Assembly: GCF_001644645.1 (NCBI RefSeq)
Contig: NZ_CP011390.1
Coordinates: 5,845,501 to 5,909,500, forward strand
DNA length: 64,000 bases
DNA from: Flavisolibacter tropicus
Lineage (GTDB): Bacteria; Bacteroidota; Bacteroidia; Chitinophagales; Chitinophagaceae
Direction of reading: 5' to 3'
A model generated the notes under the pieces. That model saw nothing but the letters and a program-made list of their open reading frames with translations, made no database searches and was not told the origin of the DNA. Positions 1 through 64,000 of this stretch are shown here, one piece after another (within the stretch, counting starts at the first letter, position 1; every line of letters starts with the position of its first letter). Position numbers and translations under genes: made by a program.

Positions 1-522
1 ATTGGCTTACTGTATAAAACCGTCTTTAATACAAAGGCGCCGCTGGGTTTATCTGTTAATGGACAAACCGCCTTGTTTGTGACAGGTGCAGGTTCCGCCA
101 CTGCAGATTGGAGAAAATCCTTTGTTGACCCTGCAACAGGAAGTACCTTTTCGGGTACGCTAATACAACCGCGTAAGTTTGTCAACTCTGCAACTACCAA
201 TAATTACATCACTCCATTGATCAGAATGACCGAGATGTATTATATCGCTGCCGAATGTGCTGCTGGTAACAATGATCTTGGCTATGCTACTGATTTAATG
301 GATACCGTTCGGGTTCACCGCAACCTGGCAAAGTATACGTTGGCAAGCTTACCTGCTGATAGCCTGAATACGGAGATCAAAAAAGAATACCAGAAAGAGT
401 TCCTGGGAGAGGGACAGGCCTTCTATTATTTCAAACGTAAAAATCTACCGATCTCGGCCTTGCCCTTTACCAGGGTGCCAGTTGTAGCCGGTGCATCGTA
501 TGTTTTTGTAAGACCTGAATAA
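1..522 (+). CDS. RagB/SusD family outer-membrane lipoprotein, C-terminal part
   Basis: The reading frame is open from base 1, so this is the last ~173 residues of a SusD-like protein whose start lies outside the window; the in-frame TTG at 73 is not a real start. The C-terminal SusD pattern is visible: an RMTEMYYIAAEC helix, a VRVHRNL segment, and KKEYQKEFLGEGQAFYYFKR, which match the same positions in the complete SusD proteins at 3797 and 23242. SusD proteins are surface lipoproteins that cap a SusC TonB-dependent channel and deliver ligand to it. The next gene, a SusC, starts one base after this stop codon, so the two are very probably co-transcribed. This fragment must belong to a further SusC/SusD pair to the left. 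The ligand cannot be inferred. Confidence 0.93.
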   Translation: MGLLYKTVFNTKAPLGLSVNGQTALFVTGAGSATADWRKSFVDPATGSTFSGTLIQPRKFVNSATTNNYITPLIRMTEMYYIAAECAAGNNDLGYATDLMDTVRVHRNLAKYTLASLPADSLNTEIKKEYQKEFLGEGQAFYYFKRKNLPISALPFTRVPVVAGASYVFVRPE

Positions 523-523
523 T

Positions 524-3500
524 ATGATTTCGGAAAAGAAATTTAGATATAACAATATAGCACAATCGATTTGTATGTTTCGTAGCAACAAAAATAGTCA
601 ACCTAACACTTTCTTCCTTTCAACAACTATTAAGTGTTGTTTATTGGCATTGACGCTGATATTGGGTGCTGTACAGGCAAAATCCCAGGAAAATATTATT
701 GAGGAACTAAAAGGTGTAGTTAAAAGCGATAATGGTGATTTGTTGGCAGGAGCCAGTGTTTTTGTACAAGGTACCAGGCAAGTGACCACTGCAGGGAAGG
801 ATGGTTCTTTTATACTGAAAAATGTTGCAGCCAATGCCACCATCAGGGTGTCATTTGTTGGTCACACGCCTAGAGAAATTAAATTAAAATCTGGCCAAAC
901 CTTTATAGAAGTACGTTTGAGTAGTAATGCTGCTACTTTGTCTGATGTGGTAGTGAATGTGGGATTGTATAAGCGTCCAAAAGGAAACTTCACCGGTGCT
1001 GCCAAATCATTTAGCGGAGAAGAATTGAAATCCGTGAATCCTACCAACGTATTACAAGCTTTAGCAATAGTAGAGCCATCTATGCGTATTGTTGAAAACA
1101 ATGCCTTGGGTAATGATCCTAACCAGTTGCCCATTTTGCAGCTTAGAGGTCAGAACAATTTACCCATTACAACACAGGGAACTACATCAAGTGCGGCAAC
1201 CCCTGTATCAAATGGTGATATGATGTCAAGCTATTTGTTGAACCCCAATCAACCGCTCATTATTGTAGATGGATTTCAAGCAACCTTGCAATCGTTATAC
1301 GATATGGACATTAACCGTATTGCCAGCATCACCGTTTTGAAAGATGCAGCAGCTACGGTAGCCTATGGCGCCAAAGCTGCCAACGGTGTTATTGTTGTAG
1401 AAACAAAACAACCTTTACCTGGAAAATTGCAAATCAGCTACTCTGTTAATGGAAGTGTTGAATTGGCTGACTTATCTTCCTATCGTTTGCTAAATGCCAA
1501 AGATTTTTTAGAGGCACAGCGCCTGGCAGGTATTTATAGCGATCCGGATAATCATTATAATGATGTGGCACTGAAGCAATGGTACGATTATCGTTTGAAC
1601 CAGGTGCAAAGCGGTGTGAATACGTATTGGCTATCACAGCCTTTAACAACCGGGCATACATTGTCGCATAGCTTGTCAGTAGGAGGAGGATCCGGAAACT
1701 TCCGTTATGGTCTTTCTTTAAACTACAATGACGCTAGTGGTGTTATGAAAGGTTCAGGGAGAAAGAATTTTGGCTTGAATTACAACCTTAACTATGTATT
1801 GCCAAACTTTCGTTTTTCCAATACTTCTTCCATCAATTCCAGTAGAGGAAATAATTCGCCATGGGGCTCTTTTTCAGATTATGCGAAGCAGTTTCCTTAC
1901 TTCCGCCCTTATGATGATGCTGGTAACATCGTTAAGCTATTTGAGCCAACAGCAGCCGAACTGGGTTTTTTAATACCTGCTCCTGGCGGTAAAACATATA
2001 CGAATAGTATGTACAACGCCACGCTGAATATGGTTGATTATTCCAATTATTGGTCGTACTCCAATGCTACCAATATCGATTGGTCGATCAACAGCAACTT
2101 CAAGGTGCAAGCCAACTTCCGGTTGTCAACTAATTTGCCTCAATCTGAAAAGTTTTTGCCAGCTGACCATACCGATTTCGCTGACGATGTTTTAGGCCGG
2201 TTTGTCGATTTAGGCTCTTATACAAAATCAACAGGTAAGAATTCTGCCATAGATGGTAGAGTTGGTCTGACTTACAACAAAAGCATTGGTAAACATTTGA
2301 TTCTTACTGCGCTTGGTATTTCGGGCCAGCAAACGAGCGGTAATTCTCTTACCCTAAAAACAACGGGAATCCCTAATGATTATTTAGGGGAATTGGGAGC
2401 TGCCAACGGCTATGGCCTTACTAGCAAGCCTTCTTCCTTGATTAATAACACACGCAGTCTTTCCCAGTTTTTAAGTGTTAGTTATAGTTACAATGATCGT
2501 TATACAGCTGAGGCAACGGCTAATGCCAGCGGCTCTTCCCAGTTTGGATCTAATAATCGTTTTGCCCCTTTCTGGGCGGGTGGCCTTTCCTGGAATGTAG
2601 ATAAAGAAAAGTTTTTTAAGAAGAACTGGTTTATTCAACAATTAAAATTCAGGGGTAGTTCTGGTATTACAGGTAATCAAAACTTTGCAGCATCAATGGC
2701 TCAGCAAATTTATAATTACAATTTGTCGAATGAATACCGTGGCCAGTTGGGTGCTTACACCAATGCGTACGCAAATCCCAATTTAAAATGGCAACAAACA
2801 CTGAAGAATAATTTGGGCGTGCAAACCTCTTTATTAAATGGGCACATCCTGTTGAATGCTGAACTGTTTGTTGAAAAGACAAACAACCTGATTCTGCCGC
2901 TTGATGTGGCGCCATCAACGGGCTTTGCTACTTACCAGGATAATTTGGGTGCTGTAGAAAGCAAAGGCTACGAGCTATCAGTAAGTATGCCGATCATTCG
3001 CAATAGGGCAAGGAATATTTTCTGGTCGCTTGCATTTAATACAGGCCACGCTACAACCATTATTACTAAGCTTTCTCCGGCTATTGATGCGATCAATAAG
3101 AAGAATAATGAGAAAGATAATACCATAGATGGTGCAAAGAAGCAACAAACACCATTGCCCCGTTTTGTGGTAGGGCAGTCTATGAGTACCATTTGGGCAG
3201 TACGGTCTTTAGGAATTGATCCGGCTACAGGTAAGGAAGTTTTTTTGAAATTGGATGGTAGTAAAACGTTTGATTGGGATGCTAATGATAAATACCCGGT
3301 GGCTGATGCTCAGGCTAAGTTTAAAGGTATGTTTGCGTCTAACCTGACTTTTAAAGCTTTCACGTTCAACATAAACCTTTCTTACCAGCTTGGTGGATAT
3401 AAATACAACCAAACCCTGGCAGACAAAATAGAAAACGTTGATCTGAAAAGTACCAACGCAGATATACGTGTTTTAACGGAGCGATGGAAGCAACCTGGTG

Positions 3501-3787
3501 ATGTAACCTCGTATAAGGCCTTGACGGCAAATGGTAACACAGGGGTTTTAATGACCAATGCTACTTCCCGTTTTGTGCAACGCGATAACTTTATTGAAGC
3601 GTCCAGTATTACAGTAGGTTACAATTTCCCCAATAACTTAAACTGGGTGAAACGATTGAAGTTATCAACGCCTAAACTATTTATTACTCAAAACCAGGTC
3701 TTTCGTTGGGGAACCATAGAGGTGGAAAGAGGTACCGCTTATCCATTCACCCGCCGATTCAATTTAGGGTTAACCTCGACTTTTTAA
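524..3787 (+). CDS. SusC/RagA family TonB-linked outer membrane protein
   Basis: 1087 residues. TonB-dependent importer that moves a SusD-bound ligand across the outer membrane. A hydrophobic signal peptide lies at about residues 37-54 (ALTLILGAVQAKSQ), then a carboxypeptidase-regulatory-like beta domain (about 60-150), a plug domain (about 160-295) with the SusC signature NPNQPLIIVDGF and an LKDAAATVAYGAKAANG strand, then a long beta-barrel ending in a terminal Phe. Met1 at 524 gives an unusually long N-terminus; Met18 at 575 gives a more normal signal peptide and is the likelier start. It has no STN domain, unlike its paralogue at 19819, and no sigma/FecR pair lies next to it in the window. 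It is followed nine bases later by its SusD partner. The ligand is unknown; a peptide is suggested only by the proteases downstream. Confidence 0.96.
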   Translation: MISEKKFRYNNIAQSICMFRSNKNSQPNTFFLSTTIKCCLLALTLILGAVQAKSQENIIEELKGVVKSDNGDLLAGASVFVQGTRQVTTAGKDGSFILKNVAANATIRVSFVGHTPREIKLKSGQTFIEVRLSSNAATLSDVVVNVGLYKRPKGNFTGAAKSFSGEELKSVNPTNVLQALAIVEPSMRIVENNALGNDPNQLPILQLRGQNNLPITTQGTTSSAATPVSNGDMMSSYLLNPNQPLIIVDGFQATLQSLYDMDINRIASITVLKDAAATVAYGAKAANGVIVVETKQPLPGKLQISYSVNGSVELADLSSYRLLNAKDFLEAQRLAGIYSDPDNHYNDVALKQWYDYRLNQVQSGVNTYWLSQPLTTGHTLSHSLSVGGGSGNFRYGLSLNYNDASGVMKGSGRKNFGLNYNLNYVLPNFRFSNTSSINSSRGNNSPWGSFSDYAKQFPYFRPYDDAGNIVKLFEPTAAELGFLIPAPGGKTYTNSMYNATLNMVDYSNYWSYSNATNIDWSINSNFKVQANFRLSTNLPQSEKFLPADHTDFADDVLGRFVDLGSYTKSTGKNSAIDGRVGLTYNKSIGKHLILTALGISGQQTSGNSLTLKTTGIPNDYLGELGAANGYGLTSKPSSLINNTRSLSQFLSVSYSYNDRYTAEATANASGSSQFGSNNRFAPFWAGGLSWNVDKEKFFKKNWFIQQLKFRGSSGITGNQNFAASMAQQIYNYNLSNEYRGQLGAYTNAYANPNLKWQQTLKNNLGVQTSLLNGHILLNAELFVEKTNNLILPLDVAPSTGFATYQDNLGAVESKGYELSVSMPIIRNRARNIFWSLAFNTGHATTIITKLSPAIDAINKKNNEKDNTIDGAKKQQTPLPRFVVGQSMSTIWAVRSLGIDPATGKEVFLKLDGSKTFDWDANDKYPVADAQAKFKGMFASNLTFKAFTFNINLSYQLGGYKYNQTLADKIENVDLKSTNADIRVLTERWKQPGDVTSYKALTANGNTGVLMTNATSRFVQRDNFIEASSITVGYNFPNNLNWVKRLKLSTPKLFITQNQVFRWGTIEVERGTAYPFTRRFNLGLTSTF

Positions 3788-3796
3788 AATGACAAT

Positions 3797-5305
3797 ATGA
3801 AACGGATTCATTTCAATATAAAACACTTGCGAAATACAGGTATGAATACAAGGTTATGGAAGGTGGCTATTGGGTTACTACTATTGGCACCTGGCATTAC
3901 TGGTTGTAAAAAGTTTCTGGATGTGCAACCAAAAGACAAGGTGCCTGAATCCATCCTGTTTAATGATGAACAGGGATTTAAGGATGCCATGTTGGGCGTA
4001 TACCTGGCTTTAGATAAGCCGCAAAACGGTGGAACCTATGGATTATATACGACCAACCTTACGATGGGCATGCTTTCTACATTAGCCTATAATTATGATA
4101 ATGCAAAAACGGTTTCTGTAGGAAATAATGGATTTTATAGCAATGTAGTATCCTATAATTATGCTGATGCTGGAGTTAAGGCTGAAATGGCAGGTATCTG
4201 GGGCGGTATGTACAATACCATTTCCAATATCAATAACCTATTAAGCAAGATTGATAATAAAAGAGATGTGTTTACCAGGGATAATTATTTCCGGGTAAAA
4301 GGTGAAGCTATAGGTGCACGTGCAATGCTGCATTTTGACTTACTACGTTTATTCGGTCAATCGCCAGCTACAGGGCTCAATGAAAAAGCCATTCCCTATG
4401 TGCGCCATTTTGATATACGTCCAACTTCTTTTTCTACGGTAAGTGAAGCATTGGATTCTTGTATTCAAGATCTGCACCTGGCTAAAGGTTTGTTGGCATT
4501 AACTGATACGTCAGCGTTATCCCATGCTTCATATGACTTGTTTACCGGCTATACCCAAAACCATATCAATTACTGGGCTGTTGAAGCCTTACTGGCCAGG
4601 GCACATATGTACAAGGGCAACCTGGATAGCGCTAATTATTATGCAGCGGCAGTAATTGGTAGTAATAAATTCCCCTTAATTACATCCAATGTGGCGGCAG
4701 CTACTAACCTTACACGCGATCGCCTGTTTTCTCAAGAACTATTGTTCTCTGTGTACTCCAAAAATGTTAAGAACTACAATGGATTGTTTGATGTCAGTTC
4801 AGGTACGCCATTTCGCTTAATGCCGGCAGGTAAGACGGCGTTGTATACAACAGGAAGTGGAAGCGCTAATGATTATCGTAACATTTCCTGGTTCGACAAT
4901 AACCAGGCAGGTGTACAGGTGCCTTCCAAGTTTTTCCAGGATAATAACCTGCCCTATCAGTTGCAAAGTAATGTGCCCATCTTGAGGGTATCGGAAATGT
5001 ACTATATAGCTGCAGAAGCTGCTAACAGTAAGGGCGATATTGGTACTGGCGTTTCCCTGTTGAACCAGGTTCGTTTGAGTCGCGGTTTAGCTGCTTTAAA
5101 TGCATCAGGCATAAGTACTACCGATAGCGTTTCAACAGAGATTATGCGCGAATATCAAAAAGAATTTATGCAGGAAGGACAAACGTTCTTTTATTATAAG
5201 CGATTGAACAAAGATCTATCAAAGGTTACTTCTACTACATCTGTCATACCTGCCAATGTGTACGTATTCCCATTGCCGGACAAAGAACTGGAGTACAACC
5301 ATTGA
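3797..5305 (+). CDS. RagB/SusD family nutrient-uptake outer membrane lipoprotein
   Basis: 502 residues as read from 3797; Met16 at 3842 is a likelier start because it places the lipobox APGITGC-KK at Cys22. SusD proteins are alpha-helical (TPR-like) lipoproteins on the cell surface that bind ligand and hinge onto SusC. Family hallmarks are the CKKFLDVQPKD N-terminus, the FNDEQGFKDAMLGVYLAL helix, WGGMYNTISNINNLL, GEAIGARAMLHFDLLRLFG, and the C-terminal YQKEFMQEGQTFFYYKR and FPLPDKELEYN. It sits between SusC (9 bases upstream) and a DUF4843 lipoprotein (3 bases downstream), so it belongs to a SusC-SusD-DUF4843-PKD operon. Ligand not predictable. Confidence 0.96.
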   Translation: MKRIHFNIKHLRNTGMNTRLWKVAIGLLLLAPGITGCKKFLDVQPKDKVPESILFNDEQGFKDAMLGVYLALDKPQNGGTYGLYTTNLTMGMLSTLAYNYDNAKTVSVGNNGFYSNVVSYNYADAGVKAEMAGIWGGMYNTISNINNLLSKIDNKRDVFTRDNYFRVKGEAIGARAMLHFDLLRLFGQSPATGLNEKAIPYVRHFDIRPTSFSTVSEALDSCIQDLHLAKGLLALTDTSALSHASYDLFTGYTQNHINYWAVEALLARAHMYKGNLDSANYYAAAVIGSNKFPLITSNVAAATNLTRDRLFSQELLFSVYSKNVKNYNGLFDVSSGTPFRLMPAGKTALYTTGSGSANDYRNISWFDNNQAGVQVPSKFFQDNNLPYQLQSNVPILRVSEMYYIAAEAANSKGDIGTGVSLLNQVRLSRGLAALNASGISTTDSVSTEIMREYQKEFMQEGQTFFYYKRLNKDLSKVTSTTSVIPANVYVFPLPDKELEYNH

Positions 5306-5308
5306 TAA

Positions 5309-6121
5309 ATGCTTAATAAAGACAATTTTAAATTACACGATATGAAAAAATGGACCGCTTCCATTTTAGTAGCTGGGATTCTAAGTGTGTTTACTTCTTG
5401 TGAACCGGATAAACCCCTGCGATTTGAAACAGCTGACGGTATTTACTTTAATGCCGCTGCTGATAGTATTATTTATTCATTTGCTAAATATCCTAACCGG
5501 TTAGTTGATACGATAAACATTCCCGTTTCAGTGTTAGGCAAACCTGCTACGCAGGATCGCGAAATAGGAGTAATGGCTGTTGCTGATACAGAGGGAAATG
5601 CAATAGAAAATACACATTATAAGCTATTGCCACCCTATAAGATTTTAGCCAATAGTACTACGGCACTGATGCCTGTCGTAATATATCGTTCAGCTGATTT
5701 AGATAATGCACCGGCTGTTTTAAAGTTGCAGCTAAAAGAAAATGACCAATTCCAGCTAGGGATTTCTGCTAAGTCATCTATAAAACTCAAAGTGGGTTAC
5801 TTACAAAAGCCACCATCTTGGGGCGATCCGACCGGTTTTCCCTGGGCAGGTGCTAGTACCAATTTTGGTACCTGGACCAAAACAAAATATAAATTAATCC
5901 TGGAGGCGTTGTATGATCCGATTAGCGGCACTACTGTTACGGAATTTGCAGGTAATCGTACCGTCGGACAGTTTCCTGCTATAAATACACAATACTTGCA
6001 AGCAGTAATAAACTATATCCGAACAAAATATCCAGGCAACTATACTGGTACGGGTGCTACACTTACCGATCCAGATATACCCAATAACCCTGTTATCAAG
6101 GTAGGACCTGCCAATTATTAA
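5309..6121 (+). CDS. DUF4843 domain-containing lipoprotein
   Basis: 270 residues from 5309; Met12 at 5342 is the better start, giving a short signal peptide and a lipobox ending SVFTSC. The DUF4843 family consists of SusCD-associated lipoproteins of unknown function. The visible pattern is an N-terminal strand DGIYFNAAADSIIYSFA, a middle segment where tolerance to 'DREIGV' and 'ALMPVVIYRSADL' recurs, and a C-terminal helix beginning WTKTKYKLILEAL. The protein at 24708 has the same layout and occupies the same place in the second cluster. It is likely an accessory surface protein of the SusC/SusD complex; this is inferred from position only. Confidence 0.88.
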   Translation: MLNKDNFKLHDMKKWTASILVAGILSVFTSCEPDKPLRFETADGIYFNAAADSIIYSFAKYPNRLVDTINIPVSVLGKPATQDREIGVMAVADTEGNAIENTHYKLLPPYKILANSTTALMPVVIYRSADLDNAPAVLKLQLKENDQFQLGISAKSSIKLKVGYLQKPPSWGDPTGFPWAGASTNFGTWTKTKYKLILEALYDPISGTTVTEFAGNRTVGQFPAINTQYLQAVINYIRTKYPGNYTGTGATLTDPDIPNNPVIKVGPANY

Positions 6122-6160
6122 TTCGTTTCTCTTGAAAACATTCATTCACGAAGAAAAAAT

Positions 6161-7873
6161 ATGAAAAAGCACTTTATACCTGCAAGCATATCTGTACTGA
6201 TCTTATTTGCATTTGTTGCCTGTAAAAAAGATTTAGGCAATTATAAGTATACAGACGTCAACACCATTACAATTACCACGGACATGGCAAATGTTGATCC
6301 GCAAGTGGTAGTTACGAATGACTCCATTGTTTTAAGGCAAAATGATAGTCTGAAACTGGATATCCTATTGTCGCAAACGCAGCAAAGTGATGATCTATCG
6401 TATCAATGGCTCATTACACAGTCTTCATCAAGTGAGGTCAATCCAGCGCAATACATTTTAGGGAACGAAAAACAATTGCGGACAAAGATCACTGTGCCAC
6501 CCAATATTTATCGATTGGTTTTAAAAGTGACCGATAAGAAAACCGGCGTGTCGTTTTATAAATATTATAGCATCAATGTTGATACCTCACCTTGGGGTGG
6601 TGAAGGTTGGTTAGTATTACAGGAACAACCTACTCAAGCAGGTTGTGATTTATCGATCATTACAGATCGTGATGGCAAAGGAAATGGAACAGTATACAAT
6701 AATTTATATTTCCAGGCGAACGGTCATAAATTACCTCTAGGGACATATAAAACAGCCGTACTAAACTATAGCAGCACATTGCGTATTCAGAAAGTTTCAT
6801 TTTTTTATCCTAACGGGGGAACGCAGGTACGTTCTTTGGATTACCTTGATTCTAGTAATCATAACGGTTGGTTTTACCTTCCTCCTTCTGTAGTAAATAT
6901 TAAGGAGAATAATGTATTCCCGGCTACAGGGCAATATGAATATGTTATCAATAACGGCCAGATTCATTTCCAGCAGGTAAATGCCACATCAATAAAAACC
7001 CCGCCTATAAAATTAAGCGTACCCTTTTTGGGCACATGGTCCGAATTACATCCTTCTGTACTTATGGGTAATGCAGATGGTACGTTTACCGTTTTTGATA
7101 AGGTCAACCGTTGCTTCTTCACCATTTGGAACAATAGTGGAACGCCGACACTTGTTCCGTCTGCCAGAGCGGATACGGCTAATCGCCATTATGCCCCTTA
7201 TCCAGCAGCCAGCGCTGCTAACTTATTGCCAACAGGCAAAGGCTTTGATTTGAACAATATGAGACATAACCTCGTATATGCCGAAAATGTAAGCCCAATG
7301 ACAACAACTCCCATTTATTACGATTGTATTTTCAGAAATACACCTGGTGATTCTACCTTTCTATACCAGTTTCCGGGAGCAAATTCAGGAGCCGGTGGCG
7401 GATATGCCAATAATTTTGCGACAGGCCGTTTTTACTTAAGTGAAAGCAAGGTTCCTGGAATCACTACTGCTTCCATTTTTGCCATGCCTACATTTTTAAC
7501 CATATTGGCAACGACCTACGGTGTGTTTTACTATGTACATGGTACGAATAAAAACAGTATTTATGTCTGTTCGCCATCTTATACGGGTACTATGCCTGCT
7601 ACCACTACTTCTAGTTTGGGTCATAGTTTCCCAGTTGGAACTATAATCAAAGCCATGAAGGTATTTAAGTCAGGTTATAGCGCTACTGGTTTGCCTTCAA
7701 CAGAAAGCAAAGTACTGGTGGTAGCTACCGATGAAACGGCTATTGGTAATGGCAATAATGTCTATTTCTTTAACCTGACAAATGCAGGAGGAATAATTAC
7801 AACTCCATTCAAGGTATATTCCGGATTTGATAATATTGTGGATATCACCTTTAAGAAAGGTTTAGGTCTATAA
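6161..7873 (+). CDS. PKD-like family lipoprotein
   Basis: 570 residues. Signal peptide with lipobox FAFVAC, Cys21, followed by KKDLGNYKYTDVN, the usual N-terminus of SusCD-associated PKD-like lipoproteins. A PKD/Ig-like beta domain spans about residues 30-150 (SYQWLITQSS, YRLVLKVTDKKTGVSFYKYY), and the remaining ~420 residues look all-beta, probably a propeller-like fold that begins with GEGWLVLQEQ. It is the last gene of the first SusC cluster, closed by a hairpin terminator. The paralogue at 25496 is the last SusCD-type gene of the second cluster. It is probably surface-exposed and may bind ligand, but no function has been assigned from sequence. Confidence 0.87.
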   Translation: MKKHFIPASISVLILFAFVACKKDLGNYKYTDVNTITITTDMANVDPQVVVTNDSIVLRQNDSLKLDILLSQTQQSDDLSYQWLITQSSSSEVNPAQYILGNEKQLRTKITVPPNIYRLVLKVTDKKTGVSFYKYYSINVDTSPWGGEGWLVLQEQPTQAGCDLSIITDRDGKGNGTVYNNLYFQANGHKLPLGTYKTAVLNYSSTLRIQKVSFFYPNGGTQVRSLDYLDSSNHNGWFYLPPSVVNIKENNVFPATGQYEYVINNGQIHFQQVNATSIKTPPIKLSVPFLGTWSELHPSVLMGNADGTFTVFDKVNRCFFTIWNNSGTPTLVPSARADTANRHYAPYPAASAANLLPTGKGFDLNNMRHNLVYAENVSPMTTTPIYYDCIFRNTPGDSTFLYQFPGANSGAGGGYANNFATGRFYLSESKVPGITTASIFAMPTFLTILATTYGVFYYVHGTNKNSIYVCSPSYTGTMPATTTSSLGHSFPVGTIIKAMKVFKSGYSATGLPSTESKVLVVATDETAIGNGNNVYFFNLTNAGGIITTPFKVYSGFDNIVDITFKKGLGL

Positions 7874-7898
7874 GTTATATAAACTTACGCTTGCTATT

Positions 7899-7929
7899 AA
7901 CCTGCTTCTGTTATGGGAGCAGGTTTTTT
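7899..7929 (+). terminator. Rho-independent terminator after the first SusCD cluster
   Basis: An eight-base stem AACCTGCT / AGCAGGTT with an 11-base loop, followed by six T residues. It lies 26 bases after the stop of the PKD-like lipoprotein gene. Confidence 0.85.
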
Positions 7930-7972
7930 GTTTGAACCAGGATTTGGGGAGATTAAGGGATTAGGAAGAAAT

Positions 7973-8012
7973 GGGTTGACAGGTTGACTAGTTGACAAGT
8001 TGATAAGTTGAC
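7973..8012 (+). repeat. Five tandem 8-base repeats, consensus NNGTTGAC
   Basis: Five head-to-tail octamers: GGGTTGAC, AGGTTGAC, TAGTTGAC, AAGTTGAT, AAGTTGAC. Spacing is exactly eight bases throughout and only the first two positions vary freely, apart from one C-to-T change. Confidence 0.9.
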
Positions 8013-8311
8013 AGAAAGGAGAATAATGAACAAGGAACAAGGAATGAAGAAAGAAGGGGAGGGGAATGGTCAATGCGCAATGTTCAAGTGGAGGAAATGA
8101 CCACAACATGTAATGCCTTTTGCTGTAAGGCGTAACTCGTTTCAGCATCTGTTTTCACATTAAAGAAAGCCTAAACCCCACAGGAACACATACCCTAAAA
8201 TCCCAATATCTCTTCTCCCAAATCCCTAAATCTCCCCAAATCCCGGTTCAGCCATCCTTCCTCCACTGCCACTCGGCCGCTCCTCCTATGCCATGCCGCT
8301 GCTCCTCCTTG

Positions 8312-8377
8312 GTTACTCCGTTACCCCCCAATAGTTACTCCGTATCCACCCCTCAGTAACTCCGTACCACCACCGTA
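8312..8377 (+). repeat. Three tandem 22-base repeats
   Basis: GTTACTCCGT at 8312 and 8334 and GTAACTCCGT at 8356 recur at exactly 22-base spacing; the 12 bases between them are C-rich (for example TACCCCCCAATA, ATCCACCCCTCA) and only loosely conserved. A weaker fourth unit may follow at 8378. It is not a CRISPR array: the units are too short, and the intervening bases are related to one another. Confidence 0.85.
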
Positions 8378-8570
8378 CTACATCCGGTCTACCTGCCCTC
8401 CCAGGTCCGTACACTAACTAGGCAACCTACTTACAAACAATTAGAAATAGTAGAGAAAAGCGTAATAAGAAGAACAGGAAATGTGCTAAAAGAGAAGAGG
8501 CTAAAGATACAAAAAAGCAACAGGTACTGCTAACCTAAGGCCAGGTATTCTAATAAGCGGCTTGGCGTTT

Positions 8571-8709
8571 AGCTTGCAGCTTGCAGCGTGAAGCCTATCG
8601 CTTGCAGCTTGTAGCTTGTAGCTGTCTCCTCACAGCTCGCAGCTCATAGCTCACGGCTCATGGCTTTTCCCTGCGTGCAGCGTATAGCTTACAGCGTGCA
8701 GCTCTCACT
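8571..8709 (+). repeat. Degenerate heptamer repeat tract, consensus AGCTYRY
   Basis: About 20 heptamers, largely in phase: AGCTTGC at 8571 and 8578, then AGCGTGA, AGCCTAT, CGCTTGC, AGCTTGT twice, and after one interruption AGCTCGC, AGCTCAT, AGCTCAC, GGCTCAT, ending with AGCGTAT, AGCTTAC, AGCGTGC, AGCTCTC. A second, shorter tract of the same kind lies at 17437-17553. Confidence 0.85.
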
Positions 8710-8837
8710 GCCGTTAACATCTCTACAACACTAAATCCTGATTCTCAAACTTGTCAACCATTTTCTATAGTTGGTGTAATATGTTTTAGATACGCATAAA
8801 GTAACTGGTAGCTTTAAAGGCATTTATTTAAAGCCTA

Positions 8838-11342
8838 ATGCGATCATTGAAAAAGTCAACTAATATGCAATCAAAACGTATTGTTCTCTCCTTGTTTGTG
8901 GGTTTGCTGGTAGGTACAGCAGTGGCACAGGATACGGCTTCAGTAAAGAAGCCGGAAGCAGCGAAAGTAAAATCTTATGGGGAAGTGATCACTTCGAAAG
9001 CGGTAAGCACCCAAGGTTTGTTTACTGTACATAAGGTGGATGAAAAATATTATTTTGAAATTCCGGATGATTTATTGTCACGGGAGTTTTTATTTACCAC
9101 ACGTTTATCTAAGGTTGCTACTGGTAGCCCATTGTTTGGTGGAGAGCTTATGAACGGGATGATTGTATCATTTGAAAAAGCGCCAGGTGATAAATTATTT
9201 GTGCGTGCGGTAACCAGCGTAGCCGTATGTGATACATCAGATGCACTTTATCGTGCTGTAAAAAATGCAACGGTTGATCCTATTATTATGGTGCTCGATA
9301 TAAAAGCACGAGGAAAAGACAATAAATCATCCGTTATTGATTTTACTGACTTCTATCTTAAAGAAAACCTGATTTCGGGCTTCAGTGCTGAAGCTAAAAA
9401 AATAATCAGAACAGGAGCGCCTGCGGCTGATAGATCATTTATCCTGTCAATGGATGCCTATCCGCAAAACATTGAGATTAAAACAATGAAAACTTACGGC
9501 CTCAGTGGTGGAGCTCCAAAAGAGGGTGAAGCTACTCCAGCTGTTTCATCTTTTGTCGGGGTTACATTTGAAATTAGCAACTCGGTATCGATCTTACCTA
9601 AAACTCCAATGGCGGCCCAGGTATATGATCCTCGCGTAGGCTTCTTCTCCGATAGTTATCAAGTGTTCTCTGATGCGCAACAGCGTGTAGAAGAAAAACG
9701 TTTTATTATACGTAACAGACTTGAGGTTAAACCAGAAGACCTGCAACGATACAAAGCTGGTGAACTTGTGGAGCCTAAAGAGCCTTTGGTATATTATGTT
9801 GATCCGGCAACGCCTAAGCAATGGCGTAAATATATTATTGCAGGAATTAATGATTGGAATGAAGCCTTTAAAGCGGCTGGCTTTAAAAATGCAATCATTG
9901 GAAAAGAATGGCCAGAGAATGATCCTTCAATGAGTTTGGAAGATGCACGTTACAGAGTAGTGCGTTATTTTCCTGCTGTAACTCCTTTCTCTTATGGACC
10001 AAAGTTGAATGATCCACGTACCGGCGAAATTTTACAATCCTATATCGGTTGGTCACATAGCCAGATTAAAACCTTGCATGATTGGTACATGGTTCAAGCA
10101 GGTGCCAGTGATCCTGGAGGAAGAACGATGAAATTTGATGAGGAGTTAATGGGTGCATTGATACGTGCTGATATTAGCCGAACGGTAGGTTTTACACTTG
10201 GTTTACGTGAAAACTTGGGTAGCAGCTCAACTATTCCGGTTGAAAAATTAAGAGATAAAAATTGGCTGGCTACTCATCCGTTTAACCACTCCATTATGGA
10301 TTACAACCATTACAACTACGTAGCACAACCTGGTGATCAGGTTTCGCGTACGGGATTGATCCCTCAAATAGGTGAGTACGATAAATGGGCCATTAAATGG
10401 GCTTATACCTATACAGGTGTTACTGATTTTGAAGCGGACAAAAAAATTCGTTTGAAGTGGATCACTGATAACGTAAAGCCAGGTTCAAAATTAATCTTTA
10501 TGGGAGATCAGGGTGGAAATCCAAGTGATCCGATCAATCCAGCTGCACAATGGGAAGATTTGAGTAATGATGGCGTTAAAGCAAGTGAGTATGGCGTTAA
10601 AAATTTAAAAATAGCAATGGCCAACCTGCTTAAATGGACTAAGACCGAAAATGGCACTTATTATACTACATCAGACCTGTATTATACTATATGTGATCAG
10701 TTCTCTTTTCTTATTCGTCAGGCGTATTCACAAATTGGTGGCGTTCGTGAAAACATCGCGAATTCAGGACAAGGCGATGTTTATGCTCCGGTTCCTAAAG
10801 CGACTCAAAAAGCGGCGGTGGCATTTTTAAATAAAGAAGTGTTTAATACGCCTACTTGGTTATATGATCCGAATGTATTGAATAAGTGGGCAAAGCCTGC
10901 CAAAAAAGAAAACTATCAAAAATTCCAGGATAATACCCTAATGTATGTAATTAATGAGGATCGTCTATTAAGAATGCATACCGCAGAAATGCGTTTTGGT
11001 AAAGAGAAGGTTTATACGGTTGATGAATTTATCACTGATTTGAATAAAGGTCTTTTTGCTGAATTGCAAACCCGCCAATCTGTTGATAGTTATAAACGCT
11101 TTGTGCAAAAACAGGCTGTAGGCTATATGCTTAAAATTGCACAATTGGGCGATAAACTTCCTGATGGGAAAACAGATAATTTAACTACCACTGATGTTCC
11201 TGTAGTGATGCGTTCTCACTTAAAAAATATTTTGGTTCAAATTAAGGCAGCTATTCCATCGTACACAGATCCAGTAATGGTTGCACACCTTAAATATATG
11301 TCGCAAAAAATCGACAGTTATTTAAATCCAAAGAACAATTAA
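8838..11342 (+). CDS. DUF5117/DUF5118-type metalloprotease homologue lacking the zinc-binding motif
   Basis: 834 residues; Met10 at 8865 is an alternative start directly before the signal peptide (IVLSLFVGLLVGTAVAQ). The layout matches the 838-residue neighbour at 11377 throughout: N-terminal DUF5118-like segment (about 45-90), DUF5117 (about 95-300), then a metzincin-like domain. Where the neighbour has HEVGHTLGLRH, this protein reads RTVGFTLGLRE (residues 448-458). All three zinc-binding histidines and the catalytic glutamate are therefore replaced, while the intervening residues, the following N-G-SSS stretch and the Met-turn SIMDY (485-489) are kept. The frame is intact, so this looks like a conserved pseudo-enzyme, possibly a partner or binding subunit of the neighbouring protease. 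It is secreted or periplasmic. The gene begins the protease-TlpA group after the repeat spacer. Confidence 0.92.
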   Translation: MRSLKKSTNMQSKRIVLSLFVGLLVGTAVAQDTASVKKPEAAKVKSYGEVITSKAVSTQGLFTVHKVDEKYYFEIPDDLLSREFLFTTRLSKVATGSPLFGGELMNGMIVSFEKAPGDKLFVRAVTSVAVCDTSDALYRAVKNATVDPIIMVLDIKARGKDNKSSVIDFTDFYLKENLISGFSAEAKKIIRTGAPAADRSFILSMDAYPQNIEIKTMKTYGLSGGAPKEGEATPAVSSFVGVTFEISNSVSILPKTPMAAQVYDPRVGFFSDSYQVFSDAQQRVEEKRFIIRNRLEVKPEDLQRYKAGELVEPKEPLVYYVDPATPKQWRKYIIAGINDWNEAFKAAGFKNAIIGKEWPENDPSMSLEDARYRVVRYFPAVTPFSYGPKLNDPRTGEILQSYIGWSHSQIKTLHDWYMVQAGASDPGGRTMKFDEELMGALIRADISRTVGFTLGLRENLGSSSTIPVEKLRDKNWLATHPFNHSIMDYNHYNYVAQPGDQVSRTGLIPQIGEYDKWAIKWAYTYTGVTDFEADKKIRLKWITDNVKPGSKLIFMGDQGGNPSDPINPAAQWEDLSNDGVKASEYGVKNLKIAMANLLKWTKTENGTYYTTSDLYYTICDQFSFLIRQAYSQIGGVRENIANSGQGDVYAPVPKATQKAAVAFLNKEVFNTPTWLYDPNVLNKWAKPAKKENYQKFQDNTLMYVINEDRLLRMHTAEMRFGKEKVYTVDEFITDLNKGLFAELQTRQSVDSYKRFVQKQAVGYMLKIAQLGDKLPDGKTDNLTTTDVPVVMRSHLKNILVQIKAAIPSYTDPVMVAHLKYMSQKIDSYLNPKNN

Positions 11343-11376
11343 TTAGACTTTTATTAGAACGATAATAAAGCCGGTA

Positions 11377-13893
11377 ATGAAATTAAAAATAACGTTTATA
11401 GTGTTTTTGGGGCTGTGCAGTAGTACGCTAATGGCACAATCCAAAAAGGTTCAGCAACCTATGGTTAAAGCTGATACCGTTAAAAAAGCTTCGCCGTTAA
11501 GTAACATCATAACAAAGAATACAGAGAGCAAAATAGGGTTAATCAGTATTCATAAAACGGGTGATAAGTATTATTTCGAAATTCCTGATTCAATATTAAA
11601 ACGAGAGTTATTAGTAACTAACTGGTTGGTAAAAGTGCCGGGTGGTAGTCCAAAGTTTGGTGGTGAGATGATGGGCCAAAAAACGATCTGTTTTGAAAAA
11701 GGATTCAATAATAAGCTGATGTTGCGAGTGGTAGATGTCTTTACCAAGGCCGACTCAAGCAATGCCATTTCAAAAGCCGTTGAAAATTCAAATGTTAACC
11801 CTATTGCAACGCTTTATGATATCAAAGCAAGAGGTGAAAGTGGTAAAAGCTCAATCATTGAGGCGACAGATTTTCTGAAAAATGAAAATTCTTTCACAAT
11901 GATAGGACCTGAGGTTAAAAGCAGGTTGGGACTTAGCTCAATGGCTGCAGATAGAAGCTGGGTGAAAAGTGTAGCTGCGTATCCTATTAATGTGGAATTA
12001 AGAATGGTACGTACCTATGGAGCTTCAGGTGCACCTACGAAAGGCCCGGGCGGTCGTGATATTCCTGCTACAGAAGCGGCCAGAATCGCAGGAGCCGTAA
12101 CACTTGAAGTATCAACTTCTATTTTACTAATGCCGGAAAAGCCAATGATGGGTCGCCATTTCGATATGCGCGTAGGCTATTTTGCTGATAATGCTGGCTA
12201 CATTCCAATCGCTGATGATCAACAAAAAATTGACGGTAAAACGTTTATTGTTCGTTATCGTCTGGAGCCTAAAGCTGAGGATATGGAAAAATACAAAAGA
12301 GGTGAATTGGTTGAGCCAAAAGAGCCAATTGTGTATTACATCGATCCGGCTACACCTAAACAATGGCGACCGTATCTGATTGCAGGTATCAACGACTGGA
12401 ATGTCGCATTTGAAGCTGCCGGTTTCAAAAATGCCATTATTGGTAAAGAATGGCCTGAAAATGATACCACCATGAGCCTGGAAGACAAACGTTATAAAGT
12501 GTTGCGCTATTTGCCTTCAGATGTTGCTAATGCATATGGCCCGAATATCCATGACCCAAGAAGTGGAGAGATTTTAGAAGGTTACATTGGTTGGTTCCAC
12601 AACGTAATGAGCTTGGTGCATGATTGGTATATGATACAGGCAGGTCCAAATGATCCCAGAGCGCGTACAATGAAATTTAGCGATGAGTTAATGGGTGAGT
12701 TGATCCGATTTGTATCCTCGCATGAAGTGGGCCACACCTTAGGTTTACGCCACAACATGGGTAGCAGCAGCTTAACTCCTGTTGAAAAATTAAGAGACAA
12801 AGAATGGGTTGAAAAACACGGTCATTGTAACTCAATTATGGATTATGCCCGTTTCAATTATGTTGCTCAGCCAGAAGACAGCATTGGCTCTGCAGGGATT
12901 ATGCCGCGTATTAATGATTATGACAAATGGGCCATTAAATGGGGATATACCTACATTGGTGCCAAAGATGATGAAGAGGATAAGAAAATTGTATCAAAAT
13001 GGATTGTTGACAGCTTGGCTGCCAACCCTAGATTATGGTTTGGTGGTGAAGGAATGAATCATGATGGGCGTTGTCAAACGGAAGATATGGGTGATAACAG
13101 CATGAAGGCGAGTGAATACGGTATTAAAAATTTGAAATACGTAATAGCTCACCTTCCTGAATGGACTAAGGAGGAAAATGATTTAAATAAAAATCTAACC
13201 CAAATGTACATTCAGGTTGTAACTCAATATAGACGCTACGTGCAACATGTTGTTGGAAACATAGCCAGCACGTACGAAACCATTAAAACGCCTGATCAAC
13301 CTGGTGATTGTTATGCTCCGGCTCCAAGAGAAACACAAAAGGAAGCGGTGGCTTTTTTAAACAAACAGGTTTTTGAAACCCCAAATTGGTTGCTGGATGA
13401 AAACTTGCTAAATAAAATTGGCAGCCCTGCTCGTATCGGCTCTGTTAGTACGGTTCAGGAAAGTACGATAATGCAGTTGACAAGTGATAGGGTGTTCAAT
13501 ACCTTAAACATGGCGGAACAGCGTTTCGGTAAAGGAAAGACCTATTCGATGGTTGAGTATTTGTCGGATTTAAAAGCTGGCATTTTCAGCGAATTAAAAA
13601 CCAATAAACCAATCGAGATTTTCCGTCGTGATGTACAGAAGTTTTATATCCAGGGTCTTTTTAGAGCATTGCAGGAATCTGAAAAAGGAGAGAATATCGT
13701 TGCTCTGTTAATGATGCCGAATGCAGCGGAAGAGCAGCCTGTTACTGTGGGTACTGACGTTGGTCCTATACTGCGTTTGCACTTGGAGAATTTACGAAAA
13801 GAGATATTAGCTGCTGTTCCAACTATAAAAGATAAAGACTCAAAAGAGCATTTGTTGTTTGTAGCTGAGAGAATTAAAAAAGCTTTAAAATAA
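11377..13893 (+). CDS. Zinc-dependent metalloprotease (DUF5117/DUF5118, metzincin-like)
   Basis: 838 residues with signal peptide ITFIVFLGLCSSTLMAQ. Domains in order are a DUF5118-like segment (about 45-95), DUF5117 (about 100-310) and a metzincin-like catalytic domain with HEVGHTLGLRH at residues 449-459 (three zinc histidines and catalytic Glu450) and Met-turn SIMDY at about 486-490. A C-terminal helical region of ~250 residues follows. It is expected to hydrolyse peptides or proteins outside the cytoplasm; substrate unknown. It lies 34 bases after its inactive-looking paralogue, so the two are probably translated from one message. Genes of this family are commonly seen beside SusC/SusD/DUF4843/PKD-like clusters, as here. 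Confidence 0.94.
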   Translation: MKLKITFIVFLGLCSSTLMAQSKKVQQPMVKADTVKKASPLSNIITKNTESKIGLISIHKTGDKYYFEIPDSILKRELLVTNWLVKVPGGSPKFGGEMMGQKTICFEKGFNNKLMLRVVDVFTKADSSNAISKAVENSNVNPIATLYDIKARGESGKSSIIEATDFLKNENSFTMIGPEVKSRLGLSSMAADRSWVKSVAAYPINVELRMVRTYGASGAPTKGPGGRDIPATEAARIAGAVTLEVSTSILLMPEKPMMGRHFDMRVGYFADNAGYIPIADDQQKIDGKTFIVRYRLEPKAEDMEKYKRGELVEPKEPIVYYIDPATPKQWRPYLIAGINDWNVAFEAAGFKNAIIGKEWPENDTTMSLEDKRYKVLRYLPSDVANAYGPNIHDPRSGEILEGYIGWFHNVMSLVHDWYMIQAGPNDPRARTMKFSDELMGELIRFVSSHEVGHTLGLRHNMGSSSLTPVEKLRDKEWVEKHGHCNSIMDYARFNYVAQPEDSIGSAGIMPRINDYDKWAIKWGYTYIGAKDDEEDKKIVSKWIVDSLAANPRLWFGGEGMNHDGRCQTEDMGDNSMKASEYGIKNLKYVIAHLPEWTKEENDLNKNLTQMYIQVVTQYRRYVQHVVGNIASTYETIKTPDQPGDCYAPAPRETQKEAVAFLNKQVFETPNWLLDENLLNKIGSPARIGSVSTVQESTIMQLTSDRVFNTLNMAEQRFGKGKTYSMVEYLSDLKAGIFSELKTNKPIEIFRRDVQKFYIQGLFRALQESEKGENIVALLMMPNAAEEQPVTVGTDVGPILRLHLENLRKEILAAVPTIKDKDSKEHLLFVAERIKKALK

Positions 13894-13917
13894 TCCTCCA
13901 ATAAACCTTAATTAATG

Positions 13918-13935
13918 CCCGGCCGTAAGGCCGGG
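13918..13935 (+). terminator. GC-rich hairpin after the metalloprotease pair
   Basis: Perfect seven-base stem CCCGGCC / GGCCGGG with a GTAA tetraloop, 24 bases after the stop codon. It is followed by ATAAATTAAAT rather than a T run, so it may be an inefficient terminator, an attenuator or an mRNA-end stabiliser between the protease and TlpA genes. Confidence 0.5.
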
Positions 13936-13966
13936 ATAAATTAAATCTAGGAGAAGAAATAGTAAG

Positions 13967-14077
13967 ATGAAATTGTTGCTGCCATTCCAATGGTTTCAGA
14001 TAAGAAAACAAGAGACCATTGGAACTACGTGGTGTAGCAGATCAAATCAGGACTGGAAAAACGTTTCTAAAAATTGA
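13967..14077 (+). CDS. Possible 36-residue small ORF before the TlpA pair
   Basis: Runs from ATG at 13967 to TGA at 14075-14077 and contains MKLLLPFQWFQIRKQ near its start. A purine-rich GGAGAAG lies at 13950-13956, 10 bases before the ATG. Its stop overlaps the proposed TTG start of the next gene in a TTGA arrangement typical of translational coupling. A near-perfect 13-base inverted repeat (13985-13997 with 14012-14024) lies inside it. It could be a short leader peptide or just chance; no homologue is recognised. Confidence 0.3.
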   Translation: MKLLLPFQWFQIRKQETIGTTWCSRSNQDWKNVSKN

Positions 14078-15507
14078 AAAGGATGTTTAAATTCAAAAGC
14101 ATAACGGCCATAGTGTTGACTACACTAGTCAGCCTAGCGGGAAATGCGGCACCTAAAAACACGACCCTTACCTGTAAGGTTTATAATCATGCCGGAAGCG
14201 CTGTTTCTCTATATAAAGTGGAAAACGGCGAAGCAAAGCGCCTGGAGTTTAGACGTCCCGGTAACATGGATACCTGTCGGTTTTCAATCGACATGGAAAA
14301 AGAAGGTATTTACTTGATTCGTAAAGGGGCCTCCAAGCAATCAGCTTTTAACTATGTTATTTACCTGAAACCGGGAGATAATAAAACCGTAACTATTTAT
14401 AATAGTTTTGTGGCAGTTGATTTCGACAGTTGCAAAGTGATCAGCCCCAATAGTGAAACTGTGTCTTTGCAAAAATGGACTGACTTGTTTAACAACTACT
14501 GTAAGCAAGGGCTCTTCAGAAACAAACGCGACCAATATGTTGCAGATTATAGCATCTTGGTAAAGCAGGCAGAGGAGTTAAAAAGAAAGGCGGTATCCAA
14601 AAATCAGTACTTTAATTATTTATTTGCTTCTAAAGTAAATGCAGAACTCCTATATGCTAAAGCCGCGGCTTTTTTCAATTACGGAGAACGCATGAATGGT
14701 GATGTTGACACCAACTCACTAAATAAGACTTTTTACCAGGCCTTAGGTAAACAAAAGTTCACAAATGCCTGTGTATTGCAGTCAGAGCATGGTTTACAAT
14801 TGGTGAAATACTGGTTAGGTTATAAACTGTTTTTGAAACTAGGGCAACAGGAAAAAATGTTAGCCGCTTCTTTTATTGAAAAGGCGAATGCTATTAGTAA
14901 TGATTCCATAAGAAGGGCTTTTATTCTTGACCATATGGAAGGAGTTACCAATTACGAGCAGTTTAAAGCCGATATACAGCCCTTTAAAAAGCTTTTTAAT
15001 ACGGCAGAGACGAAATTAGTTTATCAGCATAAAGAAGATGAACTAACGGTATATGCCAAGGGGGCGCCTGCCTATAACTTTTCGTTAACTGATACAAAAG
15101 ACAAAACCGTTTCTCTATCAGATTTTAAAGGAAAGGTAGTGGTATTAGATATATGGGCTATGTGGTGTGCACCATGCCTGCAGGAAAAGCCTTTCTTCCA
15201 AAAGATAGAAGAAGAATATAAGGACAGGGGTGATATCGTTTTTATTGGCGTATCGCATGATGGAGTAGCAAGAAAAGAAAATTGGAAACAATTTGTTGCC
15301 AGGAAAGGATGGGAGGGGATAGAGTTGATTGCTAATTATAACGAGTCAATTGGCAAGTATTATAAAGTTGAAGGAATACCTCGCTTAATGATATTTGACA
15401 AAGAGGGCAAAATTGTAACCGTAGATGCTCCCCGTCCTTCCAGTCCGGAGTTTAAAAAATTAATTGATCAAACACTGAAAACTTCTGATCGTGTTACCAA
15501 TCCTTAA
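14074..15507 (+). CDS. TlpA-like thiol-disulfide oxidoreductase, first of a pair
   Basis: 477 residues counting from TTG at 14074; an in-frame ATG at 14083 is equally possible and removes only MKR. Signal peptide (ITAIVLTTLVSLAGNAA), then a ~330-residue N-terminal region that begins with a beta domain and continues as a helical linker. The C-terminal thioredoxin fold (about 335-470) carries WAMWCAPC, with redox cysteines 365 and 368, and a cis-Pro loop GIPRLM. Proteins of this class reduce or exchange disulfides in the periplasm. It overlaps the following paralogue by 17 bases, so the two are co-translated. Its place after two secreted metalloproteases suggests a role in handling disulfide-bonded peptides; this is inference. 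Confidence 0.9.
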   Translation: MKRMFKFKSITAIVLTTLVSLAGNAAPKNTTLTCKVYNHAGSAVSLYKVENGEAKRLEFRRPGNMDTCRFSIDMEKEGIYLIRKGASKQSAFNYVIYLKPGDNKTVTIYNSFVAVDFDSCKVISPNSETVSLQKWTDLFNNYCKQGLFRNKRDQYVADYSILVKQAEELKRKAVSKNQYFNYLFASKVNAELLYAKAAAFFNYGERMNGDVDTNSLNKTFYQALGKQKFTNACVLQSEHGLQLVKYWLGYKLFLKLGQQEKMLAASFIEKANAISNDSIRRAFILDHMEGVTNYEQFKADIQPFKKLFNTAETKLVYQHKEDELTVYAKGAPAYNFSLTDTKDKTVSLSDFKGKVVVLDIWAMWCAPCLQEKPFFQKIEEEYKDRGDIVFIGVSHDGVARKENWKQFVARKGWEGIELIANYNESIGKYYKVEGIPRLMIFDKEGKIVTVDAPRPSSPEFKKLIDQTLKTSDRVTNP

Positions 15508-17269
15508 AAAATTTTTATCCTTTATCATTTGTTTGGCTATTGTTACTGCTGCTAATGCGCAAGACAATATCCACTTTTTAACTGGAACGATTACTGAAAA
15601 GGTAAATGCTGAGCTTCATGTTTTTAAGATCGTAGATAACAAGCTGCAACGGTTGGCGCAATATCCTATTACGCCAGATAATAAGAGTTTTGTATTTGCT
15701 ATACCAAAAAATGCAGACGCTGCTTACCGGTTTCAATTGAATCTGCTAAAGCCGAATGGCAGGCATATGAAGGTTGAAAAGATCTTTGTTCTTCCATTGT
15801 CGCTTAATGCCAATCAAAACTACCTATTAAACATTACGCCGTCTAAAATTGATACGGCTAAAAAAGTGGGATGGGTATTAAAACAGGATTTCACAAAACC
15901 GACTACTGCTTTAATAAGCGGGAGAATAGTGAACCTGAAAATGAATACGACGCTTTCTCTACAAAAAGTAGTGAATGGTGAGTTAGAAGAGATTGGCAGT
16001 TTTGCTACAACGGGTGATAATCATTTTGAAATTGGCTGCCAGGTGAAACAAGAAGGGTTTTATTATCTTTCTACACTTCGTTCTCGTACCAGGATTTATA
16101 TAAAGCCCGCCGATAAACTGGAAGTAACTATTGATAATAAAACGGGTGAGCTGTCTTACGCTAACGGATCACCAGAAATGCAGCAGCTATATAAATGGCA
16201 ACAACTGATTTTACCAATCACTAACTATGGCTATAATATTTCCATGCCACCTTCAGACTCTATTGATCTGAATGCCTATATCAATACTAATGAAAAGTTG
16301 CAGCCGGCTTTGAATGCTTTTTCTAAGAACTTAGATCAAACAAATCCTCGTTTCTTAAAAGCATTTAATTATGCTATGCAAGTAGACAGGGAGTTGGCTC
16401 CCATGAACTTGTTATATTATTTATCTGTTCCAAAAGTAAAAGGGTTTAGGCCAAGGCCAAAAGAGTTTAATGAGGTGCCACCTTTTTATACGCAATTGAT
16501 TCAGCCGGGCAAATTCGGAAATGCCTCTATTTTAGTGCTTGGAGAGGCAAGGCAATTCATGAATTTATATGCTAAACTCAACCTTGCGCTATTGTCTAAA
16601 GAGGAGAGAGGAAAGCTATCGCAAAGCGAAAAGCTTAGATTGATGATGAATAGCATATCCAATGATACGCTGAAATCAGTTTTATTTACTGATCTAATGG
16701 GGCAAATAGAAGTAAATAATCTTAGTGAGTTTAGGGAAACTTTTGAGCCGTTTAAGAAGTACGCAAAAACGGGAGAGGCTAAAGCTACTTATCAAAGTAT
16801 CTATAACTTATTCAGTGACGATACGGCCTTCATTGGTAAATCGTCTTACAACTTTACGCTTCCCGATACCAGTGGACGGATGGTGAATATGAAGGATTTT
16901 AAAGGTAAAGTGGTGTTTATTGATGTATGGGCAACCTGGTGCGGCCCCTGTAAGGAACAGTTCCCTTTCTACAAAGAGATCGAAGAAGAATATAAAGACA
17001 ATAAGAATATTGTTTTTGTGGGTATTTCTATTGACCGTGAAAAAGATCGTGAAAAATGGCTCAATATGATTAAAAAAGAAAGCCTGGGTGGTTTACAACT
17101 ACTGGATGATACAGGGAAAGCATTTGCCAGACCTTATCAAATTAACGCTATACCACGGTTCCTGTTGATAGATAAACAAGGCAAGTGGATTGAAATACGT
17201 TGTCCTAGACCTGAGTCAAAAGAAAACCTGAAAAGATACCTGGATAAAGCATTAAGTGAAAAACCATAA
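15491..17269 (+). CDS. TlpA-like thiol-disulfide oxidoreductase, second of a pair
   Basis: 592 residues from a GTG start at 15491, inside the end of the previous gene. The start is supported by an immediately following signal peptide (FLSFIICLAIVTAANAQ). A long N-terminal region of ~440 residues contains two related beta segments (FLTGTITEKVNAELHVFKI and ISGRIVNLKMNTTLSLQKV), suggesting an internal duplication of the beta domain that occurs once in the neighbour. The C-terminal thioredoxin domain (about 450-590) has WATWCGPC with cysteines 484 and 487 and cis-Pro loop AIPRFL. Likely periplasmic or outer-membrane-facing thiol-disulfide exchange. The strong terminator at 17364 closes the operon. 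Confidence 0.9.
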   Translation: MLPILKKFLSFIICLAIVTAANAQDNIHFLTGTITEKVNAELHVFKIVDNKLQRLAQYPITPDNKSFVFAIPKNADAAYRFQLNLLKPNGRHMKVEKIFVLPLSLNANQNYLLNITPSKIDTAKKVGWVLKQDFTKPTTALISGRIVNLKMNTTLSLQKVVNGELEEIGSFATTGDNHFEIGCQVKQEGFYYLSTLRSRTRIYIKPADKLEVTIDNKTGELSYANGSPEMQQLYKWQQLILPITNYGYNISMPPSDSIDLNAYINTNEKLQPALNAFSKNLDQTNPRFLKAFNYAMQVDRELAPMNLLYYLSVPKVKGFRPRPKEFNEVPPFYTQLIQPGKFGNASILVLGEARQFMNLYAKLNLALLSKEERGKLSQSEKLRLMMNSISNDTLKSVLFTDLMGQIEVNNLSEFRETFEPFKKYAKTGEAKATYQSIYNLFSDDTAFIGKSSYNFTLPDTSGRMVNMKDFKGKVVFIDVWATWCGPCKEQFPFYKEIEEEYKDNKNIVFVGISIDREKDREKWLNMIKKESLGGLQLLDDTGKAFARPYQINAIPRFLLIDKQGKWIEIRCPRPESKENLKRYLDKALSEKP

Positions 17270-17363
17270 GCTAATATGCCCGAGAAGATATACAGTAAAG
17301 TTTTAAGCAGCGTGTTGTGTAATAGGTAGTGCTAGCATCTTTTTATTTAACTTGATCCATGTG

Positions 17364-17393
17364 AACGGGCCCTTTTAATGGGCCCGTTTTTTA
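17364..17393 (+). terminator. Strong Rho-independent terminator after the TlpA pair
   Basis: Nine-base stem AACGGGCCC / GGGCCCGTT with a seven-base loop, followed by a T run, 95 bases after the TlpA stop codon. Confidence 0.92.
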
Positions 17394-17436
17394 TGAAACA
17401 TATCTGCACAATTGTACTATCTATCATCATTCTCAT

Positions 17437-17553
17437 AGCTCACAACTCACCACTTATCCCTGCATTTCCCTTCTTTAAACTGTCATCTGCCAACTGCCAA
17501 CTCCTCTTATGGCTGTTTTGCTTGCAGCTTGTGGCTTATAGCTTGCAGCTTCT
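17437..17553 (+). repeat. Second heptamer-repeat zone
   Basis: Three short in-phase groups: AGCTCAC, AACTCAC, CACTTAT at 17437-17457; CTGCCAA twice then CTCCTCT at 17487-17507; AGCTTGT, GGCTTAT, AGCTTGC, AGCTTCT at 17526-17553. Units and period match the tract at 8571-8709. Confidence 0.75.
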
Positions 17554-17763
17554 CACGTTTCACCTTTTCAAAAAAAGTTCTGAAAAGAATGTGACGTTTT
17601 CAATCGAGCGGGTTCTTACTAATGCCATAGGTAAATCCTGTAAAAATTTGGTCATTTAAATTGATGCATTGGTCAATTGCTTTGTGAGGTTTGTCCCATC
17701 GTTAAATTCTGAGACCAGTGTTAGTCTAATTTAAGTTCTATGCATCCAATGGGATAACAACAG

Positions 17764-18399
17764 GTGCGCCTATCCAAATCTTTAGAAACAAAGTCGGTGT
17801 TAACAACGGAAAAAATAAATGATGATAAAAAGCTACTTGAAAGCATTGCCGAAGGTGATGAACAAGCGTTTCTGATGCTTTTTAAAAGATTTGCGCCCCT
17901 GATACGGCCCTTTGCCCGTCACATTACCCATTGTGAGAAAGGGGCCGAAGATATTTTACAAGAGACCTTTATGCGGGTTTGGCTGTACCGGGATAAACTA
18001 CCTGAAATTCATAATCTTAAAAGCTGGATTTTTACAGTAGCGGCGCATGAATGTATGCGGTACATGCGCCAAAAATTAACGTACGAGAAAAAAGTCAAAG
18101 AGTCGGAAACGCACTCCTTAAAATCGGAGAACACTTCTCCTTTAGATTTTGTCCAACTAAACGAAATTAACGGGGTTGTAAAAAAGGTTGTAAATGCAAT
18201 GCCGCCACAACGAAAGTTGATTTTTCAGATGAGTCGGGATCAAGGTCTTAAGCCATCAGCCATTGCAAACCATTTAGAACTGTCAGTAGGTACAGTAAAA
18301 AATGTTTTGTCCTTAGCACTTAAAGAAATACGTGAACATCTGGTACGTTCCGGTATTCCATTAAGTATCCTTCTTTACCACTTCTATTATTTTTTTTGA
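17764..18399 (+). CDS. ECF-type RNA polymerase sigma-70 factor (FecI-like)
   Basis: 211 residues from a GTG at 17764. Region 2 is seen at about residues 25-100 (DEQAFLMLFKRFAPLIRPFARH, then GAEDILQETFMRVW and LKSWIFTVAAHECMRYMRQ); region 4 with its helix-turn-helix lies at about 140-195 (PPQRKLIFQMSRDQGLKPSAIA, LSVGTVKN). It directs RNA polymerase to a small set of promoters, normally those of the linked SusC operon. It is followed by the FecR anti-sigma gene 105 bases downstream and by a SusC with an STN domain, the complete three-part surface-signalling set. The C-terminus ends in an unusual hydrophobic stretch (SILLYHFYYFF). Confidence 0.95.
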   Translation: MRLSKSLETKSVLTTEKINDDKKLLESIAEGDEQAFLMLFKRFAPLIRPFARHITHCEKGAEDILQETFMRVWLYRDKLPEIHNLKSWIFTVAAHECMRYMRQKLTYEKKVKESETHSLKSENTSPLDFVQLNEINGVVKKVVNAMPPQRKLIFQMSRDQGLKPSAIANHLELSVGTVKNVLSLALKEIREHLVRSGIPLSILLYHFYYFF

Positions 18400-18504
18400 A
18401 AATCTTATTTCAGGATGTGACGTTTTTCTTTTAGCCGGTTCTTATCAATAAGTATGGGCTGTACAAATAAGCATAGTCGCTTTTTAAAGCCCAGACGCTA
18501 AAGA

Positions 18505-19704
18505 ATGGAACCACAGAAAATACACTATTTACTAGAACAATATATTGCAGGCCAATTAACGGTAAATGAGCAAAGCGAGCTTTATCAACAACTACTGTTG
18601 CCTGAAAACAATGACTTGGAAAAAGTCTTTCTTGATTATATAGAGAAAGGGGCACAGTGCCCTGAACCGCTAGATGATGACCAGCTTTTAAGCATATTCA
18701 GACAAATAGTAAGTACAGATAGGTTAGGAGAGGCTGATGCTGAATTAAGTAAAGTAATATCCCTCTATCACATTCCCCTATGGCGCCATTGGTGGGCCGC
18801 TGCTTCCATCATCATTTTATTGGGCATCGGGCTATACTTCTTTATGTCTGACTCCTATTCCAAGACAAGAGATAATAAGGCATTAATACAGCCAGTAATT
18901 CCACCGGGTAAGGAGGGTGCCATTCTTACTTTGGCTAATGGGCATCAGGTATTACTCGATAGCCTAGGGGGCGGAGTAGTGGCCTATCAGAACGGTATGG
19001 CAGTGGTACTGGAAAAAGGACAGTTGACCTATGATGCGAACGGATTGAACAATGCCGAAACTGTTTTTAATACGATGACCACCCCTAAGGGGCGACATTT
19101 TATGCTGATGCTGCAAGACGGTACCAAAGTTTGGCTGAATTCTGCCAGCTCCTTGCGGTATCCTACTTCATTTACCGGTTCAGAACGTAAGGTCTTTATT
19201 ACAGGTGAAGCCTATTTTGAAGTAGCTAAGGATGCAACCAAGCCTTTCCGCGTAATGGTGAACGGTAAGGCGGAAGTAGAAGTGATCGGAACGCATTTCA
19301 ATATCAATGCCTATGAGGATGAAAGTATTCTTAAAACCACGCTACTGGAAGGTGCTGTAAAAATATCGCCAAGCGTACTGTCAACGTCTGCTGTGGTGCT
19401 GAAGCCTGGGCAGCAGGCACAGCTTATTCAAGCACAAATAAACGTAGTGGACGATGTAAATGTAAGTAGCGTAGTGGCCTGGAAAGACGGCTTGTTCAAC
19501 TTTGAAAATATGTCCCTCTCCGAAGTGATGAAGCAGCTGGAACGATGGTATGATATAGAGGTAGTCTTTGAGGGTGCTGTTCCGGATGTAGAGTTCTATG
19601 GGGAACTAAGTCGAACAAATACATTGACCGAAATCCTGGAAGCTTTCAAGGAAGCCGATATAAAATTCAGATTAGAAGGAAGAAAGTTAGTGATACTCAA
19701 ATAA
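18505..19704 (+). CDS. FecR family anti-sigma factor
   Basis: 399 residues. Cytoplasmic N-terminal ~90 residues (sigma binding), one transmembrane helix at about 95-113 (ASIIILLGIGLYFFM), then the periplasmic FecR domain at about 185-300 (TPKGRHFMLMLQDGTKVWLN, FITGEAYFEVAKD, VIGTHFNINAY) and a C-terminal DUF4974-like segment (LSEVMKQLERWYDIEVVFEG to the end). It holds the sigma factor inactive until the STN domain of the ligand-loaded SusC at 19819 contacts its periplasmic part. Gene order sigma-FecR-SusC supports this pairing. Confidence 0.95.
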   Translation: MEPQKIHYLLEQYIAGQLTVNEQSELYQQLLLPENNDLEKVFLDYIEKGAQCPEPLDDDQLLSIFRQIVSTDRLGEADAELSKVISLYHIPLWRHWWAAASIIILLGIGLYFFMSDSYSKTRDNKALIQPVIPPGKEGAILTLANGHQVLLDSLGGGVVAYQNGMAVVLEKGQLTYDANGLNNAETVFNTMTTPKGRHFMLMLQDGTKVWLNSASSLRYPTSFTGSERKVFITGEAYFEVAKDATKPFRVMVNGKAEVEVIGTHFNINAYEDESILKTTLLEGAVKISPSVLSTSAVVLKPGQQAQLIQAQINVVDDVNVSSVVAWKDGLFNFENMSLSEVMKQLERWYDIEVVFEGAVPDVEFYGELSRTNTLTEILEAFKEADIKFRLEGRKLVILK

Positions 19705-19818
19705 GGCACTGAATCCCCAACAAACGACAATCACAGGGAAGCCTAATCGGGAATGGTCCGTTAGGATCAATTAATTAACAGAACTAACATCTATTAATAA
19801 ACCACAAACCAAACGTCT

Positions 19819-22800
19819 ATGCAAAAAATTGCTTGTTGGTGCAGTATGGTCAATGGAAAGCTGCGAAGTCCCTTTAAAAGACTGAGTGGCGTGAAGTTGG
19901 CTGTTCTGCTGCTCACTGCTGTACTCTTTAGTGTGTGCGGTCCACTTCGCGCGCAGTCGGTAAGTCTTTCCGGACAGAACTTGCCGCTCAAAAAGGTATT
20001 TGCCGAAATCAAAAAACAAACCGATTATACGGTTTTTGGCCGAAAGGAGTTGTTCCGTGAAGCCAAGCCCGTAACTATATCGGTTCAACTAATGCCGCTG
20101 TCAGCTTTCCTGGACCTGATCCTGAAGGACCAGCCCCTGCAATACCGGATCAATGGAAAAGAAATTTTTTTATCCCGAAAAACAACCACGGCTGCTGTTC
20201 TACCGCAAGAGCACCCGGCTAATAAGTCTGTAACCATAGGCGACCCCATTACGGTTACAGGTACTGTTTATGATGCTGAAGGCTTGCCCCTTCCCGGCGT
20301 TTCTATTCTTCTGAAGAACGCTAAAGGGTCCACTATAGGTATGGCTGATGGTAATTTCAGCATTCAGGCACATACAGGGGACGTATTGCAGGTAAGCTAT
20401 GTAGGGCATGCGCCGCAGGAAGTTACTATTTCCGGAAGCCGTCCATTATCCATAAGGCTGAAGCCCTTGGGTGAACAGATGGGAGGAGTGGTAGTAACAG
20501 GTATCTTTAACCGTCGTTACGAAAGCTTTACCGGGGCTAGCACCCGCATTACCCGCCAGGAGCTGATGCGCAATGGTACACTGAATGTATTTCAGAGCTT
20601 GAAAAGCATTGATCCTTCACTCAATATTTTCGATAACCTGTTGACAGGTTCCAACCCTAATAAGATGCCCGAGATGCAGATTCGTGGTACGTCTTCTTTT
20701 CCCGATCTGAAAGGCCAGTATACCTCCAACCCCAACCAGCCGTTGTTCATCGTGGATGGTTTTGAAATGACCATCGAAAAAGTGAACGACCTGAACATCA
20801 ATCGCATTGAGTCCATTACCATCCTGAAGGATGCTTCCGCCAAAGCTCTTTACGGTTCTCGGGCGGCCAATGGGGTAGTGGTGATTGAAACGGTTAAGGT
20901 AAAACCTGGCGAGTTGCGTGTGAGCTACACCGGTACTTATGGTGTGGAAATGCCCGACCTGACCAGTTACCACTTGACCAATGCCCGCGAAAAGCTGGAA
21001 CTGGAAAAACAGCTGGGAGCATACGACCGTACCCAGCCTGCAGCAGAACTGATTCTCGACAGCCTTTACTACGCTAACTTGAAAGAAGTTGAAAGTGGTG
21101 TGAATACTTACTGGCTGGCACAACCGGTGCGCATGGGTTTCAACCATAAACAAACAGTTGGTTTAGAAGCTGGTGATGAGCGCCTGCGTGCAGGGCTTAC
21201 TTTCTTTACCGGAAATACTGAGGGGGTAATGAAAGGCAGTGAGCGTCGTAATATCGGAGGTGCTTTTTCATTAGTGTATCGTCATGGTAAGGTGCTGTTT
21301 CGCAACCTGTTTCAATACACAGGGGTAAAGGCGGCCAACTCGCCCTATGGCGACTTTTCTGATTATGCCCGCTTGAATCCTTATTGGAGAAAAGATAACG
21401 AAGACGGGACTATCCGTAAGTTCCTCGGCATTGGACCAGTATACACAGAATCAGTGTACAATCCTATGTATAATGCTACACTGAATACTTCTTCTACCTC
21501 AGAGTATACCGATGTAACCAATAATACTTATTTGGAATGGACGGCTAACCGCAACTTCAAGGTGGTAGGCCGTATTGGTTTTGTAAATACCGTTAAGGGA
21601 TCGGAGGAGTTTTTCCCAGGTAGCCATACCAAGTTCCTTAGCCTTACCGGCGATAATCTTTTCCTCCGTGGTACCTATGATAAAGGAACAGGAAAGGCCT
21701 CTATGGTCAGTGGTGATCTGAATATGAACTATTCAAAAAGTTGGGGTAAGCACCTGGTATTTACCAACGTAGGTGCCAACATCCGTGAAGACAATGAGGA
21801 GAGCTACTTGTTTTCGGCTACTGGTTTTCCCAATGACCGCATGAACAATATCATTTTTGCCAAGCAGTATGCTCAAAACGGCAAACCAACAGGAAGTGAA
21901 TCCATCAACCGCGAGATCGGTGCACTGGGCTTGGCCAACTATTCGTATGACAACCGCTACTTTGCTGACCTGTCGGTGCGCACCAGTGCCTCTTCTCAGT
22001 TTGGTGACCAAAGCCGCTGGGGTTCATTCTGGGCTGCTGGAGCGGGATGGAATCTCCATCGCGAGTCGTTTTTAAAGAACATCCGTTCTCTCGATATGTT
22101 GAAGCTGAGAGGCTCAGTAGGGTATACCGGTTCGCAGAATTTCAACTCCTACCAGGCCATGCTGCTATACAACTATTTTGTAGATAATTCCTACCAGGGC
22201 TTACTGGGTACCTACCTCAATGGGCTTTCAAACCCCGCCCTGAAATGGCAGGAAAAACTGGACTATAACGTAGGTGTCGATGCCAGCTTGAAGAACCGCC
22301 TGAACCTGCGCCTTGACCTATACCGCTCTATCACTACCAACCTGTTAACGGATATTACTACGCCCCCGTCCCTTGGCTTCGATTCATATAAGGCCAACCT
22401 TGGCGAGTTGGAGAATACCGGTGTGGAGTTTAAGGTAAACTACCGTATGCTGGTGAACAACGCCAACCGTCAATCACTGAACTTGTTTGTTACCGGTATT
22501 TCCAATAAAAACAAGATCCAGAAGATATCTAATTCACTGAAAAGCCTGACCAGTTCTCAGGACTCATTATCTAAAACGGTGAATCGTCCGGTGATCCGCT
22601 TTGAAGAAGGCCAATCAATGGATGCCATCTGGGCTGTACGCTCCATGGGGATTGATCCGGCAACCGGCAAAGAGATTTTCGTGAAAAAAGATGGTACGCT
22701 AACTGAACTCTGGGATCCTGCTGATAAAGTGGTAGTTGGGATCAATCAGCCCAAGCTACTAGGCAACTTCGGCGCCAACTTCGAATACAAAGGCTTTACA

Positions 22801-23205
22801 GCTTCGGTGGTAGCAGGCTTCCGTATAGGTGGACAGATCTACAACCAAACATTGGTTGACAAAGTAGAGAACGCCAAGTTGAATTATAATGTGGACGAGC
22901 GGGCGTATTACAATAGTTGGAAGAAGCCTGGCGACAAAGTATTGTTCAAAAATATTGGAACTGTTAATGCAACTACGCTGGCCACATCACGCTTTGTACA
23001 GGACCTGAGTGAACTGAATATTTCGGCAGTTAATGTAGGCTACGACTTTTACCGCCATGCTTTTGTGAAAAAACTCAAAATGCAGCGCCTGCAGGTGATG
23101 GTGAACATGAATGACATCCATCAGTTTTCCACCGTGCGCATCGAAAGAGGAACCTCTTATCCATTTGCCCGATTCGGTTCCGTTACCGTAATGGCCAATT
23201 TTTAA
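19819..23205 (+). CDS. SusC/RagA TonB-linked outer membrane protein with STN signalling domain
   Basis: 1128 residues. Signal peptide about 28-50 (LAVLLLTAVLFSVCGPLRAQS). An STN (secretin/TonB short N-terminal) domain follows at about 53-118, including LPLKKVFAEIKKQTDYTVF and ITINGKE-like final strands; this domain signals to FecR. Then a carboxypeptidase-regulatory-like domain (about 145-215), plug (about 230-360) with NPNQPLFIVDGF and LKDASAKALYGSRAANG, and the barrel. Many barrel segments match the SusC at 524 (SGVNTYWLAQP, GVMKGSERRN, the closing FSTVRIERGTSYPFARF), so the two are close paralogues. Base composition here is visibly more GC-rich than in the first cluster. The operon continues with its SusD, DUF4843 and PKD-like genes. 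Confidence 0.96.
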   Translation: MQKIACWCSMVNGKLRSPFKRLSGVKLAVLLLTAVLFSVCGPLRAQSVSLSGQNLPLKKVFAEIKKQTDYTVFGRKELFREAKPVTISVQLMPLSAFLDLILKDQPLQYRINGKEIFLSRKTTTAAVLPQEHPANKSVTIGDPITVTGTVYDAEGLPLPGVSILLKNAKGSTIGMADGNFSIQAHTGDVLQVSYVGHAPQEVTISGSRPLSIRLKPLGEQMGGVVVTGIFNRRYESFTGASTRITRQELMRNGTLNVFQSLKSIDPSLNIFDNLLTGSNPNKMPEMQIRGTSSFPDLKGQYTSNPNQPLFIVDGFEMTIEKVNDLNINRIESITILKDASAKALYGSRAANGVVVIETVKVKPGELRVSYTGTYGVEMPDLTSYHLTNAREKLELEKQLGAYDRTQPAAELILDSLYYANLKEVESGVNTYWLAQPVRMGFNHKQTVGLEAGDERLRAGLTFFTGNTEGVMKGSERRNIGGAFSLVYRHGKVLFRNLFQYTGVKAANSPYGDFSDYARLNPYWRKDNEDGTIRKFLGIGPVYTESVYNPMYNATLNTSSTSEYTDVTNNTYLEWTANRNFKVVGRIGFVNTVKGSEEFFPGSHTKFLSLTGDNLFLRGTYDKGTGKASMVSGDLNMNYSKSWGKHLVFTNVGANIREDNEESYLFSATGFPNDRMNNIIFAKQYAQNGKPTGSESINREIGALGLANYSYDNRYFADLSVRTSASSQFGDQSRWGSFWAAGAGWNLHRESFLKNIRSLDMLKLRGSVGYTGSQNFNSYQAMLLYNYFVDNSYQGLLGTYLNGLSNPALKWQEKLDYNVGVDASLKNRLNLRLDLYRSITTNLLTDITTPPSLGFDSYKANLGELENTGVEFKVNYRMLVNNANRQSLNLFVTGISNKNKIQKISNSLKSLTSSQDSLSKTVNRPVIRFEEGQSMDAIWAVRSMGIDPATGKEIFVKKDGTLTELWDPADKVVVGINQPKLLGNFGANFEYKGFTASVVAGFRIGGQIYNQTLVDKVENAKLNYNVDERAYYNSWKKPGDKVLFKNIGTVNATTLATSRFVQDLSELNISAVNVGYDFYRHAFVKKLKMQRLQVMVNMNDIHQFSTVRIERGTSYPFARFGSVTVMANF

Positions 23206-23241
23206 GAGAGAATATTCAATTAATAAAAAGAACTGGTTAAC

Positions 23242-24666
23242 ATGAGAAATAAATTAATCGTAGGTTTCTTGGCAGTACTGGTGGTACTATCGTCCACCTC
23301 CTGCAAAAAATGGCTGGATGTACAGCCCCGCACTAAGATCAAGTCCGATGTGCTGCTGCAAACCGAGCAGGGTTATCGCGATGCACTGATCGGCTGCTAC
23401 ACGTTGATGAAGTCACAGTCGCTCTATGGTCGAGAACTGACCTTTGGCTTTATGGACGCCGTAGCCGCGCAGTACGACGTATTCAACAACAAGACATACA
23501 ACAGTGTGTCGCAGTTCCGATACACTACTGACGCCAACGTGCGCACACAGATCGACAATATGTGGTTACGGATGTATAATGTAGTAGCCAATGTAAACAA
23601 CATCTTGGATCACATCGATCAAGATAAGGCCATCTTTACTGGCAGCAATTACGATATCATTAAAGGTGAAGCGTTGGCCTTGCGTGCGTTTATTCATTTC
23701 GACCTGTTGCGACTGTTTGCCTCCGTCGATTTAACAAAGCCTGCCATCCCATATGTAAAAACGTTATCTACACAGGTCGTAAGTTCTTCAACCGGAGACG
23801 AAGTAGTGTCCCTGGTGCTGCAAGACCTGGAGGCAGCTGCCGCAAGACTAAACGCCGATCCTATTCGCCAGGGTAACAAGTTGGTGTATGGTGCTGACGA
23901 GTTTATGAATAACCGTCATCAACGTCTTAACTACTTTGCCGTAAAAGCCTTGGCTGCTCGCGCCTACTTGTGGAAGGGCGACAAAATCAAAGCATTAGAG
24001 AACGCAATGGAAGTGATCAATGTGGCAGACCAGGTTTTCCCATGGATCAAAACTTCCAACATTTCAGCCACCAACGACAAGGACAAAGATTTTACCTTTT
24101 CTACCGAGAACATTTTTGCCTTGAACGTGTATGACATACGCACCATTGCCAATGCCTGGTTTATATCAGCATTCCCTGATGTTCAGTTGCAGCGCAGTTC
24201 GTTCAACTACGAGCAGATGTTTGAGAAAACCACCGTGGGTGCTAACGATTACCGCCTGCTATTTACATCAAAGCTGGTAGGTTCCAACTACATCGTGTAC
24301 AAGTATTACCAACCCGATAATTATACTGCCAGCTATGCCTCTATGATCCCGTTGATGCGTCGATCTGAGATGAATTATATCGCTGCCGAGTGTAACGTAG
24401 GAGTGAATAACCAAAAGGCCATCGATTTCCTGAACACCGTGCGTGCCAACAGGGGTATCACTACGCCGCTAGCCAGTACCCTGACTGATGCACAGATTAC
24501 CGCCGAGATACTGAAAGAATACCGCAAGGAGTTTCAGGGTGAAGGACAGCTTTTTCACTACTGTAAGCGAACTAAGCAGGCCAAGTTCCCGGCCGCTTTT
24601 ACAACGCTTACCGACGTACACTACGTGCTACCAAAGCCCACCAATGAAATTGAATTTGGAGGATAG
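23242..24666 (+). CDS. RagB/SusD family nutrient-uptake outer membrane lipoprotein
   Basis: 474 residues with signal peptide and lipobox LSSTSC (Cys21) followed by KKWLDVQPR. SusD features are TEQGYRDALIGCYTLMK, MYNVVANVNNILDHI, GEALALRAFIHFDLLRLFA, RRSEMNYIAAECNVG and the closing EYRKEFQGEGQLFHYCKR and LPKPTNEIEFGG. It is the surface lid and binding partner for the SusC encoded 36 bases upstream. Its C-terminal segment resembles the partial SusD at base 1 and the SusD at 3797. Ligand unknown. Confidence 0.96.
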   Translation: MRNKLIVGFLAVLVVLSSTSCKKWLDVQPRTKIKSDVLLQTEQGYRDALIGCYTLMKSQSLYGRELTFGFMDAVAAQYDVFNNKTYNSVSQFRYTTDANVRTQIDNMWLRMYNVVANVNNILDHIDQDKAIFTGSNYDIIKGEALALRAFIHFDLLRLFASVDLTKPAIPYVKTLSTQVVSSSTGDEVVSLVLQDLEAAAARLNADPIRQGNKLVYGADEFMNNRHQRLNYFAVKALAARAYLWKGDKIKALENAMEVINVADQVFPWIKTSNISATNDKDKDFTFSTENIFALNVYDIRTIANAWFISAFPDVQLQRSSFNYEQMFEKTTVGANDYRLLFTSKLVGSNYIVYKYYQPDNYTASYASMIPLMRRSEMNYIAAECNVGVNNQKAIDFLNTVRANRGITTPLASTLTDAQITAEILKEYRKEFQGEGQLFHYCKRTKQAKFPAAFTTLTDVHYVLPKPTNEIEFGG

Positions 24667-24707
24667 GTAGTAGTCAACCCATTTCTAACATTAAATCGAT
24701 TCTATTT

Positions 24708-25448
24708 ATGAGAACGGTATTACAATCACTGACAGGATTGCTTTTGGGTGGGATGTTATTCAGCTCCTGCGCCAAAAAAGATATAGCCATTTACAGCAAT
24801 GACCCCCGGTTATTTTTCCAGATTCCCGGTTCGGGAAGTATTGCCCTGCGCGATTCGCTGATGTATTCCTTTCCGGCTAAGCCCAATGTGGGCGAACAGG
24901 ATACGCTGTGGTTCAAGGCCTGCATTATGGGAGAAACTGCTCCCTACGACCGTGAGATCGGTATTAAGATTAACCCTTCCTCTACCGCTCGTGAAGGAGA
25001 GCATTTTAAGTTTGAGCGCAAAGTGTTACCGGCCGATTCTTTCTCGGTAAGGTTACCTCTCGTGGTTTACCGTAAGGGTTTAAAAAACACGTCGGTGCGC
25101 TTGGAGATTGAAGTGGCTGAGAACAAGGACTTCAAGGTGGGTTACGAACGCTACAAGAAAGCCATCTTTATCTGGGGCGATATGTTCTTGAAGCCCGATA
25201 TCTGGGATAAGTCTAATTATAAAACAGCCTTTGGTGAATTTACCCAAACACGCTACGCATTTATTCTAAAGGCTTGTAACATCACCGAACTACCCGACCC
25301 GCTGAACCTGCCCATGTTGGGTTATTATAATGCAATGGTGCGTAAAGCCTTGCTCGATTACAACAACACCCCAGGCAACACTCCGCTAACCGATGAACTA
25401 GGCACGGTAGCGTTCCCAATTTATAGCGGTATCGGCGGAGCAGGCTAA
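24708..25448 (+). CDS. DUF4843 domain-containing lipoprotein
   Basis: 246 residues, lipobox GMLFSSC (Cys21). It shares the DUF4843 pattern with the protein at 5309: an early strand with DPRLFFQIPGSG, the central YDREIGIKINPSST and RLPLVVYRKG, and a C-terminal helix after FGEFTQTRYAFIL. It occupies the same slot in the operon, after SusD and before the PKD-like gene. Presumed accessory surface lipoprotein of the SusC/SusD complex; molecular role unknown. Confidence 0.88.
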   Translation: MRTVLQSLTGLLLGGMLFSSCAKKDIAIYSNDPRLFFQIPGSGSIALRDSLMYSFPAKPNVGEQDTLWFKACIMGETAPYDREIGIKINPSSTAREGEHFKFERKVLPADSFSVRLPLVVYRKGLKNTSVRLEIEVAENKDFKVGYERYKKAIFIWGDMFLKPDIWDKSNYKTAFGEFTQTRYAFILKACNITELPDPLNLPMLGYYNAMVRKALLDYNNTPGNTPLTDELGTVAFPIYSGIGGAG

Positions 25449-25495
25449 AATCACAGAGAGAGAGATCAAACATTCCCAATCGAAAACTCTAAACA

Positions 25496-27010
25496 ATGAA
25501 TAAACTAAAACATATACTGGTGCTTCTGCTGTCTTCCTGCCTGTTGCTAATGGCCTGCATGAAAGACGAAGGGAACTACAACTATCAAAATTCAAGTTCT
25601 TATTTTGTGGACACCACTTCGGTGCCCCGAACTATAGTGATCAAGCAAAACGATGTGGTGACCATCACGCCGGCTAATACGACAGCTGCTAATGGGCTCA
25701 ACCTTTCTTATGAGTGGAAGTTGGTACAGGCCAGTTTTGCCGCCGATCCAGCCACCGGCACCTACTTCGAAAAGAAGATAGGTACGGAAAAGAACCTAAC
25801 CTACAAGGTAACAGAGACTCCGGCCGATTATATCCTGATCCTTTATGTGACCGATAAGGGCCACGGAAATATTACGCAAATGATCAAAGTGCCTTTCAAT
25901 GTCAGCTCCTACGCCTCACAGGGATGGATGGTGCTACACGGTGGTGCTGCAGGCAGCGATATTAGTATTGTGGTGAACAGTAAGATGAACACCTTGCTAC
26001 CAGCCTCGACCGATTATGTGCAGGCCAATGTATTTTCTGAAACCAACGGCAAAAAGATCGAAGGCGAAGGCGCGGCCTTGAACTACGTAGGTCAGCACTG
26101 GGTAGATGTATATACTAAAACCAATATGGGCGGCTACCGGGCCAGTGGTAATGACCTTCGCATACTGAACACTTACAGCGATATGTTCATTAGCCCCATG
26201 CAGGCCAGTGACATCCAGTTCCAGGGCTATGGATTGTGGAGCTATAACCAACTTCTGGTTAACAAAGGCGACCTGTATTTTATTCCCCAGCCTACACCTA
26301 ACACCTACAACAAATTTGGCGTGAAGTGCTTCGGCGAGGACTATGTAGCATCACCCTACATTGCTACTATTATGCTGGGTTCCTACTATGGGGTGATTTA
26401 TGATACCAAGAATAAGCGCTTCCTGTATATCGATTTCCAGCGGACAGTAAAGCCGTTTAAAGCACCCGGTGCTACGGCTGCCTTTAACATGACTAACGTA
26501 GGTAAGGAAATGGTCTATGCTGAGCATGGCTTCGACTCGCGCTGGTTCTGTGTAATGCAAAATGATGCTGCTCCCTCCAGCCGCGAGCTGTTTGTCTGTA
26601 AGTTCAATGTAGCGGACGACGGTAACCGTGCCGTGGCTCGCTATAACATCAGTGCGGCTACCGAACTGGCAAATGCCAAATACTTTGCTTTTGGCAACCG
26701 TGGCAATATCATGTATTATGCTACCGATACTAAGATCTATCAGAACGATTATGCCGGTAGCCTGGCCTCAACAGAGCGATTAAACCTGGCAACTAACTAC
26801 CCTGGCTACGTGATCACCAGCATGAAAGTGTTCAAGGTGACCAATCACGCCAACGATGGAAAGATCCTGTACGTGGCCCTGTACAACCCTTCCAATCAGC
26901 AGGGTGTTGTGCTGCAGATCGATATCGATGAGGTAAGCGGTGTGTTTAAAACTACAAAGGCTTATACCGGGTTTGGCCAGGTCTATGGCATGAACTATAA
27001 AGCCAAATAA
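25496..27010 (+). CDS. PKD-like family lipoprotein
   Basis: 504 residues, lipobox LLLMAC (Cys21) followed by MKDEGNYNYQN, matching the CKKDLGNYKY start of the protein at 6161. PKD/Ig-like beta domain at about 30-140 (SYEWKLVQAS, YILILYVTDKGHGNI), then a long all-beta region opening with SQGWMVLHGG, the counterpart of GEGWLVLQEQ in the paralogue. Likely surface-exposed and functionally tied to the SusC/SusD pair upstream. A hairpin terminator follows at 27031. Confidence 0.87.
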   Translation: MNKLKHILVLLLSSCLLLMACMKDEGNYNYQNSSSYFVDTTSVPRTIVIKQNDVVTITPANTTAANGLNLSYEWKLVQASFAADPATGTYFEKKIGTEKNLTYKVTETPADYILILYVTDKGHGNITQMIKVPFNVSSYASQGWMVLHGGAAGSDISIVVNSKMNTLLPASTDYVQANVFSETNGKKIEGEGAALNYVGQHWVDVYTKTNMGGYRASGNDLRILNTYSDMFISPMQASDIQFQGYGLWSYNQLLVNKGDLYFIPQPTPNTYNKFGVKCFGEDYVASPYIATIMLGSYYGVIYDTKNKRFLYIDFQRTVKPFKAPGATAAFNMTNVGKEMVYAEHGFDSRWFCVMQNDAAPSSRELFVCKFNVADDGNRAVARYNISAATELANAKYFAFGNRGNIMYYATDTKIYQNDYAGSLASTERLNLATNYPGYVITSMKVFKVTNHANDGKILYVALYNPSNQQGVVLQIDIDEVSGVFKTTKAYTGFGQVYGMNYKAK

Positions 27011-27030
27011 TATCTAATTAAGTCTCATAG

Positions 27031-27062
27031 AAGGATGTCGGCCCTTTGGGGCCAGACTCCTT
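27031..27062 (+). terminator. Hairpin terminator or partial terminator before a TlpA gene
   Basis: AAGGA and TCCTT form the stem base and GGCCC / GGGCC the upper part, with imperfect pairing between; T-rich sequence TTTCATTTTC follows. It sits between the PKD-like gene and the TlpA gene, so it may uncouple the latter from the SusCD operon. Confidence 0.7.
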
Positions 27063-27092
27063 TCATTTTCAATATTTAAACATAAAACAAGA

Positions 27093-28196
27093 ATGAAACG
27101 GATAAAATGGCTCTGCACGTTGGCAAGTCTCCTGGTGTTCCAAGGGCAGCTACTGGCAACAGAAATAAATTGTGCGGTTAACGGCCAGATCAATGGCCTC
27201 GGGAAAGATGTGACATTAACAGTAGTGCAGCGTTCAGGAGAACATGGCTCCCAGACAGTGAAAACGACGAAAACAAAAGAGAAAGGGGAGTTTTCCTTTA
27301 CGCTACCTGCTACGCTATTTAACCAGATGCTGGAAATACGCGTTGAAGGCGTACGCTACGCGATCTCATTTTTTGCCGAAAAAGGTATGGTGCAAATTAC
27401 CAGCGATAAAAACAAGCTGTATGTAGCTGATATTAAAGGCACTGCCGAAAACGAACGCTGGGATGCATACCAAAAATACGCTTTGGCCATTACCCTCAAG
27501 AGAAATAGCCTGAATATGAATATGGGCTCAACCAGCAAAGAAGAACGCATCCGTTTGTTCACTGAGTTGGATGCGCAGCAAAAGCACTTCGAAGATTCGA
27601 TCATTCAACACTATCCCAACTCGGTCGTAGCCCTGTACCTGGCTAAAGTACCGTTGCCTATGCTAAAGTACTACCAGATCGATTCGCTGCTTACCCACTT
27701 CAAGCCTTATTTCGCTACGCACAACTATTACTTGGCAATGAAGAAGCAGGCCGATGTATTGCGCAAAGTGGCGCCGGGCGCTATGGCACCAGATTTTACA
27801 GTGGTTCAACCGGACGGCGTTACAAAAATTTCCTTGTCTTCTTTAAGAGGGAAATACGTAATGCTGGATTTCTGGGCTTCCTGGTGTGTGCCCTGCCGTG
27901 CTGAAAATGTACATACCAAAGAACTATATGAAAAATATCATCCTTATGGATTGGAGATTCTTTCCTTTTCTCTGGATTCCGACCGGGACGCCTGGAAAAA
28001 AGCTGTAGAAAAAGATGGCTTGGTATGGCACAATGCTTCAGACCTGGTAGGAGGTAAATTATCTCCAGTGGCACAGAAGTATGGTATTGATGGTTTGCCG
28101 GCTGTTTGGATCATTGATCCCAAGGGTAAAATCGTTGCGGAAGGCGTTAGAGGAGAGAGCTTGGATAAATTACTATCATCCCTGTTTGTTCATTAA
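27093..28196 (+). CDS. TlpA family disulfide reductase
   Basis: 367 residues with signal peptide (WLCTLASLLVFQGQLLA). N-terminal DUF4369-like beta domain (about 25-115), helical linker, then a thioredoxin fold (about 230-365) with FWASWCVPC, redox cysteines 265 and 268, and GIDGLPAVWII around the cis-Pro. Expected to catalyse thiol-disulfide reduction in the periplasm. Sequence composition matches the GC-richer SusCD cluster upstream. Related proteins occur at 14074, 15491 and 30628, so this window has four. Confidence 0.93.
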   Translation: MKRIKWLCTLASLLVFQGQLLATEINCAVNGQINGLGKDVTLTVVQRSGEHGSQTVKTTKTKEKGEFSFTLPATLFNQMLEIRVEGVRYAISFFAEKGMVQITSDKNKLYVADIKGTAENERWDAYQKYALAITLKRNSLNMNMGSTSKEERIRLFTELDAQQKHFEDSIIQHYPNSVVALYLAKVPLPMLKYYQIDSLLTHFKPYFATHNYYLAMKKQADVLRKVAPGAMAPDFTVVQPDGVTKISLSSLRGKYVMLDFWASWCVPCRAENVHTKELYEKYHPYGLEILSFSLDSDRDAWKKAVEKDGLVWHNASDLVGGKLSPVAQKYGIDGLPAVWIIDPKGKIVAEGVRGESLDKLLSSLFVH

Positions 28197-28210
28197 TATA
28201 AACTTCGGCT

Positions 28211-28249
28211 GCGGTTATGCTGGGTACGTTCAGGCATAACCGCTTTTTT
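28211..28249 (+). terminator. Rho-independent terminator
   Basis: Ten-base stem GCGGTTATGC / GCATAACCGC with a 13-base loop, then seven T residues. Follows the TlpA stop codon by 14 bases and separates it from the S46 peptidase gene. Confidence 0.9.
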
Positions 28250-28311
28250 AAAGCCATATAGCCAGGAAGTAGATCCTGCCTGATTTCTAAACGATCGAAT
28301 AAAATTTAATT

Positions 28312-30459
28312 ATGTTGAAGAAGTCCATTATAAAATGGTCATTGCTCTTTATTTACATGCTATGCTGTTCTGCCCAGTTAAGAGCTGATGATGGGATGTG
28401 GCTGCTGGCACTGTTGAAGCAATACAATGCAAAGGAATTGAAGGCAATGGGATTGAACATTCCTATTGAAAAACTTACCGGTGAAAGCGAAGATGCACTG
28501 AGTGAAGCTGTAATAGGTTTTGATAAAGGGTGCACCGGTTCAATTATTTCCAGCACCGGATTGATCTTAACCAACTATCATTGTTCTTATAGTGCAATCC
28601 AGCAGTATGTTGGTCCAGATAATGATATTTTTAATACGGGTTTTTGGGCCAATGCGGCCGAACAGGAATTACCAGTCAGAGGACTTTCCATCACGATTAA
28701 TAAAAAGATCCTGGATATAACAGATGAAGTAAATAGCCAGGTTACTAATAAAAATTCATCTGCCAATAACATGCGAAGTGTATTGGCAGCGGAAACAAAA
28801 AAGTACCAACAGAAATACCCGCAATACAATGTATTGATCAAACCCTATAAGAATAACAGTGTCTTTATATTGTACCTGCAGCAACAGTTCAGTGATGTGC
28901 GTCTGGTGGGCGTTCCTCCAAAGAATGTAGCCAAGTTTGGAGGGGAGACCGACAATTGGATGTGGCCACGTCAAAGCGCTGACTTTGCTTTCTTCAGGGT
29001 CTATGGAGATAAGAACGGGGCACCGGCTACCTATTCAAAATCCAATCTGCCCCTGACAGTAAAGGCTTATCTCCATATATCAAAAGAGGGATATAAGAAG
29101 GGGGATTTTGCTATGTCTATGGGCTACCCGGCCCAGTCCAACCGAGAAGCCACATCCTACCAGGTATGGGATAAGGCTCAGACCTTAAATAGCCCACTGA
29201 TTGCGGTGCGCAAACTGCGTCAGGCTGTTTTAGAAGATGAAATGAATAAGAGTCCTCAGATCAAACAGCTCTATTTTGAGAAATATGCTACTTCAGCCAA
29301 CTATTACAAAAACGCGGTGGGCATGAATGCCTGGATTGACAAATTACACGTTCTATCTAAGAAAGAAGCTTTTGAAAGGGAATGGATGAATTGGGTAATG
29401 CAGGATGAAACCAAAAAGTTAACTTATGCTACAACCTTCCATGATCTGAAAATAGCATTGGAAACGAACGCTAAATATAAGCGGGCACTAACTTATTATT
29501 CTGAGAGCTTTTCGACCGCTTGTGAAGTAATCCAATTCATTAGTGCTTTTGGCAACGCATTTAAAACCTATACAGACGAAGTTAAAAAGAGACCTTCCCT
29601 GTCAAAAGATCTTTTAAGTAATACCAGGTATTACTACAAAGGTTTTAATATGGATGTTGATAAACGTGTGACCAAAGAAATTCTAAAGCTTTTGAATGAT
29701 AGTTTGCCGCCAGACCTTTTGCCGGATATATATACGGTAAAAAACCTTCAGTCCGCAGCAACTATTGATCAATATGTGGAGGATATATACCGCACTTCTA
29801 TTTTTTGTGATTCGGTTAAGTTGAAAAACTGGTTGAAGAATCCATCCGGAACTTTGGAGAAGGACCCCTTAATGCAATTAAGTAAGTCAATCCAAAATAA
29901 GCAGTGGGAACTATTTCAAACCTCCCAATCCAATACAGACAAAGCTAATAGGATTATTTACGCTTATTACAACAGTGTTTCTGATTTTAAAGCAGGTCGG
30001 TACTACCCTGATGCTGATAGAACCATCCGGCTGTCTTACGGTACAATTTCGGATCTGAAAGTGGATGATAAAACCATTCCTTACCAAACTACTCTAAATA
30101 GTTTGATAGCAAAGGCTGACACAGTCAATAAGGACTACCTGTTAAATAAAAAACTACAGGATATCTGGAAAACCAAAGACTATGGGTCTTATGCCTTAAA
30201 TGGAGATATGCCTGTTTGTTTTATTACCAATGGTGATGTGACTGGTGGAAATTCAGGAAGCCCTATGATGAATGCAGAAGGAAAGATCATCGGCCTGGTA
30301 TTCGACTGCAACTGGGAATCCATGACAAGGGAGTTTAACTATGAGGCAAATCTGCATAAAGTGATTTGTGTGGATGTACGTTATATAATGTTAGTCACAC
30401 AAAAGTTTTCTGGATCCAATAGGGTCATTAGTGAGATAGAAAAGGCCAATGAAGGATAA
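28312..30459 (+). CDS. S46 family serine dipeptidyl-peptidase (DPP7/DPP11-like)
   Basis: 715 residues, the usual family length. Signal peptide ends near QLRA, leaving the typical ADDGMW mature N-terminus. S46 enzymes release dipeptides from the N-termini of periplasmic oligopeptides. The catalytic triad is visible: His90 in TNYHC, Asp224 in SADFAFFRVYG, Ser648 in GGNSGSP. Eighteen residues after the serine, where DPP7 has Gly and DPP11 has Arg (position 673 in Porphyromonas numbering), this protein has Cys666 in FDCNWE. That residue sets P1 preference (hydrophobic for DPP7, acidic for DPP11), so the specificity here is uncertain. It follows the TlpA terminator and precedes another TlpA gene, consistent with a peptide-use locus. 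Confidence 0.96.
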   Translation: MLKKSIIKWSLLFIYMLCCSAQLRADDGMWLLALLKQYNAKELKAMGLNIPIEKLTGESEDALSEAVIGFDKGCTGSIISSTGLILTNYHCSYSAIQQYVGPDNDIFNTGFWANAAEQELPVRGLSITINKKILDITDEVNSQVTNKNSSANNMRSVLAAETKKYQQKYPQYNVLIKPYKNNSVFILYLQQQFSDVRLVGVPPKNVAKFGGETDNWMWPRQSADFAFFRVYGDKNGAPATYSKSNLPLTVKAYLHISKEGYKKGDFAMSMGYPAQSNREATSYQVWDKAQTLNSPLIAVRKLRQAVLEDEMNKSPQIKQLYFEKYATSANYYKNAVGMNAWIDKLHVLSKKEAFEREWMNWVMQDETKKLTYATTFHDLKIALETNAKYKRALTYYSESFSTACEVIQFISAFGNAFKTYTDEVKKRPSLSKDLLSNTRYYYKGFNMDVDKRVTKEILKLLNDSLPPDLLPDIYTVKNLQSAATIDQYVEDIYRTSIFCDSVKLKNWLKNPSGTLEKDPLMQLSKSIQNKQWELFQTSQSNTDKANRIIYAYYNSVSDFKAGRYYPDADRTIRLSYGTISDLKVDDKTIPYQTTLNSLIAKADTVNKDYLLNKKLQDIWKTKDYGSYALNGDMPVCFITNGDVTGGNSGSPMMNAEGKIIGLVFDCNWESMTREFNYEANLHKVICVDVRYIMLVTQKFSGSNRVISEIEKANEG

Positions 30460-30610
30460 CAGGATGATAAAAGAAATAAATGGTCAAAACACATTGGCTC
30501 TTTCATTGATACGGATGTGCCTGTTAGAAGAGCTGTCACACTATTCGTTTTTAGTATCTGCCTCAGCAATTATTGTTAAGTCAGGGCTAATTGAGTTGAT
30601 AAAATCTTAA
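30449..30610 (+). CDS. Possible 53-residue small ORF overlapping the S46 gene end
   Basis: ATG at 30449 lies 11 bases inside the end of the S46 gene, in another frame; the frame stays open to TAA at 30608-30610, filling almost all of the 168-base gap before the next TlpA gene. The product would start MKDNRMIKEINGQN and have a mildly hydrophobic C-terminal half (SFLVSASAIIVKSGLIELI). No homologue is recognised. An open frame this short can arise by chance. Confidence 0.3.
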   Translation: MKDNRMIKEINGQNTLALSLIRMCLLEELSHYSFLVSASAIIVKSGLIELIKS

Positions 30611-30627
30611 ACGCATAAAATTTTAAA

Positions 30628-31755
30628 ATGAAAAAACTAGCATTATTATTAATGATGCCCACTTTTATTCTAACCCGGGCGTCCGCACAGGAATTCAAAA
30701 TGGATGGTAGGCTGAACTCTTTTAAGCCTATTGAAAAAATCTACTTTACTTACAACAACGGGGAAGGTTCCATTTTCGACAGTATACAGGTAAAAAATGG
30801 TGTTTTTCAAATAAAAGGAAAATTAGCAGAGCCTGTTATAGCTTTTATGTCGATCAAATATGTACTTAATGCAGGAGAAACAGCTACTGACGATTTTTTG
30901 CAGTTCTATTTAGAACCTGCAAAGATTAATTTGACTGCCACTTCCTCTTTAAAGAACGCAAAGATTACCGGTTCAAAAGGCCAGCCCGATTTTGAAAGAA
31001 TAAAGAAGAAGGAAAAAGAATACAATCAAAGTTTGGAAAAAGCGCAGAATAATTATGCCGCTGCCCGCAGAGCCGGAGACAAGAACGAAATGGAAAAGTT
31101 AGAAGCGGATATGGACCAGATTAAACAGGCCTATGCCGAGAATGTTTACGCAGACTTCCTTAAGAAAAACCCTCAAACACCAATAGGCTTATATCTTGTA
31201 AGTATGTACAGGAGTTTTAGACACGATCCAGACAAGACAGAAGCATTATTTAAAAAATTGCCTGCTAACCTTCAGCAGTATCCATCTGGTGTCGCCCTAA
31301 AGGATAGAATAAAAGTTGACCAAAACACATCGATTGGCCGTTATGCTATGGACTTTACACAAAACGACACATCGGGAAATCCTGTTTCACTTTCTTCTTT
31401 TAAGGGCAAGTATGTGTTGGTTGACTTCTGGGCCAGCTGGTGCAAACCCTGCCGGGCAGAAAACCCCAATCTCGTAAAAGCCTATAACAAATACAAGGAT
31501 AAAAACTTTACGATCCTAGGTGTCTCCCTTGATGCCCCAGAAGGCAAAGGCAGGTGGATAAAAGCTATTCATGATGATGGCCTAACCTGGAATCATGTAA
31601 GTGACCTGAAGTTTTGGAAAAATGAAGTGGCTGTCCAGTACGGTATCAATTCCGTGCCCCAAAACCTATTGATAGATCCACAAGGGAAAATTGTGGCTAA
31701 AAATTTAAGAGGCGAGGCACTTGAAGAAAAATTAACAGAGCTGATCAAACTTTAA
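30628..31755 (+). CDS. TlpA family disulfide reductase with DUF4369-like domain
   Basis: 375 residues with signal peptide (LALLLMMPTFILTRASAQ). DUF4369-like N-terminal beta domain (about 22-120), a charged helical linker (KKKEKEYNQSLEKAQNNYAA) and a thioredoxin fold (about 235-375) with FWASWCKPC, cysteines 272 and 275, and INSVPQNLLI for the cis-Pro loop. It is a periplasmic thiol-disulfide reductase. It lies downstream of the S46 peptidase and upstream of the DsbD-type genes, which could keep its cysteines reduced. Confidence 0.94.
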   Translation: MKKLALLLMMPTFILTRASAQEFKMDGRLNSFKPIEKIYFTYNNGEGSIFDSIQVKNGVFQIKGKLAEPVIAFMSIKYVLNAGETATDDFLQFYLEPAKINLTATSSLKNAKITGSKGQPDFERIKKKEKEYNQSLEKAQNNYAAARRAGDKNEMEKLEADMDQIKQAYAENVYADFLKKNPQTPIGLYLVSMYRSFRHDPDKTEALFKKLPANLQQYPSGVALKDRIKVDQNTSIGRYAMDFTQNDTSGNPVSLSSFKGKYVLVDFWASWCKPCRAENPNLVKAYNKYKDKNFTILGVSLDAPEGKGRWIKAIHDDGLTWNHVSDLKFWKNEVAVQYGINSVPQNLLIDPQGKIVAKNLRGEALEEKLTELIKL

Positions 31756-31767
31756 TACAAAAGTAAA

Positions 31768-31809
31768 AGTCTAAAAGGCCGTCGATATTAACCGACGGCC
31801 TTTTAGACT
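31768..31809. terminator. Very strong terminator hairpin
   Basis: A 17-base perfect stem (31768-31784 with 31793-31809) around an eight-base loop. The stem bears AGTCTAAAAGGCC on the left arm and ends in TTTTAGACT on the right, so it works as a terminator for the plus strand through its T-rich arm. Confidence 0.9.
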
Positions 31810-32052
31810 TAAGAAAGTTTAGCTTGAAATCAAATGGATAAAGTACTTCTATTTGTTAATAAAGTCCAGTGGAAGCCGGTTTGGTAAGTTTTTTTGCCTC
31901 GTTGGTGTAATTCTTTTTATCTGTTTTAAAAATGCAAGTTGCTTTGAATAGTAAAGGAGTAAAAATCTTCCAAGGGTTCTTGAAAAATATTTCTAATTGG
32001 GATGGGGTAAAATTTCCTATCCAGTGATCTTAAATAAATCAAACGCTCTAAT

Positions 32053-32505
32053 ATGAAAAAGTTAATTGCTTTAAGCTTTTGTCTTGCAATTCTGAATATA
32101 GTAAGCGCCCAGGTAAAAGATCCTGTGGCATGGAGTTTTACTTCTAAGAAAATAAATGAAACAACCTACGAGGTGAGCTTGACTGCTACGCTACAAAAAA
32201 GCTGGCACCTGTATTCCCAGACAACACCAGAAGGTGGGCCTTTTCCTACAGCCATCAACTTTGCTAAAAATCCATTGCTCTCTTTAGATGGTGATATAAA
32301 AGAAGTGGGCAAACTAGAGCAAAAGAATGAGCCCTTATTTGGTGTAGATGTAAAGCAATTTTCCAACACAGTGTCGTTTGTGCAGGTAGTAAAAGTGAAA
32401 GGCAAAGCAAAAACATTTTTGAGCGGTAGTCTTGAATTCATGACCTGTAATAACCAGGAGTGTTTGCCTCCTCAAACAAAGAAGTTTTCCATTGCCCTTA
32501 AGTAA
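32053..32505 (+). CDS. Stand-alone DsbD alpha-domain-like protein
   Basis: 150 residues: signal peptide (IALSFCLAILNIVSAQ) plus a single domain like the periplasmic N-terminal domain of DsbD. That domain takes electrons from the membrane part of DsbD and passes them to periplasmic partners. Typical features are WHLYSQTTPEGGPFPT and the active-site segment MTCNNQECLPP, with Cys132 and Cys137 as the redox pair. The DsbD gene starts 14 bases downstream and has its own alpha domain without these cysteines. This protein may therefore supply the missing function in trans. A 297-base gap upstream (31756-32052) holds only the terminator at 31768 and presumably this gene's promoter. Confidence 0.9.
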   Translation: MKKLIALSFCLAILNIVSAQVKDPVAWSFTSKKINETTYEVSLTATLQKSWHLYSQTTPEGGPFPTAINFAKNPLLSLDGDIKEVGKLEQKNEPLFGVDVKQFSNTVSFVQVVKVKGKAKTFLSGSLEFMTCNNQECLPPQTKKFSIALK

Positions 32506-32519
32506 TTTCTCCCGTTCCA

Positions 32520-34538
32520 ATGAAAAAGTTTCTTTGTTGTAGTTTGTGTCTGTGCTTGCTGTTTCTTAGCATTTGTCTTCATGCAAATGATTCTACAGAC
32601 CTAAAGTGGAATTTTGACCAACAGCGGATCAATGAAAAAGAAGTCCTGCTGACCATCAAAGCCTCTGTACCGAGTGGTGTAAAACTTTATGGATTACAAA
32701 AGTCGGAGAATGATGCCCTTTACTCCACCATAACGTTTGATTCGGCTGCTAAAAAGTATTTAGCCAATACGGTTACTGAAAAAGGAAGTGCCCGCACTGA
32801 GAAGGATCCTTCCCTGGATGCTACGGTAACTTATTTTGCAGACTCTGTACTTTGGCAACAGAAAGTACTGGCCGGTACTACGGATAGTGTTTTATTGAAA
32901 GGAGCCGTGAGCTATATGTATAAAAAAGGGGAGGAGTACCTGCCCGGAGAACACCCGTTCAAATTTTACATTCAGCCCGAAGTTTCTTCCAAACAAACTG
33001 ATTCTGTAACAGCCACAAACGATATTGCTAATCAATCCTTAGGCTGGATCTTTTTGATTGGGTTTCTAAATGGGTTGGGCGCCCTGCTGACACCTTGTGT
33101 GTTTTCCATGATTCCTATTACCGTTTCGTTTTTTACCAAGCGGAGTCAAACCAAGGCCCAAGGCAAAGTGAATGCCTTTATGTACTCGGCCTCTATCATT
33201 GCCATCTTTACCTTTATTGGCTTTTTAATTACCCTGATCTGGGGGGCGGCAGCCTTAAACAACCTGGCTACCAACTGGGTGGCCAACCTGGTGTTCTTTG
33301 CCCTGTTTTTGCTGTTTGGCATCTCGTTCTTAGGGGCCTTTGAAATAACATTGCCCAGCGCCTGGACCAATAAAGCCGATTCGAAAGCCAATACCGGCAG
33401 TTTTGTGGGCATCTTTTTTATGGCCTTAGTGCTGGTGCTGGTATCTTTTTCTTGTACTGGGCCCTTCATTGGTAACCTGTTGCCTATTATTGGCAAGGGT
33501 GGCTACTTTGGACCGCTGGTTGGATTCTTTAGTTTTTCCCTTGCACTTGCCCTTCCTTTTTCCCTATTTGCCTTTTTCCCTTCTAAACTTAATGTACTTG
33601 GAAAAGCGGGCGGTTGGCTCAATGCGGTAAAAGTTACGATGGGGTTTGTGGAGTTGGCCCTTGCGTTGAAATTCCTCTCCAATGCCGATTTAGCTAAGGG
33701 CTGGCGCTTATTGGATAGAGAAATCTTTATTGCTCTGTGGGTAGTGATCTTTATTTTACTGGGAGTATACCTGTTGGGTAAACTCAAGTTTCATCATGAT
33801 GATGAATTGCCTAAAAACGATTTTGGTCTGCCGTATGTAAGTGTTACCCGGCTATTACTCGCTATTACAGCTATTTCGTTTTCTGTTTATATGATCCCTG
33901 GCTTATGGGGTGCACCTCTGAAAGGAATCAGTGCGTTTGTTCCTCCAATGGGAACACAGGATTTCATCGCCTCTCCTGCAGCATCAAAGCCTGGTGCTGG
34001 TAGTAGTACAGTTAGTAACCAAGATGAACTGCCGCATCCTAACAAATATTATGACAAGATGCATATTTATGAACCGGAAACGGTAACCAAATATGGCATG
34101 GTCACCTATTTCGATTACCAGGAAGCTTTGGAAGTGTCTCGCAAATTAAAAAAGCCCTTGTTGCTGGATTTTACCGGGGTGAATTGTGTGAACTGTAGAA
34201 AGATGGAAGGCCAGGTATGGAGCGATCCGGAAGTAATGCGTCGCTTAAAAGAAGACTTTGTGGTGGTGTCTCTTTATGTGGATGTGCACAACATTGAGTT
34301 GCCCCAAGGAGAACAATACTTTTCCAAGGCTTTAGACAAGCAGGTGGAAACTTTAGGCGACCGCAATGTTGATCTGCAGGTTTCACGCTTTGGCTCCAAC
34401 ACACAGCCCTATTATTTCTTTGTGGACGACAAGGAAGCAAAGCTGGCTGATCAGGGCTATGGCTATGATCCCAGTATTCCAAAGTTTATTGAACTGTTGG
34501 ATAAAGTAAAAGCAGAATACAATAAAAGAAAGGCTTGA
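32520..34538 (+). CDS. dsbD: Protein-disulfide reductase DsbD (CcdA-type membrane core plus thioredoxin domain)
   Basis: 672 residues. Signal peptide, then a DsbD-alpha-like domain (about 25-150), a CcdA-type core of about eight transmembrane helices (about 175-460) with the paired cysteines Cys193 (TPCVFSMIP) and Cys312 (SCTGPFIG), and a C-terminal thioredoxin domain (about 520-670) with CVNC at 556-559. It moves electrons from cytoplasmic thioredoxin across the inner membrane. The alpha domain is odd: at the place of its two cysteines it reads MYKKGEEYLPG (Lys135 and Tyr140), so it cannot carry out the usual relay step. The neighbour at 32053 has the intact pair. It probably powers the TlpA proteins encoded upstream; this last step is inference. 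Confidence 0.95.
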   Translation: MKKFLCCSLCLCLLFLSICLHANDSTDLKWNFDQQRINEKEVLLTIKASVPSGVKLYGLQKSENDALYSTITFDSAAKKYLANTVTEKGSARTEKDPSLDATVTYFADSVLWQQKVLAGTTDSVLLKGAVSYMYKKGEEYLPGEHPFKFYIQPEVSSKQTDSVTATNDIANQSLGWIFLIGFLNGLGALLTPCVFSMIPITVSFFTKRSQTKAQGKVNAFMYSASIIAIFTFIGFLITLIWGAAALNNLATNWVANLVFFALFLLFGISFLGAFEITLPSAWTNKADSKANTGSFVGIFFMALVLVLVSFSCTGPFIGNLLPIIGKGGYFGPLVGFFSFSLALALPFSLFAFFPSKLNVLGKAGGWLNAVKVTMGFVELALALKFLSNADLAKGWRLLDREIFIALWVVIFILLGVYLLGKLKFHHDDELPKNDFGLPYVSVTRLLLAITAISFSVYMIPGLWGAPLKGISAFVPPMGTQDFIASPAASKPGAGSSTVSNQDELPHPNKYYDKMHIYEPETVTKYGMVTYFDYQEALEVSRKLKKPLLLDFTGVNCVNCRKMEGQVWSDPEVMRRLKEDFVVVSLYVDVHNIELPQGEQYFSKALDKQVETLGDRNVDLQVSRFGSNTQPYYFFVDDKEAKLADQGYGYDPSIPKFIELLDKVKAEYNKRKA

Positions 34539-34626
34539 TCATTCAATACTGGTTCCGATAATGAATGAAAGATATTGGCCGTTCAGGCTTTAAAAATGTG
34601 CATTTGGTGTTTTTTCTCATCGTGTA

Positions 34627-34660
34627 AAAAAGGGTTTGTTTCTACTTACCCTTTCTTTTA
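34627..34660 (+). terminator. Probable terminator after dsbD
   Basis: Seven-base A/G-rich stem AAAGGGT / ACCCTTT with a 13-base loop followed by CTTTTATTT. Located 89 bases after the dsbD stop in a 214-base gap. Confidence 0.55.
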
Positions 34661-34752
34661 TTTAAGCATACGAATGCGCAAATAAATTTATGACATTAAT
34701 CAGCCTAAAGTAGTATCCAACAATATAGATTCGCCTAATTGAAATTAAACCA

Positions 34753-35892
34753 ATGCAAGAATTATACAAAGAGCAATTACAGCTGTTTTTAAATAGGATC
34801 AAACAACGCTCTCAAAACTTTATCGGATACCCTGCATCGGTAGATTATGATTATAAGGAATTATTTCCCTTTTTGGATTATTCCTTAAATAATGTAGGAG
34901 ATCCGTTTGTGGAGTCCAATTGTGATATGGATTCCAAAAAGTTTGAGCGTGAAGTATTGAACTTTTTTGCCGATCAATTTCATGCACCCAAGAACAATTG
35001 GTGGGGCTATGTTACCAATGGTGGTTCAGAGGGAAATTTATATGCCTTGTATCTGGCCAGGGAATTATACCCGAATGGTATGGTGTATTACTCCGAATCA
35101 ACCCATTACAGTGTACAAAAGAACATTCACTTACTGAACATGGACAGCATCGTGATCCGCACCGATTATAAAGGAGAGATGGATTACGACGATCTGAAAG
35201 AAATGATTCAGTTACAACGGCACCGACCTGTGATCATTTTGGCCAACATTGGAACCACCATGACAGAGGCAAAAGATAATGTGCCTTTAATAAAAGATAT
35301 TCTGAAGAGATTGGCTATTAAAAGCTCTTACATTCATTGCGATGCCGCGTTAGCAGGAACATATCTTTCCTTATTAGGTCAAGGCTCTTTTGACTTTTCC
35401 TATGGTGCCGATAGCATTGCCATTAGCGGGCATAAATTTATTGGTTCACCTATACCTTGTGGTGTGGTGTTAGTCAAAAAATCATATAAGGATAGAATTG
35501 GACGTTCCATTCCTTATATCGGAACACTAGACACAACTATCTCAGGCTCCCGTAATGGAATAACACCACTCTTTTTATGGTATACCATTCAAAAGCTGGG
35601 AAGGCAGGGATTGTTAGAAAGAGCAGAAAATTGTCTGACCGTAGCAGACTATGCCTTGCAACTTTTAGAAGAGGCTGGAATCAATGCCTGGCGCAACGAA
35701 AATGCTTTAACCGTGGTATTTCCTCAACCCAATGAACATATCTGCAAGAAATGGCAGCTAGCAAGTGAAAATGAGATGTCGCATCTTATCTGTATGCCTG
35801 GCGTAACGAAATCACACATTGATGCCTTTGTAAATGATTTAGTTCAGCAGCAAGATGAAAAGTGCCCAGACTTGGAATCACAATTAAACTAA
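34753..35892 (+). CDS. hdc: Pyridoxal-phosphate histidine decarboxylase
   Basis: 379 residues, matching the ~378-residue PLP-type bacterial histidine decarboxylases of Gram-negatives such as Morganella. It converts histidine to histamine and CO2 in the cytoplasm. Recognisable segments are NFIGYPASVDYDY, WWGYVTNGGSEGNLY, YYSESTHYSVQKN, ILANIGTTMTEAKDN, HCDAALAG, and the PLP lysine Lys228 in SGHKFIGSPIPCG, then TISGSRNG. No histidine/histamine antiporter or siderophore synthesis gene lies next to it, so its physiological role here is open. A closely related group II decarboxylase with another substrate cannot be fully excluded. Confidence 0.9.
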   Translation: MQELYKEQLQLFLNRIKQRSQNFIGYPASVDYDYKELFPFLDYSLNNVGDPFVESNCDMDSKKFEREVLNFFADQFHAPKNNWWGYVTNGGSEGNLYALYLARELYPNGMVYYSESTHYSVQKNIHLLNMDSIVIRTDYKGEMDYDDLKEMIQLQRHRPVIILANIGTTMTEAKDNVPLIKDILKRLAIKSSYIHCDAALAGTYLSLLGQGSFDFSYGADSIAISGHKFIGSPIPCGVVLVKKSYKDRIGRSIPYIGTLDTTISGSRNGITPLFLWYTIQKLGRQGLLERAENCLTVADYALQLLEEAGINAWRNENALTVVFPQPNEHICKKWQLASENEMSHLICMPGVTKSHIDAFVNDLVQQQDEKCPDLESQLN

Positions 35893-35904
35893 GGCAAGAT
35901 AAAT

Positions 35905-35937
35905 AACGGGCTTCCAAAAGAAGCTCGTTTTCTTTTT
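35905..35937 (+). terminator. Rho-independent terminator after hdc
   Basis: Nine-base stem AACGGGCTT / AAGCTCGTT (one G-T pair) with a seven-base loop, followed by TTCTTTTT. Begins 13 bases after the stop codon. Confidence 0.85.
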
Positions 35938-36020
35938 AATTTGGAGTCAGAAACAAAGGACGACTGTCGTGGTAATTAGTGAAATTTGTGAATTTGTGTC
36001 ATTCGTTTAATTCGTGTATA

Positions 36021-36665
36021 CTATTCAATATTCAAGTTGTAATTATTGACATAATCAACCAGGGCTGCTGCATTGCTTAGGTTTAACTTTTTCAGGATTT
36101 TGGTGCGATGCACATTTACTGTCGACAAAGTAATGCCTAGTTTTCTTCCTATTTCTTTTGAAGAAAGGCCCTCCTTAACAGCTTCAACAATTTGAAATTC
36201 TCTTTTTGAAAGTTGGGTGATCTTGACGCTTTTCCCTTTACCTTCAATTAATTGCAGTGTGATATTGTCTTTTATTTCATGGCAAATGTATCTTCTGCCT
36301 TCGCTTATTTCTCCAAGTGCTATGAACAATTCACGAAGCGGTGAACTTTTGGTCATATAGCCAAGTGCTCCTTTTTTTAAAAGCTGACGCGCATAAGTTG
36401 GTTCCGTGTGCATGGATAATACTAATATGTGGGTAGTAGGGGAGCATTTTCGAATAATATCTACAGCCTCTGTGCCACTTAGATCGGGCATATTAATATC
36501 CATGATAAAAATATTGGGATGGGCTTTCTCTGCAATTTCAATAGCCTGGTTCATACTGGCACAGCAGTCAATAACTTCATAAAGTTGATGTGTAAATAGA
36601 ATTTGTCTTAATGAGTCTCTAAACAAAATATGATCATCTGCAATTAAGATCGTCTTTTTCTTCAT
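36021..36665 (-). CDS. NarL/FixJ family response regulator
   Basis: 214 residues. Receiver domain (about 1-122) with acidic pair Asp10-Asp11, phospho-acceptor Asp56 (IFIMDINMP) and Lys106 (YMTKSSP); C-terminal LuxR-type helix-turn-helix (about 148-208) with LSKREFQIVEAV and KEIGRKLGITLSTVNVHR. A DNA-binding transcription factor switched by phosphorylation. It is transcribed away from a second regulator at 36858 across a 192-base divergent region. The closest kinase with the matching HisKA_3-type core is at 38727. Confidence 0.95.
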   Translation of the reverse strand: MKKKTILIADDHILFRDSLRQILFTHQLYEVIDCCASMNQAIEIAEKAHPNIFIMDINMPDLSGTEAVDIIRKCSPTTHILVLSMHTEPTYARQLLKKGALGYMTKSSPLRELFIALGEISEGRRYICHEIKDNITLQLIEGKGKSVKITQLSKREFQIVEAVKEGLSSKEIGRKLGITLSTVNVHRTKILKKLNLSNAAALVDYVNNYNLNIE

Positions 36666-36857
36666 GTTGAATGCTTGTTGGATGGCTGCTTTCGTATTAG
36701 TTTTTGTTGAACTAATGAGCTTAGGAGAAAATCAAATCAAATAAAGGAGTCTTTCTGATGTGTTACCATAAATCAAACTATGATTGGTTTGTAGAATTCG
36801 TGCGACACTCGTACTTTTATTAGGTGGGGATGCTGATCTTATTGAAATAACTGTACT

Positions 36858-37481
36858 ATGAAATTTTTAATTGTAGACGATCATAAGATAATAAGGGACG
36901 GCCTTAAGCAAATACTGTCAAAGAGCTTCCCTTTCTCCATTTGTGATGAGGGGGAAAATGCTGAAGATGTCTTTGGCAAGCTAAAGGAGTCGTCTTATGA
37001 TGTTGTTATTTGCGATTTGTCAATGCCCGGTAGAAGTGGGTTAGATGTAGTTGAACAAATCAAGCTAACTCACCCAGATATGCCAATACTTATTTTAAGT
37101 ATGCATCCAGAGGAGCAGTATGCCTTGAGAGCGTTAAAAGCGGGCGCATGGGGCTATTTAAACAAAACGGGAGGTGCTGATATTTTAATAGAAGCTATCA
37201 AACGTGTATTGCAAGGCCGAAAATTTATTCCCGCTTCTGTGGCAGAGCAATTAACCTTGAGTCTAAGTTCTCCATACCATAGTTTGCATGAAGCTTTATC
37301 CAATCGCGAGTTTCATATATTTAAGCTGATTGCAGAGGGTAAATCTATTTCAGAGATATCAGACTTATTGTCCCTTGGTTCTACTACCATAAGCACGCAT
37401 CGGGCACGACTTTTAAAAAAACTGCATTTAAGAACAAATGCAGACCTGACAAAGTATGCTCTTCAGCATAATCTTCTATAG
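36858..37481 (+). CDS. NarL/FixJ family response regulator
   Basis: 207 residues. Receiver domain with Asp7-Asp8, phospho-acceptor Asp53 (VVICDLSMPG), Ser/Thr switch ILSMHPEEQYA and Lys103 (YLNKTGG); LuxR-type helix-turn-helix at about 142-205 (LSNREFHIFKLIAEG, ISDLLSLGSTTISTHR). It is the plus-strand partner of the divergent regulator at 36021 and lies upstream of the PhnD-like lipoprotein and the multi-PAS kinase, so it may be the output of that kinase. Confidence 0.95.
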   Translation: MKFLIVDDHKIIRDGLKQILSKSFPFSICDEGENAEDVFGKLKESSYDVVICDLSMPGRSGLDVVEQIKLTHPDMPILILSMHPEEQYALRALKAGAWGYLNKTGGADILIEAIKRVLQGRKFIPASVAEQLTLSLSSPYHSLHEALSNREFHIFKLIAEGKSISEISDLLSLGSTTISTHRARLLKKLHLRTNADLTKYALQHNLL

Positions 37482-37787
37482 TGCTTATTTCTTGTAGTAA
37501 GAAGTCTACAAGTAAATAGTGCGTTCTACTATTGTTACCATTTCTTATCATTAGTTTCTTTATGGTAGAATTCATTTTTACCCCTAGTAAGTCCAAATAA
37601 GTTTTTGAAAAACCTTTAGTAATGTTGGTTATTGTTAACCATCATTTAACCACGACTTACCTTATAGAAACAAATAGTCCGATTGTTAGCCTCCTGAACT
37701 CTAATGGTCAAAGTGTGTGCAAGCCAAACCTATTGCAATCAATAAATAAGCATCATTTTGATCGAAATGTGACTATTCTACTAAATC
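37482..37787. other. 306-base spacer before the PhnD-like gene
   Basis: No supported gene. A 63-codon frame from 37622 runs into the start of the next gene and has low-complexity content, so it was not called. No clear terminator hairpin follows the regulator gene. Confidence 0.6.
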
Positions 37788-38702
37788 ATGGATCTGAAAA
37801 GCAAAATCTATAGTCTAAATCCTGTAATAATTTTAGGAGCTATTGCCTATTTCTTCTTCAGTTCTTGTAATGGACTTGCATCCAACAATGCTGATTATGC
37901 TCCCAGTTATTCGACAAAGCATCTAAGCAAGAAAATACTGTTTTTTGGCGTTGTCAATCCTGCTTACTATGAAAAGTTAGATCCTTTAATTAAATACCTG
38001 AATAAACATTTGACAGACGTACAGGTTCAAACTGTTGCTGGAAGTAATTTTGACGCCTATTTGGAAAAGCTTGATAAGAGATATTACGACTTTACATTAA
38101 TAAATGGGATGAAGGCGCTTGAATGCGAAAAAAATGGATATGCAATTGTAGGCAAGGAAGACAATGATGAGAATTATCGTGGTGTGATTTTAGTAAACCG
38201 CGATTCAATGGTAAATCATTTCGCTGATCTTAAAGGTAAGACAATCGCATCGCCCGGTAAGCAAGCTTTAGCCGGTAGTATGATGCCCTTGTATTTTCTG
38301 CATACTAATGGCATAAACGTTAATAAAGACATTCGTATTAGCTATCATTCTTCGTTTGAATCAGCGATACTCAGTGTTTATCTTGGAAAAAGTACCGCTG
38401 CTATGTCCTGGCTTGCCAATTGGAAAGAGTTTGTTAGCAAACGTCCAGAAATTGAATCGAAGGTTGTTATAAAGTGGCAAACATTTCCTTTAATGAATGT
38501 GGCACTGCTTTTTCGAAATGATATGGATGCGAAAATAGCAGCCGAAATAAAAAAACTGATTTTTAACTTACAGAATAGTAAGGAGGGTATGGAAGTGTTG
38601 AAAGAAATAAATGCCACCAAGTTTGTTCCGGCTAACACCAGGAATTATCAGACCTTAAATGAGTTTGTGAAAAAGTATCATGCTGCCATACATCTCGATT
38701 AA
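37788..38702 (+). CDS. PhnD-like phosphate/phosphonate-type substrate-binding lipoprotein
   Basis: 304 residues. Signal peptide ending in a lipobox FFFSSC (Cys27). The rest is a two-lobed periplasmic binding protein of the PhnD type: KILFFGVVNPAYYEKLDPLI, then YDFTLINGMKALE, VNRDSMVNHFADLKGKTIA and the helix TNGINVNKDIRISYHSSFE. PhnD-type proteins bind phosphate-like or other small oxyanionic ligands for ABC import. No ABC permease or ATPase gene lies nearby; 24 bases downstream is a large membrane histidine kinase instead. The likely role is ligand sensing with that kinase. The ligand is unknown. Confidence 0.88.
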   Translation: MDLKSKIYSLNPVIILGAIAYFFFSSCNGLASNNADYAPSYSTKHLSKKILFFGVVNPAYYEKLDPLIKYLNKHLTDVQVQTVAGSNFDAYLEKLDKRYYDFTLINGMKALECEKNGYAIVGKEDNDENYRGVILVNRDSMVNHFADLKGKTIASPGKQALAGSMMPLYFLHTNGINVNKDIRISYHSSFESAILSVYLGKSTAAMSWLANWKEFVSKRPEIESKVVIKWQTFPLMNVALLFRNDMDAKIAAEIKKLIFNLQNSKEGMEVLKEINATKFVPANTRNYQTLNEFVKKYHAAIHLD

Positions 38703-38726
38703 CTAATCCGCTGCCTAACAAATACC

Positions 38727-41700
38727 ATGTTGAAAAACCTTTGGCCTGCTAAGATTCGAACCCAGTTGATATTAGGAATTGCATTAGTCCATTTAGGAAT
38801 GATGGCGTTTTTTGTATTTGACATGGTCGAGCGACAGCGCACATTCTTGAAAAAGCAAAATCATGATCAGACAGTTAGTCTTGTAAGTGATTTTGCCGTT
38901 AACGCTAATTCGTTCATTGTTTCAAATGATTTTGACAGACTTGAACGTTTGGTGCGCTCTCATGGCAACTTCCCAAATTTGAAATATGCCATGATCTTGT
39001 CTCCGGACGGATTGGTGTTAGCGCATACCAATACCGCTTTTGTGGGCTTAAATGTTTCAGACAGTATTAGTCTTAGATTAAGAAATGTACGCCAAACGCA
39101 AACGCTAATTGAAAACAATCGAATTCTGGATATTGCAGTTCCTATCTTACAGAATAGGAACATAGTTGGCTGGGCAAGAGTAGGAGTAGGGCAAGAATAC
39201 ATTTATGATAATCTCTTTATAATCCTTCGAAATGGTATTTTGTATATAGTACTGGCTCTAGTAATAGGGTCATTTTTTGCTTTTTTAATTGGAAGAAAGT
39301 TGAGTAACGGGCTTTACAAGCTTATTGACGTCACTAAGAAAATTAAAAATGGCGATCGTAATGTGAGAGTTGCAGGGTCTAATAGTTTTGAAATTGACGA
39401 ACTAGGGATGGCCTTAAACCAGATGCTGGATGAGATAAGTACCAATGAAAGATTGCTTTCAAAAATGTTGGAGAATATGCCTGTTGGTGTGTGGATCATC
39501 AATGAAAAAGGAGATATTGTTTCTGCAAATGCCGCAGCCAAAGAAATTTGGGGCGGTGCAATATATGGGGCTATAGAAGTATATAGCGAGTACAAAGCCT
39601 GGAATACAGTAACCCACCGGCGCATACAACCAAATGAATGGGGAGCTACTATTGCTCTTGAAAAAGGGATCCCCGTTTTAAACCAGGAAATAGCGATTGA
39701 AGGGTTTGACAAAAGCCGAAAGATTCTCCTGAACTCCGCCATTCCACTGACGGATAGCAATGGTAAAATAAATGGGGCTATTGCAATCAATGTTGATATT
39801 ACTGAAGAAAAAGAAAATACGGCCAAGTTAAAAGAACGGGAAGGTCAGCTCCGCATTTTTGTAGAACATAGCCCTGCATCGCTGGCAATGTTTGATGCCG
39901 AAATGAACTATATGGTAGTTAGCCGCCGATGGTTAATGGATTATGGGTTGAAAGAAAAGGAGGTAATTGGCAGGTGCCATTACGATGTATTTCCAAATGT
40001 GCCAGAACGCTGGAAACAGATTCACCAGCGTTGCCTTACAGGTACTATTGAGAAATGCGAAGAAGATACCGTTATTGGAAAGAATGGCGCTTTGGAATGG
40101 ATCAAATGGGAAATACATCCCTGGTGTAAAGCTTCAGGTGAGATAGGTGGTATAATCATGCTAACCGAAGTGATAACAGAGAAAAAAGAAACAGACCTAC
40201 GCTTTAAAAACCTGGTAGAAAAAGCCCTGATCGGTATCTGGATCATACAAAATGAACGATTTGTATACGTTAATCCTCGTTTGGCAGAAAAGCTTGGCTA
40301 TACTGATGATGAATTACTGCAAATGGATAGTATCTATTCGGTAATATACCATAAGGATATAGAACTTGTCAAAGCAAAATTGCAGTTGCGATTAGAGGGC
40401 GAAACTGAAAATACTCAATATGAAATAAGATGCAGAAGAAAAGATGGTAAGATCATCTGGGTAGAAGTAAATGGCTCTGAAACACTCTTTATGGGTGCAA
40501 AAGCTGTTATTGGCGTTATGAAAAATATCACGGAGCGGAAGGAATTTGAATCGCTGATCTTACACGAGAAAAAACTGTCAGAAACGATTATTAACGGCTT
40601 GCCTGGCATTTTCTATATGGCTGATAAAGAAGGCCGCTTAATTCGCTGGAATAAGAATTTCGAAACCATTTCTGGCTATACTCATAGGGAGGTAGGGCAG
40701 ATGTATGCTACCGATTTTGTAGAGATAAGTGAAATTGATCTTGCTTTAAGTATACGACAAGAAGCCTTTCTCAGAGGTAAAGCCAGTGTAGAGATGCCGA
40801 TTTTGACAAAACAAAAGCACCGGCTGATCTTTTATATAACGTTTATGCCAGTATTATATAATGACGAACAGTATATACTTGGTATCGGGATTGATTTTAC
40901 GGAAAAGAAAAAAACGGAAAGAGCACTATTAAAAAAGAACTGGGAGAATAACGAGCGGGTGAAAGAGTTAAGATGTTTGTATAAGTTGTCTGAATTGTCT
41001 TATTCAAAACAGCTTGCCATTGAAGATATAATGATAGAATGTGTCGCTATTATTCCGCCAGCATACCAATATCCTGATATTACCTATGTTAAATTAGAAT
41101 TTGGGGATAAAAGTTTTAAATCACAAAAATTCTTTGAAACAGAATGGAAGCAGGAGGCTAGCATTTCAATTAAAGGAAACAAGATCGGCAAGTTAAGCGT
41201 CTATTATTCAGAAGAGCGCCCTGTTTTTGACGAAGGGCCATTCTTGAATGAAGAGCGATACCTGATTACTTCAATAGCGGAGATTCTAAGTAATGCCATT
41301 GAAAGAAAGATGGCAGAGGGTGAAGTGCTTAAATTAAATAGACTCTACCAGTTTACGAGTAATATCAATGAAATGATGCTTAGAGCAGCCGATGATGAAA
41401 CCATATTTGCTGAGGCTTGTCAAATTGCTATTGATCATGGAGGGTTTCAAATGGCATGGGTTGGATTATATAATGAGGTATTAGATTCCATAACCCCAGT
41501 TGCCTGGGCTGGGAATGAAAACGGTTTTTTAGAGGCTAAGAATTATAAATCACTTCCAGTATCTACGGCCACAACTCCTGTGGCGCGTGCCATACGAAGT
41601 AGAAAGCCATACTGTTTCAATAATGTTTCAAATAATCCTGGGGTTGCTGATTTAAGAGAATTGATGCTGGAACGAAATTACCAATCAGGGATATCGTTGC

Positions 41701-42869
41701 CCATTCTTGTAAATGGCAAAGTCGTAGCAGCATTCATTATTATGATGTCCGAATCCAATTTTTTCAATGAAACAGAAATCAAACTGCTGCAAAAAGTAAC
41801 AGATAATATTGCTTACGCGCTTGATAAGGTAAGAATTAAACATTTGCAGGTAAAATCTGAAGCAGAATTAAGAGAAAGTGAAGAGAAGTTTAGGCGTTTG
41901 GTTGAAGAGTCGTTGGTAGGTGTATTCATACTGCATCAGGAGAAGTTCATGTATGTCAATCTACAGTTTGAAAAAATATCCGGTTATTCTAAAGAGCAGC
42001 TACTAAAAAATTTAAGATTTGATAACCTGGTTCACAATGATGATTTGCAAAGAGTATGGGCAAAATATAAAAACAGGTTCAATGGGCCAAAGGTTGCCGA
42101 TCATTACCTACTAAAGGCTAAGCATCGTAATGGATCGGTAGTGCATGTAGAACTGATTGTTTCAACCATAAACTATCAGGGCGAACTAGCTGTGTTAGGA
42201 ACGATCATTGACATTACACAAAAGGTTGAGGAGGAAATGAGAATTAATAAGGCCGTTACGCACATGCAAGAAATGGAGCGCCAGGAAATAGGCATGGAGC
42301 TGCATGATAATGTGAAACAGATACTGGCTGCTTCTTTATTGAACATGGATTATGCCCAAATGTGTATGGATGATCCTGAAATGGCAGTGGGTGTTATTGA
42401 AAAGGCTAAAAAGTATATGGGCGAAGCGATCCATGAGCTAAGACGCATTTCACATCAATTAGCACCCTCTATTGATTCTACATTATTGTTAGAGGAAAAG
42501 ATATGGTCGTTGATCAGCACTATGAATGTAGCAAATAGCTTAAAAGTAAACTTGCAAATTGATGCATTTCCAAAATCGCTGGATAATGACTTGCAGTTAG
42601 CTATTTATAGAATTATACAGGAGCAATTTAGTAACATTCTAAAATATGCGAAAGCATCTGAAGCTACAATTAGTGTTACTGAGTCCAATAGTCAAATCAT
42701 CATGACGATAAAAGACAATGGGCAAGGCTTTGATATAGAAAGCAAAAAAATAGGTATTGGTTTGGAGAATATCAGAAGAAGAGCGCAGGTTTATAATGGT
42801 AAAGTTACCATCGATTCTTCTGTCGGAAATGGCTGTGAGTTGAAGGTAAGTATTCCACAACTTAACTAG
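38727..42869 (+). CDS. Multi-PAS/GAF membrane sensor histidine kinase (HisKA_3 type)
   Basis: 1380 residues. TM1 about 12-32, a periplasmic sensor domain of ~135 residues, TM2 about 168-188, HAMP (about 190-240). PAS domains follow at about 245-362, 375-492, 495-610 and 620-735, then a GAF-like stretch (745-860), a clear GAF domain (870-1030) and a fifth PAS (1055-1175). The core is a HisKA_3 dimerisation domain with His1193 in MELHDNVKQ and an ATPase domain ending in GNGCELKVSIPQL. This kinase class pairs with NarL/FixJ regulators, two of which lie upstream. It is co-transcribed with the PhnD-like lipoprotein, which probably binds its periplasmic domain. The terminator at 42957 ends the unit. 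Confidence 0.95.
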   Translation: MLKNLWPAKIRTQLILGIALVHLGMMAFFVFDMVERQRTFLKKQNHDQTVSLVSDFAVNANSFIVSNDFDRLERLVRSHGNFPNLKYAMILSPDGLVLAHTNTAFVGLNVSDSISLRLRNVRQTQTLIENNRILDIAVPILQNRNIVGWARVGVGQEYIYDNLFIILRNGILYIVLALVIGSFFAFLIGRKLSNGLYKLIDVTKKIKNGDRNVRVAGSNSFEIDELGMALNQMLDEISTNERLLSKMLENMPVGVWIINEKGDIVSANAAAKEIWGGAIYGAIEVYSEYKAWNTVTHRRIQPNEWGATIALEKGIPVLNQEIAIEGFDKSRKILLNSAIPLTDSNGKINGAIAINVDITEEKENTAKLKEREGQLRIFVEHSPASLAMFDAEMNYMVVSRRWLMDYGLKEKEVIGRCHYDVFPNVPERWKQIHQRCLTGTIEKCEEDTVIGKNGALEWIKWEIHPWCKASGEIGGIIMLTEVITEKKETDLRFKNLVEKALIGIWIIQNERFVYVNPRLAEKLGYTDDELLQMDSIYSVIYHKDIELVKAKLQLRLEGETENTQYEIRCRRKDGKIIWVEVNGSETLFMGAKAVIGVMKNITERKEFESLILHEKKLSETIINGLPGIFYMADKEGRLIRWNKNFETISGYTHREVGQMYATDFVEISEIDLALSIRQEAFLRGKASVEMPILTKQKHRLIFYITFMPVLYNDEQYILGIGIDFTEKKKTERALLKKNWENNERVKELRCLYKLSELSYSKQLAIEDIMIECVAIIPPAYQYPDITYVKLEFGDKSFKSQKFFETEWKQEASISIKGNKIGKLSVYYSEERPVFDEGPFLNEERYLITSIAEILSNAIERKMAEGEVLKLNRLYQFTSNINEMMLRAADDETIFAEACQIAIDHGGFQMAWVGLYNEVLDSITPVAWAGNENGFLEAKNYKSLPVSTATTPVARAIRSRKPYCFNNVSNNPGVADLRELMLERNYQSGISLPILVNGKVVAAFIIMMSESNFFNETEIKLLQKVTDNIAYALDKVRIKHLQVKSEAELRESEEKFRRLVEESLVGVFILHQEKFMYVNLQFEKISGYSKEQLLKNLRFDNLVHNDDLQRVWAKYKNRFNGPKVADHYLLKAKHRNGSVVHVELIVSTINYQGELAVLGTIIDITQKVEEEMRINKAVTHMQEMERQEIGMELHDNVKQILAASLLNMDYAQMCMDDPEMAVGVIEKAKKYMGEAIHELRRISHQLAPSIDSTLLLEEKIWSLISTMNVANSLKVNLQIDAFPKSLDNDLQLAIYRIIQEQFSNILKYAKASEATISVTESNSQIIMTIKDNGQGFDIESKKIGIGLENIRRRAQVYNGKVTIDSSVGNGCELKVSIPQLN

Positions 42870-42956
42870 TTGTTTATAGTCCTATTGATTGGATTCGACG
42901 CGAGAATTTTTGAATCCAGTAGAAAGTAAATTCAGTAAAGATCATCGTTAAGGCAA

Positions 42957-42987
42957 AACGAGTAGTCATTTAGACTACTCGTTTTTT
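42957..42987 (+). terminator. Rho-independent terminator after the sensor kinase
   Basis: Eleven-base stem AACGAGTAGTC / GACTACTCGTT around a five-base loop, then six T residues. Confidence 0.92.
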
Positions 42988-43134
42988 ATTTTGAGTATTG
43001 AAAGTAAACAGCAAATAGCAGTAATTCTACTGGTAAAATAATGGGTGTGCAAAGGAGTGCTGCATCTATTTCTCGTGCTATGAAGTTGGCGGCGGCTGAT
43101 CTTATTCTTATATTAGGCCTTCACACTATCATTT

Positions 43135-46100
43135 ATGAATTTGCGACTCCCATTATTTACGGGTGCTTTTGTAGTACTATTAGGTACTAACATACAAGCA
43201 CAAGTGGCTTCTAACATTAAGACACAAACATATTTTTCAGATCCTGCCTTGTCGCCCGATGGAAAGGAACTAGCCTTTGTTTCAGGTGGCGATATCTGGA
43301 CAGCTGCTGCCATAGGCGGTGAAGCTCGGTTATTAGTATCGCACCCCGCTATGGAATCACGCCCTATGTATTCGCCCGATGGTAAAAAGTTGGCCTTTGT
43401 CTCTACCCGCTCTGGCAACGGCGATATCTACATTCTGGATATGGGAACAGGGGTGGTGACAAGGTTAACGTTTGATGACGGCAATGAGGAACTAAGCGCT
43501 TGGTCGAAAGATGGGCAGTACATTTACTTTTCCTCTACCAGCCAGGATATTGCCGGTATGCGTGATGTGTTTCGTGTAAAGGTTACTGGTGGCACCCCCA
43601 TGATTGTTTCTGGTGATCGCTATGTCAATGAATATTTTGCTACTCCTTCTCCTGATGGCAAAACAATAGCCTTATCTGCTCGGGGCTTTGGATCGCACCA
43701 GTGGTGGCGCCAGGGGCGTAGTCATCTGGATGAATCCGAGATATGGTTGTTGAATGAAAAAGAGGGCAAGTATACGCGTGTGGCCGAAAAAGGCGCCCGT
43801 CAGTTGTGGCCGATGTGGAGTACCGATGGTAAAACATTGTACTATGTATCGGATCGCGATGGACAACAAAACCTTTGGATGCAGCCGGTAGGTGGTACTG
43901 CCAGCAAACTGACAACCTTTACCAAAGGAAGGGTACTGTGGCCTTCAATAGCCGCAAATGGCAATACGATCGTTTTTGAGCGAGATTTTGCCATTTGGAA
44001 ATATGATCTGAACACTAAAGAAGCTAAGCCAATTGCACTTAGTTTGAGAGGAGCTCCGGCAGGGGTTGCTGTAGAACAGGTGCGATTGAACAGTGGCTTT
44101 AGCAACCTGGAACTTTCTCCGGACGGAAAAAAACTGGCCTTTGTAGCGCACGGAGATGTATTTGTGGCCGGCACTAAAGATGGCGGCGATGCCACTCGTG
44201 TTACCAATACAGCAGGAATGGAGTCTGAGTTAGTATGGACGAAAAACAGTAACGCTGTTATCTATGTATCGGATCGGGATAACCAGACCAATATTTACCA
44301 ATACCATTTTCTTACAGGAAAGGAGACACAGTTGACCAAAGCCATGGGTGATGAGGGAGGGCTGACCCTTTCTGTCGATGGCAAAAAGCTAGCATTTATC
44401 CGTAACCGAAACGAGCTTCATGTTTTAGACCTGGTTACACAAAAAGACGTGTTGCTGACCAAGGGCAACTTTAATTTTTCCCCTATAGGTTCTGGGGGTA
44501 CGTTGAGCTGGTCTCCTAATGGACAATGGATTGCTTTTGCTAGTTATGGTCAAAAGTCGTTACGTAACATTAGCGTAGTATCGGCCCAAGGTGGTGAGGA
44601 GCATCCTGTGAGCTTCCTTGCGAATGTATTTGGCGGTGAAGTATTGTGGGGCCGCGATGGTAAGTCAATTTTATTTATCACAGGACAACGTACTGAGAAT
44701 AGTTCAGTTGCCCGTGTCGATCTGCAGCCGCGCCAGCCTCGTTTCCGTGAGGATCAGTTTAGAGACCTCTTTACAGAACCACAACCATTAACAACTACTC
44801 CAACACCAGCAGTCAAATCTGACCCTGTTATCGATTCAATGAGCAGTGTTACCAAGCAAGTTGATGGCATTGTATGGGAAGGTATAAGACAACGCCTAAG
44901 TCTTTTACCTTTAGGTGTAGATGTGCAAAGTATTGATCTAAGTAAAGATGGCAATACACTGGTATTGACAGCAAACATTGGTGGTCAATCCAACCTGTTT
45001 ACTTATTCATTGGATGAATTGTCGCGTGAGGCTCCCGTATTGAAGCAAGTAACTTTCAGTTCTGGTTTTAAGAGTAATGTACAATTGTCTGCAGATGGTA
45101 AAGAGGTTTACTTTTTAGAAAGCGGACGTATACAATCAGTGAATCTTGATACAAAAAACGTAAAACCAGTTGCCGTCACAGCGGAAATGGCTGTTGATTT
45201 CAACAAGGAGAAATTAGAAGTGTTCCGTCAGGCATGGGAATTACAGAATGATGGTTTCTATGATGATAAATTTCATGGTGCGGATTGGCAGGCTGTGAAG
45301 CGGACCTATGAGCCATTGGCCGCAGGAGCGCAAACCCCAGATGAATTACGCCGTATCCTAAACCTTATGGTAGGAGAGCTTAATGCCTCACATTCCGGAG
45401 TGTCAGGCTCTACGCCACTTGCTTTCCAGGTGGGGCGCCTTGGTTTGCGTTTTGACCGGAGCGTATATGAGAAAGAGGGCAAACTGCTGGTCAGTGAAGT
45501 AGTAGCACTTAGCCCGGCCGCATTAGCTGGAAGTATAAAGCCGGGGGACTATTTGTTGGCAGTAGATGGAGTTAGTTTAAATAGCAACGTCAGCCTGGAA
45601 CAACAACTTGAAAATAAAGTGGGAAAAAGGGTTGTGTTGCGCGTAAGTAGTGGCAGTAACAATAGGGATGTAGTTGTAAAACCGGTAAGCCAGCCCGTAG
45701 AAAAAGGGTTGCTATATAAGCAATGGGTACAGCAAAACCGGGAATATGTAGCTAAGGCTAGTGGAGGCAAGCTGGGATATGTGCACATGTTTGATATGGG
45801 GCAAGGGTCGCTGGACCAATTGTACCTGGATATGGATGCCGAAAACCACGCACGAGAAGGTGTAGTAGTAGATATCCGCAATAACAATGGTGGTTTTGTA
45901 AATGCTTATGCGCTAGATGTTTTATCACGCAAAGGGTATATGACCATGACCGTTAGAGGCCTGCCACCGGCGCCTGCCCGCACACAATTAGGACAGCGGG
46001 CGCTTGATGCACCTACCATTCTGGTAACGAACCAGCACTCCCTTTCCGACGCAGAAGATTTCTCAGAAGGATATCGTTCCTTAGGTTTGGGAAAAGTAGT

Positions 46101-46332
46101 AGGAGAGCCTACGGCTGGCTGGATCATTTATACTTCCAACATAACGCTGTTTGATGGTACCGTTGTACGCCTGCCCTTTATTAAGATCACAGATAATAAA
46201 GGGAAAAATATGGAGTTGGCACCACGCCCTGTAGATATACCTGTATCTAATACTTTAGGTGAGAAAGGTCGTGACCAGCAACTGGATACTGCAGTGAAAG
46301 AATTACTGTTGCAGGTTGAAAAGAAAAGTTAG
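43135..46332 (+). CDS. Tricorn-like protease (S41 family) with beta-propeller domains
   Basis: 1065 residues, close to archaeal tricorn length, but with a signal peptide (LFTGAFVVLLGTNIQAQ), so it is exported. Two TolB/PD40-type beta-propellers come first (about 25-300 and 310-690; repeated LSPDGKELAFVS, YSPDGKKLAFVS, LSPDGKKLAFVA motifs), then a tricorn C1-like domain (about 695-765), PDZ (about 770-860) and the S41 peptidase domain. Catalytic residues visible by analogy with tricorn are Ser752-His753 in NASHSGVSG and Ser971-Asp972 in SLSDAED. It probably degrades peptides in the periplasm. It is a single-gene unit between terminators at 42957 and 46345. Confidence 0.93.
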   Translation: MNLRLPLFTGAFVVLLGTNIQAQVASNIKTQTYFSDPALSPDGKELAFVSGGDIWTAAAIGGEARLLVSHPAMESRPMYSPDGKKLAFVSTRSGNGDIYILDMGTGVVTRLTFDDGNEELSAWSKDGQYIYFSSTSQDIAGMRDVFRVKVTGGTPMIVSGDRYVNEYFATPSPDGKTIALSARGFGSHQWWRQGRSHLDESEIWLLNEKEGKYTRVAEKGARQLWPMWSTDGKTLYYVSDRDGQQNLWMQPVGGTASKLTTFTKGRVLWPSIAANGNTIVFERDFAIWKYDLNTKEAKPIALSLRGAPAGVAVEQVRLNSGFSNLELSPDGKKLAFVAHGDVFVAGTKDGGDATRVTNTAGMESELVWTKNSNAVIYVSDRDNQTNIYQYHFLTGKETQLTKAMGDEGGLTLSVDGKKLAFIRNRNELHVLDLVTQKDVLLTKGNFNFSPIGSGGTLSWSPNGQWIAFASYGQKSLRNISVVSAQGGEEHPVSFLANVFGGEVLWGRDGKSILFITGQRTENSSVARVDLQPRQPRFREDQFRDLFTEPQPLTTTPTPAVKSDPVIDSMSSVTKQVDGIVWEGIRQRLSLLPLGVDVQSIDLSKDGNTLVLTANIGGQSNLFTYSLDELSREAPVLKQVTFSSGFKSNVQLSADGKEVYFLESGRIQSVNLDTKNVKPVAVTAEMAVDFNKEKLEVFRQAWELQNDGFYDDKFHGADWQAVKRTYEPLAAGAQTPDELRRILNLMVGELNASHSGVSGSTPLAFQVGRLGLRFDRSVYEKEGKLLVSEVVALSPAALAGSIKPGDYLLAVDGVSLNSNVSLEQQLENKVGKRVVLRVSSGSNNRDVVVKPVSQPVEKGLLYKQWVQQNREYVAKASGGKLGYVHMFDMGQGSLDQLYLDMDAENHAREGVVVDIRNNNGGFVNAYALDVLSRKGYMTMTVRGLPPAPARTQLGQRALDAPTILVTNQHSLSDAEDFSEGYRSLGLGKVVGEPTAGWIIYTSNITLFDGTVVRLPFIKITDNKGKNMELAPRPVDIPVSNTLGEKGRDQQLDTAVKELLLQVEKKS

Positions 46333-46344
46333 TCAACCTATTTT

Positions 46345-46385
46345 AAACAAAAATGCCTGTAGATCATCTACAGGCGTTTTTGTTT
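46345..46385. terminator. Bidirectional terminator between convergent genes
   Basis: A near-perfect palindrome: AAACAAAAA / TTTTTGTTT outer arms and GCCTGTAGAT / ATCTACAGGC inner arms with one T-G mismatch. A-rich on the left and T-rich on the right, so it can end the plus-strand tricorn gene and the minus-strand cyclase operon. Confidence 0.92.
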
Positions 46386-46534
46386 AAGGTGTATAGCTGC
46401 ACAATATTAAAAAAGAATTTGATTTTTTGTAGAAGAGTAATGGTATTTCAAAGCCTTTTATTTATTCTAATAACTGGAAGAAAAAGCGGCGGAGTTAATG
46501 AATAATAAGAGTCGGTTAAAGAATATGATGTCAA

Positions 46535-48214
46535 TTACTTAATATGCATTTCTTCTACCTCTGACCAATTTTCTGGTATTCCATTCTTCATAAAATGGGA
46601 GGCATTTGCCATAAAAAAAACTGCAGTTAAATCATTGCTGTTGCCTTCTATTACCTTTTGAAAGTGACCGTACGCCTTGTCAAAATCTTTATGTAAGTAA
46701 TGCAGCATGCCTTGGTTAAAAGAAACGAGTGATGCTGTCTTTTTTTTGATTTCTTCAGTAGTATCTCCACTAAAACATTCATGAATACCAATTGGCACTT
46801 GTTTGCCTTTTAATTGAACTTTTCCAAGATAACGGAACTGAAACTCCTTTTGATGATTCATTTGTTGTAAAGAATCTTCACTAATAATAATTTTCCCTTT
46901 ATAATGTTTTGTAAGACTTTCTAATCGCGATGCTGTATTCACGGTATCAGCTATGGTTGTGGCATCCATTCGATCATGATCGCCAGTAATACCCATGATA
47001 AGAGGACCGGTATGCATTCCTATTCCAATATGAATAAGTGTTTCGTTATTTAGTTGTCGTTTCCTGTTGAATTCTTGTATTGTTTTTTGCATTTCAATAG
47101 CAGCGGCAAGTGCATCTGAGGCATTACCCGGGAATATAGCCATTATGGCATCACCCAGGTATTGGTTTATAAAACCATTGTGTTCATTAATGATCGGTCC
47201 CATTAATTTATTGAAAGAGCAAACGAAACTAAAGTTTTCTTCAGGAGTCATTTGTTCTGCAAGCGTAGTGTAGTCGCGGATATCAGAAAAAAGAACAGTT
47301 ACAATTTTTTCAACATGATCACCAAGTCTCACATCGGTAATTACACTACAGCCCAATGATTTGATGAATTCAAAAGGAACAAATTTTTCTGTGGCCTTGT
47401 AAATGCTACGCATTGTTTCTTCCCTTTCTTTTGCTTCACGGATATTTTTCTCATACAGTAACGCGCTTTCTATGGCAGATGAAGATTGCAACGCTAGTGT
47501 GGTAAGGAGTTTTAAGTCCGCTGCGGTATAATGAATAGGGGTAATGTTGGCTAGTATAATGGCGCCCATTATGCGGTGCTTTACTTTTAGGGCAGCATAT
47601 AAAAGGGATTGGATAGGTTGCAAAAGTATACCGGTTTCTATTAATGCAATGGTATCACTAACGATCTCCGATCGCCCACTAGATACCATTTTAAATATTA
47701 AACTTAGATTAGTATTTATTTTTTCTTCACTGAATAATTTATCTCCCGATGAAGCCAATATTTGTAGTTGGTTGCTTTTTTCATTCCACAATAGAACGGC
47801 TCCATTATCAGATCTGATCACGCGACTGGCTTCATTCAGCGTTGTTTGAGCAATAGCTAGAGGGTCAATAGTTGTTGCCAGCTGTTCTGAAAAATTGAAG
47901 ATCAGGTTGACTTCTTGATAGAGGTTTAAAATTTCACTACCAAGTTTTCTTTTCTCAGCTTCCATTTGTAAGAGATGTGAAAGGAACTCGCTAATTACTG
48001 TTGCTTTTTCATTGCCTTTGACCCAACCGAATACTTCATTTTCTATTGTGATTGGGTATTGAACATTGGCAGGTGCCGTACTATCACCAAACAATAAATT
48101 GCCATTTTCATCTTCTACTTTTACGCTCGTTTTCAATTGCTCGACCAAGGAGGAAAGAAGTATAGAAACATCATTCTTTTTGCTAATTATATTTTTAAGA
48201 GTTAACCTGGCCAT
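46535..48214 (-). CDS. Class III adenylate/guanylate cyclase with GAF domain
   Basis: 559 residues, no signal peptide. An N-terminal ~95-residue segment, a GAF domain (about 110-260), a short helical linker and a class III cyclase domain (about 295-470); the C-terminal ~80 residues look like TPR helices (FDKAYGHFQKVIEGNSNDL). Metal-binding Asp311 (FSDIRDYT) and Asp355 (QYLGDAIMAIF) and the transition-state Asn/Arg in DTVNTASR are present, so it should be active. The purine-specifying lysine of typical adenylate cyclases is Gln351 here, so whether it makes cAMP or cGMP cannot be decided. It is the last gene of a minus-strand operon, 20 bases after a receiver protein. Confidence 0.92.
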   Translation of the reverse strand: MARLTLKNIISKKNDVSILLSSLVEQLKTSVKVEDENGNLLFGDSTAPANVQYPITIENEVFGWVKGNEKATVISEFLSHLLQMEAEKRKLGSEILNLYQEVNLIFNFSEQLATTIDPLAIAQTTLNEASRVIRSDNGAVLLWNEKSNQLQILASSGDKLFSEEKINTNLSLIFKMVSSGRSEIVSDTIALIETGILLQPIQSLLYAALKVKHRIMGAIILANITPIHYTAADLKLLTTLALQSSSAIESALLYEKNIREAKEREETMRSIYKATEKFVPFEFIKSLGCSVITDVRLGDHVEKIVTVLFSDIRDYTTLAEQMTPEENFSFVCSFNKLMGPIINEHNGFINQYLGDAIMAIFPGNASDALAAAIEMQKTIQEFNRKRQLNNETLIHIGIGMHTGPLIMGITGDHDRMDATTIADTVNTASRLESLTKHYKGKIIISEDSLQQMNHQKEFQFRYLGKVQLKGKQVPIGIHECFSGDTTEEIKKKTASLVSFNQGMLHYLHKDFDKAYGHFQKVIEGNSNDLTAVFFMANASHFMKNGIPENWSEVEEMHIK

Positions 48215-48234
48215 GTTATTGCATAAAAGGGCTA

Positions 48235-48615
48235 TTACAAAAGTGCTAACACTTCTTTGGCTTTATTTAATACAATTTCAGGATCAAATGGTTTGGTCAT
48301 ATATAGGTCTGCGCCAACTTCCTGGCCTTTTTGTTTATCTAATTCCTGGCCTTTGGCTGTAAGCAGTATTATAAAGACCTTTTCTAAGCCTAATTCCTTT
48401 TTTACACGGCTGCAGACTTCCATACCATTCATTTTAGGCATCATTACATCCAGGAAAACCAGTTGTGGCTCTTCCTCCTGAATGATTTGTAATGCCTGCT
48501 CACCGTTTTCTGCAGTAAAAAAATCTACTCCTTCATCCTCCAGTTCTTCCAATGTTTGCTCAATGAGCATGCGTATATGCGCTTCGTCATCAACTATTAA
48601 TATTTTTTGTTCCAT
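48235..48615 (-). CDS. Single-domain response regulator (CheY-like receiver)
   Basis: 126 residues, one receiver domain only. Asp9-Asp10, phospho-acceptor Asp56 (LVFLDVMMPKMNG), Thr in ILLTAKGQE and Lys108 in YMTKPFDPE are all in place. It has no output domain, so it acts by protein contact or as a phosphotransfer intermediate. Its gene lies between the hybrid kinase (61 bases upstream) and the cyclase (20 bases downstream); the likely role is to link the two. Confidence 0.95.
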   Translation of the reverse strand: MEQKILIVDDEAHIRMLIEQTLEELEDEGVDFFTAENGEQALQIIQEEEPQLVFLDVMMPKMNGMEVCSRVKKELGLEKVFIILLTAKGQELDKQKGQEVGADLYMTKPFDPEIVLNKAKEVLALL

Positions 48616-48676
48616 CTTATGCGTTTATGTAGCATTCCATTGCTTTTGCTAACTAATTAGATAATGAAATTGAAAC

Positions 48677-51600
48677 CTACTTAGGTGGTTGATATATGAT
48701 GAACAATACGTTCTCTAGTCCTTTCTCAAATCTTAAGCTCTGAACAATTTCCTGTTTTCTGGATACCAAAGCATTAAGTATAATAATATCTGGTTTTGCA
48801 TCAATTGCTTTTTGTATCAATTCCTTACCATCAGATTCAACCACATGGTAACCTTTTGCTGCTAACACATCGGTCAAGGTGTGTATTGCGTTTTTGTCTT
48901 CATCCACTACCATTACTTTTTTCTTCGACTTACCTTGTTCCAAAAGGTGCCCTACCTCATCAAACAATTTGGTTGTATCTATCGGTTTGGTAAGATATTG
49001 ATCTACACCTATCCGGTAGCCACGTGCTTTATCCTGAATAATTGATAATACCAGTATAGGAATGTCCATGGTGAAGGGATCATTCTTAAGAATGGCTGCC
49101 ACGTCAAAGCCATTCATTTCCGGCATCATAATATCCAGAATGACAAGGTCTGGCCGATTAGCCCTTACTTTTGATAAAGCTTCTTTTCCATTTGTAGCTT
49201 CTTCAATTATATACCCGGCATCACTTAATTCCTGACGCAATAAGGAACGGATTGATTCATCATCATCTACTACCAAAATAGTTGCCTTACTACCTTTTCT
49301 ATTTAAAGTAGATTGCTTCATTTGTTCATTTAGTCGTCTCACCAGATCATTAAAGTGAAGAAGCTTAACATCCGACTTGATGATGGGGAGTGCAAACGAA
49401 AATGTACTTCCTTTACCCGGTTCGCTTTCTAGCCAAATACGGCCACCATGGTGCTCTATGATTTCTTTACAAATGGGCAATCCTAGGCCAGTACCTTTAG
49501 GCTTATCTGTAAGGGTGTCGCCACCTACTTGCTTAAATTGTTCAAAAACAGCTGCATGATCTTGAGAAGCTATGCCTATGCCTGTATCACTAATATCAAC
49601 AACGATCTCATCGTCTTTTCTATATACACGACAGGTAACAGACCCCTCAGGTGTAAATTTTACAGCGTTGGATATCAGGTTGACCATTACCTGTATCAAC
49701 TTATCCCGGTCGCCCATAATTTCAGGTAGATCAGTTTGTATCTGTTTTTCCAGTACCAGTTTTTTTTGTTCAAACAAAGAAGTAGTGGCTGCAATAGACC
49801 TTTCCGCTACTGAAGAAATTTCAATGGGTTCAAGATTCCATTCCATTTTTCCAGCTTCTATTTTGGCTAGATCCAGTACATCATTAATTAGGTTTGTTAG
49901 CCGCTCCCCTTCAGTAATCACTACGTTTAAGTTGTCGGAAACCTGGTGAACTGTCTTGTCTATTTTTGGGTCTGAACTATCTACTAATGGAAGTATTTTT
50001 TCTTCCAACCTTTTTTTAATGATTTTGGCAAAACCAAGCACTGATGTAAGTGGTGTTCTTAATTCATGACTTACAGTAGAAAGAAAAGCACTTTTAGCTT
50101 CGTTGGCAGCTTCTGCAGCCTTACGTGCAGTATCGGCCTCCTGCCTGGCCTGTTTTACTTCTTCAAACAGCTTGGCTTTTCGTAAAGCTGTTCCAACATG
50201 GGCTGCTATTGTACTTAAAAGATGTACGTCTTTATCTGAAAAACGATTTTCTTGCACCGTGCTTTGTACACTCAGCACGCCTATTGCTTCATCGCCTATA
50301 GGAATGGGGACGCCTATATAAGACGCTGCGGGTATTCCTACACGGCGAATACCCATTTGCTCTGCTACTTCATGTACATCTTTATTAATTAAAATCGGCT
50401 GACCGCTCATTAAAACTTTTGAAGTAATGCCTTCTCCTAATTTCATTGGCTGTAATGCTTCACCATATTGATAGGGAAAGCTTATGGTATTGGATTTTTT
50501 ATCCAGCAAAGCCAGGTAAACAATATTCGCCTTGAAAAGTTGTCGCATCTGTTCTCCCACCAATTTAATCAGGTCATCTAAGTTTATTTGCGATGCCAGG
50601 GCCTGGCTAATCTGGTTTACAGTTGTTAGTTCCTCTGCCTGCTGTTGCACTTCACGGGTTCGTTCCTGCACTTTTCTTTCCAATTCAATCTGTTGTTTGC
50701 GCAGCTTGCTGGTGCGGTAACGGGTAAAAAGATAAATAGCAGACAGTGCTACAAGAATGTATAGGAGATAGGCCCACCATGTTTGATACCAAGGGAACTT
50801 AATGGTAAAGCTATATTGGGCTTCCTGACTTATGTTTTGATAAACATTCTTTGCTCTTACGTGAAAATGATATTTGCCACCAGGAAGATTGGTGTATTCT
50901 TTATAAGTATTATTATCCCAGTTAGACCAGCCCGGCTCAAAGCCTTCTAACCAGGTTTGGTATTGCGTTTTCTTTTCCTGTTCAAAAAAAGGTGCTGCAT
51001 AATCAAAACGAAGACTGTTTTGATTATAGGGCAATGTCTTCTTTTGACTACTAGACAGTGTTAACGCCAGTGCCTGTTTTTCCGCAATTATATTTTGTAA
51101 CAGGGTGGTAAAAGGTTCACTATAATCTTTTTTAAGGTTTTCATTGTATCGTATTAATCCATCGGTAGTTGCAAACCATACAATACCGTTTGGTTCAGGA
51201 AAGATGTTGGCAACTACATGGTCAGCAATCGGTAGGAAAGGAGTTTTTTCAATTAGGTATCCACCGCCTGGTTTGGGTGTTGCCAATGCGGTTTCCTTAC
51301 CAAAGTTTAACCATACGCGTTCTTTGTAATCCGTTTTTACAACATACTGGTTGGGGTCGTTACCAAAACCCATTTTCCCAAAACTTGTATCAACCATAAA
51401 TCGTTGTGAGTCTGTATTGAACCTGAAAACAGATTTTCCGGATACAAAGAAGACCGTTCCCTGTATGGAGCTAACATAGATGCTTCCTTCCGATAAGCCA
51501 TCTGCTGTACCGAATTTTTTTACCTGAATGTTAGCTAATGATAGGTGGCCGTTATTATCAGTGAAATTGGTCAGCCTTATTGATCCTTGTTGTGTACCAG

Positions 51601-53095
51601 CCCATATGGAGCCATCCCTGGATTCTGCAAAAGTCCAGACATCTTCAGTTACGCCTGGTACAAGACCTTCATAGACCCATGCAGCAGATTTGCCGGATGG
51701 AGAGACTGATGTATTTCGTTTCAAAACAGCCATTCCTCCACTTAAACCAGCAAACAGTATGTTTCGGTTCTTTTTAGAAATGTAAAGACCACTCACTAAA
51801 AAGTCACCCGCAACAGACTCTTTTATGGTATGTATTTTATTATTTTCTAAGGAAAAAAGTCCGTCTGTTGAAACAAGCATTTTATTGCTATCTGGTATCA
51901 AGGCAAATACCTGGTTGGCTGGTATATCTTTTACCTGTCCAAATTTTGCCGTATTGGGGTTTAACTTTAAAAGTCCGTTTGTTGTACCTATATACAAGTC
52001 GCCTTCAAATCTATTTACATTAATGGTAGCGGTGCTGATACCTGATTGTATAGTGAATTGTGTAAAAGGAGAAGCTGCTTCTACGCGGGAAATACCATTA
52101 TCTAATGCCATCCATAATGTACCTTTCTTGTCTGTGTAAACAGCGTACACTGATTCATCCTGTAAGCCAACCTCTCTGTTTAATTGCTGAAGTTTTTTTC
52201 CTTGTTTATCTAAAATAACAATGCCTCTTCCTGCTGTAGACAAAGCGTATGATCCATCTCTTAACGTAATGCCTTTGTATAAGGTGTTGTTGAATAATAA
52301 AGAATCAGCATCAGTTGAGAAATGAGTAAACGAGCTGCCATTATATAAATACAATCCACTGTTAAATGCGCCAAACAGGTATTGCTTTAGTGCCTGATCT
52401 TTATTTGTATAAGGTAGCATTACCTGTACGCGTTCTTTCCCCAAAAAGGAGCTACCTTGTACAAAGACCAATTTATCATTTACCAATTTTAAAATGCCTA
52501 CGCCCTGCTGGTGCACATAATACGTATTGTCAAAGTAGAAAGCGTACATGAATCTTTGGGGCGAATTCCAAATTCTTAATTTCCAGCTTTCCTTGCCACC
52601 TTCATTTATTTTCTGAAACCTGAAAATGCGTTCACGAGACTGAAAGTATACTCCTTCATCTGTGGCAATTACAGTCCATACGTCATTGAAATTGCGATAG
52701 GCTACAGGCACGAATTTTAAAAGCGAATGCATTTTGGGTTGACCCAGGCTATCGGGCGCAAGGTATCCGAAATCGCTATAGCCACCATAATAAATAGTAC
52801 CGTTTTTGTCTTTACCCAATGACCTAACAATAGCGTCGGTGTTAAATACTATTTTACGCCATTTTACACCATTGTATTCCAGAAGACAAGATGTATTCCC
52901 AAAATACATGACCCCTCGGTTATCTTCTACAATAGCCCAGTTTTGTGGTGAAGAGTTATACTCTTTGGCGGTATAATTTGTAATGAAAGGAAGGCCTTCC
53001 TCTGCGCGGTTTTGTCCAAAAACTAGTAATGATCTAAGTAGCGTAAAAAATAGAAAAACCCGTTTTGGACCTAGTATTTTTAGGTGATTCCCCAT
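48677..53095 (-). CDS. Hybrid sensor histidine kinase with two-component propeller repeats
   Basis: 1472 residues. Signal peptide, then a periplasmic double seven-bladed propeller of Reg_prop-type repeats (about 35-690), a Y_Y_Y immunoglobulin-like domain (about 695-760), one transmembrane helix (about 768-790), a coiled coil, GAF (about 835-975), HisKA with His1010 (SHELRTPL), HATPase (about 1120-1235), a first receiver (about 1272-1390) with Asp1321 (VILDIMMP), and a second receiver-like domain from about 1398 to the end. That last domain has Asn1441 at the phospho-acceptor place (IIILNALV) and stops soon after, so it looks degenerate. There is no AraC output domain, unlike many Bacteroides hybrid systems. 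It heads a three-gene operon with a receiver and a nucleotide cyclase. Confidence 0.95.
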   Translation of the reverse strand: MGNHLKILGPKRVFLFFTLLRSLLVFGQNRAEEGLPFITNYTAKEYNSSPQNWAIVEDNRGVMYFGNTSCLLEYNGVKWRKIVFNTDAIVRSLGKDKNGTIYYGGYSDFGYLAPDSLGQPKMHSLLKFVPVAYRNFNDVWTVIATDEGVYFQSRERIFRFQKINEGGKESWKLRIWNSPQRFMYAFYFDNTYYVHQQGVGILKLVNDKLVFVQGSSFLGKERVQVMLPYTNKDQALKQYLFGAFNSGLYLYNGSSFTHFSTDADSLLFNNTLYKGITLRDGSYALSTAGRGIVILDKQGKKLQQLNREVGLQDESVYAVYTDKKGTLWMALDNGISRVEAASPFTQFTIQSGISTATINVNRFEGDLYIGTTNGLLKLNPNTAKFGQVKDIPANQVFALIPDSNKMLVSTDGLFSLENNKIHTIKESVAGDFLVSGLYISKKNRNILFAGLSGGMAVLKRNTSVSPSGKSAAWVYEGLVPGVTEDVWTFAESRDGSIWAGTQQGSIRLTNFTDNNGHLSLANIQVKKFGTADGLSEGSIYVSSIQGTVFFVSGKSVFRFNTDSQRFMVDTSFGKMGFGNDPNQYVVKTDYKERVWLNFGKETALATPKPGGGYLIEKTPFLPIADHVVANIFPEPNGIVWFATTDGLIRYNENLKKDYSEPFTTLLQNIIAEKQALALTLSSSQKKTLPYNQNSLRFDYAAPFFEQEKKTQYQTWLEGFEPGWSNWDNNTYKEYTNLPGGKYHFHVRAKNVYQNISQEAQYSFTIKFPWYQTWWAYLLYILVALSAIYLFTRYRTSKLRKQQIELERKVQERTREVQQQAEELTTVNQISQALASQINLDDLIKLVGEQMRQLFKANIVYLALLDKKSNTISFPYQYGEALQPMKLGEGITSKVLMSGQPILINKDVHEVAEQMGIRRVGIPAASYIGVPIPIGDEAIGVLSVQSTVQENRFSDKDVHLLSTIAAHVGTALRKAKLFEEVKQARQEADTARKAAEAANEAKSAFLSTVSHELRTPLTSVLGFAKIIKKRLEEKILPLVDSSDPKIDKTVHQVSDNLNVVITEGERLTNLINDVLDLAKIEAGKMEWNLEPIEISSVAERSIAATTSLFEQKKLVLEKQIQTDLPEIMGDRDKLIQVMVNLISNAVKFTPEGSVTCRVYRKDDEIVVDISDTGIGIASQDHAAVFEQFKQVGGDTLTDKPKGTGLGLPICKEIIEHHGGRIWLESEPGKGSTFSFALPIIKSDVKLLHFNDLVRRLNEQMKQSTLNRKGSKATILVVDDDESIRSLLRQELSDAGYIIEEATNGKEALSKVRANRPDLVILDIMMPEMNGFDVAAILKNDPFTMDIPILVLSIIQDKARGYRIGVDQYLTKPIDTTKLFDEVGHLLEQGKSKKKVMVVDEDKNAIHTLTDVLAAKGYHVVESDGKELIQKAIDAKPDIIILNALVSRKQEIVQSLRFEKGLENVLFIIYQPPK

Positions 53096-53834
53096 AACCA
53101 GGGTCTTTGGTAATTATAAGTTACACAAATTTTTGCAGGATACCTATTGCGTTGGTCTGTATCCTTTATACTATCTATAACTGTAGAGTTGTTTCCTTGA
53201 ATAAAGGTGTTGCTTCTTTAGGGTCTTTTAATTACACTTATGTTAGCGGATATAGATTAACTTATTGATACGAGTCTTGATTTTGTGCGGATGCAGAAAT
53301 TCAATTATGCCAGGGATTTGGAATTCAATAATTGCAAGCGTTTGTCTGTTACTGGAAGGCTGCCATATTTACAACAGCACTTATGCTAGGAGGTGAAACG
53401 CGTTAGGAAAGGAAAAAATAAATTAGACTGTTGCTTTTATTAATATTATATAAGACCTTTAAGTAATAATCAATTTTGTACTCTCTGTATTGACTTTTAT
53501 TCTGTTGGAACAGATTTAATTCTTACTCTTTGTTTAAACACCTTTTTTGGCCCTTTGATTCATTCCTTTGACCTTTTATCTATCACAATTCTACTTTATT
53601 AATCTGCTTCCTTGATTATTGGGTAAGTGGTTTTATACTGCTACCGCTTAACTGTTTTTTATCAGTTCTCCCTATCTAATCTGTAATCATACGCTTTGAA
53701 GATGGTGTAACGGAAATTGTGTTTTCCCACTCTAAACGCCATGTTATGCTCTGTTGTATTTATGCGGATACAATAGCCAATATAGTATTGCCTGTTAGCA
53801 AGCTACTGCAATGTTATTGCTGTAATTCTCCACC
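53096..53834. other. 739-base divergent intergenic region
   Basis: AT-rich and without a supported ORF of either strand. It must hold the promoters of the minus-strand signalling operon and the plus-strand secreted protein gene. No repeat, RNA gene or clear terminator was seen. Confidence 0.6.
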
Positions 53835-56249
53835 ATGCATTTAACTGCATCTGCCCATTTTCTATCGTATCATAAAAACTTTCTCACCACAAATACAACT
53901 CTTATGTTGAGATATACAAAATCTTGCAGCCATCTTTGGGTGGCTTTGAATCCATGCGGTAATAGCAAGCAGCGAAAGCATGGTATTAGTATCTTTTTTG
54001 TTTCCATTTTATTGATGCTTTCTAGTCAGGCTATCAGTCAGTCTCCCAGCGCTGACCTGGACCAAGGGGAAAACGGATCGGCTTCTTCACCCAAAACCAT
54101 ATTTTGGCAAAATGGTAATTTAGGCCCTTCCGGCGCACACTTTGCAGAAGGCTACTCCATTCCCTACCGTATGCGGATTTCGGGGCTGGTTGGTAATGCA
54201 ACAACCATACATACCTTGATAATTGAGTGGGATACCAAAGACCAAAATGGCCATGCTCTTGACTACATCACACACTATTATAACCTCGATAATCCAGAAG
54301 GTTCTCACCAGAAAAACTATACCCATGGACCGGAAGCTGTTGATCCAACAACCGGTACGGGTTTTGTCCTTACTGACAGTTTGGAATACCAAATTCCAAC
54401 TCCTTCCAGTACTGGTGCTGAAAAAACAGGACAACCTGCGAATAGCTTCAACGACTTGCCTGGTTCAACTCGCGCCAACAGATCCAATGCTACTAAGATG
54501 GCCATTTGGGGTGGTACCATTGTCGATTTTCTATACCTTAAGCAGGATAACCAAGATGCCACAACGGCCAGTACCAAAACCCAACTTAGAATAAGATTTA
54601 GATCCAATAATGGTAGTACAGCCTTGATAGCCTGGGGAGGTCATATAGCTGCTGAATACGATTGGGGTTTGGGAAGAGGGGCGTCCAAAGTAAGCGGGTC
54701 ACCTTACCATATGCGCCTGATCTCCATTGATGGCAAAGGCGGTAACCAAGACCGATCTTTGAAGGCCTCTGCCGTATTGGTGCCAACACAAGGTTGCACA
54801 CTTTCGGCTGCGCAAACAGCTTGTGAGGGTACTACTGCTGGTTTAACCTATTCTTACACCGGTTCTACAGCAGGCATCACTAATTATGCATGGACGCTTA
54901 CACCAAGTACAACACATGCTACCATACAGAACGGTACCACTACAACAACACTATCTGGCGCTAATGTTACTTCAATAACAATAGTACCAGGTTCCGGTCA
55001 AACATTTGCAACCGGTACGTTCACCGTCTCGTTAACAGTTACCAATCTGGGCGGCGCCGGAACCCCTTGTACGCAAACTGGTACTATAAACCAGGCAGCA
55101 ACAGCAAATGCCAATATCGATCAAACTATATGTGAAGGCAGTACGGTACAACTTGCCGGTTCAGTAGGAGGCGGTGCTTCTTCAGGAACATGGTCAACCA
55201 GTGGTGATGGTACATTCAGTCCCAATGCTACTACGCTGAATGCCGTTTATACGCCAGGTACTCAAGACAAAGCCAGTTCGTCAGCAATTACTCTGACACT
55301 AACTACCAATGATCCAACCGGACCATGTGGTGCTGTTTCTGACTTCATGCTGTTGACCATTAATGATCCAGCAACAGCTGATGCGGGGGATGATCAAACA
55401 GTATGTGCGAGTTCGCCAACGGTAACGCTCGATGGCTCTGTAGGTGGTGGTGCTTCTTCCGGAAGCTGGAGTGGAGGTAATGGTACCTTCCTTCCAAATG
55501 CAAATGCATTGAATGCCACCTATACACCAACTGCAGCAGAAGTATTAGCAGGTTCAGTAACCCTAACTTTGACTACTAATGATCCAACTGGCCCATGCGG
55601 TACAGCAAACGATGCTGTGAAAATTAACTACACCGCTAATCCTACACGACCTGCAGTAGATTACATAGCTCCTGAGTGTAATGAAGAAACCTTTAGTGTA
55701 AGAATTAAAAATGTTGTAGACGGAGGTTCTTATGCACTCATCCAAAATTATATGGGTGCACCTACAATTACAAGAACAACGGCTGCTAATAAAGATGCGG
55801 ATGGTAACATTGTAATCAGCGGCTTAGTGGTTGGAAAAGGCTTTAGTATTGTGCTTACGGTAGGTGATTGCAGTTCGTTAGCTACGGATTGTAGTAATTA
55901 TAAGACGTCAGGTGCAGCTCCTTTAACGCAGGAGGCAACCACTAACATCCAATCTGTAGAAACCGTTACGGCTAGGATCGACCCCAAACAATCTAAAGTT
56001 TTAGCAGCACCAAATCCATTCAACAGCAAAATAAGATTTGCTTTGCAGTCGGCTGTTTCTGGTCATGGCTCCCTGGAATTATATAATATGCTTGGGCAAA
56101 AAGTGAAAACCGTTTACCAGGGCTTTGTGAAAGAAGGTCAGACACTTAATGTCGAATACGCTGTGCCAATGGCTCAACGTACGAACCTGGTGTACGTTTT
56201 CCGGGTTGGTGATCAGCAGGTAACTGGCAAACTTGTCAGTATCAAATAG
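53835..56249 (+). CDS. Secreted Ig/PKD-like repeat protein with type IX sorting domain
   Basis: 804 residues from 53835; Met24 at 53904 is an alternative, and the true signal peptide is the hydrophobic segment ISIFFVSILLMLSSQAISQ at about residues 51-69. The first ~260 mature residues form an unrecognised beta-rich domain (TIFWQNGNLGPSGAHFAEGY; WDTKDQNGHALDYITHYYN). Then come a cysteine-containing Ig-like domain (about 320-420) and two ~87-residue tandem repeats (about 424-600). The C-terminal ~85 residues are a type A sorting domain: APNPFNSKIRF, LELYNMLGQKVKT and YVFRVGDQQVTGKLVSIK. Such domains direct export by the Bacteroidota type IX secretion system and surface attachment. Likely an adhesin-like or matrix protein; the substrate is unknown. 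Confidence 0.88.
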   Translation: MHLTASAHFLSYHKNFLTTNTTLMLRYTKSCSHLWVALNPCGNSKQRKHGISIFFVSILLMLSSQAISQSPSADLDQGENGSASSPKTIFWQNGNLGPSGAHFAEGYSIPYRMRISGLVGNATTIHTLIIEWDTKDQNGHALDYITHYYNLDNPEGSHQKNYTHGPEAVDPTTGTGFVLTDSLEYQIPTPSSTGAEKTGQPANSFNDLPGSTRANRSNATKMAIWGGTIVDFLYLKQDNQDATTASTKTQLRIRFRSNNGSTALIAWGGHIAAEYDWGLGRGASKVSGSPYHMRLISIDGKGGNQDRSLKASAVLVPTQGCTLSAAQTACEGTTAGLTYSYTGSTAGITNYAWTLTPSTTHATIQNGTTTTTLSGANVTSITIVPGSGQTFATGTFTVSLTVTNLGGAGTPCTQTGTINQAATANANIDQTICEGSTVQLAGSVGGGASSGTWSTSGDGTFSPNATTLNAVYTPGTQDKASSSAITLTLTTNDPTGPCGAVSDFMLLTINDPATADAGDDQTVCASSPTVTLDGSVGGGASSGSWSGGNGTFLPNANALNATYTPTAAEVLAGSVTLTLTTNDPTGPCGTANDAVKINYTANPTRPAVDYIAPECNEETFSVRIKNVVDGGSYALIQNYMGAPTITRTTAANKDADGNIVISGLVVGKGFSIVLTVGDCSSLATDCSNYKTSGAAPLTQEATTNIQSVETVTARIDPKQSKVLAAPNPFNSKIRFALQSAVSGHGSLELYNMLGQKVKTVYQGFVKEGQTLNVEYAVPMAQRTNLVYVFRVGDQQVTGKLVSIK
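55108..55640 (+). repeat. Two tandem ~87-codon protein repeats
   Basis: Both copies encode (D)DQT-CxS/G, the segment SVGGGASSGxWS, a NATYTP/NAVYTP strand and the identical LTLTTNDPTGPCG. The DNA has drifted at synonymous positions (for example ACTACCAATGATCC against ACTACTAATGATCC), so the duplication is old and the protein sequence is under selection. Confidence 0.85.
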
Positions 56250-56276
56250 CCTTATTAATTGAAAGCTTTTCATCTT

Positions 56277-56306
56277 AGGATGCTCTGAAAAGAGCATCCT
56301 TTTTTA
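56277..56306 (+). terminator. Rho-independent terminator after the secreted repeat protein
   Basis: Perfect ten-base stem AGGATGCTCT / AGAGCATCCT with a GAAA tetraloop and a six-T tail, 28 bases after the stop codon. The rest of the 345-base gap to 56594 holds nothing recognisable apart from the expected promoter of the fucosidase gene. Confidence 0.95.
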
Positions 56307-56594
56307 TTGTATTGATTGCTGCCTGTAGAAATTCTAGGCATTTGCAAATTCGTCTAATAGATCTTAAATAGACACGCCCGATTTTCGAAACTATATTTAT
56401 TAAATTGCCGGCATGTAAGTAGCTGGTGTTTGTTGCCAATTTAGGCAGTAATTGAGGCTAGTAATGAGGACGCATTATTATCCATTAGTTGCAGTGAAAA
56501 ATCCATTGTGCAATAAGGAAATTAAAGCGTTTTTTAAGCAGTACTTATTTCGGTGAGACAAAGAGTCTAATAAATTAATTGGGAAAGCATATAA

Positions 56595-57926
56595 ATGAAA
56601 AAGAATTGGATTATTGCCGGTTGCCTATTGTCTATGTCAAGTGTCAGTCAGGCGCAATCAAAAATAAATCCGGACTCTATCCGGTCGAAGATGCAATGGT
56701 TTTCGGATGCCAAACTTGGAATTTTTATTCATTGGGGTATCTATGCGGTGAATGGCATTGATGAGAGCTGGAGTTTTCACAACCGTAAGATCAGCCACGT
56801 AGATTACATGAATCAGTTAAAAGGGTTTACAGCCCGTAACTATAATCCGGATCAGTGGGCGGCTCTTATCAAAGAAAGCGGTGCCCGCTATGCGGTGATG
56901 ACGACCAAACACCATGATGGTGTAGCACTATGGCCCACAAAAGAAAATCATTATAGTGTACCCAAAAACACGCCGGCTCACCGTGATGTGCTAACACCTT
57001 TTTATGCGGCCTTGAATAAGTACGGAATCAAGCGCGGCGCTTATTTTTCGTTGATAGACTGGAGCCATTCGGCTTATCCAGGCTTTTTGAAGGATAGCAG
57101 CCGTTACAAAATAGCCGATGATCCTGCTCGCTGGGAAACGTTTTTGAAGTTCAACCTAGCTCAGATTATTGAACTGAATAAAGCTTATAAGCCCGATCTG
57201 TGGTGGTTTGATGGCGACTGGGAACATAGTGCGGAAGAGTGGAAAGCCGAAACGATACGCAGGAGTATACTCAATGAAAAGCCAGATGCTATTATAAATG
57301 GCCGCCTGCAAGGTTATGGCGACTACGATACCCCGGAACAAAACTTCCCGGTAACCCGACCAAAATTCAACTGGTGGGAGTTGTGTATGACCATTAATAA
57401 TAACTGGGGCTATCAGCCACAGGATACCAATTGGAAAACTCCCTACGAAGTGATTACCATCTTTGCCGATGCGATCAGCAATGGCGGTAACCTATTGCTG
57501 GATATTGCACCCAAAGAAGATGGGACTATACTAGCCCAGCAGGTACATGTATTAAAAGAGTTGGGTAAATGGAACCATAAACACGAGGAAGCTGTTTTTG
57601 GCACCCTGGGCGGTATGTCGCAAGGACATTTTTATGGCCCTTCTACACTCTCAAAAGACTCTTCGACCCTTTATCTTTTCCTGCCAGGGAAAGTTAATGG
57701 CCCGGTGGTGGTGAAAGGATTAAGTAATAAGATCAAAAATATCAGAGTTGTTGGTACGGAGCAAACGCTACCACATAAAATCGTTGGAAAGATTTCCTGG
57801 AGCCCGGTTCCTGGACTGGTGTACATAGACGTGCCAGCAGCGGTGCAGGATACCTATATGTCAGTCCTTGCAGTAGAACTGGACGGTCCGCTGCATTTAT
57901 ATAAGGGACAGGGTGGATTGCAATAG
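56595..57926 (+). CDS. Alpha-L-fucosidase, GH29 family
   Basis: 443 residues with signal peptide ending SVSQAQ. GH29 enzymes hydrolyse terminal alpha-L-fucose from glycans, retaining configuration. Typical signatures are the N-terminal KLGIFIHWGIYAVNG, YNPDQWAALIKESGARYAVM, TTKHHDGVALWP and the nucleophile region DLWWFDGDWE with Asp206; the C-terminal ~90 residues form a beta-sandwich. The protein is periplasmic or secreted. It stands alone, with no SusC/SusD beside it, but the previous gene encodes a surface protein. Start 56595 is preferred to a +2-frame start at 56579. A terminator follows at 58009. Confidence 0.95.
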   Translation: MKKNWIIAGCLLSMSSVSQAQSKINPDSIRSKMQWFSDAKLGIFIHWGIYAVNGIDESWSFHNRKISHVDYMNQLKGFTARNYNPDQWAALIKESGARYAVMTTKHHDGVALWPTKENHYSVPKNTPAHRDVLTPFYAALNKYGIKRGAYFSLIDWSHSAYPGFLKDSSRYKIADDPARWETFLKFNLAQIIELNKAYKPDLWWFDGDWEHSAEEWKAETIRRSILNEKPDAIINGRLQGYGDYDTPEQNFPVTRPKFNWWELCMTINNNWGYQPQDTNWKTPYEVITIFADAISNGGNLLLDIAPKEDGTILAQQVHVLKELGKWNHKHEEAVFGTLGGMSQGHFYGPSTLSKDSSTLYLFLPGKVNGPVVVKGLSNKIKNIRVVGTEQTLPHKIVGKISWSPVPGLVYIDVPAAVQDTYMSVLAVELDGPLHLYKGQGGLQ

Positions 57927-58008
57927 CCATCGGATAGACAGTTAACCGCCGTTTTGGTATGTTTCCCGAGGGGGATCAGCTACCATAAGAAAAATGTTAC
58001 AGCATGAA

Positions 58009-58033
58009 AAGAGAGGCTATTTAGCCTCTTTTT
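58009..58033 (+). terminator. Rho-independent terminator after the fucosidase gene
   Basis: Stem AAGAGAGGCT / AGCCTCTTTT with a short AT-rich loop, running into a T run. It lies in a 326-base gap (57927-58252); the remainder shows no gene. Confidence 0.85.
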
Positions 58034-58252
58034 TCATAAAACCCAGGCCTTTTCTCGGCGGGTAAGTGATAGCAGTTAGGCTATGAGGTAAGACTCGTCG
58101 GGAAGTAGCGTGGATGCTAGTAGGCATCACTGTTAAATCCCTATTAAACGTTACTACAATTATTGATAACAGGGGTAAATTACTGTTCAATATTATAATG
58201 GCAATAGGCTTTTGTTTGATTACTAGGCTTTCACTTTAACAATCGCTATCTT

Positions 58253-59032
58253 ATGAATAACACCATCGTACATGCTCTGAAGCTACCCATGCTATTCTTG
58301 TGCCTTTTATCGATAGGCTTTATGAGTTGCACCAAGTCAATTGCTGCCGAAGATCAAAATGTTATTGAGAAAAACTATCACTTACAAAGAGTTGGCTCTT
58401 CCGCCAGGGATTTCCTGACAGATGAAAATTTTACCTCACTACGAATAGAGGTGCAGTACATGCCAGGCTATGAACCCGATGCAAAAGCGTTGCTTAACTT
58501 AAAATATTTCCTTTATGATCACCTGCATAAGCCGGGAGGAATCAGTATCGTTACAAAAGAAATTCCCTCCTCTGCTGATTCCTCTCTTACCATGCAAGAA
58601 GTAATAGGCATTGAGAAAGCTAACCGCACCGCATTTACAAAAAACAAAGAGCTGACTGTTTACATTCTCTATACCAATGGCTATTATATAGAGGGGCAAA
58701 TGCTCGGATATGCGTATTTAAATACATCTGCCGTGTTATTTGGCCGAAATCTGGATGACAACTCCAACAAGTTTAAAAAGCTGAATCGTTCGGATTTGGA
58801 AACAAGAGTATTACAACATGAGGTGTGTCATTTACTTGGATTGGTTAATGTGGGGTCTGCGTTACAGAGCGCACATAAAGATGATGATCATGGTAAACAT
58901 TGTATTAACAAACAATGTTTGATGTATTTTCTCACTGATACCGAAGAGTCGCCTAGCTTTTTGTTACGCAAAACAAATCCAAAGCTGGATGCAGCCTGCC
59001 TGGAAGATTTAAAAGCAAACGGTGGAAAGTAA
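58253..59032 (+). CDS. Putative membrane-anchored zinc metalloprotease lipoprotein
   Basis: 259 residues. Signal peptide with lipobox IGFMSC (Cys26). The zinc motif HEVCHLLGLVN is at 189-199, so His189, Glu190 and His193 match HExxHxxGxxH, but the third position is Asn199. A His/Cys-rich segment follows 14-25 residues later (AHKDDDHGKHCINKQCLMYF), with a Met that could act as the Met-turn; one of its histidines may supply the third ligand. Similar 'membrane metalloproteases' occur in Bacteroidota. Peptidase activity is plausible, not proven. It is 77 bases upstream of topoisomerase III with no visible functional link. Confidence 0.8.
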   Translation: MNNTIVHALKLPMLFLCLLSIGFMSCTKSIAAEDQNVIEKNYHLQRVGSSARDFLTDENFTSLRIEVQYMPGYEPDAKALLNLKYFLYDHLHKPGGISIVTKEIPSSADSSLTMQEVIGIEKANRTAFTKNKELTVYILYTNGYYIEGQMLGYAYLNTSAVLFGRNLDDNSNKFKKLNRSDLETRVLQHEVCHLLGLVNVGSALQSAHKDDDHGKHCINKQCLMYFLTDTEESPSFLLRKTNPKLDAACLEDLKANGGK

Positions 59033-59109
59033 ATGTCGTCCTAGATTTCCACAGAGTTTTTTCACCAATTGCAATCAACTTATTTTCGCTTGTCAATATT
59101 GAATAGATT

Positions 59110-61257
59110 ATGAAGGTTTGTATTGCTGAAAAACCCAGTGTGGCAAAAGATATTGCAGAAGTATTAGGGGCAAAGCAGCGCAAAGATGGCTATTATGAGG
59201 GCGCAGGATACCAGGTCACCTGGACCTTTGGGCATTTCTGTACGCTCAAAGAACCGGAAGATTACCAACCTGAATGGAAATTCTGGAGGCTGGATGACCT
59301 GCCCATGATACCCGCCAGTTTCGGTATCAAACTCATCAACAATGATGGTGTAAAAAAACAATTCGGTATCATCGAAAAACTGATCCAGGATTGTGAGGAA
59401 GTTATTAACTGTGGTGACGCCGGACAGGAGGGAGAACTGATTCAGCGCTGGGTGCTGCTAAAAGCCAAATGCAACAAACCCATAAAACGGCTGTGGATAT
59501 CATCGCTTACTGAAGAAGCCATTCGCGAAGGTTTTCAGAAACTGAAAGACAGTGAACAATACAATAACCTGTATGCTGCCGGTAGCTCCCGCGCCATTGG
59601 AGACTGGCTGCTAGGAATGAATGCTACCCGGCTTTTTACCAAAAAATTTGCGCAGCCTAAAGTAGTGCTGTCGATTGGGCGGGTGCAAACGCCCACTCTT
59701 GCTATGATCGTACAAAGGCAAAAAGAAATCAATGCCTTTGTGTCGTCAGTGTACTGGGAGTTGAAAACCCTGTACCGCGAAACAGAGTTTGTGGCAACGA
59801 TCGACCGCCTACACAACCAGGAAAAAGCAAACAAGGGCCTGGCTTACCTGAAAGAACATTTATTCGAGATCATATCAGTAGAAAAGAAAGATGCTAAAGA
59901 GGGCAATCCGCGCCTGTTCGACCTAACGGCCCTACAGGTGGAAGCCAATAAAAAGTTTGCTTATTCGGCCGATGAAACATTGAAGCATATCCAGAACCTG
60001 TATGAGAAAAAGCTGGTGACCTATCCCCGTGTGGATACTACTTACCTCCCGGAAGACATGTACCCCAAGATTAAAGGGATACTGCAAAGCATGGTTCATT
60101 ATAAAACATTAACGGCCTCAGTGTTGGCGCAACCCATCCCAAAACTAAAGACCGTATTCGATGATAAAAAAGTAACAGATCACCATGCCATCATTCCTAC
60201 CGATATATCACCTTCAAATAATTTGTCGCCCGAAGAAAAGCGGGTATACGACCTGGTGGCGCGCCGTTTTATTGCAGCCTTTTACCCCGAATGTAAAGTG
60301 GCCAATACTACTGTGATGGGTAAAGTGGGGCAAGTGGAGTTTAAAGCTACTGGTAAGCAGGTGCTGGAAGCCGGCTGGCGCGAAGTGTATGCCAATGATG
60401 CTAAAGCCAAAAAGGACAAAGAAGAAGGGGAGGAAGCGGAAAGGATCCTGCCTGTATTTGAGGTAGGAGAGCGTGGGCCGCACGAACCATGGATACACCA
60501 AGGCAAGACCACACCCCCCAAGCCTTTTACAGAAGCCAGTCTGCTAAGGGCCATGGAGACAGCCGGCAAACAGGTGGAAGACGAAGAAATGCGTGAGCTG
60601 CTAAAGGATAATGGCATTGGGCGCCCCTCTACCAGGGCCAATATCATTGAAACTCTTTTTCGCCGTAAATACATTGAGAAGAAAAAGAAAAACCTTTTTG
60701 CGACCCAAACGGGTATCGACTTAATAGATACGATTCAAAATGAATTGTTGAAAAGTGCAGAACTGACGGGAATATGGGAACGAAAACTGCGATTGATTGA
60801 AAAAGGAGCTTACGAGGCGGCCACATTTAAACAGGAACTGATTGATATGGTGGTGGCGCTTACCAGGGAAGTAAAGATAAGCAGGGGCAAGTCGATTAGT
60901 ATTGCTCCAGAACCGGTGGCAAAACCAGTAACTGATGAAAAAAAGGAAGGCGCCAAAAAAGAGCGCAAACCTAAGGCCGAAAAAGAATCTATATCCATAG
61001 AGCAGTTGTATTGCCCAAAATGTAAAACGCATTTATTGAAGAAAGGGAATAGTGCCTATGGATGTGCCAATTTCCAGGTATGCGGTTTCAAAATACCTTT
61101 TGAAATACTGGGAAAAAAGTTAAGTGATAAGCAAATCTTTGACTTGTTGAGCAAGGGAAAAACTGGTAAAATAAAAGGGTTAAAAATACCGGGCAATGAA
61201 CAGGAAATTGATGGAAAGTTGGTGATGGATGGAAGTTTCAATATAGGGTTGGAGTGA
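59110..61257 (+). CDS. topB: DNA topoisomerase III (type IA)
   Basis: 715 residues. Relaxes negatively supercoiled DNA and decatenates replication or recombination intermediates through a transient 5'-phosphotyrosine bond. The TOPRIM domain opens MKVCIAEKPSVAKDIA with catalytic Glu7, and continues with GDAGQEGELI, the Bacteroidota form of the DxDxEGE motif with Gly for the middle Asp. The active-site Tyr305 lies in VTYPRVDTTYLP, and DNGIGRPSTRANII is the later conserved topoisomerase I/III segment. The C-terminus has a Lys-rich linker and one four-cysteine zinc ribbon (YCPKCKTHLL, YGCANFQVCGF). No conjugation genes are nearby, so this is probably the housekeeping copy. Confidence 0.96.
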   Translation: MKVCIAEKPSVAKDIAEVLGAKQRKDGYYEGAGYQVTWTFGHFCTLKEPEDYQPEWKFWRLDDLPMIPASFGIKLINNDGVKKQFGIIEKLIQDCEEVINCGDAGQEGELIQRWVLLKAKCNKPIKRLWISSLTEEAIREGFQKLKDSEQYNNLYAAGSSRAIGDWLLGMNATRLFTKKFAQPKVVLSIGRVQTPTLAMIVQRQKEINAFVSSVYWELKTLYRETEFVATIDRLHNQEKANKGLAYLKEHLFEIISVEKKDAKEGNPRLFDLTALQVEANKKFAYSADETLKHIQNLYEKKLVTYPRVDTTYLPEDMYPKIKGILQSMVHYKTLTASVLAQPIPKLKTVFDDKKVTDHHAIIPTDISPSNNLSPEEKRVYDLVARRFIAAFYPECKVANTTVMGKVGQVEFKATGKQVLEAGWREVYANDAKAKKDKEEGEEAERILPVFEVGERGPHEPWIHQGKTTPPKPFTEASLLRAMETAGKQVEDEEMRELLKDNGIGRPSTRANIIETLFRRKYIEKKKKNLFATQTGIDLIDTIQNELLKSAELTGIWERKLRLIEKGAYEAATFKQELIDMVVALTREVKISRGKSISIAPEPVAKPVTDEKKEGAKKERKPKAEKESISIEQLYCPKCKTHLLKKGNSAYGCANFQVCGFKIPFEILGKKLSDKQIFDLLSKGKTGKIKGLKIPGNEQEIDGKLVMDGSFNIGLE

Positions 61258-61429
61258 ATGGAAGGTGTTAGAAATAGACCTGGTAAAGAAATTGCGGACG
61301 AGCTTTTCTTAAGCGAGCGGCAGAAAAATATACTTAAACCCTCCTTGGATAAATAGCAGCTATTTAAAAACGTGCGGTTTAGGTGTAGATAACGTGAGAT
61401 AGGTCATCAACTTGCTGTAAGTTTGCCGC

Positions 61430-61657
61430 ATGAGTTTGTTTGCGCCCGGTAATAAAGTGAAAGTTAATGTTGCCATTTTAGAAGATCCATCCCAAAAGGC
61501 TAATCATCATTTATTTCAAGAAGTCTATAAACAAAAAGGTACTGGCGAAATAATCTGCCTTGACACCGATACATCCTCTAAGGAAGTGTTTTACTATTGG
61601 GTGAAGTTCTCATTCTTCAAAATCCGGCTCAAAGAAGAATACCTCGTATTACAGTAA
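61430..61657 (+). CDS. Small hypothetical protein
   Basis: 75 residues, ATG at 61430. Not recognised. The sequence alternates strands and charged turns (FAPGNKVKVNVAIL, EIICLDTDTSSKEVFYYWVKFSFF), which suggests a compact SH3- or KOW-like beta barrel, and it contains no signal peptide. Amino-acid composition and codon use look ordinary, and no other frame competes here. It sits alone between topB and a convergent glycosidase gene. Probably a real cytosolic protein. Confidence 0.6.
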   Translation: MSLFAPGNKVKVNVAILEDPSQKANHHLFQEVYKQKGTGEIICLDTDTSSKEVFYYWVKFSFFKIRLKEEYLVLQ

Positions 61658-61754
61658 AGGGTATAACCACTGTATTTAAATTGGTAAGGCTCATCATTTG
61701 GGTGTAGGTGGTGCCATTGCGGTCGGTATACTCGTATAACAGCTTTCAATTCTG

Positions 61755-64000
61755 TTAATGATTGGATTGCGATTTAATATAAAAGTTTGCAATTAAAGCT
61801 GTCCATCCTGTTTGATGCGAAGCACCCAAGCCCCGACCGCTTTCGCTGTGAAAGTACTCGTAGAACAACAAGTAATCCTTGAAATGCTCATCTCGTTGCA
61901 TTTTTTCCGAGTTGCCAAATACTGGACGACAGCCCGATTCGTTCCGTTCAAAGATTCGCAAAACACGCCGACTCAATTCATCGGCCACTTCGTTTAACGT
62001 CATATATCTCTCTGACCCGGTTGGGCATTCCACTTTAAAGTCATCGCCATAATACGTATAAAAGCGTCTTAGACTTTCAATCACCAACCAGTTCATCGGC
62101 AACCATATAGGTCCCCGCCAATTACTGTTGCCGCCAAACATATTATTGTCGCTTTCACCCGGTGTATACTTTACCGTAAACGTTTGGTCGTTCCATGTAA
62201 ATTGATAGGGATGTGCCAGGTGAAATTTTGAAAGGGAGCGAATTCCGTAATCACTTAAAAATTCATTTTCGTCCAATAAGCGTTTTAATGTCATCTTCAT
62301 CCGGAAGCCCCGCATCAGGCTGAAGAGACGCATCCCTTTATTATTGACAATATCCCAGTGCGAAGCAAGGTTAGCCAAGTCTGGCCGGTTTTCCTGAAAC
62401 CATTTCCTGCGTTTCTCAAAAAACTCATCTTGCTTGATGTCCTTGTCGGCTATGGTTTCAACCACAAAAAGTGGAATCAGGCCAACCAAACTTCTTACTT
62501 TCATTGGTATAGATAGGTTGCCGGGTAGGAACAACCGGTCGTAATAAAAATTGTCCTCCTCATCCCACAAATTTGCTTCTATGCCATTCATGGCACCAGC
62601 GATATACAGAAAATGCTCAAAATACTTTGAAGTGATTTCGGTGTACGCTGGATTATGCCAAAAAAGCTCATGGGCAATGTGGAGCAGGTTGAGCGCATAC
62701 ATAGCCATCCAACCCGTTGCATCTGATTGTTCTAAATAGCTGCCGCCAGGCAATACATCATTGCGGTCAATTACGCCAATATTATCCAATCCCAGAAAGC
62801 CCGCTTCAAATATGTTATTCCCTTGTGTATCTCTTCTGTTCACCCACCAGTTAAAATTGAGCATGAGTTTATGAAATACTTTTTCCAAAAACAGTACATC
62901 GCCTTTGCCTTGATTGGCTTCCTTTTCGGCTTTGTAAATTTCCCAGGTGGCCATTGCATGAATGGGCGGATTGGAATCGCTGAACTTCCACTCGTAAGCA
63001 GGTAGCTGGCCGTTGGGATGCATGTACCATTGGTTTACCAAATTCAATAATTGTGTTTTGGCAAATTCCCTGTCCACTAAGGCCAAGGCGTAACAGTGAA
63101 AGGCCATATCCCAAGAGGCAAACCAAGGAAACTCCCATTTGTCCGGCACTGAAAGGATTTCTTTACTGTGCAGGTGTTCCCAGCCGTCATTGCGTAAAGA
63201 CAATCGTTTTGGGGGAGGTGAAGGTTGTCCGAGATCACCTTTTAACCATTGATGCACATCATAATAATAAAATAGCTTGTTCCACAACAAGCCTGCCAAT
63301 GCCTGTCGTTTGATATTGATAGTATCAAGATTTATTTCCTCTTTAAAAACTTCGTGGTAAAAGTCATCAGCTTCTTTTTTTCTGGCGTTGAAAATTTCAT
63401 CAAAGTCTTCAAAAGAAAAATTCGGGTCTTGCGACAGCGATAAGCGAATAACCATCTGTTCACCGGCGGGAATGGTCAGGTTATAATTGAAAGCGGCTTT
63501 GGTGCCACTTTTTGAAGGGTTAATGCTTTTGGCACCGTGGATCAGATAATTGTTGATGCCATCTTTATAATAGCCCGTGTTTTTATCGTACTCATACAGG
63601 CGGGCGGTGTTGGTTTCGTTGTCGCAGAAGATAACTTCAGGAATGCCTTCACCCTGCAGGTAATATTGCCCTAACGATTGGTGATACGCTTCTATCATTC
63701 CGGTAGCTCCAGAACTGAGTTGGGGCCTATAGGTATCATATCCCCAGGTCCATGTGTTGCGGAACCAAATGGTAGGAAGGACATGAATGGCTACATTTTC
63801 ATATCCCCGATTATGAATGGAAATTCGAATTAAAATATGCTCAGGTGTGCGTTTGGCGTATTCGACTATTACATCAAAATACCGGTTGTCGTCAAATACG
63901 CCGGTATCTATGATTTCAAATTCAGGTTCCTCTTTAGTTCTCCGACGATTTTCTTCCAGGAGTTGTAAATAGGGGAAGGGTGATTGGGGGTATTTGTACA
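61755..64000 (-). CDS. GH63/MGH1-like glycoside hydrolase, C-terminal part
   Basis: The frame is open from the stop at 61755 to the right edge, so at least ~748 residues are present and the N-terminus is missing. The in-frame Met at 63698 is internal: the upstream residues include HVLPTIWFRNTWTWGYDTYRP, typical of the family. Further signs of the (alpha/alpha)6-barrel glucosidase/mannosylglycerate-hydrolase-like family are FPWFASWDMAFHCYALAL, EQSDATGWMAMYALNLL, NWRGPIWLPMNWLVIESLRRF and, near the end, GLGASHQTGWTALIANF. It hydrolyses an alpha-glycoside; the exact substrate (glucosylglycerate, oligoglucoside or other) is not predictable. It is convergent with the small gene at 61430. Confidence 0.88.
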   Translation of the reverse strand, partial: YKYPQSPFPYLQLLEENRRRTKEEPEFEIIDTGVFDDNRYFDVIVEYAKRTPEHILIRISIHNRGYENVAIHVLPTIWFRNTWTWGYDTYRPQLSSGATGMIEAYHQSLGQYYLQGEGIPEVIFCDNETNTARLYEYDKNTGYYKDGINNYLIHGAKSINPSKSGTKAAFNYNLTIPAGEQMVIRLSLSQDPNFSFEDFDEIFNARKKEADDFYHEVFKEEINLDTINIKRQALAGLLWNKLFYYYDVHQWLKGDLGQPSPPPKRLSLRNDGWEHLHSKEILSVPDKWEFPWFASWDMAFHCYALALVDREFAKTQLLNLVNQWYMHPNGQLPAYEWKFSDSNPPIHAMATWEIYKAEKEANQGKGDVLFLEKVFHKLMLNFNWWVNRRDTQGNNIFEAGFLGLDNIGVIDRNDVLPGGSYLEQSDATGWMAMYALNLLHIAHELFWHNPAYTEITSKYFEHFLYIAGAMNGIEANLWDEEDNFYYDRLFLPGNLSIPMKVRSLVGLIPLFVVETIADKDIKQDEFFEKRRKWFQENRPDLANLASHWDIVNNKGMRLFSLMRGFRMKMTLKRLLDENEFLSDYGIRSLSKFHLAHPYQFTWNDQTFTVKYTPGESDNNMFGGNSNWRGPIWLPMNWLVIESLRRFYTYYGDDFKVECPTGSERYMTLNEVADELSRRVLRIFERNESGCRPVFGNSEKMQRDEHFKDYLLFYEYFHSESGRGLGASHQTGWTALIANFYIKSQSNH

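Follow-up and report, generated by a model that had tools for sequence, protein, structure and literature searches.

Pseudoproteases are best known from eukaryotes. In mitochondrial processing peptidase and the bacterial M16B pairs, an active beta and an inactive alpha paralogue make up one protease, and the inactive paralogue aids substrate binding. The TldD/TldE heterodimer is located in the cytoplasm. One TldD/TldE subunit carries the metal site, the other has kept none of the metal-binding residues, and both are essential for activity (PMC5810440). A dead paralogue retained with a live partner is also described for the prozyme of trypanosomal AdoMetDC, which is not a protease (PMC5201418). 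Live/dead pairs as such are therefore already known, while the family considered here and the recurrence of such pairs within it are new to us; no mention of DUF5117 or DUF4953 was found in the literature searched.

TldD/TldE is the closest worked-out case, and common to both systems is that related live and dead paralogues are kept together. It belongs, however, to another family with the motif HExxxH plus Cys, its complex is known from crystals whereas a complex here is deduced from the genes, and the DUF5117 pairs go back to five or more independent losses. In fold, motif (HxxEH) and compartment the family also differs from mitochondrial processing peptidase and M16B, and we claim no membership in that group.

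The pair was found in Flavisolibacter tropicus, in a stretch of 64,000 nucleotides that was analysed as a whole and is called the window below. It forms part of an operon-like run with the order SusC, SusD, DUF4843, PKD_2, two proteases and two TlpA-like proteins:

524..3787, + strand, SusC-like TonB-dependent transporter (Pfam)
3797..5305, + strand, SusD-like protein (Pfam)
5309..6121, + strand, DUF4843 protein (Pfam)
6161..7873, + strand, PKD_2 (PKD-like) protein (Pfam)
8838..11342, + strand, inactive DUF5118-DUF5117-DUF4953 protein (pseudoprotease), 834 aa (ORF, Pfam, motif)
10179..10211, + strand, lost zinc site RTVGFTLGLRE, residues 448-458 of the first protein
11377..13893, + strand, partner metalloprotease with intact motif, 838 aa (ORF, Pfam, motif)
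12721..12753, + strand, intact zinc site HEVGHTLGLRH, residues 449-459 of the second protein
14074..15507, + strand, TlpA-like thioredoxin-fold protein (Pfam)
15491..17269, + strand, second TlpA-like thioredoxin-fold protein (Pfam)

The two protease ORFs lie on the + strand and are separated by 34 bases; a further ATG is present 27 bases inside the frame of the first. The proteins are 46% identical (840 alignment columns), and in both of them DUF5118, DUF5117 and DUF4953 ('Met-zincin') score far above the Pfam cut-offs, so both are full-length members of the DUF4953/DUF5117/DUF5118 family. The motif HExxHxxGxxH is present in the second protein (HEVGHTLGLRH) and absent from the first (RTVGFTLGLRE), where R448, T449, F452 and E458 correspond to H449, E450, H453 and H459 of the second. 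The change of all three ligands and the catalytic Glu, on which the preliminary description of this DNA was built, was thus confirmed, as were the intact 834-residue frame and the Met-turn, SIMDY being retained in both proteins. Compared with the 'zinc-dependent metalloproteases' of this family (PF16313/PF17148/PF17162), the first protein has the same domains at full length but lacks the zinc site. Its predicted fold was of good quality (pLDDT 83.6, pTM 0.83). Judged by eye, the N-termini of both proteins resemble an ordinary signal peptide and contain no lipobox, which suggests that both may be exported.

The extended stretch (L077) contains an additional SusC and SusD ahead of the run, upstream of the window. 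With two SusC/SusD pairs, two proteases and two TlpA-like proteins among its genes, the operon most likely serves the uptake and breakdown of peptides or proteins. It is adjoined at 17764-34538 by genes for a sigma-70-type (ECF-like) factor, a FecR-like protein, SusC, SusD, DUF4843, PKD_2, a TlpA-like protein, an S46 peptidase, another TlpA-like protein and a DsbD-like protein, which constitute a second, differently equipped peptide-utilisation locus. The S46 peptidase in this like-built neighbour (SusC-SusD-DUF4843-PKD_2) supports a proteolytic role of the operon with the protease pair.

The preliminary description left to be established whether an inactive subfamily exists in other species and always neighbours an active copy. 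Both proved to be so in the sets read. A homologue search placed 5506 of 7999 scored candidates over the threshold, and the best 120 of these were taken as relatives; together with the window's two proteins and the copies from fetched loci they gave a tree of 182 rows, in which motif columns were included, near-duplicates were few and the window's first protein was entered twice. A single branch (support 100) sets apart all 118 inactive rows, a number that includes the window's own copy twice and comes from best-120 lists; a lost site common to a whole clade is not a matter of chance. The inactive copy was full length in 15 of 44 loci fetched from genome contigs (L006-L020), and in each of these 15 an intact copy follows it directly in the same operon. 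The same arrangement was seen in seven of seven further stretches (L078-L084), five of which share contigs with L014-L018, and in five of five more (L097-L101); the locus and genome sets behind these counts overlap. In L097 (10626-13141) the inactive copy is full length and its intact partner is broken up into two ORFs that overlap, so either uncoupling occurs or the assembly contains an error.

Among 394 genomes of the window's family, with two candidates scored in each, eight had a match above 1000 bits, all eight with an adjacent second match (motifs were read in the window and the seven others). In the family of Pedobacter gandavensis (399 genomes) a match was found in 13, and an adjacent partner above 1000 bits in 12; the thirteenth is L097 with its split partner. 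The pair is patchy in distribution, since, of 395 genomes drawn evenly from the class, the window's genome alone gave a match above 1000 bits.

The order of events can be read from motifs of different degrees of erosion, which among the best 120 form the series HEIGHTLGLRH, REVGHTLGLRN, RQVGYSLGLRT and RTVGFTLGLRE. Among the 118 inactive rows, the first His (H1) is replaced by R or K in 115 and the third (H3) is missing from all, while the Glu is retained in 29 and the second His (H2) in 24. Parsimony places the loss of H1 and H3 before the clade root, where the Glu was still present, with five subsequent changes at the Glu; four changes at H2 fall within the clade and its root state is ambiguous. 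Thus the outer ligands were lost early, and at least the Glu later and repeatedly. We also assembled 56 pairs: the window, 10 loci, and 45 pairs joined from two protein searches (116 and 114 records) through equal-sized contigs, an indirect criterion that does not give gene order. With motif columns excluded, first-type and second-type copies formed separate clades, each with support 100. The second-type copy is intact in all 56 pairs and the first-type copy inactive in 52; the remaining four pairs, intact in both copies, form the basal branch of the first-type clade, so duplication preceded the loss.

That the first gene is a redundant duplicate in simple decay is extremely unlikely. It agrees with erosion having continued after the first losses (the five changes at the Glu and four at H2) and with a faster rate near the site, but is contradicted by full-length frames, the R/K at H1, five parallel cases (see below) and low dN/dS values. 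In seven locus pairs, not all of them independent, the simple Nei-Gojobori counting method gave 0.052-0.131 with the inactive copies and 0.035-0.120 with the intact ones. The relaxed selection over the gene that the preliminary description had named as a sign of decay was therefore not seen, and its proposal of a selected pseudoprotease is well supported by the conserved clade, the live partner in every locus read and the low dN/dS. Decay and likewise sequencing error were rejected on account of the conserved clade, the low dN/dS and the presence of relatives in named genomes. On sequence evidence, the dead copy probably works as a partner and is not in decay.

As for what it does, the distribution of changes along the protein is informative. 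Over the 52 pairs the tree length is 9.78 for inactive and 7.82 for live copies, i.e., the inactive ones evolved 1.25 times faster. Dead copies are as conserved as live ones in DUF5118 (divergence ratio dead/live 0.84), DUF5117 (1.00) and residues 601-744 (1.09), and diverge more at 299-430 (2.06), 431-500 (3.78), 501-600 (1.95) and 745-834 (1.21). A scaffold or interface retained for its own sake would be expected to show this pattern, with constraint relaxed at the site and maintained elsewhere. Of the earlier statement that exactly the catalytic residues had been lost, the loss stands and the "exactly" does not: 41 columns that are at least 90% conserved in the 56 intact partners have almost wholly lost their residue in the 52 inactive copies (part of them had already changed in the four intact first-type copies), and the block 431-500 is more divergent than in the partners.

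The inactive copy could also act alone, as a peptide-binding carrier or chaperone that delivers peptides to the protease and forms no stable complex with it. The location in a transport locus fits such a role, as does the lower divergence of residues 299-430 (0.271) and 431-500 (0.316) than of the whole protein (0.391), although both are relaxed; we nevertheless consider it unlikely, as the site is the most relaxed region and the N-terminal domains the least, and no lone dead copy occurs in the sets read. Still less probable by a wide measure is that other catalytic or binding chemistry was gained at the old site. Several residues near-invariant in the 52 inactive copies might speak for it, namely R/K448 (51/52), H491 (43/52) and R627 (52/52), which are not so in the partners or the four intact first-type copies, and Y492 (52/52; F or Y in those four), but the positions of the Glu, H2 and H3 accept many residues across the clade. 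R89, common to inactive and intact first-type copies, is a lineage feature unrelated to the loss.

The distance matrices of the partners correlate with r 0.918 (56 pairs; maximum of 1000 permutations 0.131), or 0.934 without the four intact/intact pairs, and the topologies of the first-type and second-type trees largely mirror one another. The pair also lies in a block that differs from its surroundings:

8808..13978, + strand, two-gene block, 89.6% identity to locus L006 of Paraflavisolibacter caeni

Besides the two genes, the block takes in 30 bases on the left and 85 on the right. Identity of the window to L006 is 69.2% in the left flank (211-7867) and 70-71% in those parts of the right flank that can be aligned; dS is 0.43 and 0.31 for the pair against 1.6-2.9 for the four flanking genes where it was computable. 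By these comparisons the pair is inherited as one unit. In trees, the left flanks of the window and L006 group with Chitinophagaceae and the pair with Sphingobacteriaceae; the second of these groupings is not forced (AU test, p 0.104). The TlpA-like genes fall with Sphingobacteriaceae in L006 and with Chitinophagaceae in the window, and the segment of foreign affinity is therefore not the same in both genomes. The spacer just left of the block (7880-8800) is made of genome-dispersed repeats (73 among the matches listed), of which a stretch of about 106 bases often recurs at about 77-90% identity, parts of it also inverted; these repeats could have served recombination. Mirrored trees and joint inheritance are also expected from adjacency alone, which weighs against reading them as signs of a complex.

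To place the pair within the family, PF16313 was searched in 16 genomes hand-picked for many copies or known pairs, which gave 106 rows; two fragments were dropped, namely a 153-residue frame and the second part of the partner that is split, and the motif was read in the other 104, with a repeat reading for L102-L185. Twenty-eight copies form 14 same-strand tandem pairs, 13 with exactly one dead member and one with none, and each of the 13 dead copies adjoins a live one; among the 76 lone copies of these genomes none is dead (Fisher p 3e-9, an overstatement because the copies are related). In 119 evenly drawn genomes of the class, 40 rows came from 26 genomes: the two of the window, and 38 copies outside any same-strand tandem. 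Thirty-seven of these were intact and one unreadable at one ligand; none of the 37 readable lone copies in this draw was dead, and such pairs are thus uncommon outside the two families. L204 was rejected as a lone dead copy on account of an ambiguous base at one ligand. The motif is intact in L023 and others read later, and in L143 (HEIGHTLGLMH); L048 and L049 stop short of the site, and L074, a fragment, was left unscored.

Seven of the 13 dead copies represent one lineage and six lie outside the window's lineage, in L133-L138, live/dead tandem pairs of four other origins. The dead copy is second in L133, L136, L137 and L138 and first in L134 and L135; those of L134-L137 additionally lack the Met of the Met-turn. 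L132 (8750-14058), an active/active tandem pair, is the sister of the live/dead L138, which gives a second case with the states before and after loss side by side. In a tree of 72 rows, chosen by us out of 140 and analysed under a mixture model with motif and Met-turn columns left out, five losses are required, all in tandem pairs and each forced by branches with support of at least 95. On this ground we reject a common origin of all dead copies; as read from the tree, live/dead tandem pairs arose several times independently, in either gene order. L132, L133, L134, L135 and L138 sit behind SusC, SusD and PKD_2, four of the five with DUF4843 too; L136 and L137 sit behind SusC and a SusD-like or unmatched ORF. 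The ORF ahead of the pair in L137 (6086-7027) has a weak likeness to Peptidase_Mx1, below the cut-off.

The frequency of lone active copies bears on two explanations. The inactive copy might be a regulator, an inhibitor or folding helper silencing the protease until export or arrival of the substrate, and prozyme (PMC5201418) is an example of a dead paralogue activating its partner; yet the 76 lone active relatives evidently do without such a partner, and we regard this as improbable. Most lone relatives get by with no dead partner, which counts against a two-subunit enzyme as well.

We nevertheless hold it somewhat likelier than an even chance that the pair forms one exported protease of two paralogous subunits, the dead one being kept for assembly and/or substrate capture. 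An ancestral duplication would have produced two active copies, the first-type copy would then have lost its zinc ligands, one active site being enough, and the dead copy would be kept because it completes assembly and/or captures and positions the substrate for the active copy. Peptides would enter with the help of SusC/SusD and the DUF4843 and PKD_2 proteins, and disulfides would be reduced by the TlpA-like proteins. The sequence data show the loss of the site, the conservation, the co-inheritance and the recurrence; from them we infer export, the physical complex, the role of the dead subunit, the substrate, and that the live copy needs the dead one.

Tentatively, at slightly less than even chances, this may be extended to the DUF5117 metalloproteases of SusC/SusD loci in general, which would have turned from tandem pairs of two active copies into obligate live/dead heteromers at least five times, in either order; the ancestral enzyme would have had two subunits, its second site being dispensable and its second scaffold not, perhaps because the outer-membrane transporter hands the chain to the dead subunit. 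Source databases name the copies without a zinc site zinc-dependent metalloproteases (e.g., P0007 and P0014), and nothing on a protein-utilisation system of Bacteroidota like this one was found in the literature searched. It is to such a system of Bacteroidota that the pair points. Active/active pairs, half-eroded sites (REVGHTLGLRN) and fully eroded sites occur as a whole series in one bacterial family, and with several independent replicates at hand the question of why dead subunits are kept becomes directly testable.
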